Shown here: positions 1-64,000 of the stretch, piece by piece
Layout: each line of letters begins with the position of its first letter
Position numbering within the stretch: position 1 is the stretch's first letter
Assembly (NCBI GenBank): GCA_037447655.1
Contig: JBBHKE010002188.1
Location: 1-64,000 of the forward strand
Direction of reading: 5' to 3'
DNA: 64,000 bases
Source: Zygnema cylindricum
Lineage: Eukaryota > Streptophyta > Zygnematophyceae > Zygnematales > Zygnemataceae
Notes under the pieces: model-generated
Told to the model about the DNA's origin: nothing
Databases searched by the model: none
The model's input: the letters and a program-made list of their open reading frames with translations, nothing else
Made by a program: the position numbers and the translations under genes

Positions 1-215
1 TTTATTTTTATGACGGTCAACGTTCGCAAGCGCGACAATTTTTTAACCGCCGTTACAATATTCCGCCAGTCAAAGTTGTTCGATGGATTGACCGTCAAAT
101 CTTACCTCGAAGGTACGTAGCTTGTACGAAACTGTACTTCAACGGTACAATTTCTGACACTACCTGCGCGCAGCAAAAATCGTCTCTGCGATTAGCAATT
201 CCCCATTGTTATTCT
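1..215. repeat. Dispersed repeat, copy 1
   Basis: This stretch resembles 58447-58670 in the same orientation. Shared blocks include atgacggt..acgttcgcaagcgcg, the 'gattgatcgtcaaat'-like block and the 'cttcaacggtacaat'-like block. No coding potential is visible. The copies are diverged (I estimate 70-80 % by eye), so this is an old dispersed element whose ends lie partly outside the window. The following 215-834 holds no recognisable gene. Confidence 0.6.
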
Positions 216-834
216 GAACATAAATCCGTCTTTGTTTCTCTTCACGATTGGCTCACTAAGCGACAGATTTTTTGAACGTCACAAAAATCACATGTGGCTC
301 CCCGTTGGTTCCAAAAAAAAATCGTCTTTCACGATCTTCTTTTCAAAGAAAAGTACCAGCACCAGCATGTCAGCAAGTACACGTGGCGACTGTAAATTTC
401 TTAAGTCGACTTGCTGTCGTTTTCTTGTAAAAGACCTTATCGGCTTATCCCTAGAAATTAGAAATTTTGGACTTTTTCGGGCGCATTATGTGTAACCCCG
501 TGGCTGTTCCTCCGATGAGCAGAACGCCTCTATCCGGAGTTTTCTAGACTCTACTGTAGACTTCGAGAGCGGTTTTCGTACGGATAATATGTACCTCCTG
601 TTTTCAAGGGGATTTATGGCTTTACGTGCTCATCGCTCGTGTGAAAATGTGTCCAAAAGTCATCAAATCACATCATCCATAGCTATACCGTTCTAGAATG
701 TATCCATTTCAATTGAATTTTCTTCCTTTTGTTCCTGGCCCGGTACAGGATCTTTCTTAGGAAAGAATATCCCGCTGAGCGCCGACCACGTAGTCTCTCC
801 TTCTGATTGGAAGTTTTTCTGGTACGGAAATAAC

Positions 835-1019
835 CACACCGTGAATCGCTATTAGCGTCAATGTTTTTTCGCCACTTTTAAATGTTTTTTTCCCGTGCAC
901 ACATTTGATGTAAAATCCTCATTGAACCATCGCAGCCGTCGGATCCATAACCCGGCGAATGTGCACAGAGAAAATAGTGGCGAAAAGAACATTGACGCTA
1001 ATAGCGATTCACTGTGTAG
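835..1019. mobile_element. MITE, family M1 (complete copy)
   Basis: The element is about 185 bp. Its left end reads caccgtgaatcgctattagc and its right end is the inverse complement (gctaatagcgattcactgtg). The inner arms continue with gccact and cgtgcacac on one side and gtgcac and agtggc on the other. It codes for nothing. Related copies lie at 5838-6034, 7453-7672, 18514-18737, 61880-61993 and 62487-62680. The structure is that of a non-autonomous TIR DNA transposon; the superfamily is not determined. Confidence 0.75.
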
Positions 1020-1221
1020 TGCGGACACGCCCAGGAACTACTATTCGTTGTTCACATGTATGAACGCCAGAATTTCTAAACAGGTTCCGAAATCGAGCTC
1101 GGGATTGCCGAACCGTTGCCAGGAATATTTAAAAGAGGTGACGACACAACTGCTGGTGTATTATTCAATCCCTTCTTACAGCCTCAGCATTTTTTTTTTT
1201 TGTAAGCACCATCTACAAGCC
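1020..1221 (+). promoter_or_regulatory. Probable psbTn promoter and 5' UTR
   Basis: About 200 bp separate the MITE from the ATG. An AT-rich TATA-like stretch (tatttaaaag) lies near 1125-1135, roughly 90 bp upstream of the start codon, with a pyrimidine/T run just before it. This is an inference from position; there is no direct evidence of the transcription start. Confidence 0.35.
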
Positions 1222-2408
1222 ATGGCCTCCGTCTCCTGTGCCAGCGTTGCCCAGCTTGCTTCCGTGAGCTCGGTAGGTTCCTAATTATCCATCTCTCTTA
1301 TTCTTTTTGATCTTGTATCGGTGTGTATTTGGTATCGTAACTCGTGTTCAGCTGCTACCAGATGCTGCCATTGCTCTGAATTACCATATTTCATTGTAAT
1401 CATGGATCTAATATCTCCGGAAATAGTTTTCTATGTTTTTTGCTGAAGTGTGGTCTTTTTTTCTGATATCTGTATCATTTTTCACTATGCAGACTTTCAA
1501 GAGCTCATGTGTGTCTCTTGGTGCCGCTTCTTCAAAGGCAACGGTTGTGGTAAGCCTCTTCTTGATCATAGTCTCTAATAATGTGATGTATTTTTTACTA
1601 TTTTAGCCGGGCTATTAATCCTGGATTATCCATGGAAGCATTGTGAAGGTTATGCACTGACATGTAATCTTCGATATGTTCCATTGTAGCAATCGAAGTT
1701 CACCGGCAAAGGTCGCTTCGTCCTCCATGATATCATAATTTTGCAGTGTCAAGATTACACAGCATCTTCTTGGATGTGATTGCCAACAAGCTCCTCAGTT
1801 GTCATTTGTGACACATTTTTGATGTGATTTCGTATTCTGGTTTTGTTCGGTAATCTGTTTAGTCTGTTTCTCGTATCTCGCTTGACAGGACATTCTGGTT
1901 TGTTTGGTGAACCTTGATTTCTTCTGCTATTTCTTGCTCTGCATTGTACTTTGGTACAACTAGTGCCATTTGATGATTCAGCTGCAGTCTGTTGCTCTGT
2001 TTTTCCATGTGATTTGGCATGCCAGTTTTGTTCGGTGATTCATTTAGAGTGTCTCTCGTACTGCCTGTTTCATTTTAATGTGACCTCACATTCTGGTGTT
2101 CCCTAGCGGCCCTGTCTTCTGCTATTTCTTGCCATACATTTTCCAGTGATTTATTTCTGGTTTATCCGGTGATCCATTTGCAGTCTGTTTCTCCTATTTC
2201 TTGCTCTGCTAAGTCTGAGGAAGCTCCTTCGAGACGTGTGCTCGCTGCCGGGGCTGCTGCACTTGTATTGGCTGCCTTTGCCAGCCCTGCAATGGCCATT
2301 GGTCCCCCTGCTGAGATTCCTATTGAGAAGAAGGGCCGCAAGGAGGCATTGAAGAAGTATGCCTCCATCTGCGTGTCCCAGCCACAAGCCTCCGTCTGCC
2401 ATGGTTAA
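1222..2408 (+). CDS. psbTn: Photosystem II 5 kDa protein PsbTn (nuclear-encoded), 3 exons
   Basis: Coding exons are 1222-1272, 1493-1549 and 2184-2408. All introns are GT-AG and phase 0, giving 110 residues. The N-terminal part is a Ser/Ala-rich chloroplast transit peptide. At residues 53-74 a lumenal targeting segment follows: twin Arg (SRRVL), an Ala/Leu-rich hydrophobic stretch and an AMA cleavage site. The predicted mature protein is about 36 residues (IGPPAEIP...), ending in KKYASICVSQPQASVCHG, with two Cys that could form a disulphide. That C-terminus matches the PsbTn family (KKYAPVCVTxPTARIC in land plants). PsbTn is a small lumenal photosystem II subunit whose precise role is not settled. 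The start is the first ATG after a TATA-like region and it opens a normal transit peptide. Intron 2 is about 630 bp and T-rich. Identification rests on the mature end and the targeting structure; the N-terminal exons are inferred from splice sites. Confidence 0.85.
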
Positions 2409-4599
2409 GCTGATTTTTTATTTTAGGTTTGAAAATGCGGGCAACCAAAGCTGGCTTGCCCGCTTGTGCTTTATGTATGCAAAAGTGTTCATAAGCCCGT
2501 AGGAGGAAGTTGTAAATTTGTTTAGATTCGTGTTACCCCTGTTTAAGAAAATTCGGTTTTTTTTCTTGTTATTTCTTTTGTACTCGTGGAGTTCGGATGT
2601 TTGTTTACTACATTTGTGTTTTAATTGTCTCCAACTGCGTGAAGATCTCTAGGACTCGTTAGGACTGAATTTCTGGTTTTGCATTGCTGTCCCTCAGAAT
2701 CAACAATTTCTCCCTTGTATAATTTTGTAGTAGTGAAGTTTAATGGCGATGTCTTTGTTACCTATCATTCAGTCTGCGTTTTTTACTTGTTTGTGCCAGT
2801 TCTATAGCAAATGTCTTTGTGTAGTTGTTTCTTAGGATTGCTTCACATCAGAAATGCACGGTTTTCCGCTCTTTCTCGATTTTGCTGTGTGCACCAGGTT
2901 GATTGTCTATGTTTCTTTATTTTTGATTTAACTATTGTAAACCTGTGAAACGCTATGGAAAATCAAAAAAACTTGAATGCACGTTTGTCACAGTCGTTTT
3001 GTTCTTTTCGGCAAGAAAAAACTCATTATTGTTGTATATTAACATATGAGAAGTTCACTCTTTACTTAACCTGTTTAACTTAGTGTTCTGTATTGATGGC
3101 TTCTGTTGAGTCAGAATGGGAACTTGTCTCAGTAGGCTAGAGTAGGCTACAGGCTATAGTACTTGGTGAGGAATGGGAAAGAAGCTACAGGTTACAGTAC
3201 TCGGTGAGGGGATGTATTGATAAATGCTTTGATATAAGGAACTTGGAGTTTTGTACCTCAATTGTAGAGTGAATGGTAACTCTGCCTACGGTTTAGGTGA
3301 CCAAAGTAGTCAAAATAGGAAATGTGTACCACAAGACATGATGTGAGGCGGAGTTGCCACTTATTCGGGATCGTTGGAGCTTTTGTGAAATCTTAAGAAA
3401 TTTTTTTGTCAGGTTCCCAGTGTTTTCGTTCATTTCATGACAATTGAATTCAACCGCGTATGATTGAGTGCGAAAAATCCAATGCTTTCTCGGGAGTGCC
3501 CTTGTTTTTGTTGCAAACAAGTTAGTGTAAGTTTTTTACTACTGGTATACATTATTATTAGTTTGATATGGTATTAATGCTTCTTAAGAGTTTTTATCTA
3601 GGAAAATATACTGTTTTTAATGCTATTTGTCAGAAGAGGATGAGAGAAACAGGATTTTCCAGTGCCATTTTTATAAATTAGCAATTTTAAAAAACCTGTA
3701 ACTGTAACCTGTATCAATTAACATAATTGATGTGCGCCTTGTACATTTATCAAACTACACGTCCGGACCAGAATGCACCAGTAAATTCAAATAAGCACTC
3801 TTACATTTTCTGGATGATAGGAAGTCAACCATCGAACTGTACAAACAATTGTCGCTGCTATACTCTGGGTGTAACACGGCCAGCATTCTACTTAGAACTG
3901 ATGGAGGTCTTGCTAAGACTGAACATACGATTATGTCAACTTGTGCGGATATTTAACTGTGTTGATAATGCTATTTTTTTCCTCATCTATTAATCCTCAG
4001 TTTGGTCCAGTGTGGTTGATTTGGCTAAATTTTTTTTAAGTCGAAGCAAACCAATTGTATTTAGATGGGTTTGCAATAAATCGATGAATTACACCTGACT
4101 GGTACTTTACGCATTTTTTTGTTCTGTTCATTATCCAAGCTGAAAGGCTCTGTTCCAAAGGAGGTATACTTCAAGAAAAACTATCTTACAGCTTTTTCCT
4201 TTGATAGCAATTAGCTGGGTTTAGTAACTACCATGTTCCGTACTTTGATGGTATCACCATCGCTTTTTCCGCAAATAAAGTTACTTTATCTTACAAAATT
4301 AGTTGAAGAGCTGGAATCTGAAAATATGTTTGGTTCTTAACTTTGTTACACGATGACACTCAGGTAAGAATTAGAAAACAAGTTTTGTTGTGATAGTTGA
4401 TCATGAAACTCGGGAAATCTAATTCGTCTTTTAAAAAGTGATTTGTCCGATTCTGTGAGCTGATCCATGAAAACTTTTGAGGCAAATAATAACCGAAAAA
4501 AAGTCAAATCTTTTTACACCTCTCATTCTCTAATTAATTTACATCACCCGCAGATCGCAGAATATATATCTGTATATCCACATACACGTGCATACATAT
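2409..4599. other. Intergenic, no gene seen
   Basis: T-rich DNA follows the psbTn stop and includes its 3' UTR. Frames are short and broken, and I found no splice-joined coding sequence, RNA gene or transposon ends. Short local duplications occur around 3120-3215 (gtaggctacaggctatagtacttggtgagg and a second diverged copy). Confidence 0.5.
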
Positions 4600-4935
4600 A
4601 GGAGGGAGGGAAGGAAAGAGTGGGAGAGCGAGAGAGCGAGAAGAGGAGGAGAGAGAGGAGAAGGGAGAGGGGACGAATGGGAGAGATGATGGCAAAAAGG
4701 GGGAGAGAGAGGGGGCAGAGAAGGGCAAGAGAGGGTGGGGAGTGAGGGTGTCAGAGAGGGAGAGAGTGAAAGAGATAAGGAGTTAGTAGAAGTAGAGCCG
4801 GAGGAAGCACGAAAGAAAAAAAGAGGGGGAGACAGGGAGGAAGGAGGGAGAGCGAGAGATAGACAGGGAGGGAGAGAGGGAGAGAAGAGTGTGAGCAAAG
4901 AGAGGAAGAGAGAGAGGGGTAGAGAGGGAATTTAC
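4600..4935. repeat. Purine (GA/GGGA) tract
   Basis: About 330 bp of almost pure A/G on the + strand (gagagagggagag-type). It creates long artefactual open frames on both strands. Similar tracts lie at 5698-5815 (as CT), 10905-11175 (TFIP11 intron), 22690-22920 (NAC-beta intron), 29580-29690, 31785-31903, 32095-32220 and 33195-33240 (CT). The frequency suggests a genome-wide simple-sequence habit. Confidence 0.85.
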
Positions 4936-7452
4936 CATACTATATCTTAAGACGTTATCAGTTGAAAAATATACATTCATGTTGACATCTGATCTGTAAG
5001 ATATCTTTGTAGAATAGGAAAATTTGATACGTGAACACTTAAAAACACTCATTTTGCTCAGAAATTACTTCAGAAAAATCAAGAAAGGGTGCACATGTCA
5101 CATCACGCCTCGCTTGTCATGTCAGTCTTTGAGGAAATTTTTATAACCCAGAGCCTTAAACTCAAATCCTTGAACTCTATCGTTGTATTATCGGCCCGAA
5201 ATGCTGGAAATGAAATTGTCGAAAAATACATATGCTTCAAAACCTCTTAAATCATAAAGCTTCTTAACTTATATTGAATAAAAGCTCTTTCGAAAACCCC
5301 AAAAACCCTTTAAATCATTAACAATATTTCTGTCTTCTTTTGGCCAGAGTCTTGGATCGACCAATGGGACAGTGCCAGCTGGGACCAAAACACCATTTCT
5401 CCCGTTAATTTATGCGGAAAATGCGGCGTTAAAAAACATTTCAGATTATGATATACCTCGGTAAGTAACCTCAAGGAACATTTCATAAAATTTCAGATTA
5501 TTTGTATATTTTGTATTTACCGAATGAGAGAAAATACGCGGTCTTTGCGAAAAGGACTAGCGGAAACAAATGTCATTGTCCCAAAAGGATACTGCTGTAA
5601 TTTTGTATAAAATGATAAACAAGCAACGATCTTATTTACAATTTCCTCATGTCCTAGCATACGAAGAAATGCTAATGTGAAAATAATTCCAGTCGGTTTC
5701 TCTCTCTCCCTCTCATCCACTCCCTCTTTTCTCTCTCCCTCTCTCTCTCCCTCTCTCTCGCCCTATCCCTCTCTCACTCTCCCTCTCTCACTCTCCCTCT
5801 CACTCGACCTCTGTCTTTGACGGTCAAAATACTTCGTTTAAAGTGGAATTTTTTAAATCATCTTTTCTCCGTACACACGTGTCCAATCTTCCATTGGAGA
5901 CCGCCAATCGGAAGATGAGAATATTGACTTTCGGTCAAAACCGTCGGATGAACAATCCGGAGAGTATGCAAGGGAGAGAGGATGTAGAAAGTGACGAAAA
6001 AACATTTACAATAATAACGATTTGCGGTTGTACTTGTATCCGTACGGATACCCTATCGTCCTGTACACTGCCCGTCGCTTTTAGAGAAAATCACTCTAGT
6101 TCGACCTATCTTAATTTAGGACAAAAATTAGTGTTGATTTTATATTTTTTTAGGGTTTATTATTAGTCTGCTAAGTGGATCAGAATCAGCCACGAGGCTA
6201 AACATAATTTAGTGTAGATGTTTCTATTAAAGAGTGAACTTTAATAGAAACGAGCGGTATACAGTGTCAGTTGCAAATAGTGTTAGTAACACTATCATGT
6301 ACCTGTTTTCTTGCCCTCTGAACCCAAATAGCGTTATTAATTCTACTTGTTTTTTGTATTAACGCTAATTTTGTTTGCAGTTCAAAATTGTCCATGTTAT
6401 TTGAACCAGAAATAGTAAAATCATCTTTAAAACAGTCCTATTTTAATGAAGTACGAGAGAGTGGTGAGTTTGGTGTTTTCTTTACGGTTACTTTTAACAT
6501 TTTCTGTAATGCGATCCTGATTAGACGTTTTTTTTCTGTCAAATCTTATCCCATTTTGAAAAACCTTTTTTGTTTCGAAGGTTTGTCACAAAATTTTAGT
6601 GTGGTGTGTCGGAATATTTCCTATAAATTGCGATAAATCCGATGAACCGAAATATTATCGGTTAATTAACGGTGAGGGGATTTGATATATCGCTCCAGGG
6701 ACCATTAAAATATTGATCACTATATATTTGTTGGGGAGGGGAGGAAGGGGGGGGGGGGAGGGGAGGGTATGTACCACAGTACGGAACTGCAGGGCGGAAA
6801 TAAAGTACAGAAGAAATCGCAAGAGATCGGGGATTCTGATTTTTTTTTCACAATCCTTTCCGTACCACAGTTTGGAGTTATGGGGACAATTATCAGCCCA
6901 ATAATTTTTGGCGATTTATCATTAATTCATCGCGACAATTGCCTTACGGACTACTGAACCAATAAAAATAATTATAATAATATTGATTATTTATTTTAGC
7001 AATGTTAAAATCTACTCTATGTGTCTAACTTCATAATTATAATCAACATGAATACTGTCAATATAGGAAACCTAATCACGCGAAAGCAAAAATAGAAAAA
7101 TGGAATTAAGAGGTCTACATTACAACTCTATCGCATCCAGGATTTGGCGTAATAAAAAGAAAAAAAAAACTGGTGCGTCTCTTTTAATTTTGAGAACATG
7201 GAAAAATATTAACGACCAACCTAGTCGAAACATTTTACCAAAGAGACCGGAATGACTCCATCGACAATATCTTTACAGACCTTATGAGATCCTATTAGTT
7301 TCGAACTACCAGGGAGTTGGAAATCATTGTATGTCGATTAGATGAGAAATAATTGAACAAATGATTTCCTGAACTTTTCGAACTTCACAATATGAAATTA
7401 CAAAAACCGATTCAAATGTACGTCTCACTGAATCGTTTGAATCGTTAATTTA
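4936..7452. other. Intergenic with a CT tract and an M1 MITE fragment
   Basis: A CT-rich simple repeat occupies 5698-5815. 5838-6034 is a degenerate M1-family MITE: it has the internal cctccgtacacacgtgtcc-like arm and ends near ataataacgatttgcggttg, while its outer left TIR is lost. A G-rich run is at 6732-6762. No credible gene was seen. Confidence 0.5.
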
Positions 7453-7672
7453 ACTACACCGCTCATCGTTATTACAGTTGATGTTTTTTTCGCCACTTGA
7501 GACATCTTTTCCCCGTGCACACTTGTCGGATTGTCAATCGGAGACCACCAATAGGGAGGTGAGAATCTTACCTTCCAATAGCATTCGGAATTGACAAACT
7601 GAATGGTGTGCACGAAGAAATTATGTTTTATGTGGCAAAAAAAAAATTTAACACTGATAACAATGGGCGGTT
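7453..7672. mobile_element. MITE, family M1
   Basis: The left end actacaccgctcatcgttat pairs with the right end ataacaatgggcggtt. Inside are cgccacttgagacatc and ccccgtgcacacttgtcgga, matching the other M1 copies, with the conserved inner palindromic part ccaccaatagggaggtgag. About 220 bp, non-coding. Confidence 0.65.
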
Positions 7673-8870
7673 TATCACATTTACTGATTCCTGCTTAACA
7701 CCATTAGCCATTCACATTGTCGCGTTTCTCAGAGTATCCATTATTAACATTCATACACACGGTAAAGAGGCAAAATGACTCAAATCTTATCCAATAAAGA
7801 CCGGCATAGATTCACAGTCTATAGACATGTAAACAAAATTATGTGCCTTTTCTTTTCACAAAGTTCCGCAAAAACAAAAACCTACGTCACCGTTCCTTAT
7901 TAACAATAAGTCCCTCAAATGCATATACACTCTTTCAAACCTTTAGAGTTCATTAGGGTTTTTTACCGTTATACAACTATTCACAACCTCGTCATTTCAG
8001 CTATTCAATTCCATGTCCCTCCAAACAAAACTACTAATAACATTCATTATTCCTACTCTCTCCTTCCCTCCCTCCTCCACTCTTTCTCTCCATCTCGCTT
8101 TCTCCTATTAACCCTGTTATGCCAGTCCTAAATACTGACTGAATGTCGTAAAATGTCAAAATGTCAAATGTCAAAATATCAAAATATCAAAATGTCGAAA
8201 TATCAAAACGGCAAAATATTTCTTTACGACCGATAAATGAAAATGTGAAAAACGAGGGTTCAGATCTGCGCAAAAGACAAGCAAAAAGTTAATCCTTTAT
8301 TTAGAGCGAAGAAGACTGGAAAAACTTTCTACAAGGGTTCAAATACAATAAATAGATTACACAAAGTGAACTGAATTCCTAATTGTCTTTGCAAAGAAAT
8401 CTGGCTACATTCTATTCCTGAGTATATAAAGGTATTATTAACCGACACTTAATCTTTAAGTTGTTGATCATATAATACAAACTTTTTCCCCGTCTCCAAA
8501 CAAAAAAAGAAAAAACATCATACAAACCAGAAACACAAAACCGGCGAAAATAACGAAACTAGAAACTAAACCGAATCACCTAAATTCCTGAAACCAAAAT
8601 ATACTTATTCCCAAAATGGTCAAATCTCCAGCATCACATACCTCACTTGCAATTTCAATCAACGCCACTCAAAAAAAAAAAAAAAAAAACGTTTTTGCGA
8701 ACATATACGCCCCTTCCATCTTGAATCTCAACCATATCCCACCGCCTGTTTTTTGCTCGATTATTTTAGGGTTTTTTTGTTCCTTTGTTTGATTCTCCAT
8801 AACCTCAATTTTTTCAAATGAATAAACTCACAACAAAAGCGGAGTTTTTCGGGAGTTTTGGATATCAAAA
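7673..8870. other. Intergenic with a short tandem repeat
   Basis: At 8146-8217 about seven imperfect copies of a 9-10 bp unit (aaaatgtca / aaaatatca) lie in tandem. The rest is AT-rich with poly-A near 8670-8690 and no credible gene. The part beyond about 8870 is the pyrimidine-rich 3' flank of TFIP11. Confidence 0.5.
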
Positions 8871-9010
8871 TCTTCCTCCTTTATCCTTCCTCCTTCTCCT
8901 TTCTCCTTCCTCCTTCTCCTTCCTCCTTCTCCTTCCTCCTCCTCCTTCCTCCTCCTCCTTCCTCCTTCTCTTTCCTCCTTCTCCTTCCTCCCTCTCCTCC
9001 TATTCCCTTC

Positions 9011-12000
9011 TCAGCCCCATCGTCCTCCACGACTTCTATGCATCTCTAATAATTGCTCTAGAGAAACAGGAACCCATTTGCCTTCTTTTTGAGCCAAAAG
9101 AATTTGCTTCGCATTATCAATACACATACTAACTGCTCCAAATGCAAAAATTTGAAGACCTTCATATATTCTCCCAGGTTTCGGCAAAAACTGGACATTA
9201 TGTTGTTGAGCAAATTCCTCCACAGCCTCCTTCAAAGTCAAATCCACCTCCATAGTTTGATAATAAGCCCCATTTTCTGATCCTCCTAAACCTTGACCTC
9301 TTCCCACAAAAGAACCGTTCCTCGGTTGTTGAGAAAGACCAGGAGGAGGAGGAGGAGGAGGAGGTCCTCCCTCCTGACTGACTCCAAAATGTTGTGATTG
9401 TGGAGTTTCGAAAGACTGTTGCTCCGTGACTCTCAAATAAGCTACGTTTTCCCGAGCTCCCGGTTGGACCAATGGCGTTTCTTCGACCGCTTGATTCATT
9501 CTTTGTAAACCTAATGTGAGTTGATACCTGATTCTTTCATGGGAAAGAAGTTCTTGTGGCAATAAGGCTTTCCATCCCAAATACCATCTCGTAACTTCTT
9601 CAAAATTAGGGTTTGCACAAAGCCAGTGGTAGAGACGGTCATGCCATTGAGGGAAAAACCCGACATCCAAAAGAGTTACCATATGATGTATAGGAACTGA
9701 ACCGGCCCAAACCATTACTGCGTTCCATATATCAAGATCTTGGTTTCGAGGATCGACTACAAAACTCCGTAATGCTTCCGCTAATTTAGGAACGATAAAC
9801 CGAACTAAAAGGTTTTCCCAACTCGCAGGATCGAAAACTCTTTGCCATGGGGCAAGCATAGCTAATACAGTGGGATCTCCAACAACAAAACCACCCAAAA
9901 CTTTCCCAAGTTTGTATCGAATAGGTTGATAGAGAGGCTCAAGACGAACACCAAGAAGCGGTAGCCATGGATGTACCCAAGCATGAATAGGAATTGATTC
10001 TTTTAGCGGATCCCATATATCTACTGCTGAAGACAGTTTTGGCAAAACCAAATGCTCTAACAAATACTGCAAAACAGACGGTGGTAACAAACCCTCCCAA
10101 GCCTCCAAAAAAACTAATAGAGACTCTGGATTCCTAGGTTCCCAAGAGTTTGTGACTACAGCTCTGACTTTAGGGACCACAACTTCTCTCACAAGTTGAG
10201 TGTACGGATCTTGTGACGTTTCCATTTCCACATCGGGGAAGAGAGAATAATCCAAAGGCTGTCCTTCACGAGCTAATAAGGCTTTCCACGTAGCCATAGC
10301 TTCTAATCCATGCTTAGGGGCAATGAGAGGATTCCAGTCTCCTAAATGAGTCGACATTAAAGGGATCGCATACGAAAGAGCTAAAGCAGACAAATTATAC
10401 AGCTTGTATTCGTCCTTAAAGCACTCTCGTAGCGACTGAAAAGCCTCTCCTAACATGTCAAGAGTTGCTCCATGAGCATTCACATTCGCTTGAATATTGT
10501 CCAAAGCTCCTACAATAGCCTCCAATGTGTCCAACTGTTTCTTCTGCAAAGCTGCTTCTTCCTTAGCCCGATCTCGTTCTTTTTGTATAAGTACAAGTGA
10601 ATCTCGTTCGTTCCGTAATTTACGGTCTGTCATTTGAATGTCAGCTTCCACCAGGTCCACTATCAATCTGATGTTGTGTTGTAACTCTGGCATGGGAGTG
10701 TCATCCAATGGTGCTCCTGTGTCCTCATTCATCTTATCCAGACTTGTTAAAACACGAACCTGTAAGCCAAAACAGCAACATTGTCGAGTGTGTGAGAAGG
10801 AGAATATACGCAAAATCACATTAACAGAAAAAAAAACCAAGTGTGGAGAACACCACAGTACCAGCCGTGTAAGAGTCAAGCAGTAGCAGTTTGCACAAAT
10901 CACGAGAGGCAAGGAGGCAAGAGGAGAGGGAGAGGGAGGAGGAGCGGGGGGGAGAAAGGAGGGAGAGAGAGACAGGGAGGGAGGGTCAGAGTGCAAGGGA
11001 GAGAGAAGGAGAGGGAGCGAAGAGGGAGAGATGAAAAGGGAGAGACAGAGGGGGGGGGAGAGAGGGAGAGAGAGAGAGAGAGAGAGGGGAGGGAGGGAGA
11101 GAGAGAGAGAGGGAGGGAGGGAGGGAGAGAGAGAGAGAGGGAGGGAGGGAGAGAGAGAGGGAGGGAGGGAGAAAAAGGCAGGCAATCGACATGTAACAAC
11201 TGACCAAACAAACAAGTTCGCGGCTAACGTAATTTGTACCCCGAAATATATATACATGGCAAATCACACGCAAGTTAAAAACTCCAAGAATGGAAGAAGA
11301 TGCAACATAATTCTACTAAGCATTTTCACATTCATGTCAGAAGATCAAAATCACAAGAAACTAATGCCAAATTTTTACAATCGAAAGATTTTTTAAGAAC
11401 CTTTTCACATCCAAAACATCACATCTTCTATATATCCAAAAAAATTGCATCCTTGTCATAGTTCAAATGTGCGAAAAACAATTGGAAACCCTATAACCCC
11501 ATAAAGTACGTGTATTGTACTCCATATAATACAAGTATTACTGTGGGGTATAACACACCTATAATATGGGGTAACCACATGTAGCGCTTCCAATCGTTTT
11601 CGACGTGTATTATACCTCATACTACATACTATGAGGTATAATACATACATATCATTAATATGGGGTTTAATACACGTAAAGCATGGGGTAACAACATATA
11701 GTTTTTCGTGTATTTTCCCCATACTATATGTTAGAAATGGTATAATACGCGTATATGTCAGTATGGAATGACCATATATAGAGTTTCCAATCGTTTTCAC
11801 ACATTTGAACAATGATCCTTATCTAGAAACCCTTCCCTCCTCCCCCCTCTTCCAGTTACCTGTGCCCCTCGCATATCAATAATTGTTTGAGTAACTTCAC
11901 TTTTTCCCTCACTCATTCTTTCCTCCAAAAGTTGCTGTGCGGTCTTATATTCCTTCTTCTTTGCCATTTTTTTCTTTTTCCACATACTTTCTTTCGGTTT

Positions 12001-12816
12001 CCCGACATTTTCAATTTGTACAACAGGCTCCCCTTCCTCTGTACCAGGAGCTGGTCCCAAACCAGTTTCCTTCTCTTTATAGTCATTAAACCCCATTCCC
12101 ATCATCTTCGGTCGTAATTTAGCTTCCACCGGTACCGCAATACCTTGCGAATTCTTTCCCAGTCCACCCCCTTTATACCCCATTTTCTCCAACATTTTTA
12201 ATCCAAACCCTTTTGTGTGCTTTTCAAAGGAACCTATATCTCCTTTCATCGCCTTTTTGCTATCTCCTCCATCTTTACTTTTCTCTTTTCCTTTGTTTTT
12301 CTCCTTTTCCCTCTGCATATCCCTCCTCTTCTCTGCCCTCTCCACTATCCTCTGTCCGTACGCACTCTTTAAAATATCTTCCTCCTCCTCCTCCTCCTCC
12401 TGAACCCTTTCATCCTTCATTCCAAACCCTAACCCTAATCCTGCCCTCTCAAAACTACCCAGCCCTGACCTTCCGGCGCCGACATTATCCATATCTTCTC
12501 TCTCTCTTTCTCTCTCTTCTTTCTCTTTCTTACTAAGCTCTTCTGTAGGAACCACATTTCCAATAGAAATAAAGTTAACTGGTTTAGTAAAATCTGCTTT
12601 TCCACCTCCATTTCCATCTTTTCTACGTTTTTTCCTGCCTCCTTCCTCGTCTGAATCTGACTCAGCAAATACGCCAAAAAGAGCTTCATCTCTCGTTTGA
12701 TTTTTTTTCTTAACTTGTTTTGAAGCGTAAAACTCTCCTCCTATCCATTGTCCATCCTCGTAATCTTCCTCTACGCCAAAACGCATGTACGGCTGTTCAT
12801 CATTCAAGGCAGCCAT
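9011..12816 (-). CDS. TFIP11: TFIP11/STIP-type G-patch splicing factor, 2 exons
   Basis: The coding exons on the minus strand are 12816-11860 (957 bp) and 10759-9011 (1749 bp). The GT-AG phase-0 intron gives 901 residues. Residues 1-60 form the TIP N-terminal region ([19 protein letters not shown]), followed by a Lys/Glu-rich charged region with an E run near 139-146. The G-patch lies at about 200-245 ([28 protein letters not shown]). Exon 2 encodes a coiled coil and then the long helical GCFC domain, ending [15 protein letters not shown]. The family (yeast Ntr1, human TFIP11, plant STIPL) works with a DEAH helicase in spliceosome disassembly in the nucleus. I chose the internal ATG at 12816 because it opens the conserved N-terminus; an upstream in-frame ATG adds 34 unrelated residues. 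A Pro run near [10 protein letters not shown] in exon 2 comes from a ggaggagg repeat. Confidence 0.92.
11470..11790. repeat. Imperfect palindromic repeat cluster in the TFIP11 intron
   Basis: This part of the intron holds several variants of cgtgtattatacctcata and its inverse (tatgaggtataatac, ggggtataacacac, ggggtttaatacacg). The motif tccaatcgtttt occurs at about 11590 and again at 11787. It resembles a degenerated foldback element. No coding potential. The intron also carries the long GA tract at 10905-11175. Confidence 0.55.
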
Positions 12817-12843
12817 GACGAAAAACAAAGGAAATCGGCAAAC

Positions 12844-12873
12844 AAACCCTAAAGTTAAACAGCCAAACCCTAA
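12844..12873 (-). promoter_or_regulatory. Two telo-box motifs at the TFIP11 5' end
   Basis: AAACCCTAA occurs at 12844-12852 and 12865-12873 on the + strand, within 60 bp upstream of the TFIP11 ATG. In plants such telo-boxes are common close to the transcription start of housekeeping and translation-related genes. The activity here is inferred. Confidence 0.5.
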
Positions 12874-12916
12874 TTTTTGACCATCAACGTTTGAGCTCGA
12901 CTTCGGAAGCTCCTGC

Positions 12917-15104
12917 AAGTTTTATATACGATGTAAAAAGAAAGTTTTGGGATTAAAAAGCGGGAAACAATTCCCCACCCTTTTGGTGTTCAAAATTTGA
13001 ATTTTAATATTTTGCATGAAAGTGAATTATCCAAATTTTTAAAATGACACAGTGCAAGCGGGAAAGTTTGAAGAATTGCGCCATTTTGGTTGAGGGAGTA
13101 TGCACGTGGACGATTCTCATGAAAGGGCCATGGTAAACGCTGCTGTAGATTGAATGTACGATTCGATTTTGGGATGGCATCGGGAATGATAGGCGGTTTG
13201 TGTAACGTCTTGCTGGAGCCGTAATGTTCGCGTGGATATGAAACTGGCCACGTGTAATTCGCGTCGACCAATCACATTACGTGTGTGGTGATTTGGTTGT
13301 TAAGTTTGTATTTTTTGAACCAATTTAGAATAAATGTTTACTCTAATACATGATAAGATTAACGCTAATACCGGTCACAAGCCGAAGATACTTATTGGAG
13401 TACAACCTATTTAGAGTTAAGACACAAATTAGCATCACTTTACTCTAATAAAACAAATCACAGCGCCATTATTAGCGTATAGAACCCTTATTAACGTACA
13501 GTATCGAGGAACAACGGACAAGGAACCAACTTTTTTATCCACAATCGTTGCGTTATCATTCAAACTGTATAACCTACAGATCCTACAACTGAACTAAAAA
13601 TGTACGCTTTACGGCGTAGCGCTGACACTTAATTTCTCTACAATAATCTAACACATACGAATAGATACATTACGTGACGACGTACTTTTTCAACAAAATC
13701 GGAAGACTACATAAATTAGTGTTCACATGTTTGGGGCGGGTATTTAATTTAAAATAAAAAACCAAATTAGTATACGTAAAAAAATAGAATGTATGTTTTT
13801 TTTGAAAAAAAATAAATTCTCAATTAGCGTAAATGACGGTAATTGTTCCTACACGCTAAAGAAACCTTTACGCGAATAACGATTCACGGTGTAGTTAATC
13901 CCTAACTGTAATTTTGGGTTGTCCTGAATAATAAATACCCGCCCTTTCAATGTCTACAGTAATATGTGTACTCGTACAAAATCTGACAATTCGTACGCCG
14001 TCGCGCTGTTCACACGGTCGACGGACGAACATATGAGAACGTGATTTTTATCGACGAGTTTGCATCTCTTTCTTCCAGTGCACATTCACATGCGTGCGCA
14101 ATGATGTTAAGTTTCTTTTTATGCCTTTGTAATTCAAAAAGTACCATTTCGTACGAAAATATCCTTTCCGTACACCACACTATTTACATCACAGTGTACT
14201 TCTATTATTAACGCTAATTGAAAAAAAACCCTAATTAGAATAATGGAAAAAATAGAATTATGGATTGTATTTCGGGTTTTTTTTTTTGAGAAAAGGGCAC
14301 CGAATTGGCGTTATACACTCTAATAGCGATTGACGGTTTACTTACGGTCAGAGAAGTTGCCGAGAAAATTCCAGATCGTAAGCCTGCCGAGTGGTACAGC
14401 CAATCCAGCAACTGCAAGCAAAGCCCGAGCTTCCACTTTCATAGCGGCCGTGTAAAATCCGGCCACGTAGGCACAATTAGCCTGTCGTTTACTAACGGCC
14501 GTACTTACGTATTACGATGTCACGGAAACGCAAAAAGAAATCTGGAAACTTAAAAATTGACATGTCTTCGAGTTCGTTTCGCATGATATTAAACTGGCAC
14601 AGGCATGTCTTTAGTGAGAGTCAAAATATGTTTTCACATTGGCGCGCGATGTCTCACAAGAAATAAAGATCTTTGTCGTTTCCAGTTTTCCACCGTGATT
14701 CTTGCGATTTGGCCAATATCGGACGACAGAACGAACCCGGAGAACGTATTTGCACGCCAGCATGGAAACGTTTCTACCTGCAAAATTTTCGTGTTGCAGT
14801 CAGTACACGTGGCCTCCATCGAGAACTTTTTTGTGCCTAACGCGTGCCTCACTCCCTCTTCCTCGGCATGCCACTAAACAACTCGCCACGTAGCAATCCC
14901 AATCGTTAATTTTCTTCTTTAATGAAGCCACGTATTTTTTCAACGCTCGTAAAACTCCTTTTCACTGGAGTTCTTATCATCTCTGTTTGCAACGTGTCAT
15001 CCTGAAAATGGGAGAAATCCTTTCAAGTTTCTCCTTTGTTTGTCACGTGTCACTGCAGAATTTAAACCCTCACTGTTGATGATTCTGCAGAAAAATGTAT
15101 ATCA
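12917..15104. other. Intergenic with MITE remnants, rubredoxin upstream region
   Basis: A right-hand MITE end (ataacgattcacggtgtag) lies at about 13875-13893, and another partial end (ctctaatagcgattgacggt) at about 14318-14338. A block near 13988-14045 (gtcgcgctgttcacac, gtcgacggacga) is similar to the complement of 61069-61125 inside the large MITE at 60763-61384. No gene was found. Confidence 0.45.
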
Positions 15105-15113
15105 TATATAAAG
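15105..15113 (+). promoter_or_regulatory. TATA box of the rubredoxin gene
   Basis: TATATAAAG lies 141-149 bp upstream of the ATG at 15254, leaving a pyrimidine-rich leader of about 110 bp (ctcacctcactcaatttctctt). The placement is typical of a plant TATA promoter. Confidence 0.6.
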
Positions 15114-15253
15114 CTAGAAACTGCAGGCTTCTAAACAACTCAGAGTTTAAATCTAATACTTGTTTCCTCACCTCACTCAATTTCTCTTCATTTCTCAAAG
15201 TTTCCGTTTCTCTAATTCAAATTCTTAATACTTTCTGAAACTAAACTGCAATC

Positions 15254-16876
15254 ATGGCAGCAGCAATGTGCTCATCTGTGTCTATGGGACTCCGTAGCCC
15301 TAATTCAGTTTCTATTCCAGTCAAGCAGTCGCCAGTTGGTTACTCATCAAACTCCCAAGGTACACTTCATCTTTTTGTTTCAATTTATGGTTTAAAAAAT
15401 ATAAAATTTATAGAAAGACATTATTTATAAAAGCAGACCATTCCTGAGCTGTAATACTTCTATAAGCTTCTAACCCTTTCTATTCTCTTCATCATTTAAA
15501 TAATTTATGATTTTTTTCATTTGAATGAAATATGTTCACCCTTTAAGTAAATATGTCAACCTAATCCTTTCATTTCAGTCGAAAAACTGTGCTTTATATG
15601 TTGATCCTATGGAAGATCAACATCAAATGGCATGGGAGTTAGAAAAAAAAAACACTACACTTTGCGATATTTTAAAACCTAGACAGGTTTTGTCACTAAC
15701 AGATTTAAATCTGACAACATTTGCCGTGAAGCCATTAGTCAAATATATGTTACTCTTTTGGTGAGCTTTTGCTCTTGCGCTTTTTGCTATTGTGATATTC
15801 AATCATGTACATGCACTTTCAATACTCTAGTGTACTCACAATGTGACATCCTATCCATACAGAATTATGTTAGTCATTCATTTATATACCGCTCTCACTA
15901 CTCACAGTTCACATTCAAAAATGTGACATCCTATGGTGTTAATTCATTTGTATGTTCATTTTTTTATTCACCACTCTCACTACTCCACAGTTTATATTCC
16001 AAAACCTGACATCCTATGTTATTCATTCATTTACATACCACTTCTGGAGCTCATATTCAAAAATGTGGTATTCTGCCTGTTTGTTTTTGCAGTGAGCTTT
16101 GTCCCTGGCCAGAGCTTTCGCACAAATTTGAGAGCAACTAGAGCTTCTCCCCGAATGGACGCCGGTTCCAATAAGGGATCCACAGGTTCTACTCTTACTG
16201 GAGAGGGAACTGCACCACTTGGTGTTATTTCCACTCCTGCCAGTCTTCCCCAGGGAGATACACCTGTGAACGAAAGAATTGCCTACATTTGCCAGGATTG
16301 GTAAGGCAATTCTCATTTTTCCGTAATTTTCTGCGGTAATGTTTCTGTGGTAATGTAATATTCTTTTTCAGATGAATGTTTGTATGCAGCAATTGCTTTA
16401 TTGTGGGTTTTTTTGTAGAATTCAGTAAGAGACTTGAATGAATAACATGGTTTGTAGACCATAACTCAATATGATACTTTTTACATACTCATTAACATAC
16501 ATTTATTTTTTCTGTGTTTGCAGTGGCTACATTTATGACGCTGAAGCTCCTTTCGAAGATCAGCCTGATGACACTTACAACTGCCCAGGTTTGTAAAGCA
16601 ATTTTTAGTTTCATGACAATGTTTTTTTTTTTGCTTCATAGCTCTCTTGACAATCTATTCATAACATAATAGTTGAACGGGCTCACTTTATCACACTTCA
16701 ATAGTCATAAGCTTAATTAAAAAATGTCAATGGTCAACCAGTAGGAACTTGGGCTGTTACTGACACATTTTTTGTAATGATTGTATTTTTTGGCAGTTTG
16801 CTCTGCTCCCAAGACTCGGTTTATTATGCAGAACGCCACCGTGGGTGATGCGAAAGAGTCCAACGAGGATTTGTAG
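15254..16876 (+). CDS. Chloroplast-type rubredoxin, soluble, 4 exons
   Basis: Coding exons are 15254-15359, 16093-16300, 16524-16588 and 16797-16876. Introns are GT-AG and the protein is 152 residues. The first 40-60 residues are Ser/Ala-rich and basic with few acidic residues, like a plastid transit peptide. A rubredoxin iron site follows: Cys102 and Cys105 in ICQDCGYIYD, and Cys125 and Cys128 in NCPVCSAPKTRF. The central loop is short and acidic (PFEDQPDD), as in rubredoxins. Plant plastid rubredoxins include the membrane-anchored RBD1 type, needed for photosystem II assembly, and ENH1, which has a PDZ domain. This protein has neither a PDZ domain nor a C-terminal membrane helix; it ends about 17 residues after the second CxxC (..DAKESNEDL). 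It is therefore a small soluble electron carrier or assembly factor, and its partner is unknown. The final stop is TAG. Confidence 0.88.
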
Positions 16877-18513
16877 ATGAAGATTTCTCTTCGATTTGTA
16901 GCAGTCATCATTTGTCTATACATCCGATTTGATGTCTAAAAAGAGTTGATTTGTATATTTGCTTAGGAAACAATTTCGGTTTTGTGTGCTATTCCAGTGT
17001 TGTGTGACCTTTTCATTTTCTTTCTTTTTCCTTTTTTCAAATAGCGCTTGCTAGAAACTTATATTCTAGCCAGCGTTAGCCTTTTGTAAAATAGGCTCCT
17101 TTGTGATAATTTTTGTAACTTTGTTTTTATAAATGTGAAAGCTAATCAAAATGATTGGTGGAAACTATCATTTGAACATTTTTGTGACATGTGACATGTA
17201 ATGATTGGATTACATTTATGCATCGACCACATTTGCATCATGATATGCGCCTTGGCTTTGGTAATTGGTGAAATGCGTGAAAATGCCTTTATTACAGGTA
17301 AAAGGAACTGAATCAAAAACAAATGTCAGTACATTTCAATACAATATTCTAATTACCTTTATTGCAGGTAAACATGAACATATTCAAACTTCAGTACATT
17401 TCAATTTAATATTCTTTTAAACATTGCAGTTTCCAGATCGTAGATCGATGCCGAAAACATCAGGGATGTGAAACAAAAAGACATAATATTTTTCTTACAG
17501 TAAGTCGATATTTTAACGTCACTCGAGCTCAGTTAATTGCCTGACTAGGGAAAGATGTGCCAAATGTGTGCTCTGTGAAAATTTTAGTTATATTTTAGTT
17601 CATAAGAACTATTATATTTTAGTTCTATTTTAGTTCTAGTTCTAGTTCTTAGTTCTATTATGGAAAACTAGTTGCGCGTGTATATGTATATTTGTCTACA
17701 AGCAATAAGCTTGTTAGCGGCTCAGTGCGATGTGTGAGTTCTAAGGAAAAAGGTAAAAGTCGTTGGTGCTCTTTTAGTTTTTGAAGAACCAGAGATGTAA
17801 AACTAAAATGTGTTTCGACATTGCTTGTTATTTAATGAATACTTTGTTTAAAATCACTATGTATGAACAAATAACAGCAGAAAGGGCCAAAAAATCTCCG
17901 CGTCATAAAAATTGACGCATGTAGCTGAAATATGTGCCCACATGAAAATCGTATTAGACAATCATTACCCACAAACTAAAAACTAGAGGCAAATTTTTTG
18001 AAACTTTGATCACTCTTGGAAGCATTCGGTAAACCATTATGGCATTCAGTTTTGTAGTGAGTGTCGTGATAGTGTAACAATACCTCAATATCAATTTTAT
18101 TTATTCCAAGCAATTAAACAAAGCATAATCTGTATTGCTTGTTGCTTTGCAGCTGAAAACTATTCGGTCAGGCTAATTGTAAAAAATTTGCAAAGCAACA
18201 AAAAGGCACATTGTCGAACATTTGAATTTTTCTAGTGAAAATAGTCAAACACGTGTATCATCCTCATTGGTTTGATTTTTTCTACAGTCGGCTGTGACAT
18301 TCGTCTTGTATCCTATTATCAAGTTGATGACCTCAACGTACGGTCTCATGTTCATTATTACAAAAAAGTAATCCAGAATTGAGCAATTATGACCATGTCG
18401 GTTTTTCTATTTATTTTTTGGCAAACAATCTTGAATCTCCGATCAATGGCGTCCATTTTCTTCGTTGCTCCCATGGCGGAGAAATGACTCAGACAGCCGA
18501 CATTGTTCGCGAC
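16877..18513. other. Intergenic / rubredoxin 3' flank
   Basis: The 3' UTR is followed by AT-rich DNA. Repeated short blocks occur at 17295-17330 and 17352-17400 (ctttattacaggtaaa and ctttattgcaggtaaa, then cagtacatttcaat). A tagttctattttagttct run sits near 17585-17665. No gene was recognised. Confidence 0.45.
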
Positions 18514-18737
18514 ACTACACCGTGTGTCGCTATTAGTGTTATTAAAATTTTCGCCACTTAAAACATTTTTTCTCCGTACACATTTGTCCGATTTTCAGTT
18601 TAAGACCGCCAATCGGAAGCTGAGAATCTTAGGTTTCAATCGCAACCGTCAGATCCACAATCCGACATGTGTGTACGGAGAAAAGATGTTTTAAGTGGAA
18701 AAAAATACATTAACACTAATAGCGATACACGGTGTAC
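18514..18737. mobile_element. MITE, family M1 (well preserved)
   Basis: The left end ctacaccgtgtgtcgctatt pairs with the right end aatagcgatacacggtgta. The subterminal arms ttaaaacattttttctccgt and acggagaaaagatgttttaa are almost perfectly complementary. The 224-bp unit carries the family centre ccgccaatcgg. This is the best M1 copy for building a consensus. Confidence 0.8.
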
Positions 18738-21668
18738 TGCGAAAGAAAACTCTAGGGACCAATGCTTGTGAAAGACAATGTTTTGTTCGTCGGGAGGTGT
18801 CACACGTTATTGCTTCGCGTCGGATTGGTCGATATTGTGTAGCTCAATCGTGCCCGTCGATTTTTTGCTGACGTCGTTTTCGAGAATTTTGCCTCGGTTG
18901 TAGTCGTGATGTAAAAAAGAACTTTTGAGGGTTTAGGGTTTTGTGCGGTTCGACATTGTTGGAGACCTGGAGTGGCCGCGAGTGACTCTGCTGGGAAGTG
19001 GGAGTGCCATTGTGCACACCGGGATGCTATAAGTGACTTTTTCCCGACGGCGGTTGAGATATTTGGTTATATGGGAGCTGCTTTGTATGAGTTCCACAGT
19101 ACTTGTGTTCGGCATACGGATTTTTCCCGCTCTTGTCTTTGGTTATATTTATCTTCAAGATTTAGCTTCGGCGGCGGCTTTACATGAGTGGAAGCTTCTA
19201 TCCTCCTTCGATCTGCTTGCTGCTATTATAAATCCGTGGATGTGTTATGAAACTTAAAAATGGCTGACTTTATTATAAAGCGCGATGGTAAACCATCTGA
19301 GTCCATGGGAAACTCTGCCTGAATCTGGGGAATTTAAGGGATTATTTTTAGTAGTTCTTTAACAATGTTTAGTTTTGGTTAGGTAGGTCTCTTTTTGGTA
19401 CGCTATTTTGTTGTTGTTTTCGTGCTTGTTGCTTGTATCAATGTCTTTTGCTGGCTTGCCCTTGTTTGTTGTTTCTTCCGCATTGTTTTTCCTTCTGATT
19501 TGTTTCCACTTCTGTTCTATTTTTCAATTTCGAATTTTTGCCATTCATTTTCCGTTCCTATGCACTCGGATGGTTTACCTTCAAGGTTTTTTAGTAAAGT
19601 ATTACTTTTGTCTTTCTTAATGAGGCGTGTTATTATCAAGAAAGCTTTTTCAGTTTTCCTACCGAATCATTAGTAGGTTATGCTTTATCCCTTTTATGTA
19701 CCTCCAAATGAGCCCGGCAACAATAATGCACATTGTTGATAGTGTAGTAGAATCTGGTATAATGCCTGGCATATAGTACTTTCAAAGTTTTGTATCTGCA
19801 AAAATGAATTTATGCTACCTGGACATGCCCTAATGTTTTTCCTAAGGGACGTCAAGGCAGTGAAAGAACATGATCCTCCGAGAGTTAATAAGCTTCCTAT
19901 GACAGTGTTTTTACATGTAAACACTACGCTATCCAAGCTGCAACACATTTCCCCGTATATTTTCACATTTTTAGGGATTTACAGGCTTAATATTTAGCAA
20001 ATGAAATATACACTGTCCGTAAACTGTCCATTGAAGTTACATTCTCTTCAGTGTGTTAGATCGCACATAGTTCCAAACGCTCATGACACATCCATCAGGC
20101 CCCTTTTCTTCCCTATTGTTCACTTTCTTAAGCACACAAGGTCGCACTTCACATGCTGTGTTCAAAAGATTTAGTCCGTTCACACCATGGATTGCGCGTT
20201 TCATTGCAGTATATTCAGTTCAATCAGTTTCAAACACCGAGCAGCGGGCTGGCTGGTGACAGATTCAAGTATATCCCCATGTGTAATGACATCTTCAAGG
20301 TGTCTTTCACAGAGTAAAGACTACTTTTTCAGTGTCTAACTTTTCACTGTCACTGATAGGTATTTACTGCATTACTCCCTTGCAATTCAACCAAACTATG
20401 TACAACATTAACACACAACTCCTTAAAGTAACACATTTTTCACTCCACAACTGACTTCTGAACTGCATAGTAGTGTTAAGTTCCAAATCTACAACACGAT
20501 GTTCTAAAAATTGAGAAGTCGGCAAGGCAATCTTAGAAGACATGGCAACTTATCATCCAAAAAACAAATCCTAGATTAATTAAACAATAACAGACTGACA
20601 AACCCCAACTTGAGAAATTCGCACTGGACTTTAATAGGGTAATTACATATGACAAAGATATGCGGTCACTGTCAGTAAACATAGTAATGAACGTTATTTG
20701 TTTGTAAACATACAAAATAAACGATAAAAGCGGAGAATAACGCGTAATAGCAGCTTACACTGACAGGGCCCCCGATATTTCACTCCTAATACGCGATAAA
20801 AAAAATTACCATAACGCCAGTATTGCAAACAGTAATCATAATAGTTACAGACTCCTTTTGCATACTTTTCAGTAAGAAACATGTCATTACTGATAACTTA
20901 TCATTACTGGCATCTCAATGTATGATCATGGCTTTCCAATAATCCCAGTTGTGCAGTTTCTGTACGTCAGAAATACTGGAGTACCTCAGATTGCCAGTAT
21001 TTCTACATATGTAATTAACCCTATAATACTTCAACCATTCGGTTCCCTGTCAAACCTCAGAATTCTGCAAACTGTCTATCTGAAACGTCAAAAGATCACC
21101 TCCAGAGACCAGTTCTCTCCTCATGGAGAAACCTGATATATCGACAATAATCATCACATTAAATCCACAGGTTTTCTGGTTTTGACAAAAAAAGAATCCA
21201 TTTGATTATAGGGTGTGCAGTAGCTTCTCTCCACAAGGCCAAAAAAAAACTATCTAGGGCAGCCCATTTTCTATCCGGTCACAACCCTAAAAAACCCTAA
21301 AAAAAGCACATGCACCATCAGGACTGCCCATAAGCCATGGGGGGGCTCTCTGAGGTCTAGGGCTTCCACCACTTTGTCCACTTTAAAAACCCTAAAAAAC
21401 TGTCTGCACACTCACTCATGAACTCTCTTAACAACGACAGCTCTTAACAATAGGCACGAGCTTAAACTTACAACCAGCAGGACATAAAAAGACCGCCTTT
21501 TGAAATAAAAAAGGCTCTGACGTCATGCTGCTGAGGACAGAGTGAAACAACATAAGGCACGACAATCTGACCTTTTGATTCTATACGTGCTCAAACCCCA
21601 TCCCACGAAGCCTTCATCTCCAGCGAGGCCAGAGCTCTGTGGTAACGAAAAAAATACTAGACATCTCA
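18738..21668. other. Intergenic, no recognisable gene
   Basis: A gggtttagggttttg telo-box-like sequence at about 18928-18943 precedes a GC-richer stretch (18960-19230) that might be a transcribed leader. I could not join any recognisable coding sequence there. 19400-21660 has only short broken frames. 21281-21400 has three accctaaaaaaccctaaaaa blocks close to the 3' end of NAC-beta. Confidence 0.35.
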
Positions 21669-24017
21669 CTAAGATTTTTGTTCCTGCTTTGCTGCATCTT
21701 CAAAGCTCTCACCCTCCACAAGTTCAGGGACATCGTCATCGTCATCTTCAGCCTCAGCCCCAGCATTATCCTGTCGCTGGTATTGCTGTGCTATTTTCTT
21801 CAAATTAGCCAGGTTGTCTGGGCCTGCACACATACGGACAAAGAGACCATTGAGCACAAAAATAATAAAAATCACTATTTTTCTTCTGTTAGCCCACAGG
21901 AGCGAATCTATCGTGTCTGGTAAATTTTGCAGGGCTTCCCTTCCAGTGGAAGAAACAGTGAAATTCAAGGAGTATATTCTTTAGTCACTATCCTTGTAAC
22001 ACGAATCAATGACACAGGAATTCACCCTTTCATTAGTCACTTGCAGCTATTTCCATATGACCCGTGCAGATGATGCCCTAAACCAGCTGAATTATCTTTT
22101 GTATTCCTATGAGTTGTTTCGGACAACCATTGTTTAGTTGAAGATGTTTGAAGAGAGGGGACAATGTCGAGCCAAAGTAGGAAATAGACCTAATGGATCT
22201 CGTCACAAATGTGAAGAATACCCGTGCATAATTACATAATTACTGCCACTGCCATATAGAAAAAGCCTCACAATGTGCCCGATACGCCAAACTTGAATTG
22301 TGCGACCAAATCACAGCCTTTAAGAGGCCAAAAAATTAAACAAACATCATTTTAATTGCTTAGAAATGGCCACTCACCGAGCTGGTTGATAATTCCAGGG
22401 AGCAAGTCTTGTAATTCTGTTAACAAAAATGACAAACAACATAAGCATTTAGAAGTTTGGTTAACAATGCCCCAAGCAGGGTGTTTGAAACGACCACATG
22501 CGAGTAACAAAGGCTGAGCAGGAAAAACGAGGAAATACAAAGGGAAGAACAATAGACAATGACAATCAGCGGATACATGCAATGATAATTAAGGAAAAAA
22601 AGAAAAAATAATTCAAAAAGAAAAATTCTAGTAAAGAAACTCTCAGATAGGTGTTCCTTAGGGCTCTTTTATTTTTTTAAATGAAAATGACAGCTTAAGA
22701 AAGCGCACGAGAGAGAGGGAACAAAAAAAACAATCAGGGAGGGAAAACAGTGTAGGGAGAAGGAGAGGGAGAGTCAAACTGACGAACAGAAAGTGAGAGA
22801 AAAATACTGAGAATTAAAAATAACAGAGGGAAAAGACAGAGTGAGCCGAAGGATAGGAGTAAAGGGAGAAAAAGACAGAGAGAGATTTAAACTCAAGGAC
22901 ACAAGGTGTGTGAGAGAGAGTTTATCCTGCTGAAAAGAATTAGGGCAAAACTTACTTTTGGTCTGAGAGCCTCCACTGACAACCCAGGTATTGGCCGCGA
23001 TGGATGCTTGAACTGCAATCACGAACTAAAAAACATAAGGAGACTCCTCTTATCTCATACACATCTGATTTTAGCGTATATACAAACTTTCGTTATGTTT
23101 TGATTGTCTGTCGGGCCAGGTAATTTAGTTTGAAGAATATCTTTACGCACTCACATATACCTATTACCAAACAAATAAAAAACTAAACCAAAACAAGGAC
23201 TGGAATAGCGAGAAGCACAAATGGACCAGTCTTGACCCATTAGAAGTGACAGAAAATTTCTCAGAATACTCTGTTAACTAGGCAAAAACAACTTGCGACA
23301 AAGTCAAGAAGCAAACAAAAACAAGAATATTGTCGCTTTTCCTACTTGTGATTCTTTTTGGTCTTTCAGAACAATATAGAAGACAAGGGTTCAGATGACA
23401 AGGCAGCTTTTATATACCTTTGGGGTTCACAAAGTGAATGACAGTTTCATCTTTAAAAATATTCACTTCCTCAATACCGGGAATAGTATTAACTCCCAAT
23501 CTCTTTAAAGTGTTCTGCAAACGCTTGTCATCTGTGGTTGTCGTTTTCCGAACAGCCTTTGTCTTTCTGTAGAAAACCACATACGTATTTTCAACTAAGT
23601 TGCAATAAGTGGCAAGTAATATCCTTGCAATTACCCTTACAATTTTTCATATTTTCAGTGTTCGTTCTCCAGTTAGAATACATAATGGTCTCTCTATTGC
23701 AGCATGCTCATTGCACAATATTTTTTGCCTTCCTGAACGCTAAAATAATTTTACGAAAGTAGCAAAACTCTTCCGCAAAAAATAGTCGTTGTCTAATTGA
23801 ATGTATTTTTTTTTCTAAATTTATCAAAAGTAGCAAAAAACTTCTGTAAAAACCTGTCTCAGGCGGCTTAGACCATAGCTGCAGTGAACTACTTGCAATG
23901 CAATACTTGCTAACTCATGGAATTCAAAAGAGACCAAAAATTGTCATACCTCCTGACACTGCCTTTCCCTCCCGTCCTGACCGCACTTGCCATTCGCATA
24001 AGCTTCTCTCGGTTCAT
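21669..24017 (-). CDS. BTF3: Nascent polypeptide-associated complex beta subunit (BTF3), 5 coding exons
   Basis: Minus-strand coding exons are 24017-23950, 23566-23418, 23012-22956, 22416-22378 and 21823-21669. All junctions are GT-AG and the phases agree, giving 155 residues. The protein starts [20 protein letters not shown], the ribosome-binding N-terminus of NAC-beta. The NAC domain follows ([52 protein letters not shown]) and then [13 protein letters not shown]. The tail is acidic ([16 protein letters not shown]). NAC-beta pairs with NAC-alpha at the ribosome exit tunnel and shields nascent chains. The length matches plant homologues of about 155-165 residues. The ATG sits directly after a 3' splice site (AG at 24018-24019), so the 5' UTR contains an intron. 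Its first exon probably ends near 24532 (GAAG|GTGATT). Confidence 0.93.
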
Positions 24018-24566
24018 CTGCAAGCCACGTCATAAATAAAAAACCACAGGCATTAAAATTTCACTCCAATTGAAGTTTAAGCTTCGCTGCATTCAAAATC
24101 ACAAGAGGTAAAAGCAAAAACATAAGCACAAGGGAAATGACCTCAACAGTCAACCAACCGCTTCAGTCCCGAGTCTCCATTTAACTAAGAGATACGATAA
24201 AATTCATATTATTATTTAAAAATGCAGTGACTGTCAGCAACAGAGGCATATTTTTGAAAATTGTCTTTCAAATGCGTCTTTCCGCATGCTGAACCCTCCA
24301 ATATATTCAGCCGTACTCTGAGATACAATTATGATAGAATTTAATTTCAGAAAAAATATTCTCAGGAAATGAGGCTCCCGAAACTAATGCTGTCAAATTC
24401 TTTTCACAAAAAAAATGGAGAAACAGGAACTCCTCCATCACTTCCCACTCTCTCCCAGTCCCTCCCTCCCTTCCTCCCTCCCTCCTTAAACACTTTCAAA
24501 AACTGAAATACAGACACATGAAAAATCACCTTCGCTGTGCTTCTAAATCCTGCCACTCAGGGCGGA

Positions 24567-24575
24567 TTAGGGTTT
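24567..24575 (-). promoter_or_regulatory. Telo-box near the NAC-beta 5' exon
   Basis: TTAGGGTTT on the + strand, which is AAACCCTAA in the NAC-beta direction. It lies just upstream of the inferred 5' UTR exon (about 24533-24610). Plant translation-associated genes often carry it near the transcription start. Confidence 0.5.
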
Positions 24576-24678
24576 CTAAGAGCGAACGCGAAAGGGTTAA
24601 TGGCGGCCAACAAAAAGACTTCAAATTGGTTCCTTCCTATGCTTTCTCTTTCCTTCGGGGGGCTGGGAAGGGTTCTGT

Positions 24679-24719
24679 GACGTGACATTTTCAAGACGTG
24701 ACAGTTTTAAGACGTGACA
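24679..24719. promoter_or_regulatory. Three evenly spaced GACGTGACA motifs
   Basis: GACGTGACA occurs at 24679-24687, 24695-24703 and 24711-24719, exactly 16 bp apart, about 100 bp upstream of the inferred NAC-beta first exon. The core ACGTGAC resembles a bZIP-type ACGT element. It could be an upstream regulatory cluster, or simply a short tandem repeat. Confidence 0.4.
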
Positions 24720-26266
24720 TGTTGCTGAACTTTACGTGATCCAGATCAACCTTTAAAAGACCGTAGCTACCGACGGCTCGATTGAGAAGATAGCCGATTC
24801 CGAATCATCGAACGGCTATAAGCCATGGTTAAATTATAAATGCCTTCATCCAAGAGATTGACGTGTGAGACGTGGCCAATAAAAAGTGTCTCGTATATTG
24901 ATGACTTGGCCGCGTCGCAAAGTTGCTCTACTTCATAAATTCACCTTTAAATAGTATGGTTTGGGAACTAGATTAGTATGGCTAACCGTTTAATGCCATG
25001 TACATTCAGATAAATACTTTAATACTAGAAGTACGGCACCAATACTCATGTGCCGTACATATCAGTACTCATGTACCGTACATATCGCCTGACTTTTTTG
25101 AAAGCTAAAAATGGCCCGTATCATCCAGGTTCGCAAAGTTCTAAAAACAAAATCTAGAGAGATTCTTGTTTTCCTACGATATTTTTTCTCCAGATACCGT
25201 GCGTTTGACAAGGAAATCGTATGGATTACGACAAACGAACCAGCGAATGTCTTACTTGAATCAGCAATTTGCCAATTTCGCTGTCGAAAACAAAATTGGG
25301 AGCATTTGTGATTTTGTGGAGTTGCTTGCAGTTGCGAAGCCACCTCGGCGATGTCATTTTAAGAAAAAGCGCTTCTTTGAAGAGAATCTTTGAGATTTCC
25401 TTGTATTGCGTATCTCTGTTGGGGTGTGAGCTGGCACTTATGTACGTATAATTTTTTGTACAAAAAATAATAAAATATGTCAAAATCGGAAAAATCTAAA
25501 CATAGAGCAACAGAGCATCCTTCTTTATTCGTTTTTATGCGGAAGATTTTTCAAATACCGCTTGTCCGTTATGTCAAAGATTCGAACGCTTCCAAAACCT
25601 CTGGCGACAAAAACAGGAGGATAAGCTACAGTAATCCGTCGAGATAAGCTGACAGAGAACAAGCCCCAACGAACATCGATAGGGACCAATATCTGTCATT
25701 TGCGGTACGCGGTATCGCGATTTTTTGGTCACCAATACTTTAAAAGGCCTAACAGTACAGTACTGTACTGTACAGTACAGTACTGTACTGTAGTGTACGT
25801 TACAGCTTGTTTCTATTTGGTTTTTTTCACACCTCTTAAGTATGAAACCAGTACTTGCACAGTTTGCCTTTAGCCTCTGTTTTGGGGATAACATATGTCG
25901 GCGGAGGTCGATCTGCCGTATCAACGGAAATTCTTTAAGAAAAAATCCATTTTTTGCATACGACAAACAAGTTCGTACAGTACAGTACTGTACTGTACTA
26001 TATATTTGCATTTCTGTGTAGAAAAACAAAAACGCACATGTGAAAAAACAGATAGGATCGTATTCCGCTACGGCGGCTTTAGTAAAACGTTATTTCGCCG
26101 GTCGGAACAAGTTCGCACAAAATTCAGGAGAAAAACATTTACTATCCAAGAGTCTCTTGTCCAAAAACAAAAAGTTTTTTTTTTTACGGGCTTTGGACCC
26201 TACAATAGAAAGTTTCAAATGTTGTTCGTGCACACTCACGCCATACAAAATCGTGGTGACATAGTA
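24720..26266. other. Intergenic with palindromic (CAGTACAGTACTGTACTG) tracts
   Basis: 25752-25792 and 25975-25999 are runs of overlapping palindromes built from acagta/tactgt. A similar acagtacagtacagta run is at 60557-60578. No gene was recognised. The open frames across 25574-26341 are driven by this repetitive sequence. Confidence 0.5.
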
Positions 26267-26490
26267 CTACACCGCGCATCGTTATTAGTGTCAACAACTC
26301 TAATTTGGGTTCTTAAAATCTTGATTTTTTTCCGCAATTAGTATACATGATTTTTGAAATTAAATTAGCAACTCTATTTAAGGAAGTGGACCATAATCTG
26401 CCACGTTTCTGGCACTAAATTATAATCAATAACACTAATTATTTTATTACGCTATTTAAACTTTGACACTAATAACGATTCGCGGTGTAG
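26267..26490. mobile_element. MITE, family M2
   Basis: The left end ctacaccgcgcatcgttatt pairs with the right end aataacgattcgcggtgtag. The core (about 26378-26410) contains the block tggaccataatctgccacgt. That block recurs at 34868-34895 and, as complement, at 59520-59560. 224 bp, non-coding. Confidence 0.7.
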
Positions 26491-27159
26491 AGTTCCAAGT
26501 AGATGCAGTACAAAAAAAATCATTGTGGCTTTGGGCAGGCAGCAAAACATTTTGGATCGTAGATGATTTGCCGCCTAAAATGTTGTGGAACTCCTTCCAA
26601 CTAGCGGAATTTTTTTTACACATGCCACTGTTGTAAAATGATTACATATACGATTTCACATGTACTTATTTGTAATTTTACAAAATATTACAAATGCCCT
26701 GTACAATTCATTTTGGCCTTTAAAAAATATCCCTTCTAAATAAGAGACAACAAAATTAAAGGCGCGCCAATAATTCAAATAAGCAACAAACACAAAAGCA
26801 ACATAGTTGGGTACCCAAAAAAACACTACCTAACCAAACCATAACAAGGCTAAATATCTACTAAAAGCAACCCCCTAAATTCTCCATGCTCGGGGCAGCA
26901 CGCTACTTAACAGGTTGACGGTCCATAACAGCGTCACTAGATCGAAGGAGGGTACAAGCTTACACTTGCTCTAAGGCCACAGATAAGCGTTAACGATAAA
27001 AATAATTAGGACCAAAGCCGGACGACTCCCAGGGCCCCTTCTCTCGAAAGAGCGTAGACCACACGTATTGAGAAACACCTCTAAGGGAACCCCCAATTAA
27101 CCGAATATGTGGACTGCCATCCGAATAAAGTCATCCATAGTATCAAGCGTGAATAACCT
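26491..27159. other. Intergenic
   Basis: AT-rich at first, becoming more GC-rich toward the decayed LINE-like sequence. No gene of its own was recognised. Confidence 0.4.
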
Positions 27160-28580
27160 TGCTCCTTCTCGTCACGAGCGGCCACTCTGGCAACCACTCA
27201 CTTCACCGACGACCGTATCCGAGGTAGGATTCGCCGACACAATGTCACCAAACACATGACTGGCACCAAATAGGCAATATAATATGAATTCGACTCGGAG
27301 GCATGATACGTGAAACCTCCCTTCAAACAAAGTATTCCCCATCCACAACCATAATCTCAGTGGCGTCACGAATAGTGTCATGTGCCTATATCATATCTCC
27401 CACATGAGAGCAACGAAGCAAATGAACGCCTTCAAATAAAAGACGTGGTCGCATGAGCAAACAAGAGAGTCAAGTAAAGGTCGACGAGGGAGGCGAAGCA
27501 TCGACATGGCGGCTAAAGTGAGCACGCGTGGAACGTAGGAGAATAGGTGTAGCTAACAGGTAAGCTACGGAACCAGGCCCACCGCAAGCGCCTCGAGAAG
27601 CTCGGATCCGATAGGGCCGACAACCTGATTACAAGTCATTTCTTGCAGCCAGCACCATGTTTCGCAATTAGACTAGAGAGAACGAACGTAGTTGCAAACG
27701 GAAAACAATAGTGGAGGGAATAAGGCATCAACTCTCTCAGCTGTCACCACCCGTGGTGTAGATATTACACCTAACCCTCCTACAAAGGTAGAAAGGGATG
27801 CTTAAACCCAAGTCGTAGGCCCAAAACCAAGTTCAAAAACAACACAACCTAACAAAATGTGGAGGACAACCATGAGGCAATCATGAAATGCAAAAAAAGT
27901 TGACGGAAATGTTGGACTGCGTGGGAAAGAACACGAGGCGGTGGGGGGAAACATCTTGTCAAAAGAGAAAAAACAAGTCATGGATCAAAGAGGGTCTTTG
28001 CAATCGTCTATATAGGTGAAATCAACGAGAAGATGCGAATTAAGAAACTGAGTTACTAAAGTATCCAAACCAAACAGGTAACCCAATACACGGATGTTGT
28101 CGGATAGAGTAAGGGTCTAAGAACTTTGAGGGGGACTAAATGAAGGGATATAAAAAGGTTACTAATTGTCACGCTTATGAGGTTGAACGTAAAGGTTGGG
28201 TTTGGCAAAAAGATCCCTCGAAAAAAATAACAACTTATAGGTTGACAAAACGTGGTCTACAAAACCGGTAACACGGGTGTCTACCGCCACCAAAGGAAAA
28301 AGGATGGAAAATAAAGTGGAAGCGTAAGCGCGAGGGGTGCGATAATGAGCCAGGGCAAACAAAGGTCCACCCAGAAGGGCGCCCTAACGAGTGATGAGTG
28401 GTGGTTGTATAGCATAGAGGAACCAAATCAATATCAACAGAGAAAGAGAGGTGGCTAATAAAATATAAAAGGTTTGCACAATGGAAATATTTGGACAATT
28501 TGGGAGGGGACGGCCACGAGCTCTCGAAAAACGACGCTGTGATCCTCCGTATTGAAGGCTTTAGATACAACAACCTAGAG
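27160..28580 (-). pseudogene. Decayed LINE-like reverse transcriptase relic
   Basis: GC content rises and, on the minus strand, pieces of a polymerase-like reading appear across several frames with many stops. Around 28390-28200 it reads GGPLFALAHYRTPRA and, about 15 residues on, FPLVAVDTRVTGFVD. This resembles the PLxxxLF..A and FADDT-type active-site blocks of plant non-LTR elements, with the ADD changed to AVD. Further on (about 27560-27170) are fragments such as LRLPRRPLLDSLV (continuous only across frame changes) and LRLWLWMGNTLFEGRFHVSC. Bounds and family are approximate. A cellular gene relic is not excluded. Confidence 0.4.
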
Positions 28581-31500
28581 GACTAACCAATTTGGATGGA
28601 GATCCAACAATGCTTACATCTCGTGGACCATGCATCACCCCTTTAGTGGCCACTCCAAACCGATGAGGTGACAAAAAATTGTGAAATGTGGGCTGGACTT
28701 AGATACAGATGGCAAAAACCACCAAGCAGTACAAGATTTTCCCCACGACGATGAGACGCATCCCCCCATTCCCTTTGGTGACAGCCACGAGACGAGACGC
28801 CGTGAGAAGATCACAAATCCAAATTAGTATATTAACATTAATAATCAAGGGAGAAATCGAAAAAACTAATCAAAACCATGAGCACTTGATTGAGGGGGCA
28901 AAACTTTGTGAAAAAACTTGTAGGCCGTGTTAGATGGACCTGTAGTGCCTTAAATAAAGCTTTTCAATCCCCAATAAGACAATTGGTTAGGAGCCGGTGG
29001 ATGAAGTGCTCGAAAGACCTCGAATGTCTAAAAAGATTGAGGAGTAAGGGTGCATGGCTGGAGGGCCCGAACCGCCCCTGAAATCTTATCAACTCGACGC
29101 AATTAAATAACTCAGCGATAAGGGGATGGGACACTTACAGGCCTAGGTGGACCACATGGTGTAAATGAAGCACTAGCAACACGATCCTCGTGCTCGACAT
29201 GGAGATCTTCCCAATCACCTATAAGAAAACGCTTGCAACGGGCCTAGTCTCACGAGCCCCATACCGCCCCCACGATCTGGTAAAATAAGTACCCAGAGAG
29301 AAAATACAAGAGATGGAGGTTCGAGAGCGATATTTGTTGGACCTAGAAAAATATGAGATAAAGGGAGGTGAATGGGTCTTGTACCAAGTCCACTTGACTA
29401 CATGGATATGATTTTACACTCTAAGACCATTGGATCCTAGATCGTAAGCCCTAGGACATCGAGATCACATACAAAAGCCCAATCCTCGTCCTTAGGACTA
29501 AATGGAAGGGTAATCAAAAGCAGTGGAGGAAAGATACTCGAAGAAGGATTGCCAAGGGCTACAAAGCGTTGCCAACTTAAGAAGAGAGAGTGAGAGATAA
29601 AAAGAAAAAAAAGAAAGAGGGAGCGAGAGAGAGAAAGGGAAAGAGGAGAGAGAGTGAGAGATAGAAAGAAAGGAAGAAAGAAGGACAGCGGGGATAACCG
29701 ACACCAGAAACAAAATGGTTTTGAGATCGTGTGGAATTTCCTTTACGAGGTGTGGGTGGAGGAGGTGGGAGAGGGATAAGGGACAGAGGAAGGTGGTAAA
29801 CATGGCCAATGAATCAAAGGGAAATTTATGGAAAATAATTGGAGGAATGGAAGGGAAAACATATATTACAGATTGTTAGAGGGATGGTGTGGGAGAAAGC
29901 GAGAGTGGGTAGAGTGAGAGGGGAGAGGGAGAGGAGGGAAAAGGGAGATATGCGGAAAGTAACCAATGTTGTATTTTTTGAGGTTTTTATTGTATTGGGC
30001 CCTATTTGTTTTTTTTTTTTCGATGTATTGTTTGGTTTGTTTTTGTTTCCTTCGTTTGGTTTGCAAAAACATTTCCGTTGGTATAAAACTTCCCTTCGTC
30101 GATACATGTTTCCTCCTGTTTTGAATTTTTAATTGTAGGTTCAAAGCCTTTTAGGATTTTTTAGGGGATTTAATTTTTTTTAGAGTTTTTAGAATTTCCG
30201 GGTTTAAGTTTTCAAATGCAAATCTTTAAGGTTTCCATTATCGTTGCAGATGATGAAATTTGTCTTTTTGTGTCATTCCAAAGAGCCCTAACTTACAAGA
30301 GGTTCTATAAACCTTAACTAAACTAAGACATCAATAAAAATGACGGTGTACTCTAATTACCGTCAATTCTATTTCCAACTTGGAGTACTATCAAAACCAG
30401 AATACCTGCCGGTTCAAGAATCACAAGTTGTAGGTTTCTATTTGATTCGGAATACTGCAATTTGTCCAGAGTCTAACATATTTTTAAATCATGTCTTTTA
30501 AATCATAGATCAAATAGTAGAAACAGCTTAGAAATGCATTTTTTTTTTTTTGCATTTATTATTATTAGTATTTTTTTTTTGTTTACTTTTTAATAAAGTT
30601 GAAAGGTTGTATTTATATGACTATGATTAGAAATGGTCAAGTCGTAAATAAATCCATCTGACCATTTTTAACCGTTTAATTTATCAACATCAATGGTTAC
30701 AATCTTCAAAGTAAAAAGACATCGACAAAAGCACGTGTTCCAATGTATTTTCCAAACTCGGGCAAAGTATGCAATTTCTTGTGGCTTGCTTATCTCGACG
30801 GCTCATCTACCAATGTCACACAATAATTAGGCGCACAAACATAAATTATTTTAAGGGCGCAAAAGCTTTCCCTTCCACACCTGAAGTCGTGTTTACACAC
30901 CCTTAACAACAGCTATCAAAATGCTTTTCTTTTCGTCCATCAAGAAGCAAAAACACAAATGCGTTGTGAACTTATCATCAATCTTAATTAAAAACTACGA
31001 GGTGACAAATCAACTGAGACGTGGAAACATGACACGAGTTCAAACTATAGAAAGTCGACAACACTAGAAAAAACAAATGACAAGCAAAAGGACAAACAAA
31101 ACACCCAATAAAGACACAAAATCAAGCCATCGAAGCTCTATTAAAGACAGAGAATAAACAGATAAAAACAAACTCAGAGTCCCCAACCCATACCTAATTA
31201 TGCTTCATAAATCAAGATTATGTGACAGAAATAGAGTGTAAAAGTGGTCAACACAAAGAGTTTATGGGAGAGGAACAAAAAGTAACTTCATATTGATATT
31301 CACACATCATATTCACAAGGCACTGCCCTGATAAACAAAATCACAGGGAAACGAAGAGTAGTAGTACAATTGCAAAAAAAAACTGAATCTCTATGTAATC
31401 AGTTTTGTTTCACATTCACAAAACTTATTACATTAAGACACGACTACTACACTAGAAACTATCCTCTCTCACCAATGTCCTAACCAATCAAAAATGTATG

Positions 31501-31774
31501 TAATGTATGTACATTTTCTGACCTAAACTGAAGACGTTTAGTTATACATGTAAATCCCACTCTGTACAAAGAAATAACCTCTATGGGATTCTTCCAAAAT
31601 AACACCGAAAGCCTCAAAACAAGACGAATATCATCGTTAACAACAGGAAAACCGACCGCTTAAAGTCCACACTAAAAACCCACTTACTTCCAAACCCTAA
31701 ATCGCTCCAATCTCATCTCGATACTACTCGAAAAACTCACCTACTTCCAAACCCTAACGGCTCCATATTATCTC
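28581..31774. other. Intergenic up to the assembly gap
   Basis: 28581-29500 continues moderately GC-rich sequence with no readable frame. A GA tract lies at 29580-29690, and 29880-29950 is purine-rich. 31685-31774 carries two copies of acttccaaaccctaa, both telo-box-like, just before the Ns. None of the expected downstream DHX35 exons could be found on the minus strand here. Confidence 0.45.
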
Positions 31775-31784
31775 NNNNNNNNNN
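31775..31784. other. Assembly gap (10 N)
   Basis: Ten Ns between ...tccatattatctc and a GA-rich tract. The nominal size suggests an unknown-length join. The DHX35 gene is interrupted at this point. Confidence 0.99.
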
Positions 31785-31846
31785 GGGAGAGGGAGAGGAA
31801 ACGGAGGGAGACGGAGAGGGAGAGGGAGAGGAAACGGAGGGAGAGG

Positions 31847-31895
<49 letters not shown>

Positions 31896-31911
31896 GAGAG
31901 AGACCCCTTAC

Positions 31912-33196
31912 TTGTACTGCCACTCTCCTAGGCTGGGTGCAGCCAATGAGACGCCCTCCTGATGCCCATCCAGCTTCTACTAGGAACTGGAAAAACCCCA
32001 GAAATTAAATTGTATTAATATATATTTATAATGGAAAAGTATAAATCAATTATTTCCTTTGTTCATTTTTGAAATTGTTATTGAAATGCTCGGTCAGAGA
32101 GGGACATGGAGGAGACGGAGAGGGAGAGGGAGGCAAAGAAGAGAGAGAGGGAGAGGGAGGCAAAGGAGAGGGAGAGGGAGAGGCAGAGGGAGGCAAAGGA
32201 GAGGGAGAGGGAGGAGATTCTCCCTACTTTTTTCGTTCGGTTTTGTGATTTTTCTTTAAAGGGAAATGGAAAAAATGAAAATGGTTTCAGAAATTGTTGC
32301 GCAAATTGTCGTGTTTCACCAAGTTGTCAAATTGTTACATTGTTATAATTTTTTATTTTTTTGATTATTTTTCTTTTGATTTTAATGATTTTATGATTTT
32401 TTTAATTTTACGGTTTTGTTATGGTTTTTGGAGAATCTAAGTTATGATCAATGATACACTAAATTTGAAATCCATTTAAAACCGAAATCGAAATAATGTG
32501 ACAATTTGAGGCACCTTTTTTAATTTATTTTTTTACACTGTTTAAGACAACTTATCCACTTTTGTGCAACAAAAAACCTACATGTATTTACAACGATATG
32601 TATAGATATAAATACATATACATACATACACTTACAACAATATGTAGAGATATAGATACATACATACATATATTTACAGCGATATGTATATATATATGCA
32701 TATATGATACATGTATGTGCATAAGTTTATCTTACGGCTATTATATTCTTATCCTGTGTACCAATATATATATAGATGTACATTTATATGTATATCCGTG
32801 TTTGATAGGTAACTCCTAATAGTGCATACTACAAAAATAAAAATCAAGTGCCGTTCGTGTAAAATTAAGGGAGAGAAGAAAAATACGGCGACTGAAAAAT
32901 ACCTGAGGGATTTGTGTACTTTTTCCACTCCCTGTCTCTCCCACAACAATTGTTGTGGCGTGATTCTCCACAAGGTATAAAAGTGCCATTCGTCTCTGAC
33001 ATATCGGCAACTTTTCTCGTTGTTTTTGCAAACCCGAACTGCAAATAGTGTGGATCCAAACACAAAAAAACCAACAAGGACAACAACAAAATTTGAAAAA
33101 GAGACCACAGTTTTTTGTCTAATTGACAAAAAGTCGTGCAATGAATGCACGACTTATCTCTCTTTCTCGTGTCTTTCAATTCCCTCTATCTCAAAC

Positions 33197-33237
<41 letters not shown>

Positions 33238-35728
33238 TTTCCCGCTCCACTTGCTTAGTCTTTAAGATGTAAACCAAGAGAGACAGCCTGATGACCAAGG
33301 ATTAAATTTCATCTTTAATTGTATAAAGTTATTTTTCTCTAAGGGTGGACTTCCATTAGCGAAAAAGTGGGGTTTTTTACTGACGGCCGTACCGTTTCGT
33401 ACAGGTTCGTACATAATTTTTTTTTTTTCAACGAAAACAACATTACAGAAAATTGTCCAAGGTTGTAGGCGTAAACTAGGACCGTCGGATTCAATTGCAC
33501 TTTTTATCCGTGAAGCCACGTCACTAACCCTACAGTTTGTTAGGACCGTGCACCGTGAGGACAGTTCTCGAATACAGAACGTGTAAAAATAGGCCGCGTG
33601 GAAAAGGTAAAAAGAATCCACGATGAGCGCGCGCGTATGTGTGTACACGTCGCAAGGGCCATGTGCCTTCCGCCAGGGTGGCTGCGAATCCGCCGAAATT
33701 ATCCCGTCACGCTCCCACCATCAAAGTTTGCCGCCGCCTTTTTGTCGTTGCGTTTTGAAATTTTGGATAGTACATTTAATGCCCTCTGTACGAGTCATTA
33801 ATTACCTTCGCTGGTACAGATATTATCTCCGCTGGTACAGATATTACCTCTGCTCGTACAGATATTGCGTTCTGACATTGCATTCAAAGATTCTTTCAAG
33901 ATTTTAAGCATCGAATATTAACCTACGTGTTACCAACCAGAATGAGCCACGCAGGTTTACAGACGCTACCTAATGGAAGGCACGCCTTTCAGTAAAATTT
34001 TCCGTACAATTATTGGGACGCCTAATGGAAGTCCACCCTAAGAGTGACTGGAATTTTCAAATCCTTCATTTCACTTATGTACCGGGTTTTTTATAATATT
34101 AGAATAATGATTTCAGCCAAAAAGAAGCCCATAATTTTTTTTCTCTGTGGTATTTTCCCAACCGAAATTAAGAAACCCACTGCTGAATTAAAATCATTTT
34201 TTCTTGTATCTACTTCTACTACTTTAAAACGACTTTACTTGGTTCACAGTTAGTAGATACATGAAATATTGTGGATGAAAATAGATCTTTTGGTAATTAA
34301 ACATTATTCGCACCTCAACCAATACATCAATTAGTGTGGATTAAAATAAGTCCTTTTGGTGCCTACTTCACTACTTAAGAAGACTTACCATGGTTCACAA
34401 ACAGTCAAAACATGAATTAGTGTAGATTACAACCGAAACACACTTCACATGATTAAGAGTGGATCCGAAATTTTACCTTTTTTACCATTTTTACCTTTAA
34501 CAAATAGACATAAATTATGTTAAGCAAGATGATTTTCGAGGTTTTGTCGATAACACAAGAAATTTCAGATACTTACTAGCATCCACTTGTTGTATCAAGA
34601 ATATTTCACTTAGTTTCAAATATTTCTTTAGTGGTTTCCATTGGTTGTTGAAATTTCCAAAAATTTACATTCCCCAAAAACAAAATGTCGTAACTTGAAT
34701 TCGAAATTTGAAAGTTTCTCATGGTTTCGATGAGATTCTGGAAATTCTATTGAATCAAAAAAAGTTCTATGAATATCCAGAAATTTATAAGCTGCTTGCA
34801 TATTTAGGATTTTTAGAGGTTTTTTTGGTTCCTTAGAGTATTTTCGGATTAAAATAATGTTAACAACACTATTTTAAGGGAATGGAATACAATCTGCCAC
34901 GTCACGTCTCCTCGCACTAAATTAAAAATGTATATTCTATTTCCACATTAACAATACTAAATCCTTAACCCTAATACCAATGAGCAGTATTGTTAAAAAG
35001 ACTTAACTACAATGTAACAAAGACCACAAAAACGATGGTAAAGTATGAATATACAAAAATATAGTGTGGATTACATACACTTTAACTCAAATTAGCCTCT
35101 CTAAAAATATTAATAGTGCATTCCTCCTTCAAACTGCTTGAAAACATGCCACAACAATCCACAATAATACATGTATAAAATGAAGTACATAAGGTAAGTT
35201 CCGTTACCTCCCGGTGAGTCCAACCTCACAACAATCCACACTAATACATGTATAAAATTAGGTTTCAGTTCCTTTACCTCCCGGTGAGTCCAACCTCACA
35301 ACAATCCACACTAATACATGTATAAAATTAGGTTTCAGTTCCTTTACCTCCCGGTGAGTCCAACCTCACAACAATCCACACTAATACATGTATAAAATTA
35401 GGTTTCAGTTCCTTTACCTCCCGGTGAGTCCAACCTCACAACAATCCACACTAATACATGTATAAAATTAGGTTTCAGTTCCTTTACCTCCCGGTGAGTC
35501 CAACCTCACAACAATCCACACTAATACATGTATAAAATTAGGTTTCAGTTCCTTTACCTCCCGGTGAGTCCAACCTCACATCAATCCACACTAATACATG
35601 TATAAAATTAGGTTTCAGTTCCTTTACCTTCCGGTGAGTCCAACCTCGTAGTCTCCGTCTCTGTCCACATCCATACTAGCGCCCGGAAATTCCGGACGAC
35701 CGGCTCCAGGCTTCCAGAAGCCAGCCAT
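31912..35728 (-). CDS. DHX35: DHX35-type DEAH-box RNA helicase, first three exons only (partial)
   Basis: Minus-strand exons are 35728-35628 (ATG, 33 codons + 2 nt), 33038-32903 and 31986-31912. Phases join exactly (AG|T gives Ser; CAG|TTC; CAA|GTAAGG). Exon 1 encodes MAGFWKPGAGRPEF, the FWKPG start of DHX35. Exon 2 encodes KQREKLPICQ, LYLVENHATTIVV and the Walker A motif GETGSGKSTQIPQ. Exon 3 encodes FLVEAGWASGG and motif Ia TQPRRVAVQ. The family belongs to the catalytic-step spliceosome; DEAH helicases remodel RNPs with ATP. The remaining roughly 580 residues are absent. Exon 4 should begin after the donor at 31910, but a GA tract and a 10-N gap follow and no matching exon appears before NAC-beta. 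The gene is either broken by a misassembly or truly truncated. Intron 1 (about 2.6 kb) holds a 70-bp tandem array and a TIR element. Confidence 0.88.
32566..32790. repeat. AT-rich minisatellite in DHX35 intron 2
   Basis: About three imperfect copies of a roughly 46-bp unit (ttacaacgatatgtatagat, then atacatatacatacataca) at 32587, 32632 and 32676, passing into (ta)n. Intronic. Confidence 0.6.
33337..34044. mobile_element. Non-autonomous TIR DNA transposon in DHX35 intron 1
   Basis: The left end ctctaagggtggacttccat/tag and the right end (complement) ctcttagggtggacttccat/tag match over about 22 bp with one mismatch. The roughly 700-bp interior has no transposase. It holds ggtacagatattatctccgc in three tandem partial copies at 33814-33866. 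A related end (tagggtggcgtcccatcagg) is at 63776-63796. The target duplication is unclear, so the superfamily is not assigned. Confidence 0.7.
34854..34996. mobile_element. MITE fragment, family M2
   Basis: It shares the core ttaaggg.atggaatacaatctgccacgtcacgtctcc..gcactaaatt with 26267-26490 and, inverted, with 59470-59645. The ends are degenerate (aataccaatgagcagtat on the right). It lies in DHX35 intron 1. Confidence 0.5.
35158..35646 (-). repeat. 70-bp tandem array repeating the DHX35 exon 1 donor site, 7 copies
   Basis: The period is exactly 70 bp. The sequence ttacctcccggtgagtccaa recurs with copy starts every 70 bp from about 35204 to 35624. The copy nearest exon 1 has ttaccttccgg. 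Copies 2-6 are almost identical and the copy farthest from exon 1 is diverged. Read on the minus strand, each unit holds the last 20 nt of exon 1 (GAGGTTGGACTCACCGGGAG), the donor GTAAAGG and about 43 nt of intron. The real exon 1 ends in the copy at 35628, and six pseudo-donors follow in intron 1. Confidence 0.9.
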
Positions 35729-36516
35729 ATTTTCTAGGGCTTGAAGGTTTGGTATCGGAATTAGTGTAGATTTGTAAAGTTTGTCAAGAGCATGGTTTTA
35801 AATTTTTGAATTTGATTAGGTTATCTTTTTTAGTGCTGTATCGTATATATCATTCGGTACGATGCGATCTCTACGAGTGCCTAGAAAACTGTACAGCGAT
35901 ATAATATCGTACGATATTTTATTCGATACAAGATGTGCGATACGTGCGGGGTATTTAGTGCCGGAGGTCCGTTACCAGCAAAAGGAACTGCTGACGGAAA
36001 CAAAGAAAAAAGTGAAAAACAAAAGGATCCGTACAAAATGTGAAACGGGCCGGCGGACCGAACTAACGGTCACATCATTTGCGGGGTTCCCATTTAGAAA
36101 AAGGGGAAAACGGTATGGTATAAAAACGGTATTTTTTTTTGTCCGCCGTGAGCTGGCACGTGACGCTAGCTTACGTCAACTAGCGTGTCGTGATGTGAGC
36201 CACTTGTCGATATGAAAAGTAAACGCTTTGCGGCATATTTATCCTACTCGTACGGATTTGGACTTTTTCTCCGAAAACTACGTAGTATTCGCGAATTTTA
36301 TATATTTCGTAAAATTCGTTTAAATTTTGCTGTACGGAAAAATGTACAGAATTTTTAAAAAAGAGACGTTGCACTAATTGCGCGGCCGAAGTTTGAATTT
36401 GTTTAGAAAGGACCTCTGTGAACAGGAATTTTCCATTGAAGATGCAATAAAAGCGGCCAGTAAAGGTACCATTGGAACCGCCTTCGAAGCTTTCGCGGAC
36501 CTCACCATAAGCATCC
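35729..36516. other. Spacer between DHX35 and the hAT relic
   Basis: DHX35 5' flank followed by sequence that may be the 5' part of the hAT element. Palindromic gtacgat/atcgtac motifs are frequent at 35825-35945. No gene was recognised. Confidence 0.4.
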
Positions 36517-38140
36517 ATGCCTAGAACTCGCGGAATAGAGTGGGAGCATGTTAAGGCTCCAGACGGAGGGCTACTTGGAAACAACCGAATATGTATCTGT
36601 ATCTACTACAACTTTGAATACAATGGTCAAGCAACAAGGATTAGAAACCACCTTCTTGGGAATGTGAAGAGTGGAGGAATTAGAGCTTGCCATTTATGTC
36701 CGGACGAGGTGAAAGAGGAGTTTACTGCATCGGAAACTGAGAGAACTTCTCATGGCTCTCAGAAACGTGTCATATCTGTTTTGGATGATCTCACCAAGTG
36801 TCTTGGTGGATCTAGCCAACCAATAAGGTGCAATGTGTTCAAACAAAAATAACAAAATTATTTCATAGGCATAACAAGAAAGAGGTAGATGTAGCATGGG
36901 CTAAGGCTTTCTTTGCCAACAACTTGCCGTTCCAACTATTAGATGACCCCTATTTTAAGGCAGCAGTGAAGAAGACCGGGGAGATAGGGGGTTCTTACAA
37001 GTTACCTCACCGGAATGCCATGAGAACTCGTCTCTTGGCAGAGACAAAGGCAACAGTAAAACAAGACTAGGGGAGCTACATGGAGACGTTAGAAGCCACT
37101 GGTGCCTCGATCACATCAGATGGATGGACAGCAATTGATGACACGCCTCTCATTAACATTCTAGCTGTCACCCCCAAGGGTGACATGTTTCTCACGGCGG
37201 AAGACACTAGTGGGCAAATTAAGGATGCTCATTACGTTTGTAATGTGTTAGAGAAGGGAGTTCTTGCGGTAGGGGTCGAGAATGTGGTGCAAGTTGTGAC
37301 AGATTCTGCCCCTGTGAACAAGGCTGCAGCCTCGCTGCAAGTGAGTAAATACCCTACCCTTCGATCACCTGGACGCCATGCGCTGCCCACGTTTTGGACT
37401 TATTGTTGGAGGATTGGGGCAAGTTACCATTTATTTCAACACCTGTCCGAGAGGGAAAAGAGGTGCTTAAATTTATTACCAATCATAACATGAGCTCTGC
37501 CATGTTCAACAAAATCTTAGCACTTCGGCTATTGAAACCTGGAGAGACGAGGTTTGCGACAAATTTCATCATGCTCCAAAGATTTTTACAAGTGAATGAC
37601 AGCTTGGAGTGCTTAATGTTTGATGATAGTTACAAGCAGTGGATGGGTAAGGCTGCATACAAGATCGAGGGGCTAAAGATTAAAGGTCACATTTTGAGCC
37701 CAACGTTTTGGAAGAGAGTGACGAAGGTTGTGGCAGTTTCAGAGCCGGTGGTGTCGCTAATGAGGGAGTGTGACAAAGGGGCCCCGAACGTGGGAAAGGT
37801 TTATTATAGTTTTTATACCGTTGGTCAGTTTTTGCAGAAGTCATCCATTTATGGAGGTGAAAGAAATTATGAAGCCGTACTGGTATTGGAAGAACTGAAG
37901 ACATCGTTCATGAGCAGATGGGAGATGGCCCAAAGTCCTATACATGCCGCCGGCTTTGTACTAGATCCCGAGTACCAAAGTGCTACCTATGGGCAGAATA
38001 AAAATGCAATAATAATGGAAGGCTTTGAAACAATGCTTGAAAAAATGTTACCAAACGTGGAGGAGCAGACAGAGGCTATCAAGCTCATGTGCTTTTCAGG
38101 CATACCTATATATCACCAAGGATTTCCGGGCCTTTTTTAC
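36517..38140 (+). pseudogene. hAT-superfamily (DUF659) transposase, truncated
   Basis: The reading runs in three pieces. 36517-36849 holds a degenerate BED-type finger (IYYNFEYNGQATRIRNHLLG, ACHLCPDEVKEEF; the first Cys pair is lost). 36858-37360 contains EVDVAWAKAFFANNLPFQLL and the DUF659 core (ITSDGWTAIDDTPLINILAV, VVTDSAPVNKAAASL). From 37385 there is CAAHVLDLLLEDWGKLPF, KPGETRFATNFIMLQRFL and VLDPEYQS. Lesions are a stop at 37068-37070 and frameshifts near 36850 and 37355. The C-terminal hAT dimerisation domain is missing because similarity stops near 38115-38140, where the gypsy LTR begins. Such proteins cut and paste hAT DNA elements; this one cannot be active. Confidence 0.8.
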
Positions 38141-39290
38141 CCTGTACGGTCGTCAGAGTACGGAGGAGTGAGTGCACCAAGCCGGAGGAGATCCTTGTAT
38201 TTCCTAAACCGAGCGGAACGCACTTTATTTGGCGCCAAACGGAGGCCGGATGACAAAGTTCTACCGTCTCAAAGATTGTAATTCCGTTATAGGGAACCAT
38301 TTGCCACCAGCCCCCGTGGGGGGTTACATTGTGGATTGCCACGTAACTTTCCGGATTGGCATTTAGATTATGCTGGTAGCCGTCAGTAGAAATTTAGTTC
38401 AGCCCCATCTAACTTTTTGTCCATTAATTACGTTAGGTCAAAGTCTGGGAAGTTAGTGTCATTTTCAGGATTTTGTCTTATAATTGTGGACCGAATAAGT
38501 ACTTCCGGCCGCAGATCTAGCTGCAGTCCGGAGCAGAACTTTTTGCCCCGAGCGTAGTACGGATTAATTTGTCTTTTGTCCGTTCAATTACACTTGCTGG
38601 CCGCTCATTGGTGAATAGCGTAGCTTGACTTTTGAACTTGCAATTTGACAAACTTTGAGGTATAAGGCACTTGAGGTCGAAAGAGACAAGTTGCTTTTCA
38701 GTACTGTCTCCTGCGAAAACCCTCAGAAATTCCAACAAACCTTCTTTTGGAGAATCTTTGTGTTATTTTTGACTTTATTGCCATCTTAGTTCGTGGATCT
38801 GTCTTGTGTGGAAATCAGAGTCCGGGCGGGTAGTTGGCACTATCTTCCTTTTTGGGTGATTTTGGGACTTTTTGCTGTTTGGAACCGGGAAGAGTCTTTT
38901 CGGTTTCGAGCAGCGGACATTGAAAGTTGCAGGAGTACCATACTTTTAACGAAACTCTCCAAGAGGGTTCTCCTTTCTCTAATTGTCATCGTTGATTGTT
39001 GGGGTATGTTAAGCTTGCTTCGCTACATTTCACATTTTCTATCTTTTATTCTCTTTCTGGGGCAGGGTAATATTGTTAAATCTGGAAAGCCAATCCTATA
39101 TATTTATATATATATCTACGTGATAGTGCATTTGTGTCTTCATCTAGAGTTTTCTTTGCTTTGGAGTTACGGTTCCGGAGTAAACTGAAACCCCCTGGAT
39201 TAGGACAATGGGTTTTGAGGGAACAAATGCTATAGACTTCCCGTAGACAACGCACAGTACTGAAAAGCCACCCTGTCTTCTCGGAGTAGA
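38141..39290 (+). mobile_element. Gypsy LTR, plus orientation (solo or inverted copy)
   Basis: This roughly 1.1-kb block matches the minus strand of 51138-50000 almost end to end. Shared landmarks run in the same order: tgtacgg start, aaacggagg, cacgtaac, gttagttcag, gctggccgctcattgg, acttgcaatttgac, TATA-like gtataaggcact, the motif cttttcagtactgtctcctg, gttggcactatc, tctggggcagggtaatattg and cacagtactgaaaagcca near 39262. It faces the opposite way to the gypsy coding region next to it. The right-hand end is approximate. Confidence 0.75.
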
Positions 39291-40086
39291 GGGGATAGGA
39301 GCTTTCACTTTGGAAGTCCTCTTTTTGAAAGTGAGCTTTAGTTTCATTCACCACTTTTTCCCTCGACACCTCTTTCATCATTGGGGGAGGAGAGACTCCG
39401 GATAACGGGTCCTGAGAGCAAGGTCGACCGGATAAGCCCATGCCGGAAGGGAAATCTCTGAGGTCTAAAGAATCGGAGCCCATGGAGACTGTTTTTAAAT
39501 CCCCAGCCAAGGAAACAGCTAGTGCTTCTCCTCTGTTAAAGGAACAATAGCGCACCACTGCACGCCACAATGCACAGCGAAAAACACCAAGGATCTTCTC
39601 GTAGCAACAGTAGGAGTACACGCCACTGACAAACAAAGTTGCGTTTTATTACTTGAAAGAGAGTACAAGGTTGCGCTCGCTGCGTAGGTCTATTCAAAGA
39701 GTCTCCTATTCACTAAGCCTACCTGACTATTTAAACTAGCTAGCTGCTAGTCAACCTAGTACTGTACAACTGTACACGTGGACCTTCACGGTAAGCCGAG
39801 ACAAATCCCCAAAATATCTTCTAGAACAATACCGTTCTATCTACATTCCGCGGCGTTGCCATACTGCTAAGCTGCGTTGCTCTGCTGCACTGCTATGCTG
39901 CTGCGCCACTAAGTGGCTATGTTGCTAAGCTGCTATATTGCTATGTTGGGCTGGTGCGGAATCGCAGCTACGCTGCTCTGACATCGGAACCATAGCAGCC
40001 TAGTTGCTAACTACTAAGTACCCAACTCCATAACCCTGTTAGAGTGCCTCCCACTAGGGGTTCAACATCCCGCTGAACCTTCTGTC
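39291..40086. other. Non-coding, 3' region of the gypsy element
   Basis: After the last pol-side stop at 40087 (minus) the sequence is non-coding. It includes a cluster of gctgctaagctgc/gctatgttgctaagctgc repeats at 39855-39960. A minus-strand open frame over 39076-39636 overlaps the LTR and matches nothing I recognise. Confidence 0.4.
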
Positions 40087-40884
40087 TCAGGAAAACTGCA
40101 ACTGCCGGAGTATACTGTACTTCTCTTCGCGGTACTCCTCGAATTCCTGTCGCAGGGTGTTGAGTTGGTTTTTGAGCTGCTCACATCGGGTCTCCAGCAA
40201 CGCAATATGATGGACTGCCGCTGCCAAACGTCTCCGAATGTTTCGCTCTCGCACTTGGTCCTTCCCCTCTTCCGGTACAGCCTCGGGACCCTCGGGTTGC
40301 GGCGGAATGGCCGACGGTGCAGGCTCCTCAGGTGCCAGAATTTGTGGTGATTCGGGTTCTACAAGTTGTTGTGCCTCTTCCGCCTCCTCTTCAGCCGGTT
40401 CTCACCTAGGTACCTTCCTTAGCTTCAAGGACGCATGTTTCCTAGCAGCTCGGGCCCGCTGCAGAGCGTTCTTTCTGGCCAGCTTGAGTGCCCGTACTTC
40501 AAGGGTGACCTCTGCCCGAGCAATGATGTCATAGAGTCGAACATACCACCGATGATAACGGCGGAGTAACTCGGGAACATCCACCCTGTACTTGTAGTTA
40601 TCCTCAACTACTTCCACCAACTGTAGGGCATGGGGGTTTAGCTGCACATAACCCTTGTGGTTGTTCCTGAGGTCCTTTGTTCTCATAAAATTCCAGGCCA
40701 GGTGTGACGGTACGGTGGCGGGGATAAAGATAGGATCCCCAGGTTTTCCCGTACGCCACTCCTCGGGCAACTCTTTGGGATCCCAATACAAGCGCTTCGC
40801 GAAGCTGAAGGCGAGATCCGGATGCTGTGTGTCGGCACGAAGTGGAAAGAGGTAATCAGGAATTTCCTCTCTCTGTTCACTCAC
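40087..40884 (-). pseudogene. Gypsy element 3'-terminal ORF, Glu-rich with coiled coil
   Basis: 266 codons in one frame with one internal TGA at 40402-40404; the natural stop is TGA at 40087-40089. The N-terminal part begins MSEQREEIPDYLFPLRADTQ with WDPKELPEEWRTGKP. The middle is VDVPELLRRYHRWYVRLYDI and a basic helix. After the stop come a Pro/Glu-rich linker and a heptad-like helix (LLETRCEQLKNQLNTLRQEF) predicted to be a coiled coil. It lies after the integrase in element order and may be the C-terminal tail of pol or a separate ORF. I know no family for it. About 100 bp upstream, the link to the integrase is replaced by an inverted LTR fragment. Confidence 0.55.
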
Positions 40885-40979
40885 CTCGGCCGTCTCCCTT
40901 TGGCTTTCTCAAAGGAGAAACACCTCGTCTCCACTAGGGTGTTGTGCTTCCGCATTTTTTTCCGATACTTTGACGATAC

Positions 40980-41275
40980 TCTCGAAGGTTTCTCCTTTCT
41001 CTAATTGTCATCGTTGATTGTTGGGGTATGTTAAGCTTGCTTCGCTACATTTCACATTTTCTATCTTTTATTCTCTTTCTGGGGCAAGGTGATATTGTTA
41101 AATCTGGAAAGCCAATCCTATATATTTATATATATATCTACATGATAGTGCATTTGTGTCTTCATCTAGAGTTCTCTTTGTTTTGGAGTTACGGTTCCGA
41201 AGTAAACTAAAACCCCCTGGATCAGTTGACTAGGTTTTAAGGGAACAAATGCTATAGACTTCCCTGATTACCGAG
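40980..41275 (+). mobile_element. Gypsy LTR fragment, plus orientation
   Basis: Almost identical to 38957-39229 (tctaattgtcatcgttgatt, tatgttaagcttgcttcgct, gttccgaagtaaactaaaac). It covers only the 3' third of the LTR. It sits between the integrase and the 3'-terminal ORF, in inverse orientation to both, so it breaks the element. Confidence 0.8.
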
Positions 41276-41278
41276 ACC

Positions 41279-42055
41279 CTAATCCCTTCCCCCCCCCCCC
41301 CCCCCCCACGGGTGGGGGGGGGGGGCTTCAAATTGAGACAACACTCTCTGCAAGAATGCGTCCGCGATTGCTTTGGACTCCTTTCGGGGAAGAACCACCA
41401 ATTCAATCCACTTAGAGAAGTGTTCAATCATGACCAGAACAAAACGATTCCCCCTCCGGCTAGTAGGAAGTGGTCCTAGCAGATCCAGTGACCATCTGTA
41501 ATACATCCCCCGGATGGGGAGGGAGTGAAGCTCAGTCTCACCCTTTTTGTCAAAAGTTGCTTTTACCCGGTCACAAGAAGGGCATGTCTGCACCACAGGA
41601 TTGACCTGGGCCCGCAACCCATGCCACCAATACAACCGTGTGACTAGCGAGGTGGTTCGTTTCTATCCGAAGTGCCCGCACTGCTGGTGAAGCCGAACAA
41701 TGAGTGTTTCTCGATCTGCCGGAGGGGGAACCACTTTCCTCGTCCCATGGCCCATTTTCGGAGAAGGATGCCTCGGTCCCTTTCGTAAGCCGCCATTCGG
41801 TTCTGAACACGGGACAGTTGACTTCCGGCAAGGTAGGATAGAGGAGAGCCCTTCTGGATAGATTGGAGGGAATCGCTGTCATTCCATATATCATTTCGGC
41901 CGGCTCCAATAGGGGCCTGCCCCTCTACATCTGCAGCAAAAGTTGGCAGTCCTCCTTCGGCCCGAGGCAGCCAAATAAAAGCAGAGGAAGCCTGGATAAG
42001 TCCCACGCTGAGCTCAGGGTCTTCGTCATGTCGTGCCCCAGTAGAGTCTGTGGTG
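41279..42055 (-). pseudogene. Gypsy integrase, N-terminal and partial core
   Basis: In minus direction the region upstream of the integrase reads IWLPRAEGGLPTFAADVEGQ and RMAAYERDRGILLRKWAMGR. After a frame change comes the zinc-binding H..H/C..C domain (LHQQCGHFGYKRT, then LYWWHGLRAQVNPVVQTCPSC). The DDE core starts WSLDLLGPLPTSRRGNRFVL and ..IEHFSKWIELVVLPRKES, so the first Asp is present. The sequence then breaks into the C/G homopolymer at 41325, losing the remaining catalytic residues. Integrase inserts the cDNA into host DNA; this copy cannot. Confidence 0.8.
41289..41325. repeat. C19-ACGGGT-G12 homopolymer foldback
   Basis: Nineteen Cs, a six-base spacer and twelve Gs. The integrase frame runs into this tract and loses similarity. 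It marks the junction between integrase and the inverted LTR fragment. It could be a real rearrangement scar or an assembly or sequencing artefact. Confidence 0.85.
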
Positions 42056-42191
42056 GAAGGGTCCTCTCCAATTTCTCAGTGACTGCGACAAGTTTGAGAG
42101 TTGGAGAGAGAAGTTAGAGATAGACTGCCTCGACTTCTATATTTCTTTTCAGACCTAGAAAATACTAATAAAACCATTAATTTCTACACTT
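42056..42191 (-). mobile_element. Copia LTR fragment inserted in gypsy pol
   Basis: 136 bp, read on the minus strand as TGTAGAAATTAATGGTTTTA to ..ctgagaaattggaga. It matches the first roughly 135 bp of the copia LTR at 53173-53040 (about 90 % by eye). It sits exactly where the RNase H frame (..DHQPLKWIMENSK) ends. Only the 5' end of the LTR is present. Confidence 0.75.
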
Positions 42192-43445
42192 ACTGTTCTC
42201 CATGATCCATTTGAGGGGCTGGTGATCCGTAATAAGGGTGAAGTGTACTCCATAGAGGTAAGGCCGGAAGTGCTGGATGGCCCAAACAGCGGCGAGTAAT
42301 TCCCCATGGTAACTGCTGTAATTCCCCTCGGCTCTGTTATTACTCCGGCTTGCGTAGGCCACTACATACTCTGCCCCTGCGTCGTCCAATTGAGCCAAAA
42401 CCGCTCCCAATCCGAACCTGCTCCAATCTTTATAAATGAGAAAAGGCCGCTGGTGATCGGGCATCCGGAGCACAGGATGCTGTTTGAGGGAATCCTTCAG
42501 GAATTGTAACGCTATCTGCAGTTCTTCCTTCCACTGCCACTCATGGTCCTTTCGCAACAATTGGTTCAATGGCTGAGCGTGGCTACTGAATTCAAGAATA
42601 AACCGCCGGTAATAGTTGGTAAGGCCTAGGAAAGTACGAAAAGCAAAAATGTCCTGCGGGGGTGGAACAGCATCTAGAGCTGCCACCTTAACCATGTGGG
42701 GACCCACTGTCCCGGGGGTCTCCTCGTGACCCAGATAAATAATTTTCTGCACCCCAAATATGCCCTTCCCCGGTTGACACTTCAAGCCCGCTGTTTAGAG
42801 TGCCCGGAGAACGATCTGTATATGCTCCAAGTGTTCTTCAAATGTCTTGGAGAAAATGATAACATCGTCGATATAACACCGTGCGAAATCAATTCCTCGG
42901 AGAGCCTCGTCCACGGCCCGTTGGAATTTGGCAGGTGCATTCTTGAGGCCAAATGGCATGTACAGCCATTCATATAGCCTGGATCCAGCCCAAAAAGCAG
43001 TCCTCTCTCCGTATTTAGGCTCCATTGCATTCTGGTGGAATCCATTTTTCATATCCAAAGTGGAGTAAATGGTGGCCCCAGCAAGAGAGTCGAATATCTC
43101 TTCCGGGGTAAGCATAGGATAACGGTCGGAGACAGTTGCCGCATTAAGCATCCGATAGTCCCCACACATCCGGAAATCTACAGTTTTTCCGGAGGAGTCT
43201 TTCTTTGGCGGGAGCACGGTTGGTGAGGCGAACCCATGTAGTTCTGTACTCCCCTGAACCAGCCCAGCTTCCACCAAAGTCTGCACCTTTGAAGTGATGA
43301 ACTCTTTCTCCTTGAAACTGAGAGGGTACTGTTTCTGCCAAACAGTAGCCGTGTCGTCGATCAAGTCAATCCGAAAAGGAGTCCCTTTATAGATCCCTAC
43401 ATCGGTGTCAGACCAGGCGAACACCTGCCAGTTCTCTTCTAACAG
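42177..43445 (-). pseudogene. Gypsy reverse transcriptase and RNase H
   Basis: Reverse transcriptase blocks in order are GLVQGSTELHGFASPTVLPP, VDFRMCGDYRMLNAATVSDR, IYSTLDMKNGFHQ, LYMPFGLKNAPAKFQRAVDE and the catalytic YIDDVIIFS (YIDD at 42864-42875). A stop lies at 42795-42797. The connection reads FLGLTNYYRRFI. RNase H follows (FLIYKDWSRFGLGAVLAQLD, where the usual TDAS is KDWS, and ITDHQPLKWIM). The frame is continuous with the methyltransferase and linker upstream apart from the stop at 43446-43448. Copying RNA to cDNA and degrading the RNA strand are the family functions. Breaks mean this copy is dead. Confidence 0.9.
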
Positions 43446-43448
43446 CTA

Positions 43449-43829
43449 GGAGAGCCGGGCCTTATGCTGTTGGTCTAGCTGTTCACCTATAGTCCAGTCC
43501 ATCTTCCCGGGTTCCACTGCCGCGAATGCTTTCGGTGGTCTACCCAAGAGAGAGATGTTGAAGGTCAGCTCTACCTGTGGGTCGGTCCCTTGTTCGGCTG
43601 TTAAAACGCTCCTGCTGACAACTTCCTCTAAGCTGTCCTGTTCTGAGACTCTGTTCCCCCCCACTAAGGAAACTCCAAGGTCCAGTGTGCCATTGCTCCT
43701 GAATTTTTCCCTCCTTGTCTCTCTCCCCCCCTCGAGCTTTAGAGTTAATTGCATGGCCAACAATTTTGGAGCTTGAAGGTATGTTGTCCGTGATTTTGGA
43801 GACTGAAGGCTTGAGAATGCAAGAAAATG
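43449..43829 (-). pseudogene. Linker between methyltransferase and reverse transcriptase
   Basis: About 125 codons in the same frame as the flanking domains. A basic stretch (GGRETRREKFRSNG) is followed by a region ending in QLDQQHKARLS. It includes VELTFNISLLGRPPKAFAAV. No domain was recognised. Confidence 0.5.
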
Positions 43830-44776
43830 TTTCAGCACCCAGGAAATTGCATTTAAATCCATGCTTTGTCCGATTAAACTGCACCTTTTTGAGGCTGATA
43901 CCCCTGGCGCAGCTGTGGTTCCCTGTTGAAACCCCATTGCTATTTCCCGTTCTGTAATATTCGTCGCTGTCCATGTGGCGGTTGTATTGTCAAAGATCAT
44001 TCCTGGTGCACCCTTCCGGTAAGCGTGGCTGTTAGGAAAAGATACCACAGTTGGTAGGGCCTTCCGTGGATATCCAGGCTTATTACAACAGAAGAAGGGT
44101 GTTTTGTCGACTGTGATCACCGGTGTGGCTATTCGCCCCGGTCCAAGGATTTGTTGGACCGTGATGTTAAGATCCGCAACCTGTGTTCTGAACAGCTGTT
44201 GGAGGATTGGAAGGGGAACCAAGTTGGTCCAATATGCCCGAACTCTGTGGGCTCTCGATCCGATCTGAGCTGCATCAAAAACTATGGGAGTCCCTAGAAC
44301 CTTGGTCACTTAGTTCCAACTGTTGACCACATGTTTTCTCTTATCATCTGTGGGGTGAACGTTCTCCAGGACGTACCCCAATGGTGTGTCCTGGCGTTCC
44401 TGTAACCCTGTTATTAGTCTGGTCATTTGAAAGAAAGTTTTGCTACGGACGTCCTGGTGTCCCTGGCCCTGTCCTGCTAACGAATACCCTGGCATGGCCA
44501 TCCAGCGACCACCAGGTCTACCCTTCCGAGCTTTTCCAAATGGGAATCCGTGATATTGTCCACATTCAAGGGAAGCGTGTGGTGAGAGTTGATCATGGCG
44601 GACACCGGGAGTTGTTGTGGGTAAAGTTGGAGCAGCTGTTGCAGGCGTTACTCACTGACTGCACGGGCGTCCGGGTCAATCTCTACTGCCGAGTAAGTTT
44701 CTATTTGGTATCCAGCTTTCAGGACGGCTTCCAGATCGGAACTAATGCTAGAAAATAGGGATAGAATTCTAAGTCC
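43830..44776 (-). pseudogene. C5-cytosine DNA methyltransferase domain inside gypsy pol
   Basis: About 315 codons with the canonical motif order on the minus strand. Motif I: GLRILSLFSSISSDLEAVLK at 44776, where the FxGxG glycines read Ser. Motif II region: SAVEIDPDA. Motif IV: DLVVAGWPCQG, with the catalytic Cys codon at 44493-44495. Then YSLAGQGQGHQDVRS. Motif VI: YVLENVHP, with the catalytic Glu. Motif VIII: AQIGSRAHRVRAYWTNLVP. Motif IX-like: RKALPTVVSF. Motif X: ITEREIAMGFQ, ..KRCSLIGQSMDLNAISWVL. Motif order and the AHRxRxYWxNL form of motif VIII suggest DNMT3-like ancestry. Such enzymes transfer a methyl group from S-adenosylmethionine to C5 of cytosine. Lesions: stops at 44648-44650 and 44310-44312, and a one-base frameshift just after PCQG (about 44484-44488). 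The domain is in frame with protease upstream and reverse transcriptase downstream, so it is part of the polyprotein. Confidence 0.88.
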
Positions 44777-44977
44777 TGAAAGCATGATTTGTAGTGACAC
44801 CAGTTGTCGATTAAAGTCTTTCCCTTTGTTAGGAACCGTTGGAAGTTCCGACCAGGGGACTTTTACTGCTCCGGGTTTTATTGCAGCCAAGCTCCTGTCC
44901 ACTTCCCGACGAAGTGTGGCCATCTGTACCAATCGGTTCTGATACTCCTTTCCCCACCGCTTGGAAATAGAGAATTG
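44777..44977 (-). pseudogene. Spacer between protease and methyltransferase
   Basis: About 65 codons in the polyprotein frame after the stop at 44978-44980. It includes a helical basic stretch (LVQMATLRREVDRSLAAIKP) and ends LVSLQIMLS immediately before motif I of the methyltransferase. No domain was recognised. Confidence 0.5.
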
Positions 44978-45712
44978 CTAGATAGAATCAGCGATATCGT
45001 TAGAGTATTTGAACAGCTGCAAGGGGGTTGAGGCAGAGAAGACGGGATAGCATCCAGACAGCGGAACACTCGTTTTTCCCCGGTTCCACAAATCCAAGGG
45101 GACCACCACTTTTGTTCCTTCCGGATCCTCAAGGTCTGAGAATGTAACTTGTTCCTTCCATACGCTCAACTCCATGTTCAACCTTGTCCACGTAGCCATA
45201 CCCAGCAAAATTTCAAATTGCTTACCTTCCACCACTAGGAAGGGAAGCCGAATCTGCACGTGCTGGCCTGCGTCGTCAGCAAATTCGATTTCCATAGCTT
45301 TTATGATCCCATATACTGGTTAGGTGCCACTGTTGACGGTGCTCAAGCATATGTCACTTGGACTGATCTTTGGCCGGAGTTCCTCGGGCATTTGTTGTAA
45401 CGCTGATGTAGTTATTAAGTTTGGAAGAGCTCCGGTATCCACCACTGCATCGTGGTACCCGCCGTATCCATTAAGTTTAAAATTTCCCGTCCTGTTGAGA
45501 ATAAGAGCCACCGAAAGGGCTTTATAATCCCTATCTGCCATAGAGGTTTTTGGTTCTGCCGACATGAAGACTGTCTTGGGCGGTTCTGCCAACGCAACCC
45601 TTTTCCTCCTAGTGTGAATTTCTTCCCCTAATGCATGAATGAGGGTTTCTTCGGGCAGATTGTGGGAGGAAGCCAGCGTTTTGACATGCGTCAAGGCGTA
45701 GGGCATTAAGTG
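44978..45712 (-). pseudogene. Gypsy aspartic protease
   Basis: The retropepsin active site reads DAVVDTGALPNLITTSAL (DTGA at 45428-45439). After a stop (45320-45322), the second conserved block is FEILLGMATWTRLNMELSVW, the usual I(I/L)LGxxW block of gypsy proteases. It cleaves the gag-pol polyprotein in active elements. Same frame as gag upstream and methyltransferase downstream. Confidence 0.82.
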
Positions 45713-47860
45713 TCATACTAGCATAACTGCCGGTTTGGAGGAAGGAGGGAGAGCTTTGGGCGATGAAATGGGTGAAACCTCGTCTTTTGATTTCTCGTGT
45801 TCCCCCCTCCCTGCTTTCTCACTCTCTGCATCAGAATTCCCCGTAGGAGGTGTAACTAGCGGATCTGTGGACGGTCTCTCAGCCATGTATTTGTCGAACC
45901 ACTCCTGATCTGTTTCAGTGGTTGAAGTTTTCATGTAATCTTCTAAACCGGGAGGAAGTTTCTTCGGAGCCGGAGGAGGCGGGTCAGTCGGCTTGAGTCC
46001 TAGTCCAATGTTACTGTTCAGAAGGATTGGTCGCGGGGTAAAGGATAAGAGACCTGTGGCTTTCCGACTGTGGTCCTTTTGTTCCATCGGTTGTTTATCT
46101 TTTCTTTGGGAGGACGTTGTAGAGCGCAGTTGCCTAGGACTGTCCCCTACACCAACGTTCCATGCTCCGGACAGAAATGTTCAAGCATGATGAACCTTTG
46201 GAGGCTCCATATCCCAACCCATCAGGTCATCATCATCTCCACCCACCGTGGTCTGCTGCTCCAGTTCTGCTAGCTTTTATAGCAGTTCTTGTTTTTGTTT
46301 CTGCAGTTTCTGTGCCGGCGTAAGAGGTTGGGGAGTGCGGGCAGAGGATCTCAGTCGGAGAGCGGCAAGTTCTGTTGCCAAAGCGGCCAACTGAGTGCTC
46401 TGTTGCTGAATGATATGTTCCGGTGTCAGTCTGCTGGGACCCGGTTCATTTGGAGATCGTCCCCAGGGATACAAAAGTTGCAGTGGCAGAGGATTAACTG
46501 CAGTTTCCCATTCGCCAGTAAAGAATGCATACTGCATCATCTCCTTCGGAACCCCATTTTTCCGAAAGCATTGCCCTTCTTCGTGGCCCATGAACCCACA
46601 AGCTTCACATTTTGACCCTTCAGTAGTGTACTTCCCCCTTAGCTCATTAGAGATTTGAGCGTCATCGAATTTCGGAAGTCGGATTTGTCTCAACTGGGAT
46701 TGAGACATTTTGGCGGTTTCAGAACGTGGAGTAGGTTTATAGGTTTCCTTAGTGACCGGGGTTCGGTCTCCTCCTCCGCCTCCTTGCTTGCGTTCTTGCT
46801 GTTTCTTTGTTCTTTCCGCACGCTCCCTTTCAAACTCCTTCAGCTTGATGGCGAGTTCTGGTTTGAGCTTTCGGGGGCACCTCTTCCATCCGTGACCGGG
46901 CTGGTTACAGTTCAGGCAGTCGTAAAGAAAAACTTTTTCATCTCCTCTCATTGCAGGTTCTGGTCGGGCATCCGCTTCCTATTTCCCCTTAAGCTTCCGC
47001 AAAGCTTGCAGTTCTGTCTGTTCGTCGTGGCTGAGCGATGTTTCCCCGGCGAAACCTGCAAAGTTGGCTCTGGATTTCCCGGTAACAGCCTTTTCTCGTG
47101 CCTCGCTTTTAACAAAATGATCATACAATTTCATAGCAGCCAATGAAATTTCTTGAGCTGTGGGATTTCGATTGTGTATAGCCTGACTGGCACTCCAATT
47201 GTCCAAAGCTGCCTGTCCCGTTGGCCCGAAGGAATTTCGAACAGCGACATAATATTTGGTGGCCATAGCTGGTGTATCGATGGTGGACAGTTTGGTCTTC
47301 TAGCAGAGGCTGGAGAGGCGGTTGAACAGCGTTTGGGGAGTTTCATTCTTCAAACAGCGGAAGTCTGTGAACTCCTTGATGGCAGTTTCGTTCCTTTCTG
47401 TGTAAAGGAGTCTCCAAGCGTCCAGAAGAGTGGTACAGGGATTAGGATTGGCAACCATCCGGGTGGCCGCTTCGGCTCCCCGTACAGCCTGGAGGTGGTT
47501 GACATAGGCCCTGCCTTGGGCCTGAAGTTTCATATCCATGGTGAAAGTGGGGGTGAGAGGGGCTGCGGCTGCGGCGGCCAGGTCGGCTGCTGCCTGAAGA
47601 GCCTCGGCGTCCAGATCCGGATCCGATATTTTGATACTGGGGGGCATCAACAAAGGTTGACGCTCCTTGTAATCGGCCAAAGCTCCTCCGGCTAGATAAT
47701 TTACCATCATCGGAAACAGGGTTGTTTCAAAATCTGCTGGAATGGCCCCTCCCCTGTATTTGTTGATTTCAGATTGGGTGAACAACTTCCACAGCAGTTC
47801 GAAATCAGAGAAAGCGATTCCCGAGCTATTCTTGTAAAGATCCTTACGTCCCCCATTCAT
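45713..47860 (-). pseudogene. Gypsy gag with two zinc knuckles
   Basis: The frame opens with MNGGRKDLYKNSSGIAFSDF at 47860. A capsid-like helical region follows (YLAGGALADYKERQP, LLDAWRLLYTERNETAIKEF). Then come a CCHC knuckle CLNCNQPGHGWKRC near 46920, a Lys/Gln-rich linker and a second knuckle CEACGFMGHEEGQC near 46590. The last part is acidic and Pro-rich (DDDDLMGWDMEPP; TDPPPPAPKKLPPGLEDYMK). In-frame stops are at 47300-47302, 46979-46981, 46277-46279, 46181-46183 and 45713-45715, with no frameshift. Gag packages the element RNA. A second, less standard knuckle in one gag is worth noting. Confidence 0.8.
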
Positions 47861-48030
47861 TTTTCCTCCTCTGCAAGGTTGGTGAACTGTAAAGAGGATG
47901 GTCCGGTTGGGCTAACAAACTAAACCGGTGAAATTACCCCTGGATCTGCGTCGTTTGGCTCGGGCGCGCCTCCTTCTCCGGTAGAGGGAGCGGTCTGACG
48001 AGAGATGGCACTCCCCCCCACTGAGAAAGT

Positions 48031-49929
48031 TTAGGTTACCAGTGGGATAGTGAGATGACCAGTATCTCCCTGGAGTTGACCCTTGGGAAACGAAGAGCTT
48101 ATCACCTTAGGAAAAGCTGCCCGAAGTTCTGCTCCCCTATACCCAAGAGAGGCCCGTTCCTCCCAGTGAAGTGTTTCCACCGAGGGAATGTGGAGAATAG
48201 GTTTAGGCACCGATGGTACTTCAGGGATTGGTGGAGAAGGGGATGGAAATGACCGAGGACTACGAGGGAAAGGTGTCTGTCTCCGTGTACGCCTTTTGGA
48301 GGTTTTTGGTGGAGGAGTTCCTTCGCTGGAACCGGGAGAACGTCGGTAAGGAGGAGAGTTGGCAGGAACGTCGTACTTGTAGGGTAAGACGGGTGGTCCC
48401 GGTGACCCACGGACTGCAGCGGCAGGAGAAACAGAAGGCGAAGGAGAGGATGCCTGAGGTGGCGATGGAGGAGGAGTAGTAAGTCCCAGGGAAATGTGTA
48501 GTCTTTGGTCTGGTTGTAGCTGTACCACGGCCTCCACAGTAGAAGATCCCTTGACCGAGACAATGGTAGAGAGATCTGTAGCCGCGGTTACCGGATTACT
48601 CAGCAAATCTGCAACCAACCCCTTTTTGTTAGATCTTGTTGTTCCCCCCCCTTCCCGCTGAAGAGGGGACTCCGGTCTATGTTCCGAAGAAGTCTTGGGA
48701 GATGGAGTCCCAGTAGGGGCAGTCTGCTCGGTAGATTGTCTCTCAGCAGAGGGCCCTGTCTCTCTAGGAACAGATCCTGGTCCACTAAGGATTCCCCCTG
48801 ATTTCCGTCTCGCCTCCCTAATTAGGAACATTTCTTGTTCTAGAGCCCTCTTCCGTTCTTCTTCTAGGGCCTCCCAATCTATGGTGACGGGTCCAGCCCC
48901 CGCCGTAGCCTTACTCTGGGATCGGAGGATCTCCACCAGTTTTTGCGTGATGCTTACCACCCCCGAGAGATCCACAATCCCCAAACCGGGTACCTCGGGG
49001 TCCGTAGGCCTCGAACGCCATAGTCCTTCGGATGGTCCGACATTTGGTGCGGAAGGAGACATAGAACTTGGGAAAATTGAGACAGAAGGAAAGAACGGCT
49101 CTTCTTTGACTAGGGGAGCAAATCGACCTTTGCTGTCCCGATGGTTGAACCAGAAATCTCTCTTGGGCTCATGTAACTTCCACTTGCTACTCCCTTCCTT
49201 GGTCCGGCCCCGAGAAGTTGCTCTGCCCCTAGAAGGTCTACTGGTGGCAGTTTTCTGAGATATGGTGGGCTGCGGGTAGTAAGTTGATGGTCCTCCCAGT
49301 TGCTCCGGTGCTGAGGTTGGGGAGCCGCTCTCCGACGAACTACTCAGTAACTCGACTACACCTCCCACTGGGCGTACCACCTTGGCTCAGTCTGACCTGG
49401 CCACTCGCTGCACCAACTCTTTCTTAACCTTAAACTCATGGAGATTATGAAGGGCTAAGATTTCCTTGCGACCTGGCTGGTGAGGGTCAGACAGAATCTC
49501 TAGATCTATGTATATCTCTGTTATTGGTGCCTTGGACCTGGTAAAGCGACCAATTTCGGGAAGGGGACCAGGGATCGCTTCCTTGTGTGCCAACCCCTTT
49601 CTACGACTTTTAGGAGAAAGGGGCGGCCTCTCCGCCCTCTCCGCTGCCCGAGCCCGGGCTGACTCGAACATAGTTGGAAAGTTCTCGGGGGAAAAGACAG
49701 GTGGAGGTGGAGGAGAGGGTCGCCTCTCTGGCTGCGTTGGAGGAGTTTCGACTGCAACCTCCGGAGGCGTCTCTCCCCTAAGAAACCACTCTACGTGTAA
49801 AGGGGAGCCAAAGGGGGGTACTTCCTCAGGCATCGGAGACTCTTCCTCTTGGGCCACCACTTCTTGTCTTTCCTGTTCTTCTGGACTAACACTTGAAGGA
49901 TCCCTATCCGAAGCGTCACCTCCGCCCAT
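48031..49929 (-). pseudogene. Gypsy extra 5' ORF (ORF1), proline-rich, function unknown
   Basis: About 632 codons upstream of gag, in a different frame, with one internal TGA (49387-49389). It begins MGGGDASDRDPSSVSPEEQE and is Glu/Pro/Ser-rich. Readable parts are a basic segment (ARARAAERAERPPLSPKSRR), ITEIYIDLEILSDPHQPGRK, then SRGRATSRGRTKEGSSKWKL and DFWFNHRDSKGRFAPLVKEE. A Glu/Arg helix (ALEEERKRALEQEMFLIREA) precedes a long Ser/Pro tail. A roughly 170-bp non-coding stretch separates it from gag. The length and a single lesion argue that it was a real protein. No domain was recognised; disordered RNA-binding or an adaptor are only guesses. Confidence 0.6.
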
Positions 49930-49999
49930 GACTTACACGAGCAGATGAGCTAGATCTCTCGGATAAAATACACCACCCTAAGCAGCTATCCTCTTAAAC

Positions 50000-51138
50000 A
50001 AAAGGGGACAGTGGCTTTTTCAGTACTGTGGTACTCCGCAGGAAGCCCACAAAATGCCACACTCCCATCTACTCTCCAAAGAATAGGAAGGAAATGAGAG
50101 TCGTCCGATCCATTCCGTAAAACTCCGGACAAACCCAAAGATGACCACAAGAGTGTGCAAATAACTCCCACGCAAAAATATAGAAATAACAAATATCGGC
50201 TTTTCAGATTAAACAATATCACCTTGCCCCAGAGAATGGAATTAAAGATAGAAATGAATGATAATGGTGAAGCGAATTCACATACCCCGGAGTGCAACGA
50301 TGACCAAACTCAGCAGAAGAAAACCTCACCCAATGGCCCCGAAGTCAGGTATGAGTCTCCCTCAACCCTCCCGGTTCCACCGCAAGGATCCGACAAGACT
50401 CTTTTTAGTTTCAAACAGCGAAAGTCTAAACCGCCCAAAGAGGAGATAGTGCCAACTACCCACCTGTGCTACGGTCTCCACAAAAGACAATCCAAAACAA
50501 AGATGGCAATAGAGTCAACTACACAATGCAACCGTTCTCCAACAGAAAGATTGATTTAATTCTCTGGGGGTTTTCTCAGGAGACAGTACTGAAAAAGCAG
50601 CCTGTCTCCTTCGGCCCCAAGTGCCTTATACAACCAGAGTTTGTCCTACTGCAAGTTCGAAAGTCAAAGCAATGTGACAAGCCAATCAGTGGCCAGCAAT
50701 TAGTATCGTACTGACATAAGACAAAACACACTTTACTACACTCAAGGCTAAAAATTAGACAACTGGTCCCGGCTGGATTAGAGGCCGAGGGTCCTTCTAT
50801 CACACACAAAATGAAACAAAGTTCTGACTCGACATGAAACTGCCTAACTTTGTCCCAACGTCATAAATGCTTTGCCCGGTGGTTGGGCCTGAACTAACAT
50901 CATACTGACAGCTAACAGTAAGATCTACGGGATAATCCCAAATGTTACGTGTCGTTGTCTAAGGTATCCCTCTACTAGAGCTACATAGAACACACACTAA
51001 AATGGATCAGACACTTTGCACCGGACTAACTCCTCAGTTCGACCTCCGTTTAAGGTGAACTAAATTGCGTAGTGTTCCAGGATGAAAATAGAAAGATCTG
51101 ATCCGGCTGATTGTCCTCTTCCTTCTCCCTAAGCTAGA
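50000..51138 (-). mobile_element. Gypsy 5' LTR
   Basis: About 1.1 kb upstream of ORF1, matching 38141-39290 in inverse orientation. Read in element direction it starts near TGTACGGACTCTAGC. It contains a TATA-like gtataaggcac, then cttttTCAGTACTGTctcctg, and ends after ..accacagtactgaaaaagcca near 50010. The CAGTACTG palindrome therefore marks both sides of a roughly 600-bp part. The start cuts into the gag of copia element B, so the gypsy is younger than that copia. The exact 3' end and primer site were not determined. Confidence 0.7.
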
Positions 51139-52075
51139 GTCCGTACAAAGTGGAATGAAGCCCCAGAACTCCAAGGAGTGCAAATGTGCCGAAGATGCAC
51201 ACGCGCTTGACATAGTGCCCAGGTTTCTTACAAAAATGACATAAACCTTTGGGAGCGCTTGGTCCGAACTCGTCAGTCTGATTTTTCTGCTCCCTCCCCC
51301 CATAGTTTCCGACCAGTTTCCGAGAATATTTGTTCCTCCAATCGGTCGCAGTTGCTAAGGCTTGGCCACTCTTTCCTCCCCTTCGGATCTGAATCCTATT
51401 CTCCCGAACGAGAATCATCCCTAACAGTGAGTTCCATATCCACCTTAAGTCTGGGAAGTCCAGCACACGGTTGACTATGTTTTCGAACTCATCGGGTAAC
51501 TTCATCAGTAAACAGTTAACCTTTTCCTTTTCAGTAAAATCTTTTCCCGCACTCTCTAGCTCCATGAACAGTGTAACAAGCTCATTGCAAAAATCCATTA
51601 TCTTCCCCCCTCTGTATACATACTCCTTAACTTTCTGATCAGCCAACTGCTGTTGGTGAATCGTACCACTTCGGTACATCTCTATGAGAGCCATCCAAAG
51701 ATCGGATGCCCTTTCTACCTACAAATGAGGACATGCAAGTCCTTGAGTGAGATGGCGTAGGATGAAGTGCTTTGCCGCCATATTGTTGAAGTCCCAGGTT
51801 TCACTATCATTCTCCTCGTTCCTCGGAATAGGTGACATGAATGCCGAACCAGTTGCTATTGGTGTGGTCGCCTCCTTCTCCTTTCCTTTGTCCACCACCT
51901 CTCCTTCTTTTGTTTCCTCCGTTGAAGGTGGATCTTGTTTCTTGGTGAATCTGCTTCCTCCAAACCCTGGAGGAATTCCTAGACTTGATGGACGCCCCGA
52001 CCGTCCACTCACTATCCCCCAAAACCTTTTTTCGCATAGAGCTCTTATCATCATACTTTCCCATTATATGAAGCC
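51139..52075 (-). pseudogene. Copia element B gag, truncated
   Basis: Minus-strand pieces 52064-51719 and 51694-51220. They contain MMIRALCEKRFWGIVSGRSG, then MALIEMYRSGTIHQQQLADQ, LPDEFENIVNRVLDFPDLRW and the zinc knuckle CHFCKKPGHYVKRVC. They are homologous to element A gag (55689-54600). A stop or frame change near 51715 separates the pieces. Similarity ends just after the knuckle, where the gypsy LTR starts. The product is the UBN2-type gag of a Ty1/copia element. Confidence 0.8.
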
Positions 52076-52109
52076 AGTTCTATTAAAGATTGGTACCCTA
52101 GAGGGTGGG

Positions 52110-53173
52110 CCCATAACCTGAAACTCTAAGACCTCCATAAGTCCTCAGAGTGGACAACTTCCAAGAAGCCTCTAGGATAGCCCTGACCCCTTGGTGTTTT
52201 AGCAAAAAGAACTGCCACCGTGGCAGACAATAACTCTGACCAACTTCACCTTTGTGAAGGCAAGACTCCCCTGATTCGATAGCAAAAAAAATCTCTGAAT
52301 TTGCTCCTCTGAGCAGTAAGTTATGGAGGGTCAAAGTTGACCTTTTGTATAGAAGCTCTCTAGGAGAGAGGGTCCTATCTCCTAATTTTTCTAAGTCATA
52401 TCTCTCTCACAGACATTATCTACTAATGTACGGAGCCAATCAGAATATAGTTGCGTACACAAAAGTACAGGTGTCGGTGTACTTTCTGTACGAACACTGT
52501 ACGACATGGCCTTAATGTCGACACGTGGTATGTTCGGATTCGCTCCCTTAATCCTCGGAGATGTCGCGATCCAATGTCATTTCGCCACGTGTCATCCGAT
52601 GTTGCGATGACCATAAACCGCCGAAATCCTCTTCTGCGATCTCGGCGTTAATTCCGGCTGTCCGATTAAATTCACATTTAATCGTAGCCGTAATAACTAC
52701 ATGCGCGGTATTCGTTTCATTAGAGAAATAAATGCGCGGTATTCGTTTCTTATCCCTACCGTAATCCGTACTTTTACAATACTAGATCTATGTATCTCGT
52801 AAACAGTTATAGTTAAATGAATTATCCTATTTGATAATGTTTAATTAATTATCAAACCATATAGTACGTAACACTAGTTCTAGACTTAACGGCTAAGGCT
52901 ACCGTCTACCGGCTGTCTGTCGACCGGTAGGTACCAGGATCAAATCCTGTGACCAGCATATACCTTTTAGTAAATAAACCCCAAACTAATATATATTTCT
53001 CGTAAACCTCTGGATACCCTAGGTAGCCATGGCTCTAGCTCCCTCTCCAATTTCTCAGTGACTGCGACAAGTTTGAGAGTTGGAGAGACAAGTTAGAGGT
53101 AGACTGCCTCGGCTTCTTTCTATATTTTTATTTAGACCTAGAAAATACTTAAAATGGACCATCAATTTCTACA
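52110..53173 (-). mobile_element. Copia element B LTR
   Basis: Read on the minus strand it begins TGTAGAAATTGATGGTCCAT at 53173, exactly where element A pol stops. It shares the blocks cttgtcgcagtcactgagaa, gccatggct and, near 52925-52960, ggtaccaggatcaaatcctg (+ strand) with the other two copia LTRs. The 3' part (52260-52330) carries ttttttgctatcgaatcagg, as in the others. The 3' boundary is approximate. A gag follows at 52064. Confidence 0.7.
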
Positions 53174-54597
53174 CCCTGAATCTGCAATCACGGTATCACT
53201 CATATCTTTTTCGGGAAAAACAGAGTTCTCCTCACTCTCGGACTCAAACGTGATTCTTATCTTCTTAGTATATTTAAAGGGGTTTATTGACTTTCCTTCA
53301 TCCATGACAACTAGGTGTTTTACCAGAATGATATCTTGCTTTGCCAAGTCATAAACTCTATATCCCTTAACATCCTCATCATATCCCAAAATATATCCAG
53401 GTTTTCCCTTAGCATCAAGTTTCGAGTTTTTCTTATCCGTATCTAAACTGTAAACTTGACTACCAAAAACTTTAAGGTGAGAGATATCTGGTTTTCTTCC
53501 AACCCATCTCTCATAAGGTGTCATACCTTTGATTGCTGATGTGAGGACTCTATTTTTAATGTAATTGGCACAGTTCATGGCTTCTGCCCAAAATCTCTTT
53601 CTTATTTTCTTGTCAGCCAACATACTGCATACACTACCTACTAGTGTTCGGTTTAGCCTTTCTGCAACACCATTTTGTTCCGGATTATGTGGTATAGTTT
53701 TCTGGTGTTGAACTCCCTCATCTCTTAAGTATTCCTCAAATTGGTTAGAGGTATACTCTCCCCCATTATCACTCCTTATTCTCTTAATGGGGGTTCTATG
53801 CAACTTCTCACTCCAAGCTTTGTATTATTTGAAGTAAGTTGGTGTTTCTGACTTTGTTTTTAGAAAATAAACTCTAGAGTATTTAGACCAATCATCAGTG
53901 ATTGTCAACATATATCTTTTCCCTCCAACTGAGGGTACCATTGCTGGTCCCCAGATATCTGTGTGGATCAAATCTAGTACTTTTCCCCCCCTATATGTGG
54001 CGGCTTTGGGAAAAGGAAGTCAGTGAGTTTTTCCTTGGGCACAACCACTACAAATATCCACCATTTCATTATCACTGAAATGAATGCCTTCTACCACACC
54101 CAGCTTCTTCATCTCCCTCAACCTATCAAAATGCACATGCCCCAACCGCTTATGCCAAATCATCAATATTGGGCCACCAACATTGTAAGCATTCTTCTTT
54201 TCATTACTCATGTTAAGCCTAAACATTCCTTAGCTACCCTTATCTGCAGTGAAGTAAACTTCATCCCTATACTTGGCTGTAAAAACTCCCTTTCTAGTGA
54301 AAGTATCAAACTCTTTGTCATCTATCACAGATGTAGAACAAGATTTTTACTCAGCTGGGGAATATAAAGCACATCTGAGAAAGTGAGAATAGAAGTCTTA
54401 CCCCCCACTAAAACTTTCAGGTCAGTTGATCCCACTAGATCTGTAGTAACAACTCTCCCATCCCCATACTCTATTTCTACAGTAGGGATTTTCCTTAACT
54501 TAGTGAAAAGGTCCTTGTCACGACACATATGCATGGATGCACCTGAGTCGATGATCCATCCTTCCTGTGGAGCTTCCCGACTGCTCCAAGGGCACAC
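53174..54597 (-). pseudogene. Copia element A protease and integrase, truncated
   Basis: Protease: GWIIDSGASMHMCRDKDLF and DVLYIPQLSKNLVLHL (54597-54325). GAG-pre-integrase zinc domain: IWHKRLGHVHFDRL..GVVEG..CSGCAQGKTH (54226-54020). Integrase core: DIWGPAMVPSVGGKRYMLTI, then IRSDNGGEYTSNQFEEYLRD, HNPEQNGVAERLNRTL and GMTPYERWVGRKPDISHLKV. The D, D and E of the core are all seen. Lesions are a frameshift near 54300, a TGA at 54020-54022 and a TAA near 53825. At 53174 the sequence is cut by the element B LTR, and the reverse transcriptase is not found in the window. Confidence 0.88.
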
Positions 54598-55689
54598 TTT
54601 TGTCTCCGAGGGATCTCTTTCTCCTCCAGACTCTCGTCAAGAAGAAGCTCCCCATCCTCCTTAGAGGACTCGTCCTCGGTGTCTCCTATCACCTTTGTGA
54701 ACAAAAGTGCCTTTTTCTTCCCTCCAGAAGAACCCCCTCTTTGGTTCTCTTTGAGCCTCAGCTCCGCCAGCTTGGCACAATCCGCAATAAAGTGCCCTGG
54801 CTTTTTGCAAAAATGACATAGGCCCTTTGGGGGCCTCGGTCCTCTAGGTTGGACTCTTTCTCCTTTGTATGGTTTTTTCGGTTCCGGTCTCCACCTGTCC
54901 CCTCCGGCGGCTAGAGCTTGAACGCTCTTTCCACCTCCCTTGATCTCCATGGTATTTTCCTGCACAAGTATCATCCTGACCACTGTATTCCACTTCCATG
55001 AACTATCAGTCATTTCTTGTACTCGGTACACTAAGTTCTCATACTCGTCTGGTAACTTCATGATGAGAGTGTTTACTTTCATTTTCATTGTGCCTGTCCA
55101 ACCAGCACTTTCCATCTCCATATACAAACAAGAAAGATCATTGCAATAATCTAACATCTTTCCTCCTTTCTACGTGTAACTCACTAGCTTTTGCTCAGCC
55201 AACTAGAGTTCTTGAATGGTACCAGCTCTATAGATCTCCACCAAACTCCCACAACTCCTCGGCCTTGTAAATATTAAGGTGAGAGGTGGCCAATGCTTCA
55301 GTGAGATGCCTTAGAATGAAGTTCTTGGCAGCCATGTTTATGTCTTCCCACATTTGAACATCGTTCTCCACTGTCTTCACGACCGCCGCTCTTGGTGCCA
55401 TGGCAATAGGGGTGAGGGGTGTCTCCTTCCCTTTCCCCTTTTGAGACACACTACTGTCCCCATCATCTGCCTCCTCCGCGGAAGCAGTCGCTGTTGCAGA
55501 AAACCTTACTCCTCCAAATCCTAGCGGAGTTCCCGAAGGTGGACGTTTCACTTGTCCACTGACGATACCCCAGTATCGTTTTTCACACAAGGCTCCCATC
55601 ATCATGGCTTCCCAATAGATGAACCCAGATCCATTGAAAGTGGGCACCCTAGAGGGTGGGCCCATAACCTGCAATTCTGTGTCCTCCAT
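54598..55689 (-). pseudogene. Copia element A gag
   Basis: It begins MEDTELQVMGPPSRVPTFNG at 55689, with GFIYWEAMMMGALCEKRYWG typical of copia gag (DUF4219/UBN2). It continues at 55157 with LDYCNDLSCLYMEMESAGW, LPDEYENLVYRVQEMTDSSW and the knuckle CHFCKKPGHFIADCAKLAEL. An acidic stretch (EDESSKEDGELLLDESLEEK) leads toward the protease. A frame change near 55165-55230 and another near 54580 break the protein. Confidence 0.85.
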
Positions 55690-55704
55690 TGGACTACAGA
55701 AATA

Positions 55705-56698
55705 GAGGAAGCCTCTAGATAATTGTTAACTAGCCCACTTTAACCCACAGCCACTGCTGCCCAAAAAGTCACACTGACAATTTGACTGCACCCCTGTGCA
55801 GCCTAGACTCCACTGAGTCCGTAGCAAAAAGAATCTCTGAAAACGCCCAACCAGGTGATAAGTTATGAGGCAGTAAAAATGTCAATTTGTACAAACTCTC
55901 AAAGGGAGAGGTGACTGCCTACCAAAATTTTCTAAGTCCTGATTTACTCTAATAACTTCTATCTACTGAAGTACGGACCAATCAGATTACTGTACCGTAC
56001 CAAAAAGTACTACTGCCGGTGTACCTTTTGTACGGCCTATGTACGACAAGACTATTAAGCGGACGCGTGTCTCCTTTTCACTCGTCCGTACATTCCTCGG
56101 AATTCCTATGACCGAATGTCATCTCTCCACGTGGCCCAAGGTCATGCCACGTCACTAAACGCCAAAGTAACTACTCCGGGATTTCAGCGATGATGTGCGC
56201 CGTTGGATTTGCAACGAGACGAAATCTTGGCCGTAATAAATACTTGCGCGATATTTGTTTCGTTGTCGAAACAAAATGCGTGGTATCCGTTTTGAATTGG
56301 TACATTCATAAAACTGTATCCATGTACGCCGAACACAGTTTTCGTTAAATAGATTTGCTCCTTCCTAAATATATATATATATATCTATCACATACTATAG
56401 CATTTAGCATTGGTCCTACTCTAGTAGGATAAAGCTGACCACTATCGGCCAGCTTGACGAACCGCAGGTACCAGGATCAAATCCCGGGTCCGTCAGGTAT
56501 ATTTTTAGTAGCCTTAAAAATATCTCCCTGTTGAACTAAGGCAGCCATGGATCAACCACTCTCTCTATCCTTCAGTGACTACAACAAGTATGGGAGCTAG
56601 AGAGAGGAGGTGTAGGCAGGCTGTCTGTCCTTTTCCTTTTTCTTTTATACTAACATTTTAAACCTATAAAATACTCTAGAAATCTATTAATTTCAACA
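55705..56698 (-). mobile_element. Copia element A 5' LTR
   Basis: Starts TGTTGAAATTAATAGATTTC at 56698 (minus) and ends shortly before the gag ATG at 55689. The middle has an AT run (56365-56385). 56460-56500 reads ggtaccaggatcaaatcccg on the + strand. The 3' part contains ttttttgctacggactcagt (reverse strand of about 55812-55835). Its 3' boundary is approximate. Confidence 0.72.
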
Positions 56699-56803
56699 AG
56701 GGTGTTGTCTTAAAGTTTTATGAAAGGAAAAAAAAAAGGGAAGGGAATGTTCATTTATTTGTTTGTAAGAATTGAAAGGAAATAGACTAGAAAATAACGG
56801 GAG
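56699..56803. other. 105-bp spacer between head-to-head copia LTRs
   Basis: AT/GA-rich sequence between the start of the minus-strand LTR (56698) and the start of the plus-strand LTR (56804). No feature of its own was recognised. Confidence 0.6.
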
Positions 56804-57770
56804 TGTTGATAATTGAGTATTTTATAGGTCTTTATTAGGATAGGAAAAAGAGTAGATGCAGTCTGCCTCTATCTCCCTTCTCCAAGCCCCCACACTTGTT
56901 GTAGTCACTGAAGGTTGGAAAGGGAGTTAGAGCCATGGCTGCCTAAGCTCTCCAAAGAGACAAGAGTAGATAATGGTAGGTTTTACTAAAATGGATCTTG
57001 ACGAACCCAGGGTTTGATCCTGGTATCTGCCGTCCGTCAAGACTCTGACAGCCGGTGGCTTTTTCCTATAGTCTATGATCATTGCTAGATAATATAGGGT
57101 ACAATAAATAAATAAACATTAATACGCAGCATCTTTCATTTAACTGATTACGGGACGGGCAATACACGTAAATGAATTAGTGCGCACAAATTCCGGACAG
57201 CACAGAATTATCGAAACAACATTATTTTCGACGGCTATGATTAAATAGGGGTATTCATCGAACGGCCGTAGTAAGAGTCGAGATTGCGGATAGGACGTTT
57301 TGGCGTTTTTCGGACGCCACCACTCTTGATGACACGTGGCGACATCGTACGGGTTTGCGCACTTCTCGGAGTACAAGACAACAAATCAAGATGTGACCGA
57401 TGTCACCTGTATGGCCCTGTCGTACAGTTGCCGTACAAAAAGTACACCGGCGCCCGTACTTTTCAATACGGTACAGCGTTGTGATTGGCGCCGTACTTCA
57501 GTAGAAGGGGTTTTAGAGAGGGAATAGGACTTAGAATATTTCTGGTAGGTATTCGCCTATGTGAGAGAGCACCTTGTATAAAAGACTAACTTTGGGTAGC
57601 CATCTTTGGGTAGCCATAACAATCAATTTACTTGACCATTTTCAGTGATTCTTTTTGCTACGGACTCACGGAAGTCCAAGCTACACAAGGGTGTAGTCCG
57701 TGAGTGTTTTTTGTTTTCCAGGGTGGCTTTATTTCGAAGGGAAAGTCAAAGTGGGTGAATGTGTCCAAAC
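56804..57770 (+). mobile_element. Copia LTR C, plus orientation
   Basis: Starts tgttgataattgagtatttt and carries cacttgttgtagtcactgaa, gagccatggctgcctaagc, gaacccagggtttgatcctg (the inverse of the LTR A and B motif), ccgtacaaaaagtacaccgg and ttctttttgctacggactca. The last is followed by a small inverted repeat (ctcacgga..tccgtgag, 57665-57713). A 14-bp direct duplication tttgggtagccat(c/a) lies at 57592-57619. No gag was recognised downstream, so this is a solo LTR or the end of a truncated element. Confidence 0.7.
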
Positions 57771-58446
57771 CTCATATTCTAACTTTGCATTTTGTGGTGG
57801 AACTAAGCACACAGAAAGTGTTTTTTCACAGGGGTGACGCTAGGTTGGGGTTTTGATTGTCAAGGGGTCTGTCATTTGGGTTTATATCAAGTTAGGAGTC
57901 GGCACTATCTAGATTAACTTCTTTTGGATCTGCGATTTTGTGGGCAATGGAGCACACAGAGTTTCAAAAAGTTCGTAACACAACTTATGATAGGACTTAT
58001 GTCGGCGTTTTATTTTTCCGGGTTTTATTCTCGTGGAATGCTTTCCTACGCCATGTCAGTTCGCTAAAAAAATTTGTCCGGCGGCGTGCACTGTACTATG
58101 ATGATACGTCAGATTCGTACGTTCGTACAAGAGTGTGCACAACGCACACAAATACAGTATGCCTACTTTGCGCGAGTTTTGTGGCGAGTTTTGTGCGCCT
58201 ACCAAAGGCCTACCATAAAAATGCATATTTTTGAACTATAGTTAAAAGAGGTTCGTTTCAATTTGCGTCTAAATTCAATGTAACGCTTAGTTGACTAAAT
58301 TTCAATTTTGCGGCCAAGTTTATATCGAACGTTCTCTCACCGTGGAGCTCACGTAACGACAAAAAGTGAGTGTCTGCAACACTTTTATTTACATGTGGTT
58401 GCCGCAGTTTTATTACCGTAAACGTTCGCTGGCCGTGTGAATTGCT
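57771..58446. other. No recognisable gene
   Basis: Follows LTR C. A plus-strand open frame over 57938-58231 has no features of a known protein. Sequence upstream of the repeat at 58447 is AT-rich. Confidence 0.4.
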
Positions 58447-58670
58447 AATTTTATTATGACGGTTGACGTTCGCAAGCGCGGCAATAGTTTAAGCGGTTGA
58501 AACAATATTTTGAAAGTCAATGTTATCTAACCGATTGATCGTCAAATTTAGACTCAACAGTACTTTACTTGTACCATTGTGTACTTCAAACGTACAATCT
58601 TTCACAAAATGACGCAATTGACTGTGTGTAACCAAAATTGTCAGTGCCATCATCAATTCCCTAATTTTAT
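58447..58670. repeat. Dispersed repeat, copy 2
   Basis: The same repeat as at position 1-215, same orientation: tatgacggttgacgttcgca, gattgatcgtcaaattta, gtgtacttcaaacgtacaat. Moderate divergence; the function is unknown. Confidence 0.6.
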
Positions 58671-59103
58671 TTCGATTTCAATGCTATAATTTTGTCGTGT
58701 TTTCGCGCTTTTTTTTTTTAGTGCGTTTTATGACCCAAAACAAAGGAAGCGATGAACCGCAATAATGGAAACCCCATTTAGCTCAATTATTGCGATTGTC
58801 GCTGAAAACCCGGTAGGCCAATCATATTGATACGCTGGAAAAAAATAAAAATCGTTTCACGAAAACTGCCCGTAAAAGTTTTGAGAATTAATTCTCGGCG
58901 GCAAGAATAATAAATGATTCGTCCAATTTTGAGATTTGATCCAGTAAAACTTCCGAGACGCGTAGAAGAGCCGTGAAAATAAGTATTCTCAAATGTTTTT
59001 CTTCTTCCGGATTCTCAGAATGCCGAAAATCAGACCGATACTTTCCATTTATTGTGCTTACGATCTGATTCTGGACCGTAGAGGCGATCTGATGGAGCGA
59101 AAC

Positions 59104-59929
59104 CAGAGGTCGCAAACGGTCAACCGAAACCGTGACTGACCGTTAACCGACTGCACGCGCCGGATCTGGAATGGATTCGGTTGCCAAATTTTGAGGGCCT
59201 GGCGGCTGCGGTCGGTTGATTCACTGGAAAAAAAAACGGTCAGTTACAGTCAATCAACCAAAAAACCAAAAAAATGAAAAATTTGTATTGTCCATACAAT
59301 CCAACATTATTGTACTTTGTACTATTTGGTATCGTGGAAGTACGTGACATCATGATTAACGTCGCAAATCTGCCTCAATTGTAACACTATTTTTTTCGCA
59401 AATCTTAGGGAATGCGACAAAGCGTCGTAAATCTGACACGGTTCACTTCGAATCGTTTTTAGACTATAGAAATTATTAGAGTAAAGTAAAAAATAACGTC
59501 ATTCATTCAAATTTAGTGTCAGGAGACGTGGCAGATTATGGTCCATGTCCTTAAATAGTGTAATTTGTTATGCTTAAGGTATTAATGTCAAAATTTTGGG
59601 GTGCCGATATAGAGTACATAAGGACAATAACGATTCACAGTGTAGTTCACTATTCATTTCACAAATCTTAGGGAACGCGACAAATCGTAATTATTGGCTT
59701 ATTCATACGTCGTACATTAGAAAATTTTGTACTTTTTCGGTTACGGGCGGGCACGGTTAGTCGCGAGAAATCGAGTTTCGGTTAACTTTTATTTTCGAAA
59801 ACGCCGGTCGGTTAACGGTTAACAATTTTGGAGCGTGACATAACCCGGTCGGGCGTCGGTTACTCAGATTTATAAAAAAAAAAAACGGTCGGTTTCGGTT
59901 ATGTAAAAATTTGACTTTTGCGACCTCTG
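59104..59929. mobile_element. Non-autonomous hAT-like transposon, 826 bp
   Basis: The left end CAGAGGTCGCAAA (59104) and the right end TTTGCGACCTCTG (59929) are perfect 13-bp inverted repeats. The flanks agcgaaac (59096-59103) and agccgaac (59930-59937) agree at 6 of 8 bases, as expected for an old 8-bp hAT target duplication. The interior is rich in cggtcggtt/aaccgaccg. It carries an M2 MITE remnant (59470-59645). An inverted partial copy is at 63037-63455. Confidence 0.75.
59470..59645. mobile_element. MITE fragment, family M2, nested in the hAT-like element
   Basis: Contains the inverse of the M2 core (aaatttagtgtcaggagacg, tggcagattatggtccatgt) and a right end ataacgattcacagtgtag. It interrupts the 826-bp element, which dates it as younger. 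Confidence 0.55.
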
Positions 59930-60762
59930 AGCCGAACCCTAATTTCTTGTTCACCGATTTATGTAGAGAGAGGATTTGTCTTATTCTAAAATTTATATCA
60001 AAGATAGATTTCATATTTGCTCCTTAATGCTAGACAAGTAGATTTGCAAAAGTTAAGTGCATGTTTTTTGTTTTTTTCTTAAATATCATTGATCGTTATC
60101 CTTTTGAATCCGCGAAGATTATCAGATTATGTCTAGAGGGATTTGTGTCCGCATCATCAAATTTTGTCGTGTCCGCATCATCAAATCTTGTCGTGTCTGC
60201 ATTCATTCCTCAAAGGCTCAAACAAATTCAAAGCCGGAAATTATTTGTCGTTTTGTTTTGTGAATGTACTCGATACCCTTGGCCCTTTCAGACACATTTG
60301 AAAAAAACGTTGAACTTTTGCTTACGCCGTCATCAATCAGAAGCTGCCAGTAATTATACGGAAATACATACTGGCGTTAGTTTTCAGGCCAATTTTGAAT
60401 TTTCCATAAAGTCGTGCCAGTAAACTACAAAACTGTATCCATTGAATACGTGTTTATTTGAGTGGTATGACGTAGGCTTGTGTTCAGCAACTCGAGATTC
60501 GGAAATTGTCAAAGATTTTTCAAAAGTACAATCTGAATGTAAGATTTGTACAAGGATACAGTACAGTACAGTACAGTAATGTACCATCTCATTGTAGGAA
60601 CGAAAAAAATCGCAACCTTAAAACAAAAAAAATGAGCCGGCAAATCACGAAATGACAAAAAGATTGCAAAGGGACTGTCAGGATAGTTTCCGGTAAAGAT
60701 TTTTTAGTGGATTTTGGTGAGCTGGCATCCACCCCCTGTCTGAAGTCCCATGACGTGTAATG
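59930..60762. other. No recognisable gene
   Basis: Contains a 21-bp direct repeat (gtgtccgcatcatcaaattttgtc and the gtgtccgcatcatcaaatcttgtc copy) at 60146-60195, and an acagtacagtacagta run at 60557-60578. No coding sequence is supported. Confidence 0.4.
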
Positions 60763-61384
60763 TACACCGCGAATCGTAATTAAAGTAAATAGCGCTAATT
60801 CGGTCGCTCGAAATTTCGACTCTTTCACGTCAAATAGAGTAAATGATTCTAATTTTTTCATTATTCTAATTTAGGTATGGTTTAATTAGCGTAAACAAAT
60901 CTAATATAGGTTCGTTTTAAATAGTGTGGATTACGGACGACGTCCGACCGTGCAAAATTGTACTTTTATCAGTAAAAAGGTACAAATAATGATTTAATAG
61001 AATCGCGCTCGCACGTGAAATCGCACTAAACAAAAAATCAATCACATCGAAAAAAAGCCGTTCGCACAACTCTCGTCCGTCGACAGCATCGTCGTCAGTG
61101 TGAACATTAACTGACATTCAGCGCGACAAATAGTACTAACGTCATAATGACGTCAAAACTATACGGACTGACAGATTTTGTTCGTCTACGTAATTTAGTG
61201 TTCATAATTTCAGCGCGGATAATTATTGCCGACAAAACCCAATATAGAGTACTTAAATAAATTAGAGTAAACTTCCTCTGTGAAAAAGTTATATCACATA
61301 AATTAGAGTTAATTACTCTAATTGTTTTTTTTTTAGTTTTTTTACTCTAATTTTTTCATTACTCTAATTACGATTCGCGGTGTA
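60763..61384. mobile_element. MITE-like element, family M3, 622 bp
   Basis: The left end tacaccgcgaatcgtaatta pairs with the right end taattacgattcgcggtgta. Both arms continue with agagtaaat- or aattttttcattattctaat-type sequence. The interior is non-coding. A left-half copy starts at 63650. Confidence 0.7.
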
Positions 61385-61879
61385 CTGCATACACATGAAA
61401 CAAAATTCTATAATCCTGGTGTCAAGACCGTACAGGCTTGTAGCTACAGCACCCATCGTCCTCCTTGAGGGAGTTGGTCATCTACGGTAAGGAATGGAGC
61501 GATTGCTTTGTGGATGCGGAAACAAAGAAAATCAAACCGACCTACGTTTTTGTCTGGACACTTGGAGAATCCTGTCCGATTATTAATAGAGGTGTTTCTT
61601 TTAGAAAACGAAAAATCAGACAGCACGAGATGGTACGGAACGTTCGGCACGCGGGTGTGGCATATGAAACCGATTCTTTGAAGTGGTACTGTACTTTGGA
61701 TTTTACAGAAGATAATTCGTACGATTTTGCAGAGTTCCAATGTGCGAAAAATGAAATCGTACGTTTGACATGTGACGGTCGTAGACGTAAGTGAAACATG
61801 TGACGGTTGAAGACGACTACGAAACTTTCGATAATCGGTGACGTCTACAAAAACAGCGACGGTTGTAGACGTTTACAAC

Positions 61880-61993
61880 GCTGTTCGTTATTGGTGTTGA
61901 AGATTTCTCGTCACTTTACAAACATTTTTTTTCGTGCACAATTGTCGGGATGTCAATCGGAAACCGCCAATAAGAAGGTGAAAAAAAAAAAAC
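61880..61993. mobile_element. MITE fragment, family M1
   Basis: Left half only: gttcgttattggtgttgaag, cgtgcacaattgtcgggatg, ccgccaataagaaggtga. It stops in an A run at about 61990. Confidence 0.5.
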
Positions 61994-62486
61994 TAGGATT
62001 TCCTTTTAGCACTTTAGTAATGTCATTCTTTTTTTTCAATAAAAAAATAATTTTATCGTCAATAGTTTGTCGGCATACTAAATCTAAAACTATTATTTGC
62101 TGTTCAAGTGATACTTTAACTAAAATCTCCTCGCAAGGTGTTTTTTGTTGAAGTTTTTTTATGAGCTGGATTCGCGTGCCCGTGGGTCGAAAAGATTGAA
62201 ACGCCAAAATGAATACAAAAGATGACAAAATTGGAGTGTGTGGTGGAAGCAAGCTTTTCGTACGGAAAAACATTTTACCGTTGCGAAGTGAATTTTTGGT
62301 GACAACGACAAAAATATCATTTTACACGTGGGCACACCTCCTTAGCTTTACACGCACAAAATTGCTATTCTTATGTATTTCAACATAAGCGAGTGGATTT
62401 TCATTGGATTGCATTAATGACACATACCATCGGACCGACGAAAAACTTGCTCCCCGTTGGAGCGACAACAAAGAAGTGTAAAAAAA

Positions 62487-62680
62487 TACACCGTTAATTA
62501 TGCTAAAAAAACATCGCCACTCCGTGCACACATGCCGGAATATCAAACCGAAGCCGCCAATAGGAAGGTGCGAATCTTGCCTTCCAATAGCAGCCATCGG
62601 TTGACAACCCAACAAGTGTGAATGGGAAAAAGATGTTTCAACGAGACAAAATATCAGCACTAATAACGATAGGCGGTGTA
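62487..62680. mobile_element. MITE, family M1
   Basis: Left tacaccgttaattatgct and right ctaataacgataggcggtgta. The interior has ccgtgcacacatgccgga and gaagccgccaataggaaggt. Diverged but complete. Confidence 0.6.
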
Positions 62681-63036
62681 ATATCAATTACGATAATACG
62701 TTTGGCAGGGGTTCCTGAAAAAACGAATCGCAATACTGTAGAAATATTATTAGGTTAGAAAAAATTGGTGTTACTGACGCTCTTCTAAGTTCAATGACCT
62801 AAAGCTAACAAAACCTGGATACTTTTTAATGTAGTTGTGTATCGGTAGATTTCCCATTGTGAAAAAATCCTATCCGATATTATCAGGTTTCGAATGGTGA
62901 GGGGCCAAATATATATTTTTGGGATTTTTGACGATATGCCAAAGAGGGCTCACAATCTTGTTCATGAACAATAGTACAAGACCCGAACGGATTTACCGCA
63001 CTAATCTCTATTGGCATATCGATACAATACATTGGT

Positions 63037-63455
63037 CAGAGGTCGCAAAAGTCAAAATTTTACATAACCGACACCGACCGTTTTTTTTTTTTCAAAATAT
63101 GAGTAACCGCACCCGACCGGGTTATGTCACGCTCCAAAATTGTTAACTGAACCGACCGGCGTTTACGAAAATACAAATTAACCGAATCTCGATTTCTCGC
63201 GAATAACCGTGCCCCTCGGCAACCGAAAAAGTACAAAATTAACCAATGTACGACATATGAAAGCCAATAATTACGATTTGTCGCGTTCCCTAAGATTTGC
63301 GAAATGAATAGTGTACTACCGTGTCAGATTTGCGACACTTTGTCGTGTTCCCTATGATTTGCGAAATGAATAGCTTACTACAGTACCGCGTCAGATTTGC
63401 GACGCTAATCATGATGTCACGTACTTCCACGATACCAAAGAGTACAAAGTATTAT
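63037..63455. mobile_element. Partial inverted copy of the hAT-like element
   Basis: Begins CAGAGGTCGCAAAAGTCAAA and follows the reverse complement of 59929-59330 (gggttatgtcacgctccaaa, tctcgatttctcgcgaataa, cgtacttccacgatacc). The opposite terminus is not found, so it is truncated. Confidence 0.7.
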
Positions 63456-63649
63456 GACGTTTTCACTACCGATTTGTAAAAACGCACTCTGCCAAAATGT
63501 ACAGTTTCACGTCATTATGATGTTTGCACTACGCGGTTTGTGAAAACGCAGGTACATCATAACGACATTTATTACATCATTTTTTGTACTTTTTCCGATA
63601 ATACAATACAGTTCTGTACGTTAGCCACACTATTTAAAATGGCACAATA

Positions 63650-63790
63650 CTACACCGCGAATCGTAATTAGAGTAAATTACTCTAATTCGGTCTCTCGAA
63701 ATTTCGAGTCTATCACATCAAATAGAGTAAACGATTCTAATTTTTTCATTATTCTAATTTAGTGAAGTTAAATTAGGGTGGCGTCCCATC
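63650..63790. mobile_element. MITE family M3, left part
   Basis: tacaccgcgaatcgtaatta followed by gagtaaattactctaattcg and ctcgaaatttcgagtctatc, nearly identical to 60763-60885. It is cut by a sequence starting tagggtggcgtcccatcagg, which resembles the TIR of the element at 33337-34044. Confidence 0.6.
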
Positions 63791-64000
63791 AGGAAATTCT
63801 GTAATCGTACGAACAACATTACAGAATGCTACACTTTGAACGCTGTTCTCTCGCGGAGAGTCTGTAATCCACCTGCTTAAAAATGAGTGGTACCACGTAA
63901 GATAAGATCGTATATTGAAAATCGTCAAATATTTTTTACACCGACCAACTTCAACTCGAAATCTTCATTTGCATACCATGTACGTGCGGACCAGGGCATT

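Follow-up and report, generated by a model that had tools for sequence, protein, structure and literature searches.

A predicted DNMT3-type cytosine methyltransferase within the Pol of gypsy-type retrotransposons in Zygnema cylindricum

Hosts silence mobile elements by DNA methylation, so an element that keeps a selected DNMT3-type enzyme in many of its copies makes its gain from that enzyme testable. According to the accessible text of PMC12344493, certain DNMT3 members have been reported to lie within retrotransposons of streptophytes and dinoflagellates. The closest published element is KnitGypsy-Dnmt3 of Klebsormidium nitens, and an earlier note on the present locus was right to assign it to the kind described by de Mendoza et al. 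in 2018 (PMC5890265). By the accessible text of that paper, KnitGypsy-Dnmt3 shares three features with the elements analyzed here: a Dnmt3-type domain in the gypsy Pol frame, gypsy domains combined with DIRS-like repeats in the order A-coding-B-A-B (found here in two families, A and B), and purifying selection. A second relative described there, SymbioDIRS-Dnmt3 of Symbiodinium, also has a Dnmt3-type domain in Pol and A-coding-B-A-B repeats (PMC5890265).

The window is a 64,000-nucleotide stretch of Zygnema cylindricum contig JBBHKE010002188.1. It contains a broken gypsy-type copy at 41322-51212 on the minus strand. The features, from the 5' end of the element, are:

50032-51212, minus strand: A block, the 5' end of the element, beginning TGTCAAGCGCGTG; 93.7% identity with the A block of the open-frame copy C1374
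46277-49932, minus strand: Gag region in broken open pieces, the later part with CCHC-like motifs
44978-45712, minus strand: protease (PR) region with DTGA, in open pieces; Asp_protease_2 E 0.19
44978-44980, minus strand: TAG between protease and methyltransferase, marked by its conservation in family A
43779-44780, minus strand: DNMT3-type C5-cytosine methyltransferase, predicted from domain search and motifs, interrupted by stops and a frame change
42795-43445, minus strand: reverse transcriptase (RT) with YIDD; RVT_1 E 1.7e-21, 94% identity to C1374
42177-42794, minus strand: RNase H; RT_RNaseH_2 E 2.5e-31
42063-42188, strand unassigned: short foreign repeat of about 125 bp within pol, matching window 53042-53128 and the C1374 flank
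41279-42062, minus strand: first part of the integrase; Integrase_H2C2 7.3e-08, nucleotide match to C1374

The copy matches C1374 at the nucleotide level over 42188-49828 (91.4%) and, in the integrase, over 41322-42064 (94.5%); homology stops at 41322. All Pfam matches in the Gag region of the window are sub-threshold, and rve (E 3.4e-05) is under its Pfam cut-off as well. The protease of C1374, in which DTGA is present, reaches Asp_protease_2 E 2.1e-4 (22.3 bits, under the cut-off of 24.3). Within the 64-kb window we found no remaining integrase, PHD finger or B block, and of the repeats the 5' A block alone is kept. Motif I lies in the minus-strand piece 44648-44977 and shares its frame with GWPCQG (motif IV, at about 44486-44506). 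YVLENV lies in piece 44310-44651, and RAHRVRAYWTNL and the motif IX/X region in piece 43446-44309. Since motifs I and IV are in one frame and motif VI in another, the window copy shifts frame between IV and VI; it also contains several stops. The earlier note had placed methyltransferase motifs in a gypsy pol between protease and RT, and all of them were found there on the minus strand. Its statement that the domains share one frame apart from a late frameshift holds for the protease and motifs I/IV, but the TAG at 44978-44980 splits that frame, and motifs VI-X, RT and RNase H occupy another, which contains stops. We conclude that the window element is a dead gypsy-type copy, with a DNMT3-type cytosine methyltransferase at the start of its Pol. 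It is decayed, as had been proposed, and has open-frame relatives in the same genome.

Signs of cytosine decay in this copy are weak. CpG observed/expected is 0.64 in 41322-51212; elsewhere in the window, two stretches give 0.81 and 1.06. GpC is also lower in the copy (0.79 versus 0.91 and 0.87), and G+C differs between these stretches. Relative to C1374, C has changed to T at 7.4% of CG sites (57/775) and 4.4% of CHH sites (115/2630).

Other sequences surround the copy. Copia-type gag, integrase and zinc-knuckle fragments lie at 51134-55725 on the minus strand; because the gypsy A block starts beside the copia gag piece, the gypsy copy probably lies within a copia element or beside one. At 38075-41264 there are repeats akin to the A block in opposite orientation, and 39537-40756, within this region, shows 80% likeness to the 3.7 kb that separate two B blocks of C1374; this may be a non-autonomous relative. 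A piece at 37349-38281 on the plus strand has a weak match (24.8 bits, below cut-off) to DUF659, a domain of plant hAT transposons. Further away, at 9011-12921 on the minus strand, two open pieces form a host-like splicing-factor gene of TFIP11/STIP type (GCFC E 5.4e-80, plus TIP_N and G-patch).

The Pfam search that the earlier note proposed gave a divided answer. The separate window pieces yield one PF00145 match, which at 15.9 bits (E 0.0088) is below the cut-off of 22, whereas the open-frame copy C1374 scores 52.7 bits (E 5.8e-14). Used as a genome query, the C1374 domain (320 aa) recovers window 43779-44495 with 90% identity (E 2.3e-144). The best relative with a solved structure is DNMT3A, at 56 bits with a single sequence and 63 with a profile. 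The corresponding scores are 41 and 54 bits for DNMT3B, 25 and 32 for HhaI, 20 and 24 for DRM2, and 15 and 28 for DNMT2; no DNMT1 or CMT chains are among the PDB matches listed. Motifs I to X follow the standard order with the catalytic residues present; in an alignment of five copies with human DNMT3A, the catalytic cysteine is invariant, as are EN in motif VI and AHRxR in motif VIII. These features point to a C5-cytosine methyltransferase of DNMT3 type. The W of motif IV, to which attention had been drawn, is common to both families. Family B reads GWECQG at this motif (GSECQG in copy L005), and the E replacing P is the more unusual residue.

We searched the 352.8-Mb genome of the same assembly for related copies. 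PF00145 gave at least 123 matches (782 candidates, 123 scored), some of which may be host genes or other elements. The C1374 domain gave at least 126 matches (1830 candidates, 125 scored), the window among them, and the merged lists hold at least 211 distinct places on 185 contigs. An RT query gave at least 150 matches (3105 candidates, 150 scored). For 74 of the 150 listed RT places, the methyltransferase lists include a same-strand hit some 1.0-2.0 kb upstream. Eight upstream stretches were fetched from the other 76, and all eight carry the domain, four of them (L040, L043, L044 and L046) its later part only; at C961 the domain end is retained next to an assembly gap. The domain is at least partly present at 83/83 RT places examined of the 150 listed, namely the 74 paired, the eight sampled and C961. 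This agrees with the claim that the enzyme was built into the polyprotein and did not insert late, and the gypsy copies lacking the segment that could have spoken against it were absent from the 83 places examined of the 150 listed.

The search for intact copies, also suggested earlier, found open-frame copies such as C1374 and C1344. The order Gag-PR-DNMT-RT-RNaseH-INT-PHD occurs in open frames in two families; the window belongs to family A. In family B, C1344 encodes Gag(CCHC)-PR-DNMT-RT-RNaseH-INT-PHD in a single 2395-codon frame. Identity between the families is 42% in the DNMT domain (328 positions) and 47% from RT to PHD (1027 positions), and no protease likeness between them was found in this comparison. 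The simplest reading would be a single domain capture that predates the split between A and B. In IMG/VR, no viral relatives were found with a single sequence, and one locus at 29% identity was found with a profile.

Selection was estimated from median Nei-Gojobori dN/dS, with pairs of dS <=0.03 or saturated pairs dropped; the pairs are non-independent and differ between domains. Among close family-A copies the medians are 0.25 for DNMT (19 pairs), 0.175 for RT (15), 0.205 for RNase H (10), 0.17 for INT (6), 0.29 for PHD (6) and 0.78 for the linker (15). Diverged family-A copies, with dS near saturation, give 0.13 for DNMT (15 pairs, median dS 2.0) and 0.06 for RT (6). In family B, DNMT is at 0.26 (6) and PR at 0.38 (6); the family B linker, at 0.18 (16 pairs, median dS 1.7, near saturation), lies below DNMT, though in other pairs. 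The methyltransferase domain is under purifying selection, and the element has conserved the enzyme as one of its parts. The accessible text of PMC5890265 gives Ka/Ks < 0.2 for KnitGypsy-Dnmt3, a value that our close-copy DNMT median of 0.25 exceeds.

The most likely target of the enzyme would be newly made DNA of the element itself, methylated at insertion or earlier. We offer this purpose tentatively, as a suggestion that falls a little short of probable. The domain may instead be kept for a job other than methylating element DNA, such as a structural role in the particle, binding of nucleic acids, modification of RNA, or a slowing of the element that spares the host. RNA methylation, with reference to LINE elements, and slowed retrotransposition are both raised by de Mendoza et al., and the isolated KnitGypsy-Dnmt3 domain was inactive in yeast, where it produced no methylation (PMC5890265, accessible text). 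Its authors regard the yeast result as inconclusive because human DNMT3B also failed, and the SymbioDIRS-Dnmt3 domains do methylate CG in yeast (PMC5890265). In our elements, the E for the usual P in motif IV of family B leaves room for another job, but the invariance of the catalytic Cys and other core residues argues against it. We consider such a job rather unlikely.

Complete copies are arranged A-coding-B-GC-A-B, with ends TGTC...GACA. In family A, the A block (1186 bp in C1374) begins TGTCAAG, the B block of about 212 bp ends GCTCGACA, and the joint is B-GC-A. In C1344, of family B, A1 and A2 are each 931 bp and 100% identical, and B1 and B2 are 242 and 243 bp and 99.6% identical; the joint is B1-GC-A2, and A2 directly adjoins B2. 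A G-run precedes B1 in the family-B copies C1344, C1407 and C783, and AAGAGGGGGGGG or longer stands ahead of B in the four family-A copies displayed. We identified no primer-binding site. The A-start pattern occurs at 206 genome places (reversed control, 0). A1-A2 spacing is 10.97-11.09 kb at C518, C1393, C1508, C1769 and C2344. Resolved copies have A as their left end and B as their right end, in contrast to ordinary LTR retrotransposons, which carry the same full repeat at both ends.

Target duplications were scored on the flanks of A1 and B2. The family-A sample consisted of C1374 and nine copies, eight of the set having both ends (C507 and C518 fall outside), and the family-B sample of C1344 and ten copies, seven with an end not found; C1042 was left out on account of an outer A block with only 84% likeness to that of C1374. 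Exact 4-bp duplications flank 7 of the 12 resolved copies and are absent or imperfect in the other five. All four resolved family-B copies have them (C1344 TTGG, C704 ACTC, C829 AAGG, C1915 CCCT). In family A they are exact at C1508 (AGTG), C1769 (AATT) and C2344 (a run of A, weak), have one mismatch at C1393 and C519, and are lacking at C2183, C1836 and C1374. Neither of the two A-coding-B copies in which both ends are present, C544 and C783, shows a target duplication.

The 4-bp duplications around A-coding-B-A-B, together with the purine tract, suggest insertion by way of a two-LTR circle. Reverse transcription would start at the purine tract before B, and the LTR as made would be B-GC-A. 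A DDE integrase could cut the two-LTR circle at the palindrome GACA-GC-TGTC inside one LTR. Insertion of the circle with a 4-bp target duplication would then give A-coding-B-GC-A-B with a direct A-B joint; a one-LTR form would give A-coding-B. We lean slightly towards this route. Alternatively, insertions in tandem or one within another, or recombination of ordinary LTR copies, could have produced the arrangement with no permuted circle. C1374 carries B-3.7 kb-B-A-B, the A1-A2 spacings at C519 and C1836 are 14.5 and 17 kb, and some copies have no duplications, all of which would fit such events. We nevertheless consider them unlikely: the same form is present in two families only 47% alike in pol, in both, the direct A-B joint has the same position with respect to the purine tract, with the 4-bp duplications outside, and the K. 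nitens elements have been published with this repeat order (PMC5890265, accessible text).

In family A, a stop occupies the PR-DNMT site in 15 of 15 readable rows, 14 with TAG and one (L024) with TAA. These rows represent 13 distinct copies (12 TAG, 1 TAA), as L002 equals L026 and L006 equals L009, and their pol identity to C1374 is as low as 53%. The 3' context is CAATTC in every row except L018, whose next codon is a stop. We take this context to resemble the UAG CAR YYA readthrough type. An RNA hairpin past the TAG is weak and is absent from some copies. The C1374 frame stops at 1133, 3284 and 3518 are private, and several stops at 3680-3974, located at the Gag/PR reading-frame change, are shared. 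Family B has open frames without the UAG, and a stop before DNMT in L020 is private. The UAG is probably a programmed readthrough site, and its partial readthrough would allow the methyltransferase to be made and packaged along with the reverse transcriptase. Without readthrough, Pol would have to come from re-initiation or another transcript, or the host would decode UAG as an amino acid. Family B works without the stop, but a stop at one site in 13 distinct copies with a nearly constant 3' context makes these explanations improbable. The codons right after the UAG (QFPISK) lie in a frame that has no ATG at the joint, and a sense UAG would lead one to expect more TAG in the C1374 pol, in which there is no other among 1520 codons.

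The anatomy of the element, as described, is almost certain. Anatomy, UAG readthrough and an active enzyme together, purpose aside, form a reading that we regard as fairly probable. From the sub-threshold Pfam score of the window alone, one might suspect motifs that arose by chance, or a methyltransferase gene that entered a single dead copy at a late stage, but these readings are extremely improbable in view of the RT pairing, the open-frame PF00145 score and the dN/dS values, and are excluded by the related copies across the genome.

A PHD finger follows the integrase. It scores 39.6 bits for PF00628 in family B (cut-off 24) and 18 bits, below the Pfam cut-off, at the same position in family A. 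PDB relatives of the family B finger include PHF12, KDM5, BAZ2B, ORC1B and ATXR5. The rve integrase scores 46.7 and 46.3 bits in the scanned frames, and Pfam gave no match to the tyrosine recombinase PF00589 in the C1344 frame or the C1374 PR and pol frames. In chromodomain gypsy elements, a chromatin-reader domain follows the integrase; the elements here differ in having a PHD finger for the chromodomain and a methyltransferase in Pol. The finger may help place the integrase on chromatin. It is possible, and we propose it with reserve, that a gypsy lineage has joined a DNMT3 writer, dosed by the UAG, to a PHD reader, and inserts two-LTR circles via the LTR palindrome. The pairing of writer and reader constitutes a concrete targeting hypothesis. 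If the proposal is true, a DDE integrase alone yields the split repeats by which tyrosine-recombinase elements are otherwise recognized.

Several observations concern other parts of the genome. A 5743-codon frame at C961 proved to be an artefact of the assembly gap of N. At G000 C2592:70973-72614 (+), the usual order is reversed, with an RT match preceding a methyltransferase match, reflecting a rearrangement or two copies. Light-harvesting matches number 88, with dense gene clusters on both strands at G000 C519:3496-34847 and C2590:60644-75453. L090 scores best, among single-domain PDB chains, with those of Lhcb3 type (321 bits, 'Chlorophyll a-b binding protein 3'); the next LHCII chains score about 280 bits, and the highest-ranking row is 9vfj_2, a chain with several domains. 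We take 5xnl_3 and 8z9d_33 to be Lhcb3. For L089 the best single-domain chains are 7xqp_a and 8htu_U, presumably moss entries. In their accessible text, PMC2323573 gives Lhcb3 as land-plant-only and PMC3088898 lists Lhcb3-like ESTs from Klebsormidium, Chara, Coleochaete, Closterium and Spirogyra. The light-harvesting genes thus identify a streptophyte host, and the Lhcb3-like marker fits a land plant as well as a streptophyte alga. A search for rbcL in the genome gave 0 matches.

Among known enzymes, DNMT3A and DNMT3B have the same motif order as the predicted methyltransferase and are its nearest relatives with solved structures. Identity to them is about 30% over the aligned part, no ADD or PWWP match occurs in the scanned frames (that of C1344, and PR and pol of C1374), and the histone-reader-like finger stands here at the far end of Pol. 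DRM, the rearranged plant DNMT3, differs in motif order, which is unpermuted here, and DRM2 reaches only 20-24 bits where DNMT3A reaches 56-63. Compared with the published description of KnitGypsy-Dnmt3 (PMC5890265, accessible text), our elements occupy at least 211 places in two families and have the UAG, the PHD finger, the motif IV E of family B and the target duplications. The words PHD and readthrough are absent from the main text of that paper, to which, as distinct from its figures and supplements, this statement applies; the features set against KnitGypsy-Dnmt3 may be common to both. The literature searched by title and start of abstract contained no report of a UAG, PHD finger or circle route in such elements. 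DIRS elements are defined by a tyrosine recombinase; here rve is present and PF00589 unmatched. Likewise, SymbioDIRS-Dnmt3 encodes a tyrosine recombinase (PMC5890265, accessible text), whereas our elements encode a DDE (rve) integrase. The repeat anatomy and target duplications offer an explanation for DIRS-like repeats without a tyrosine recombinase.
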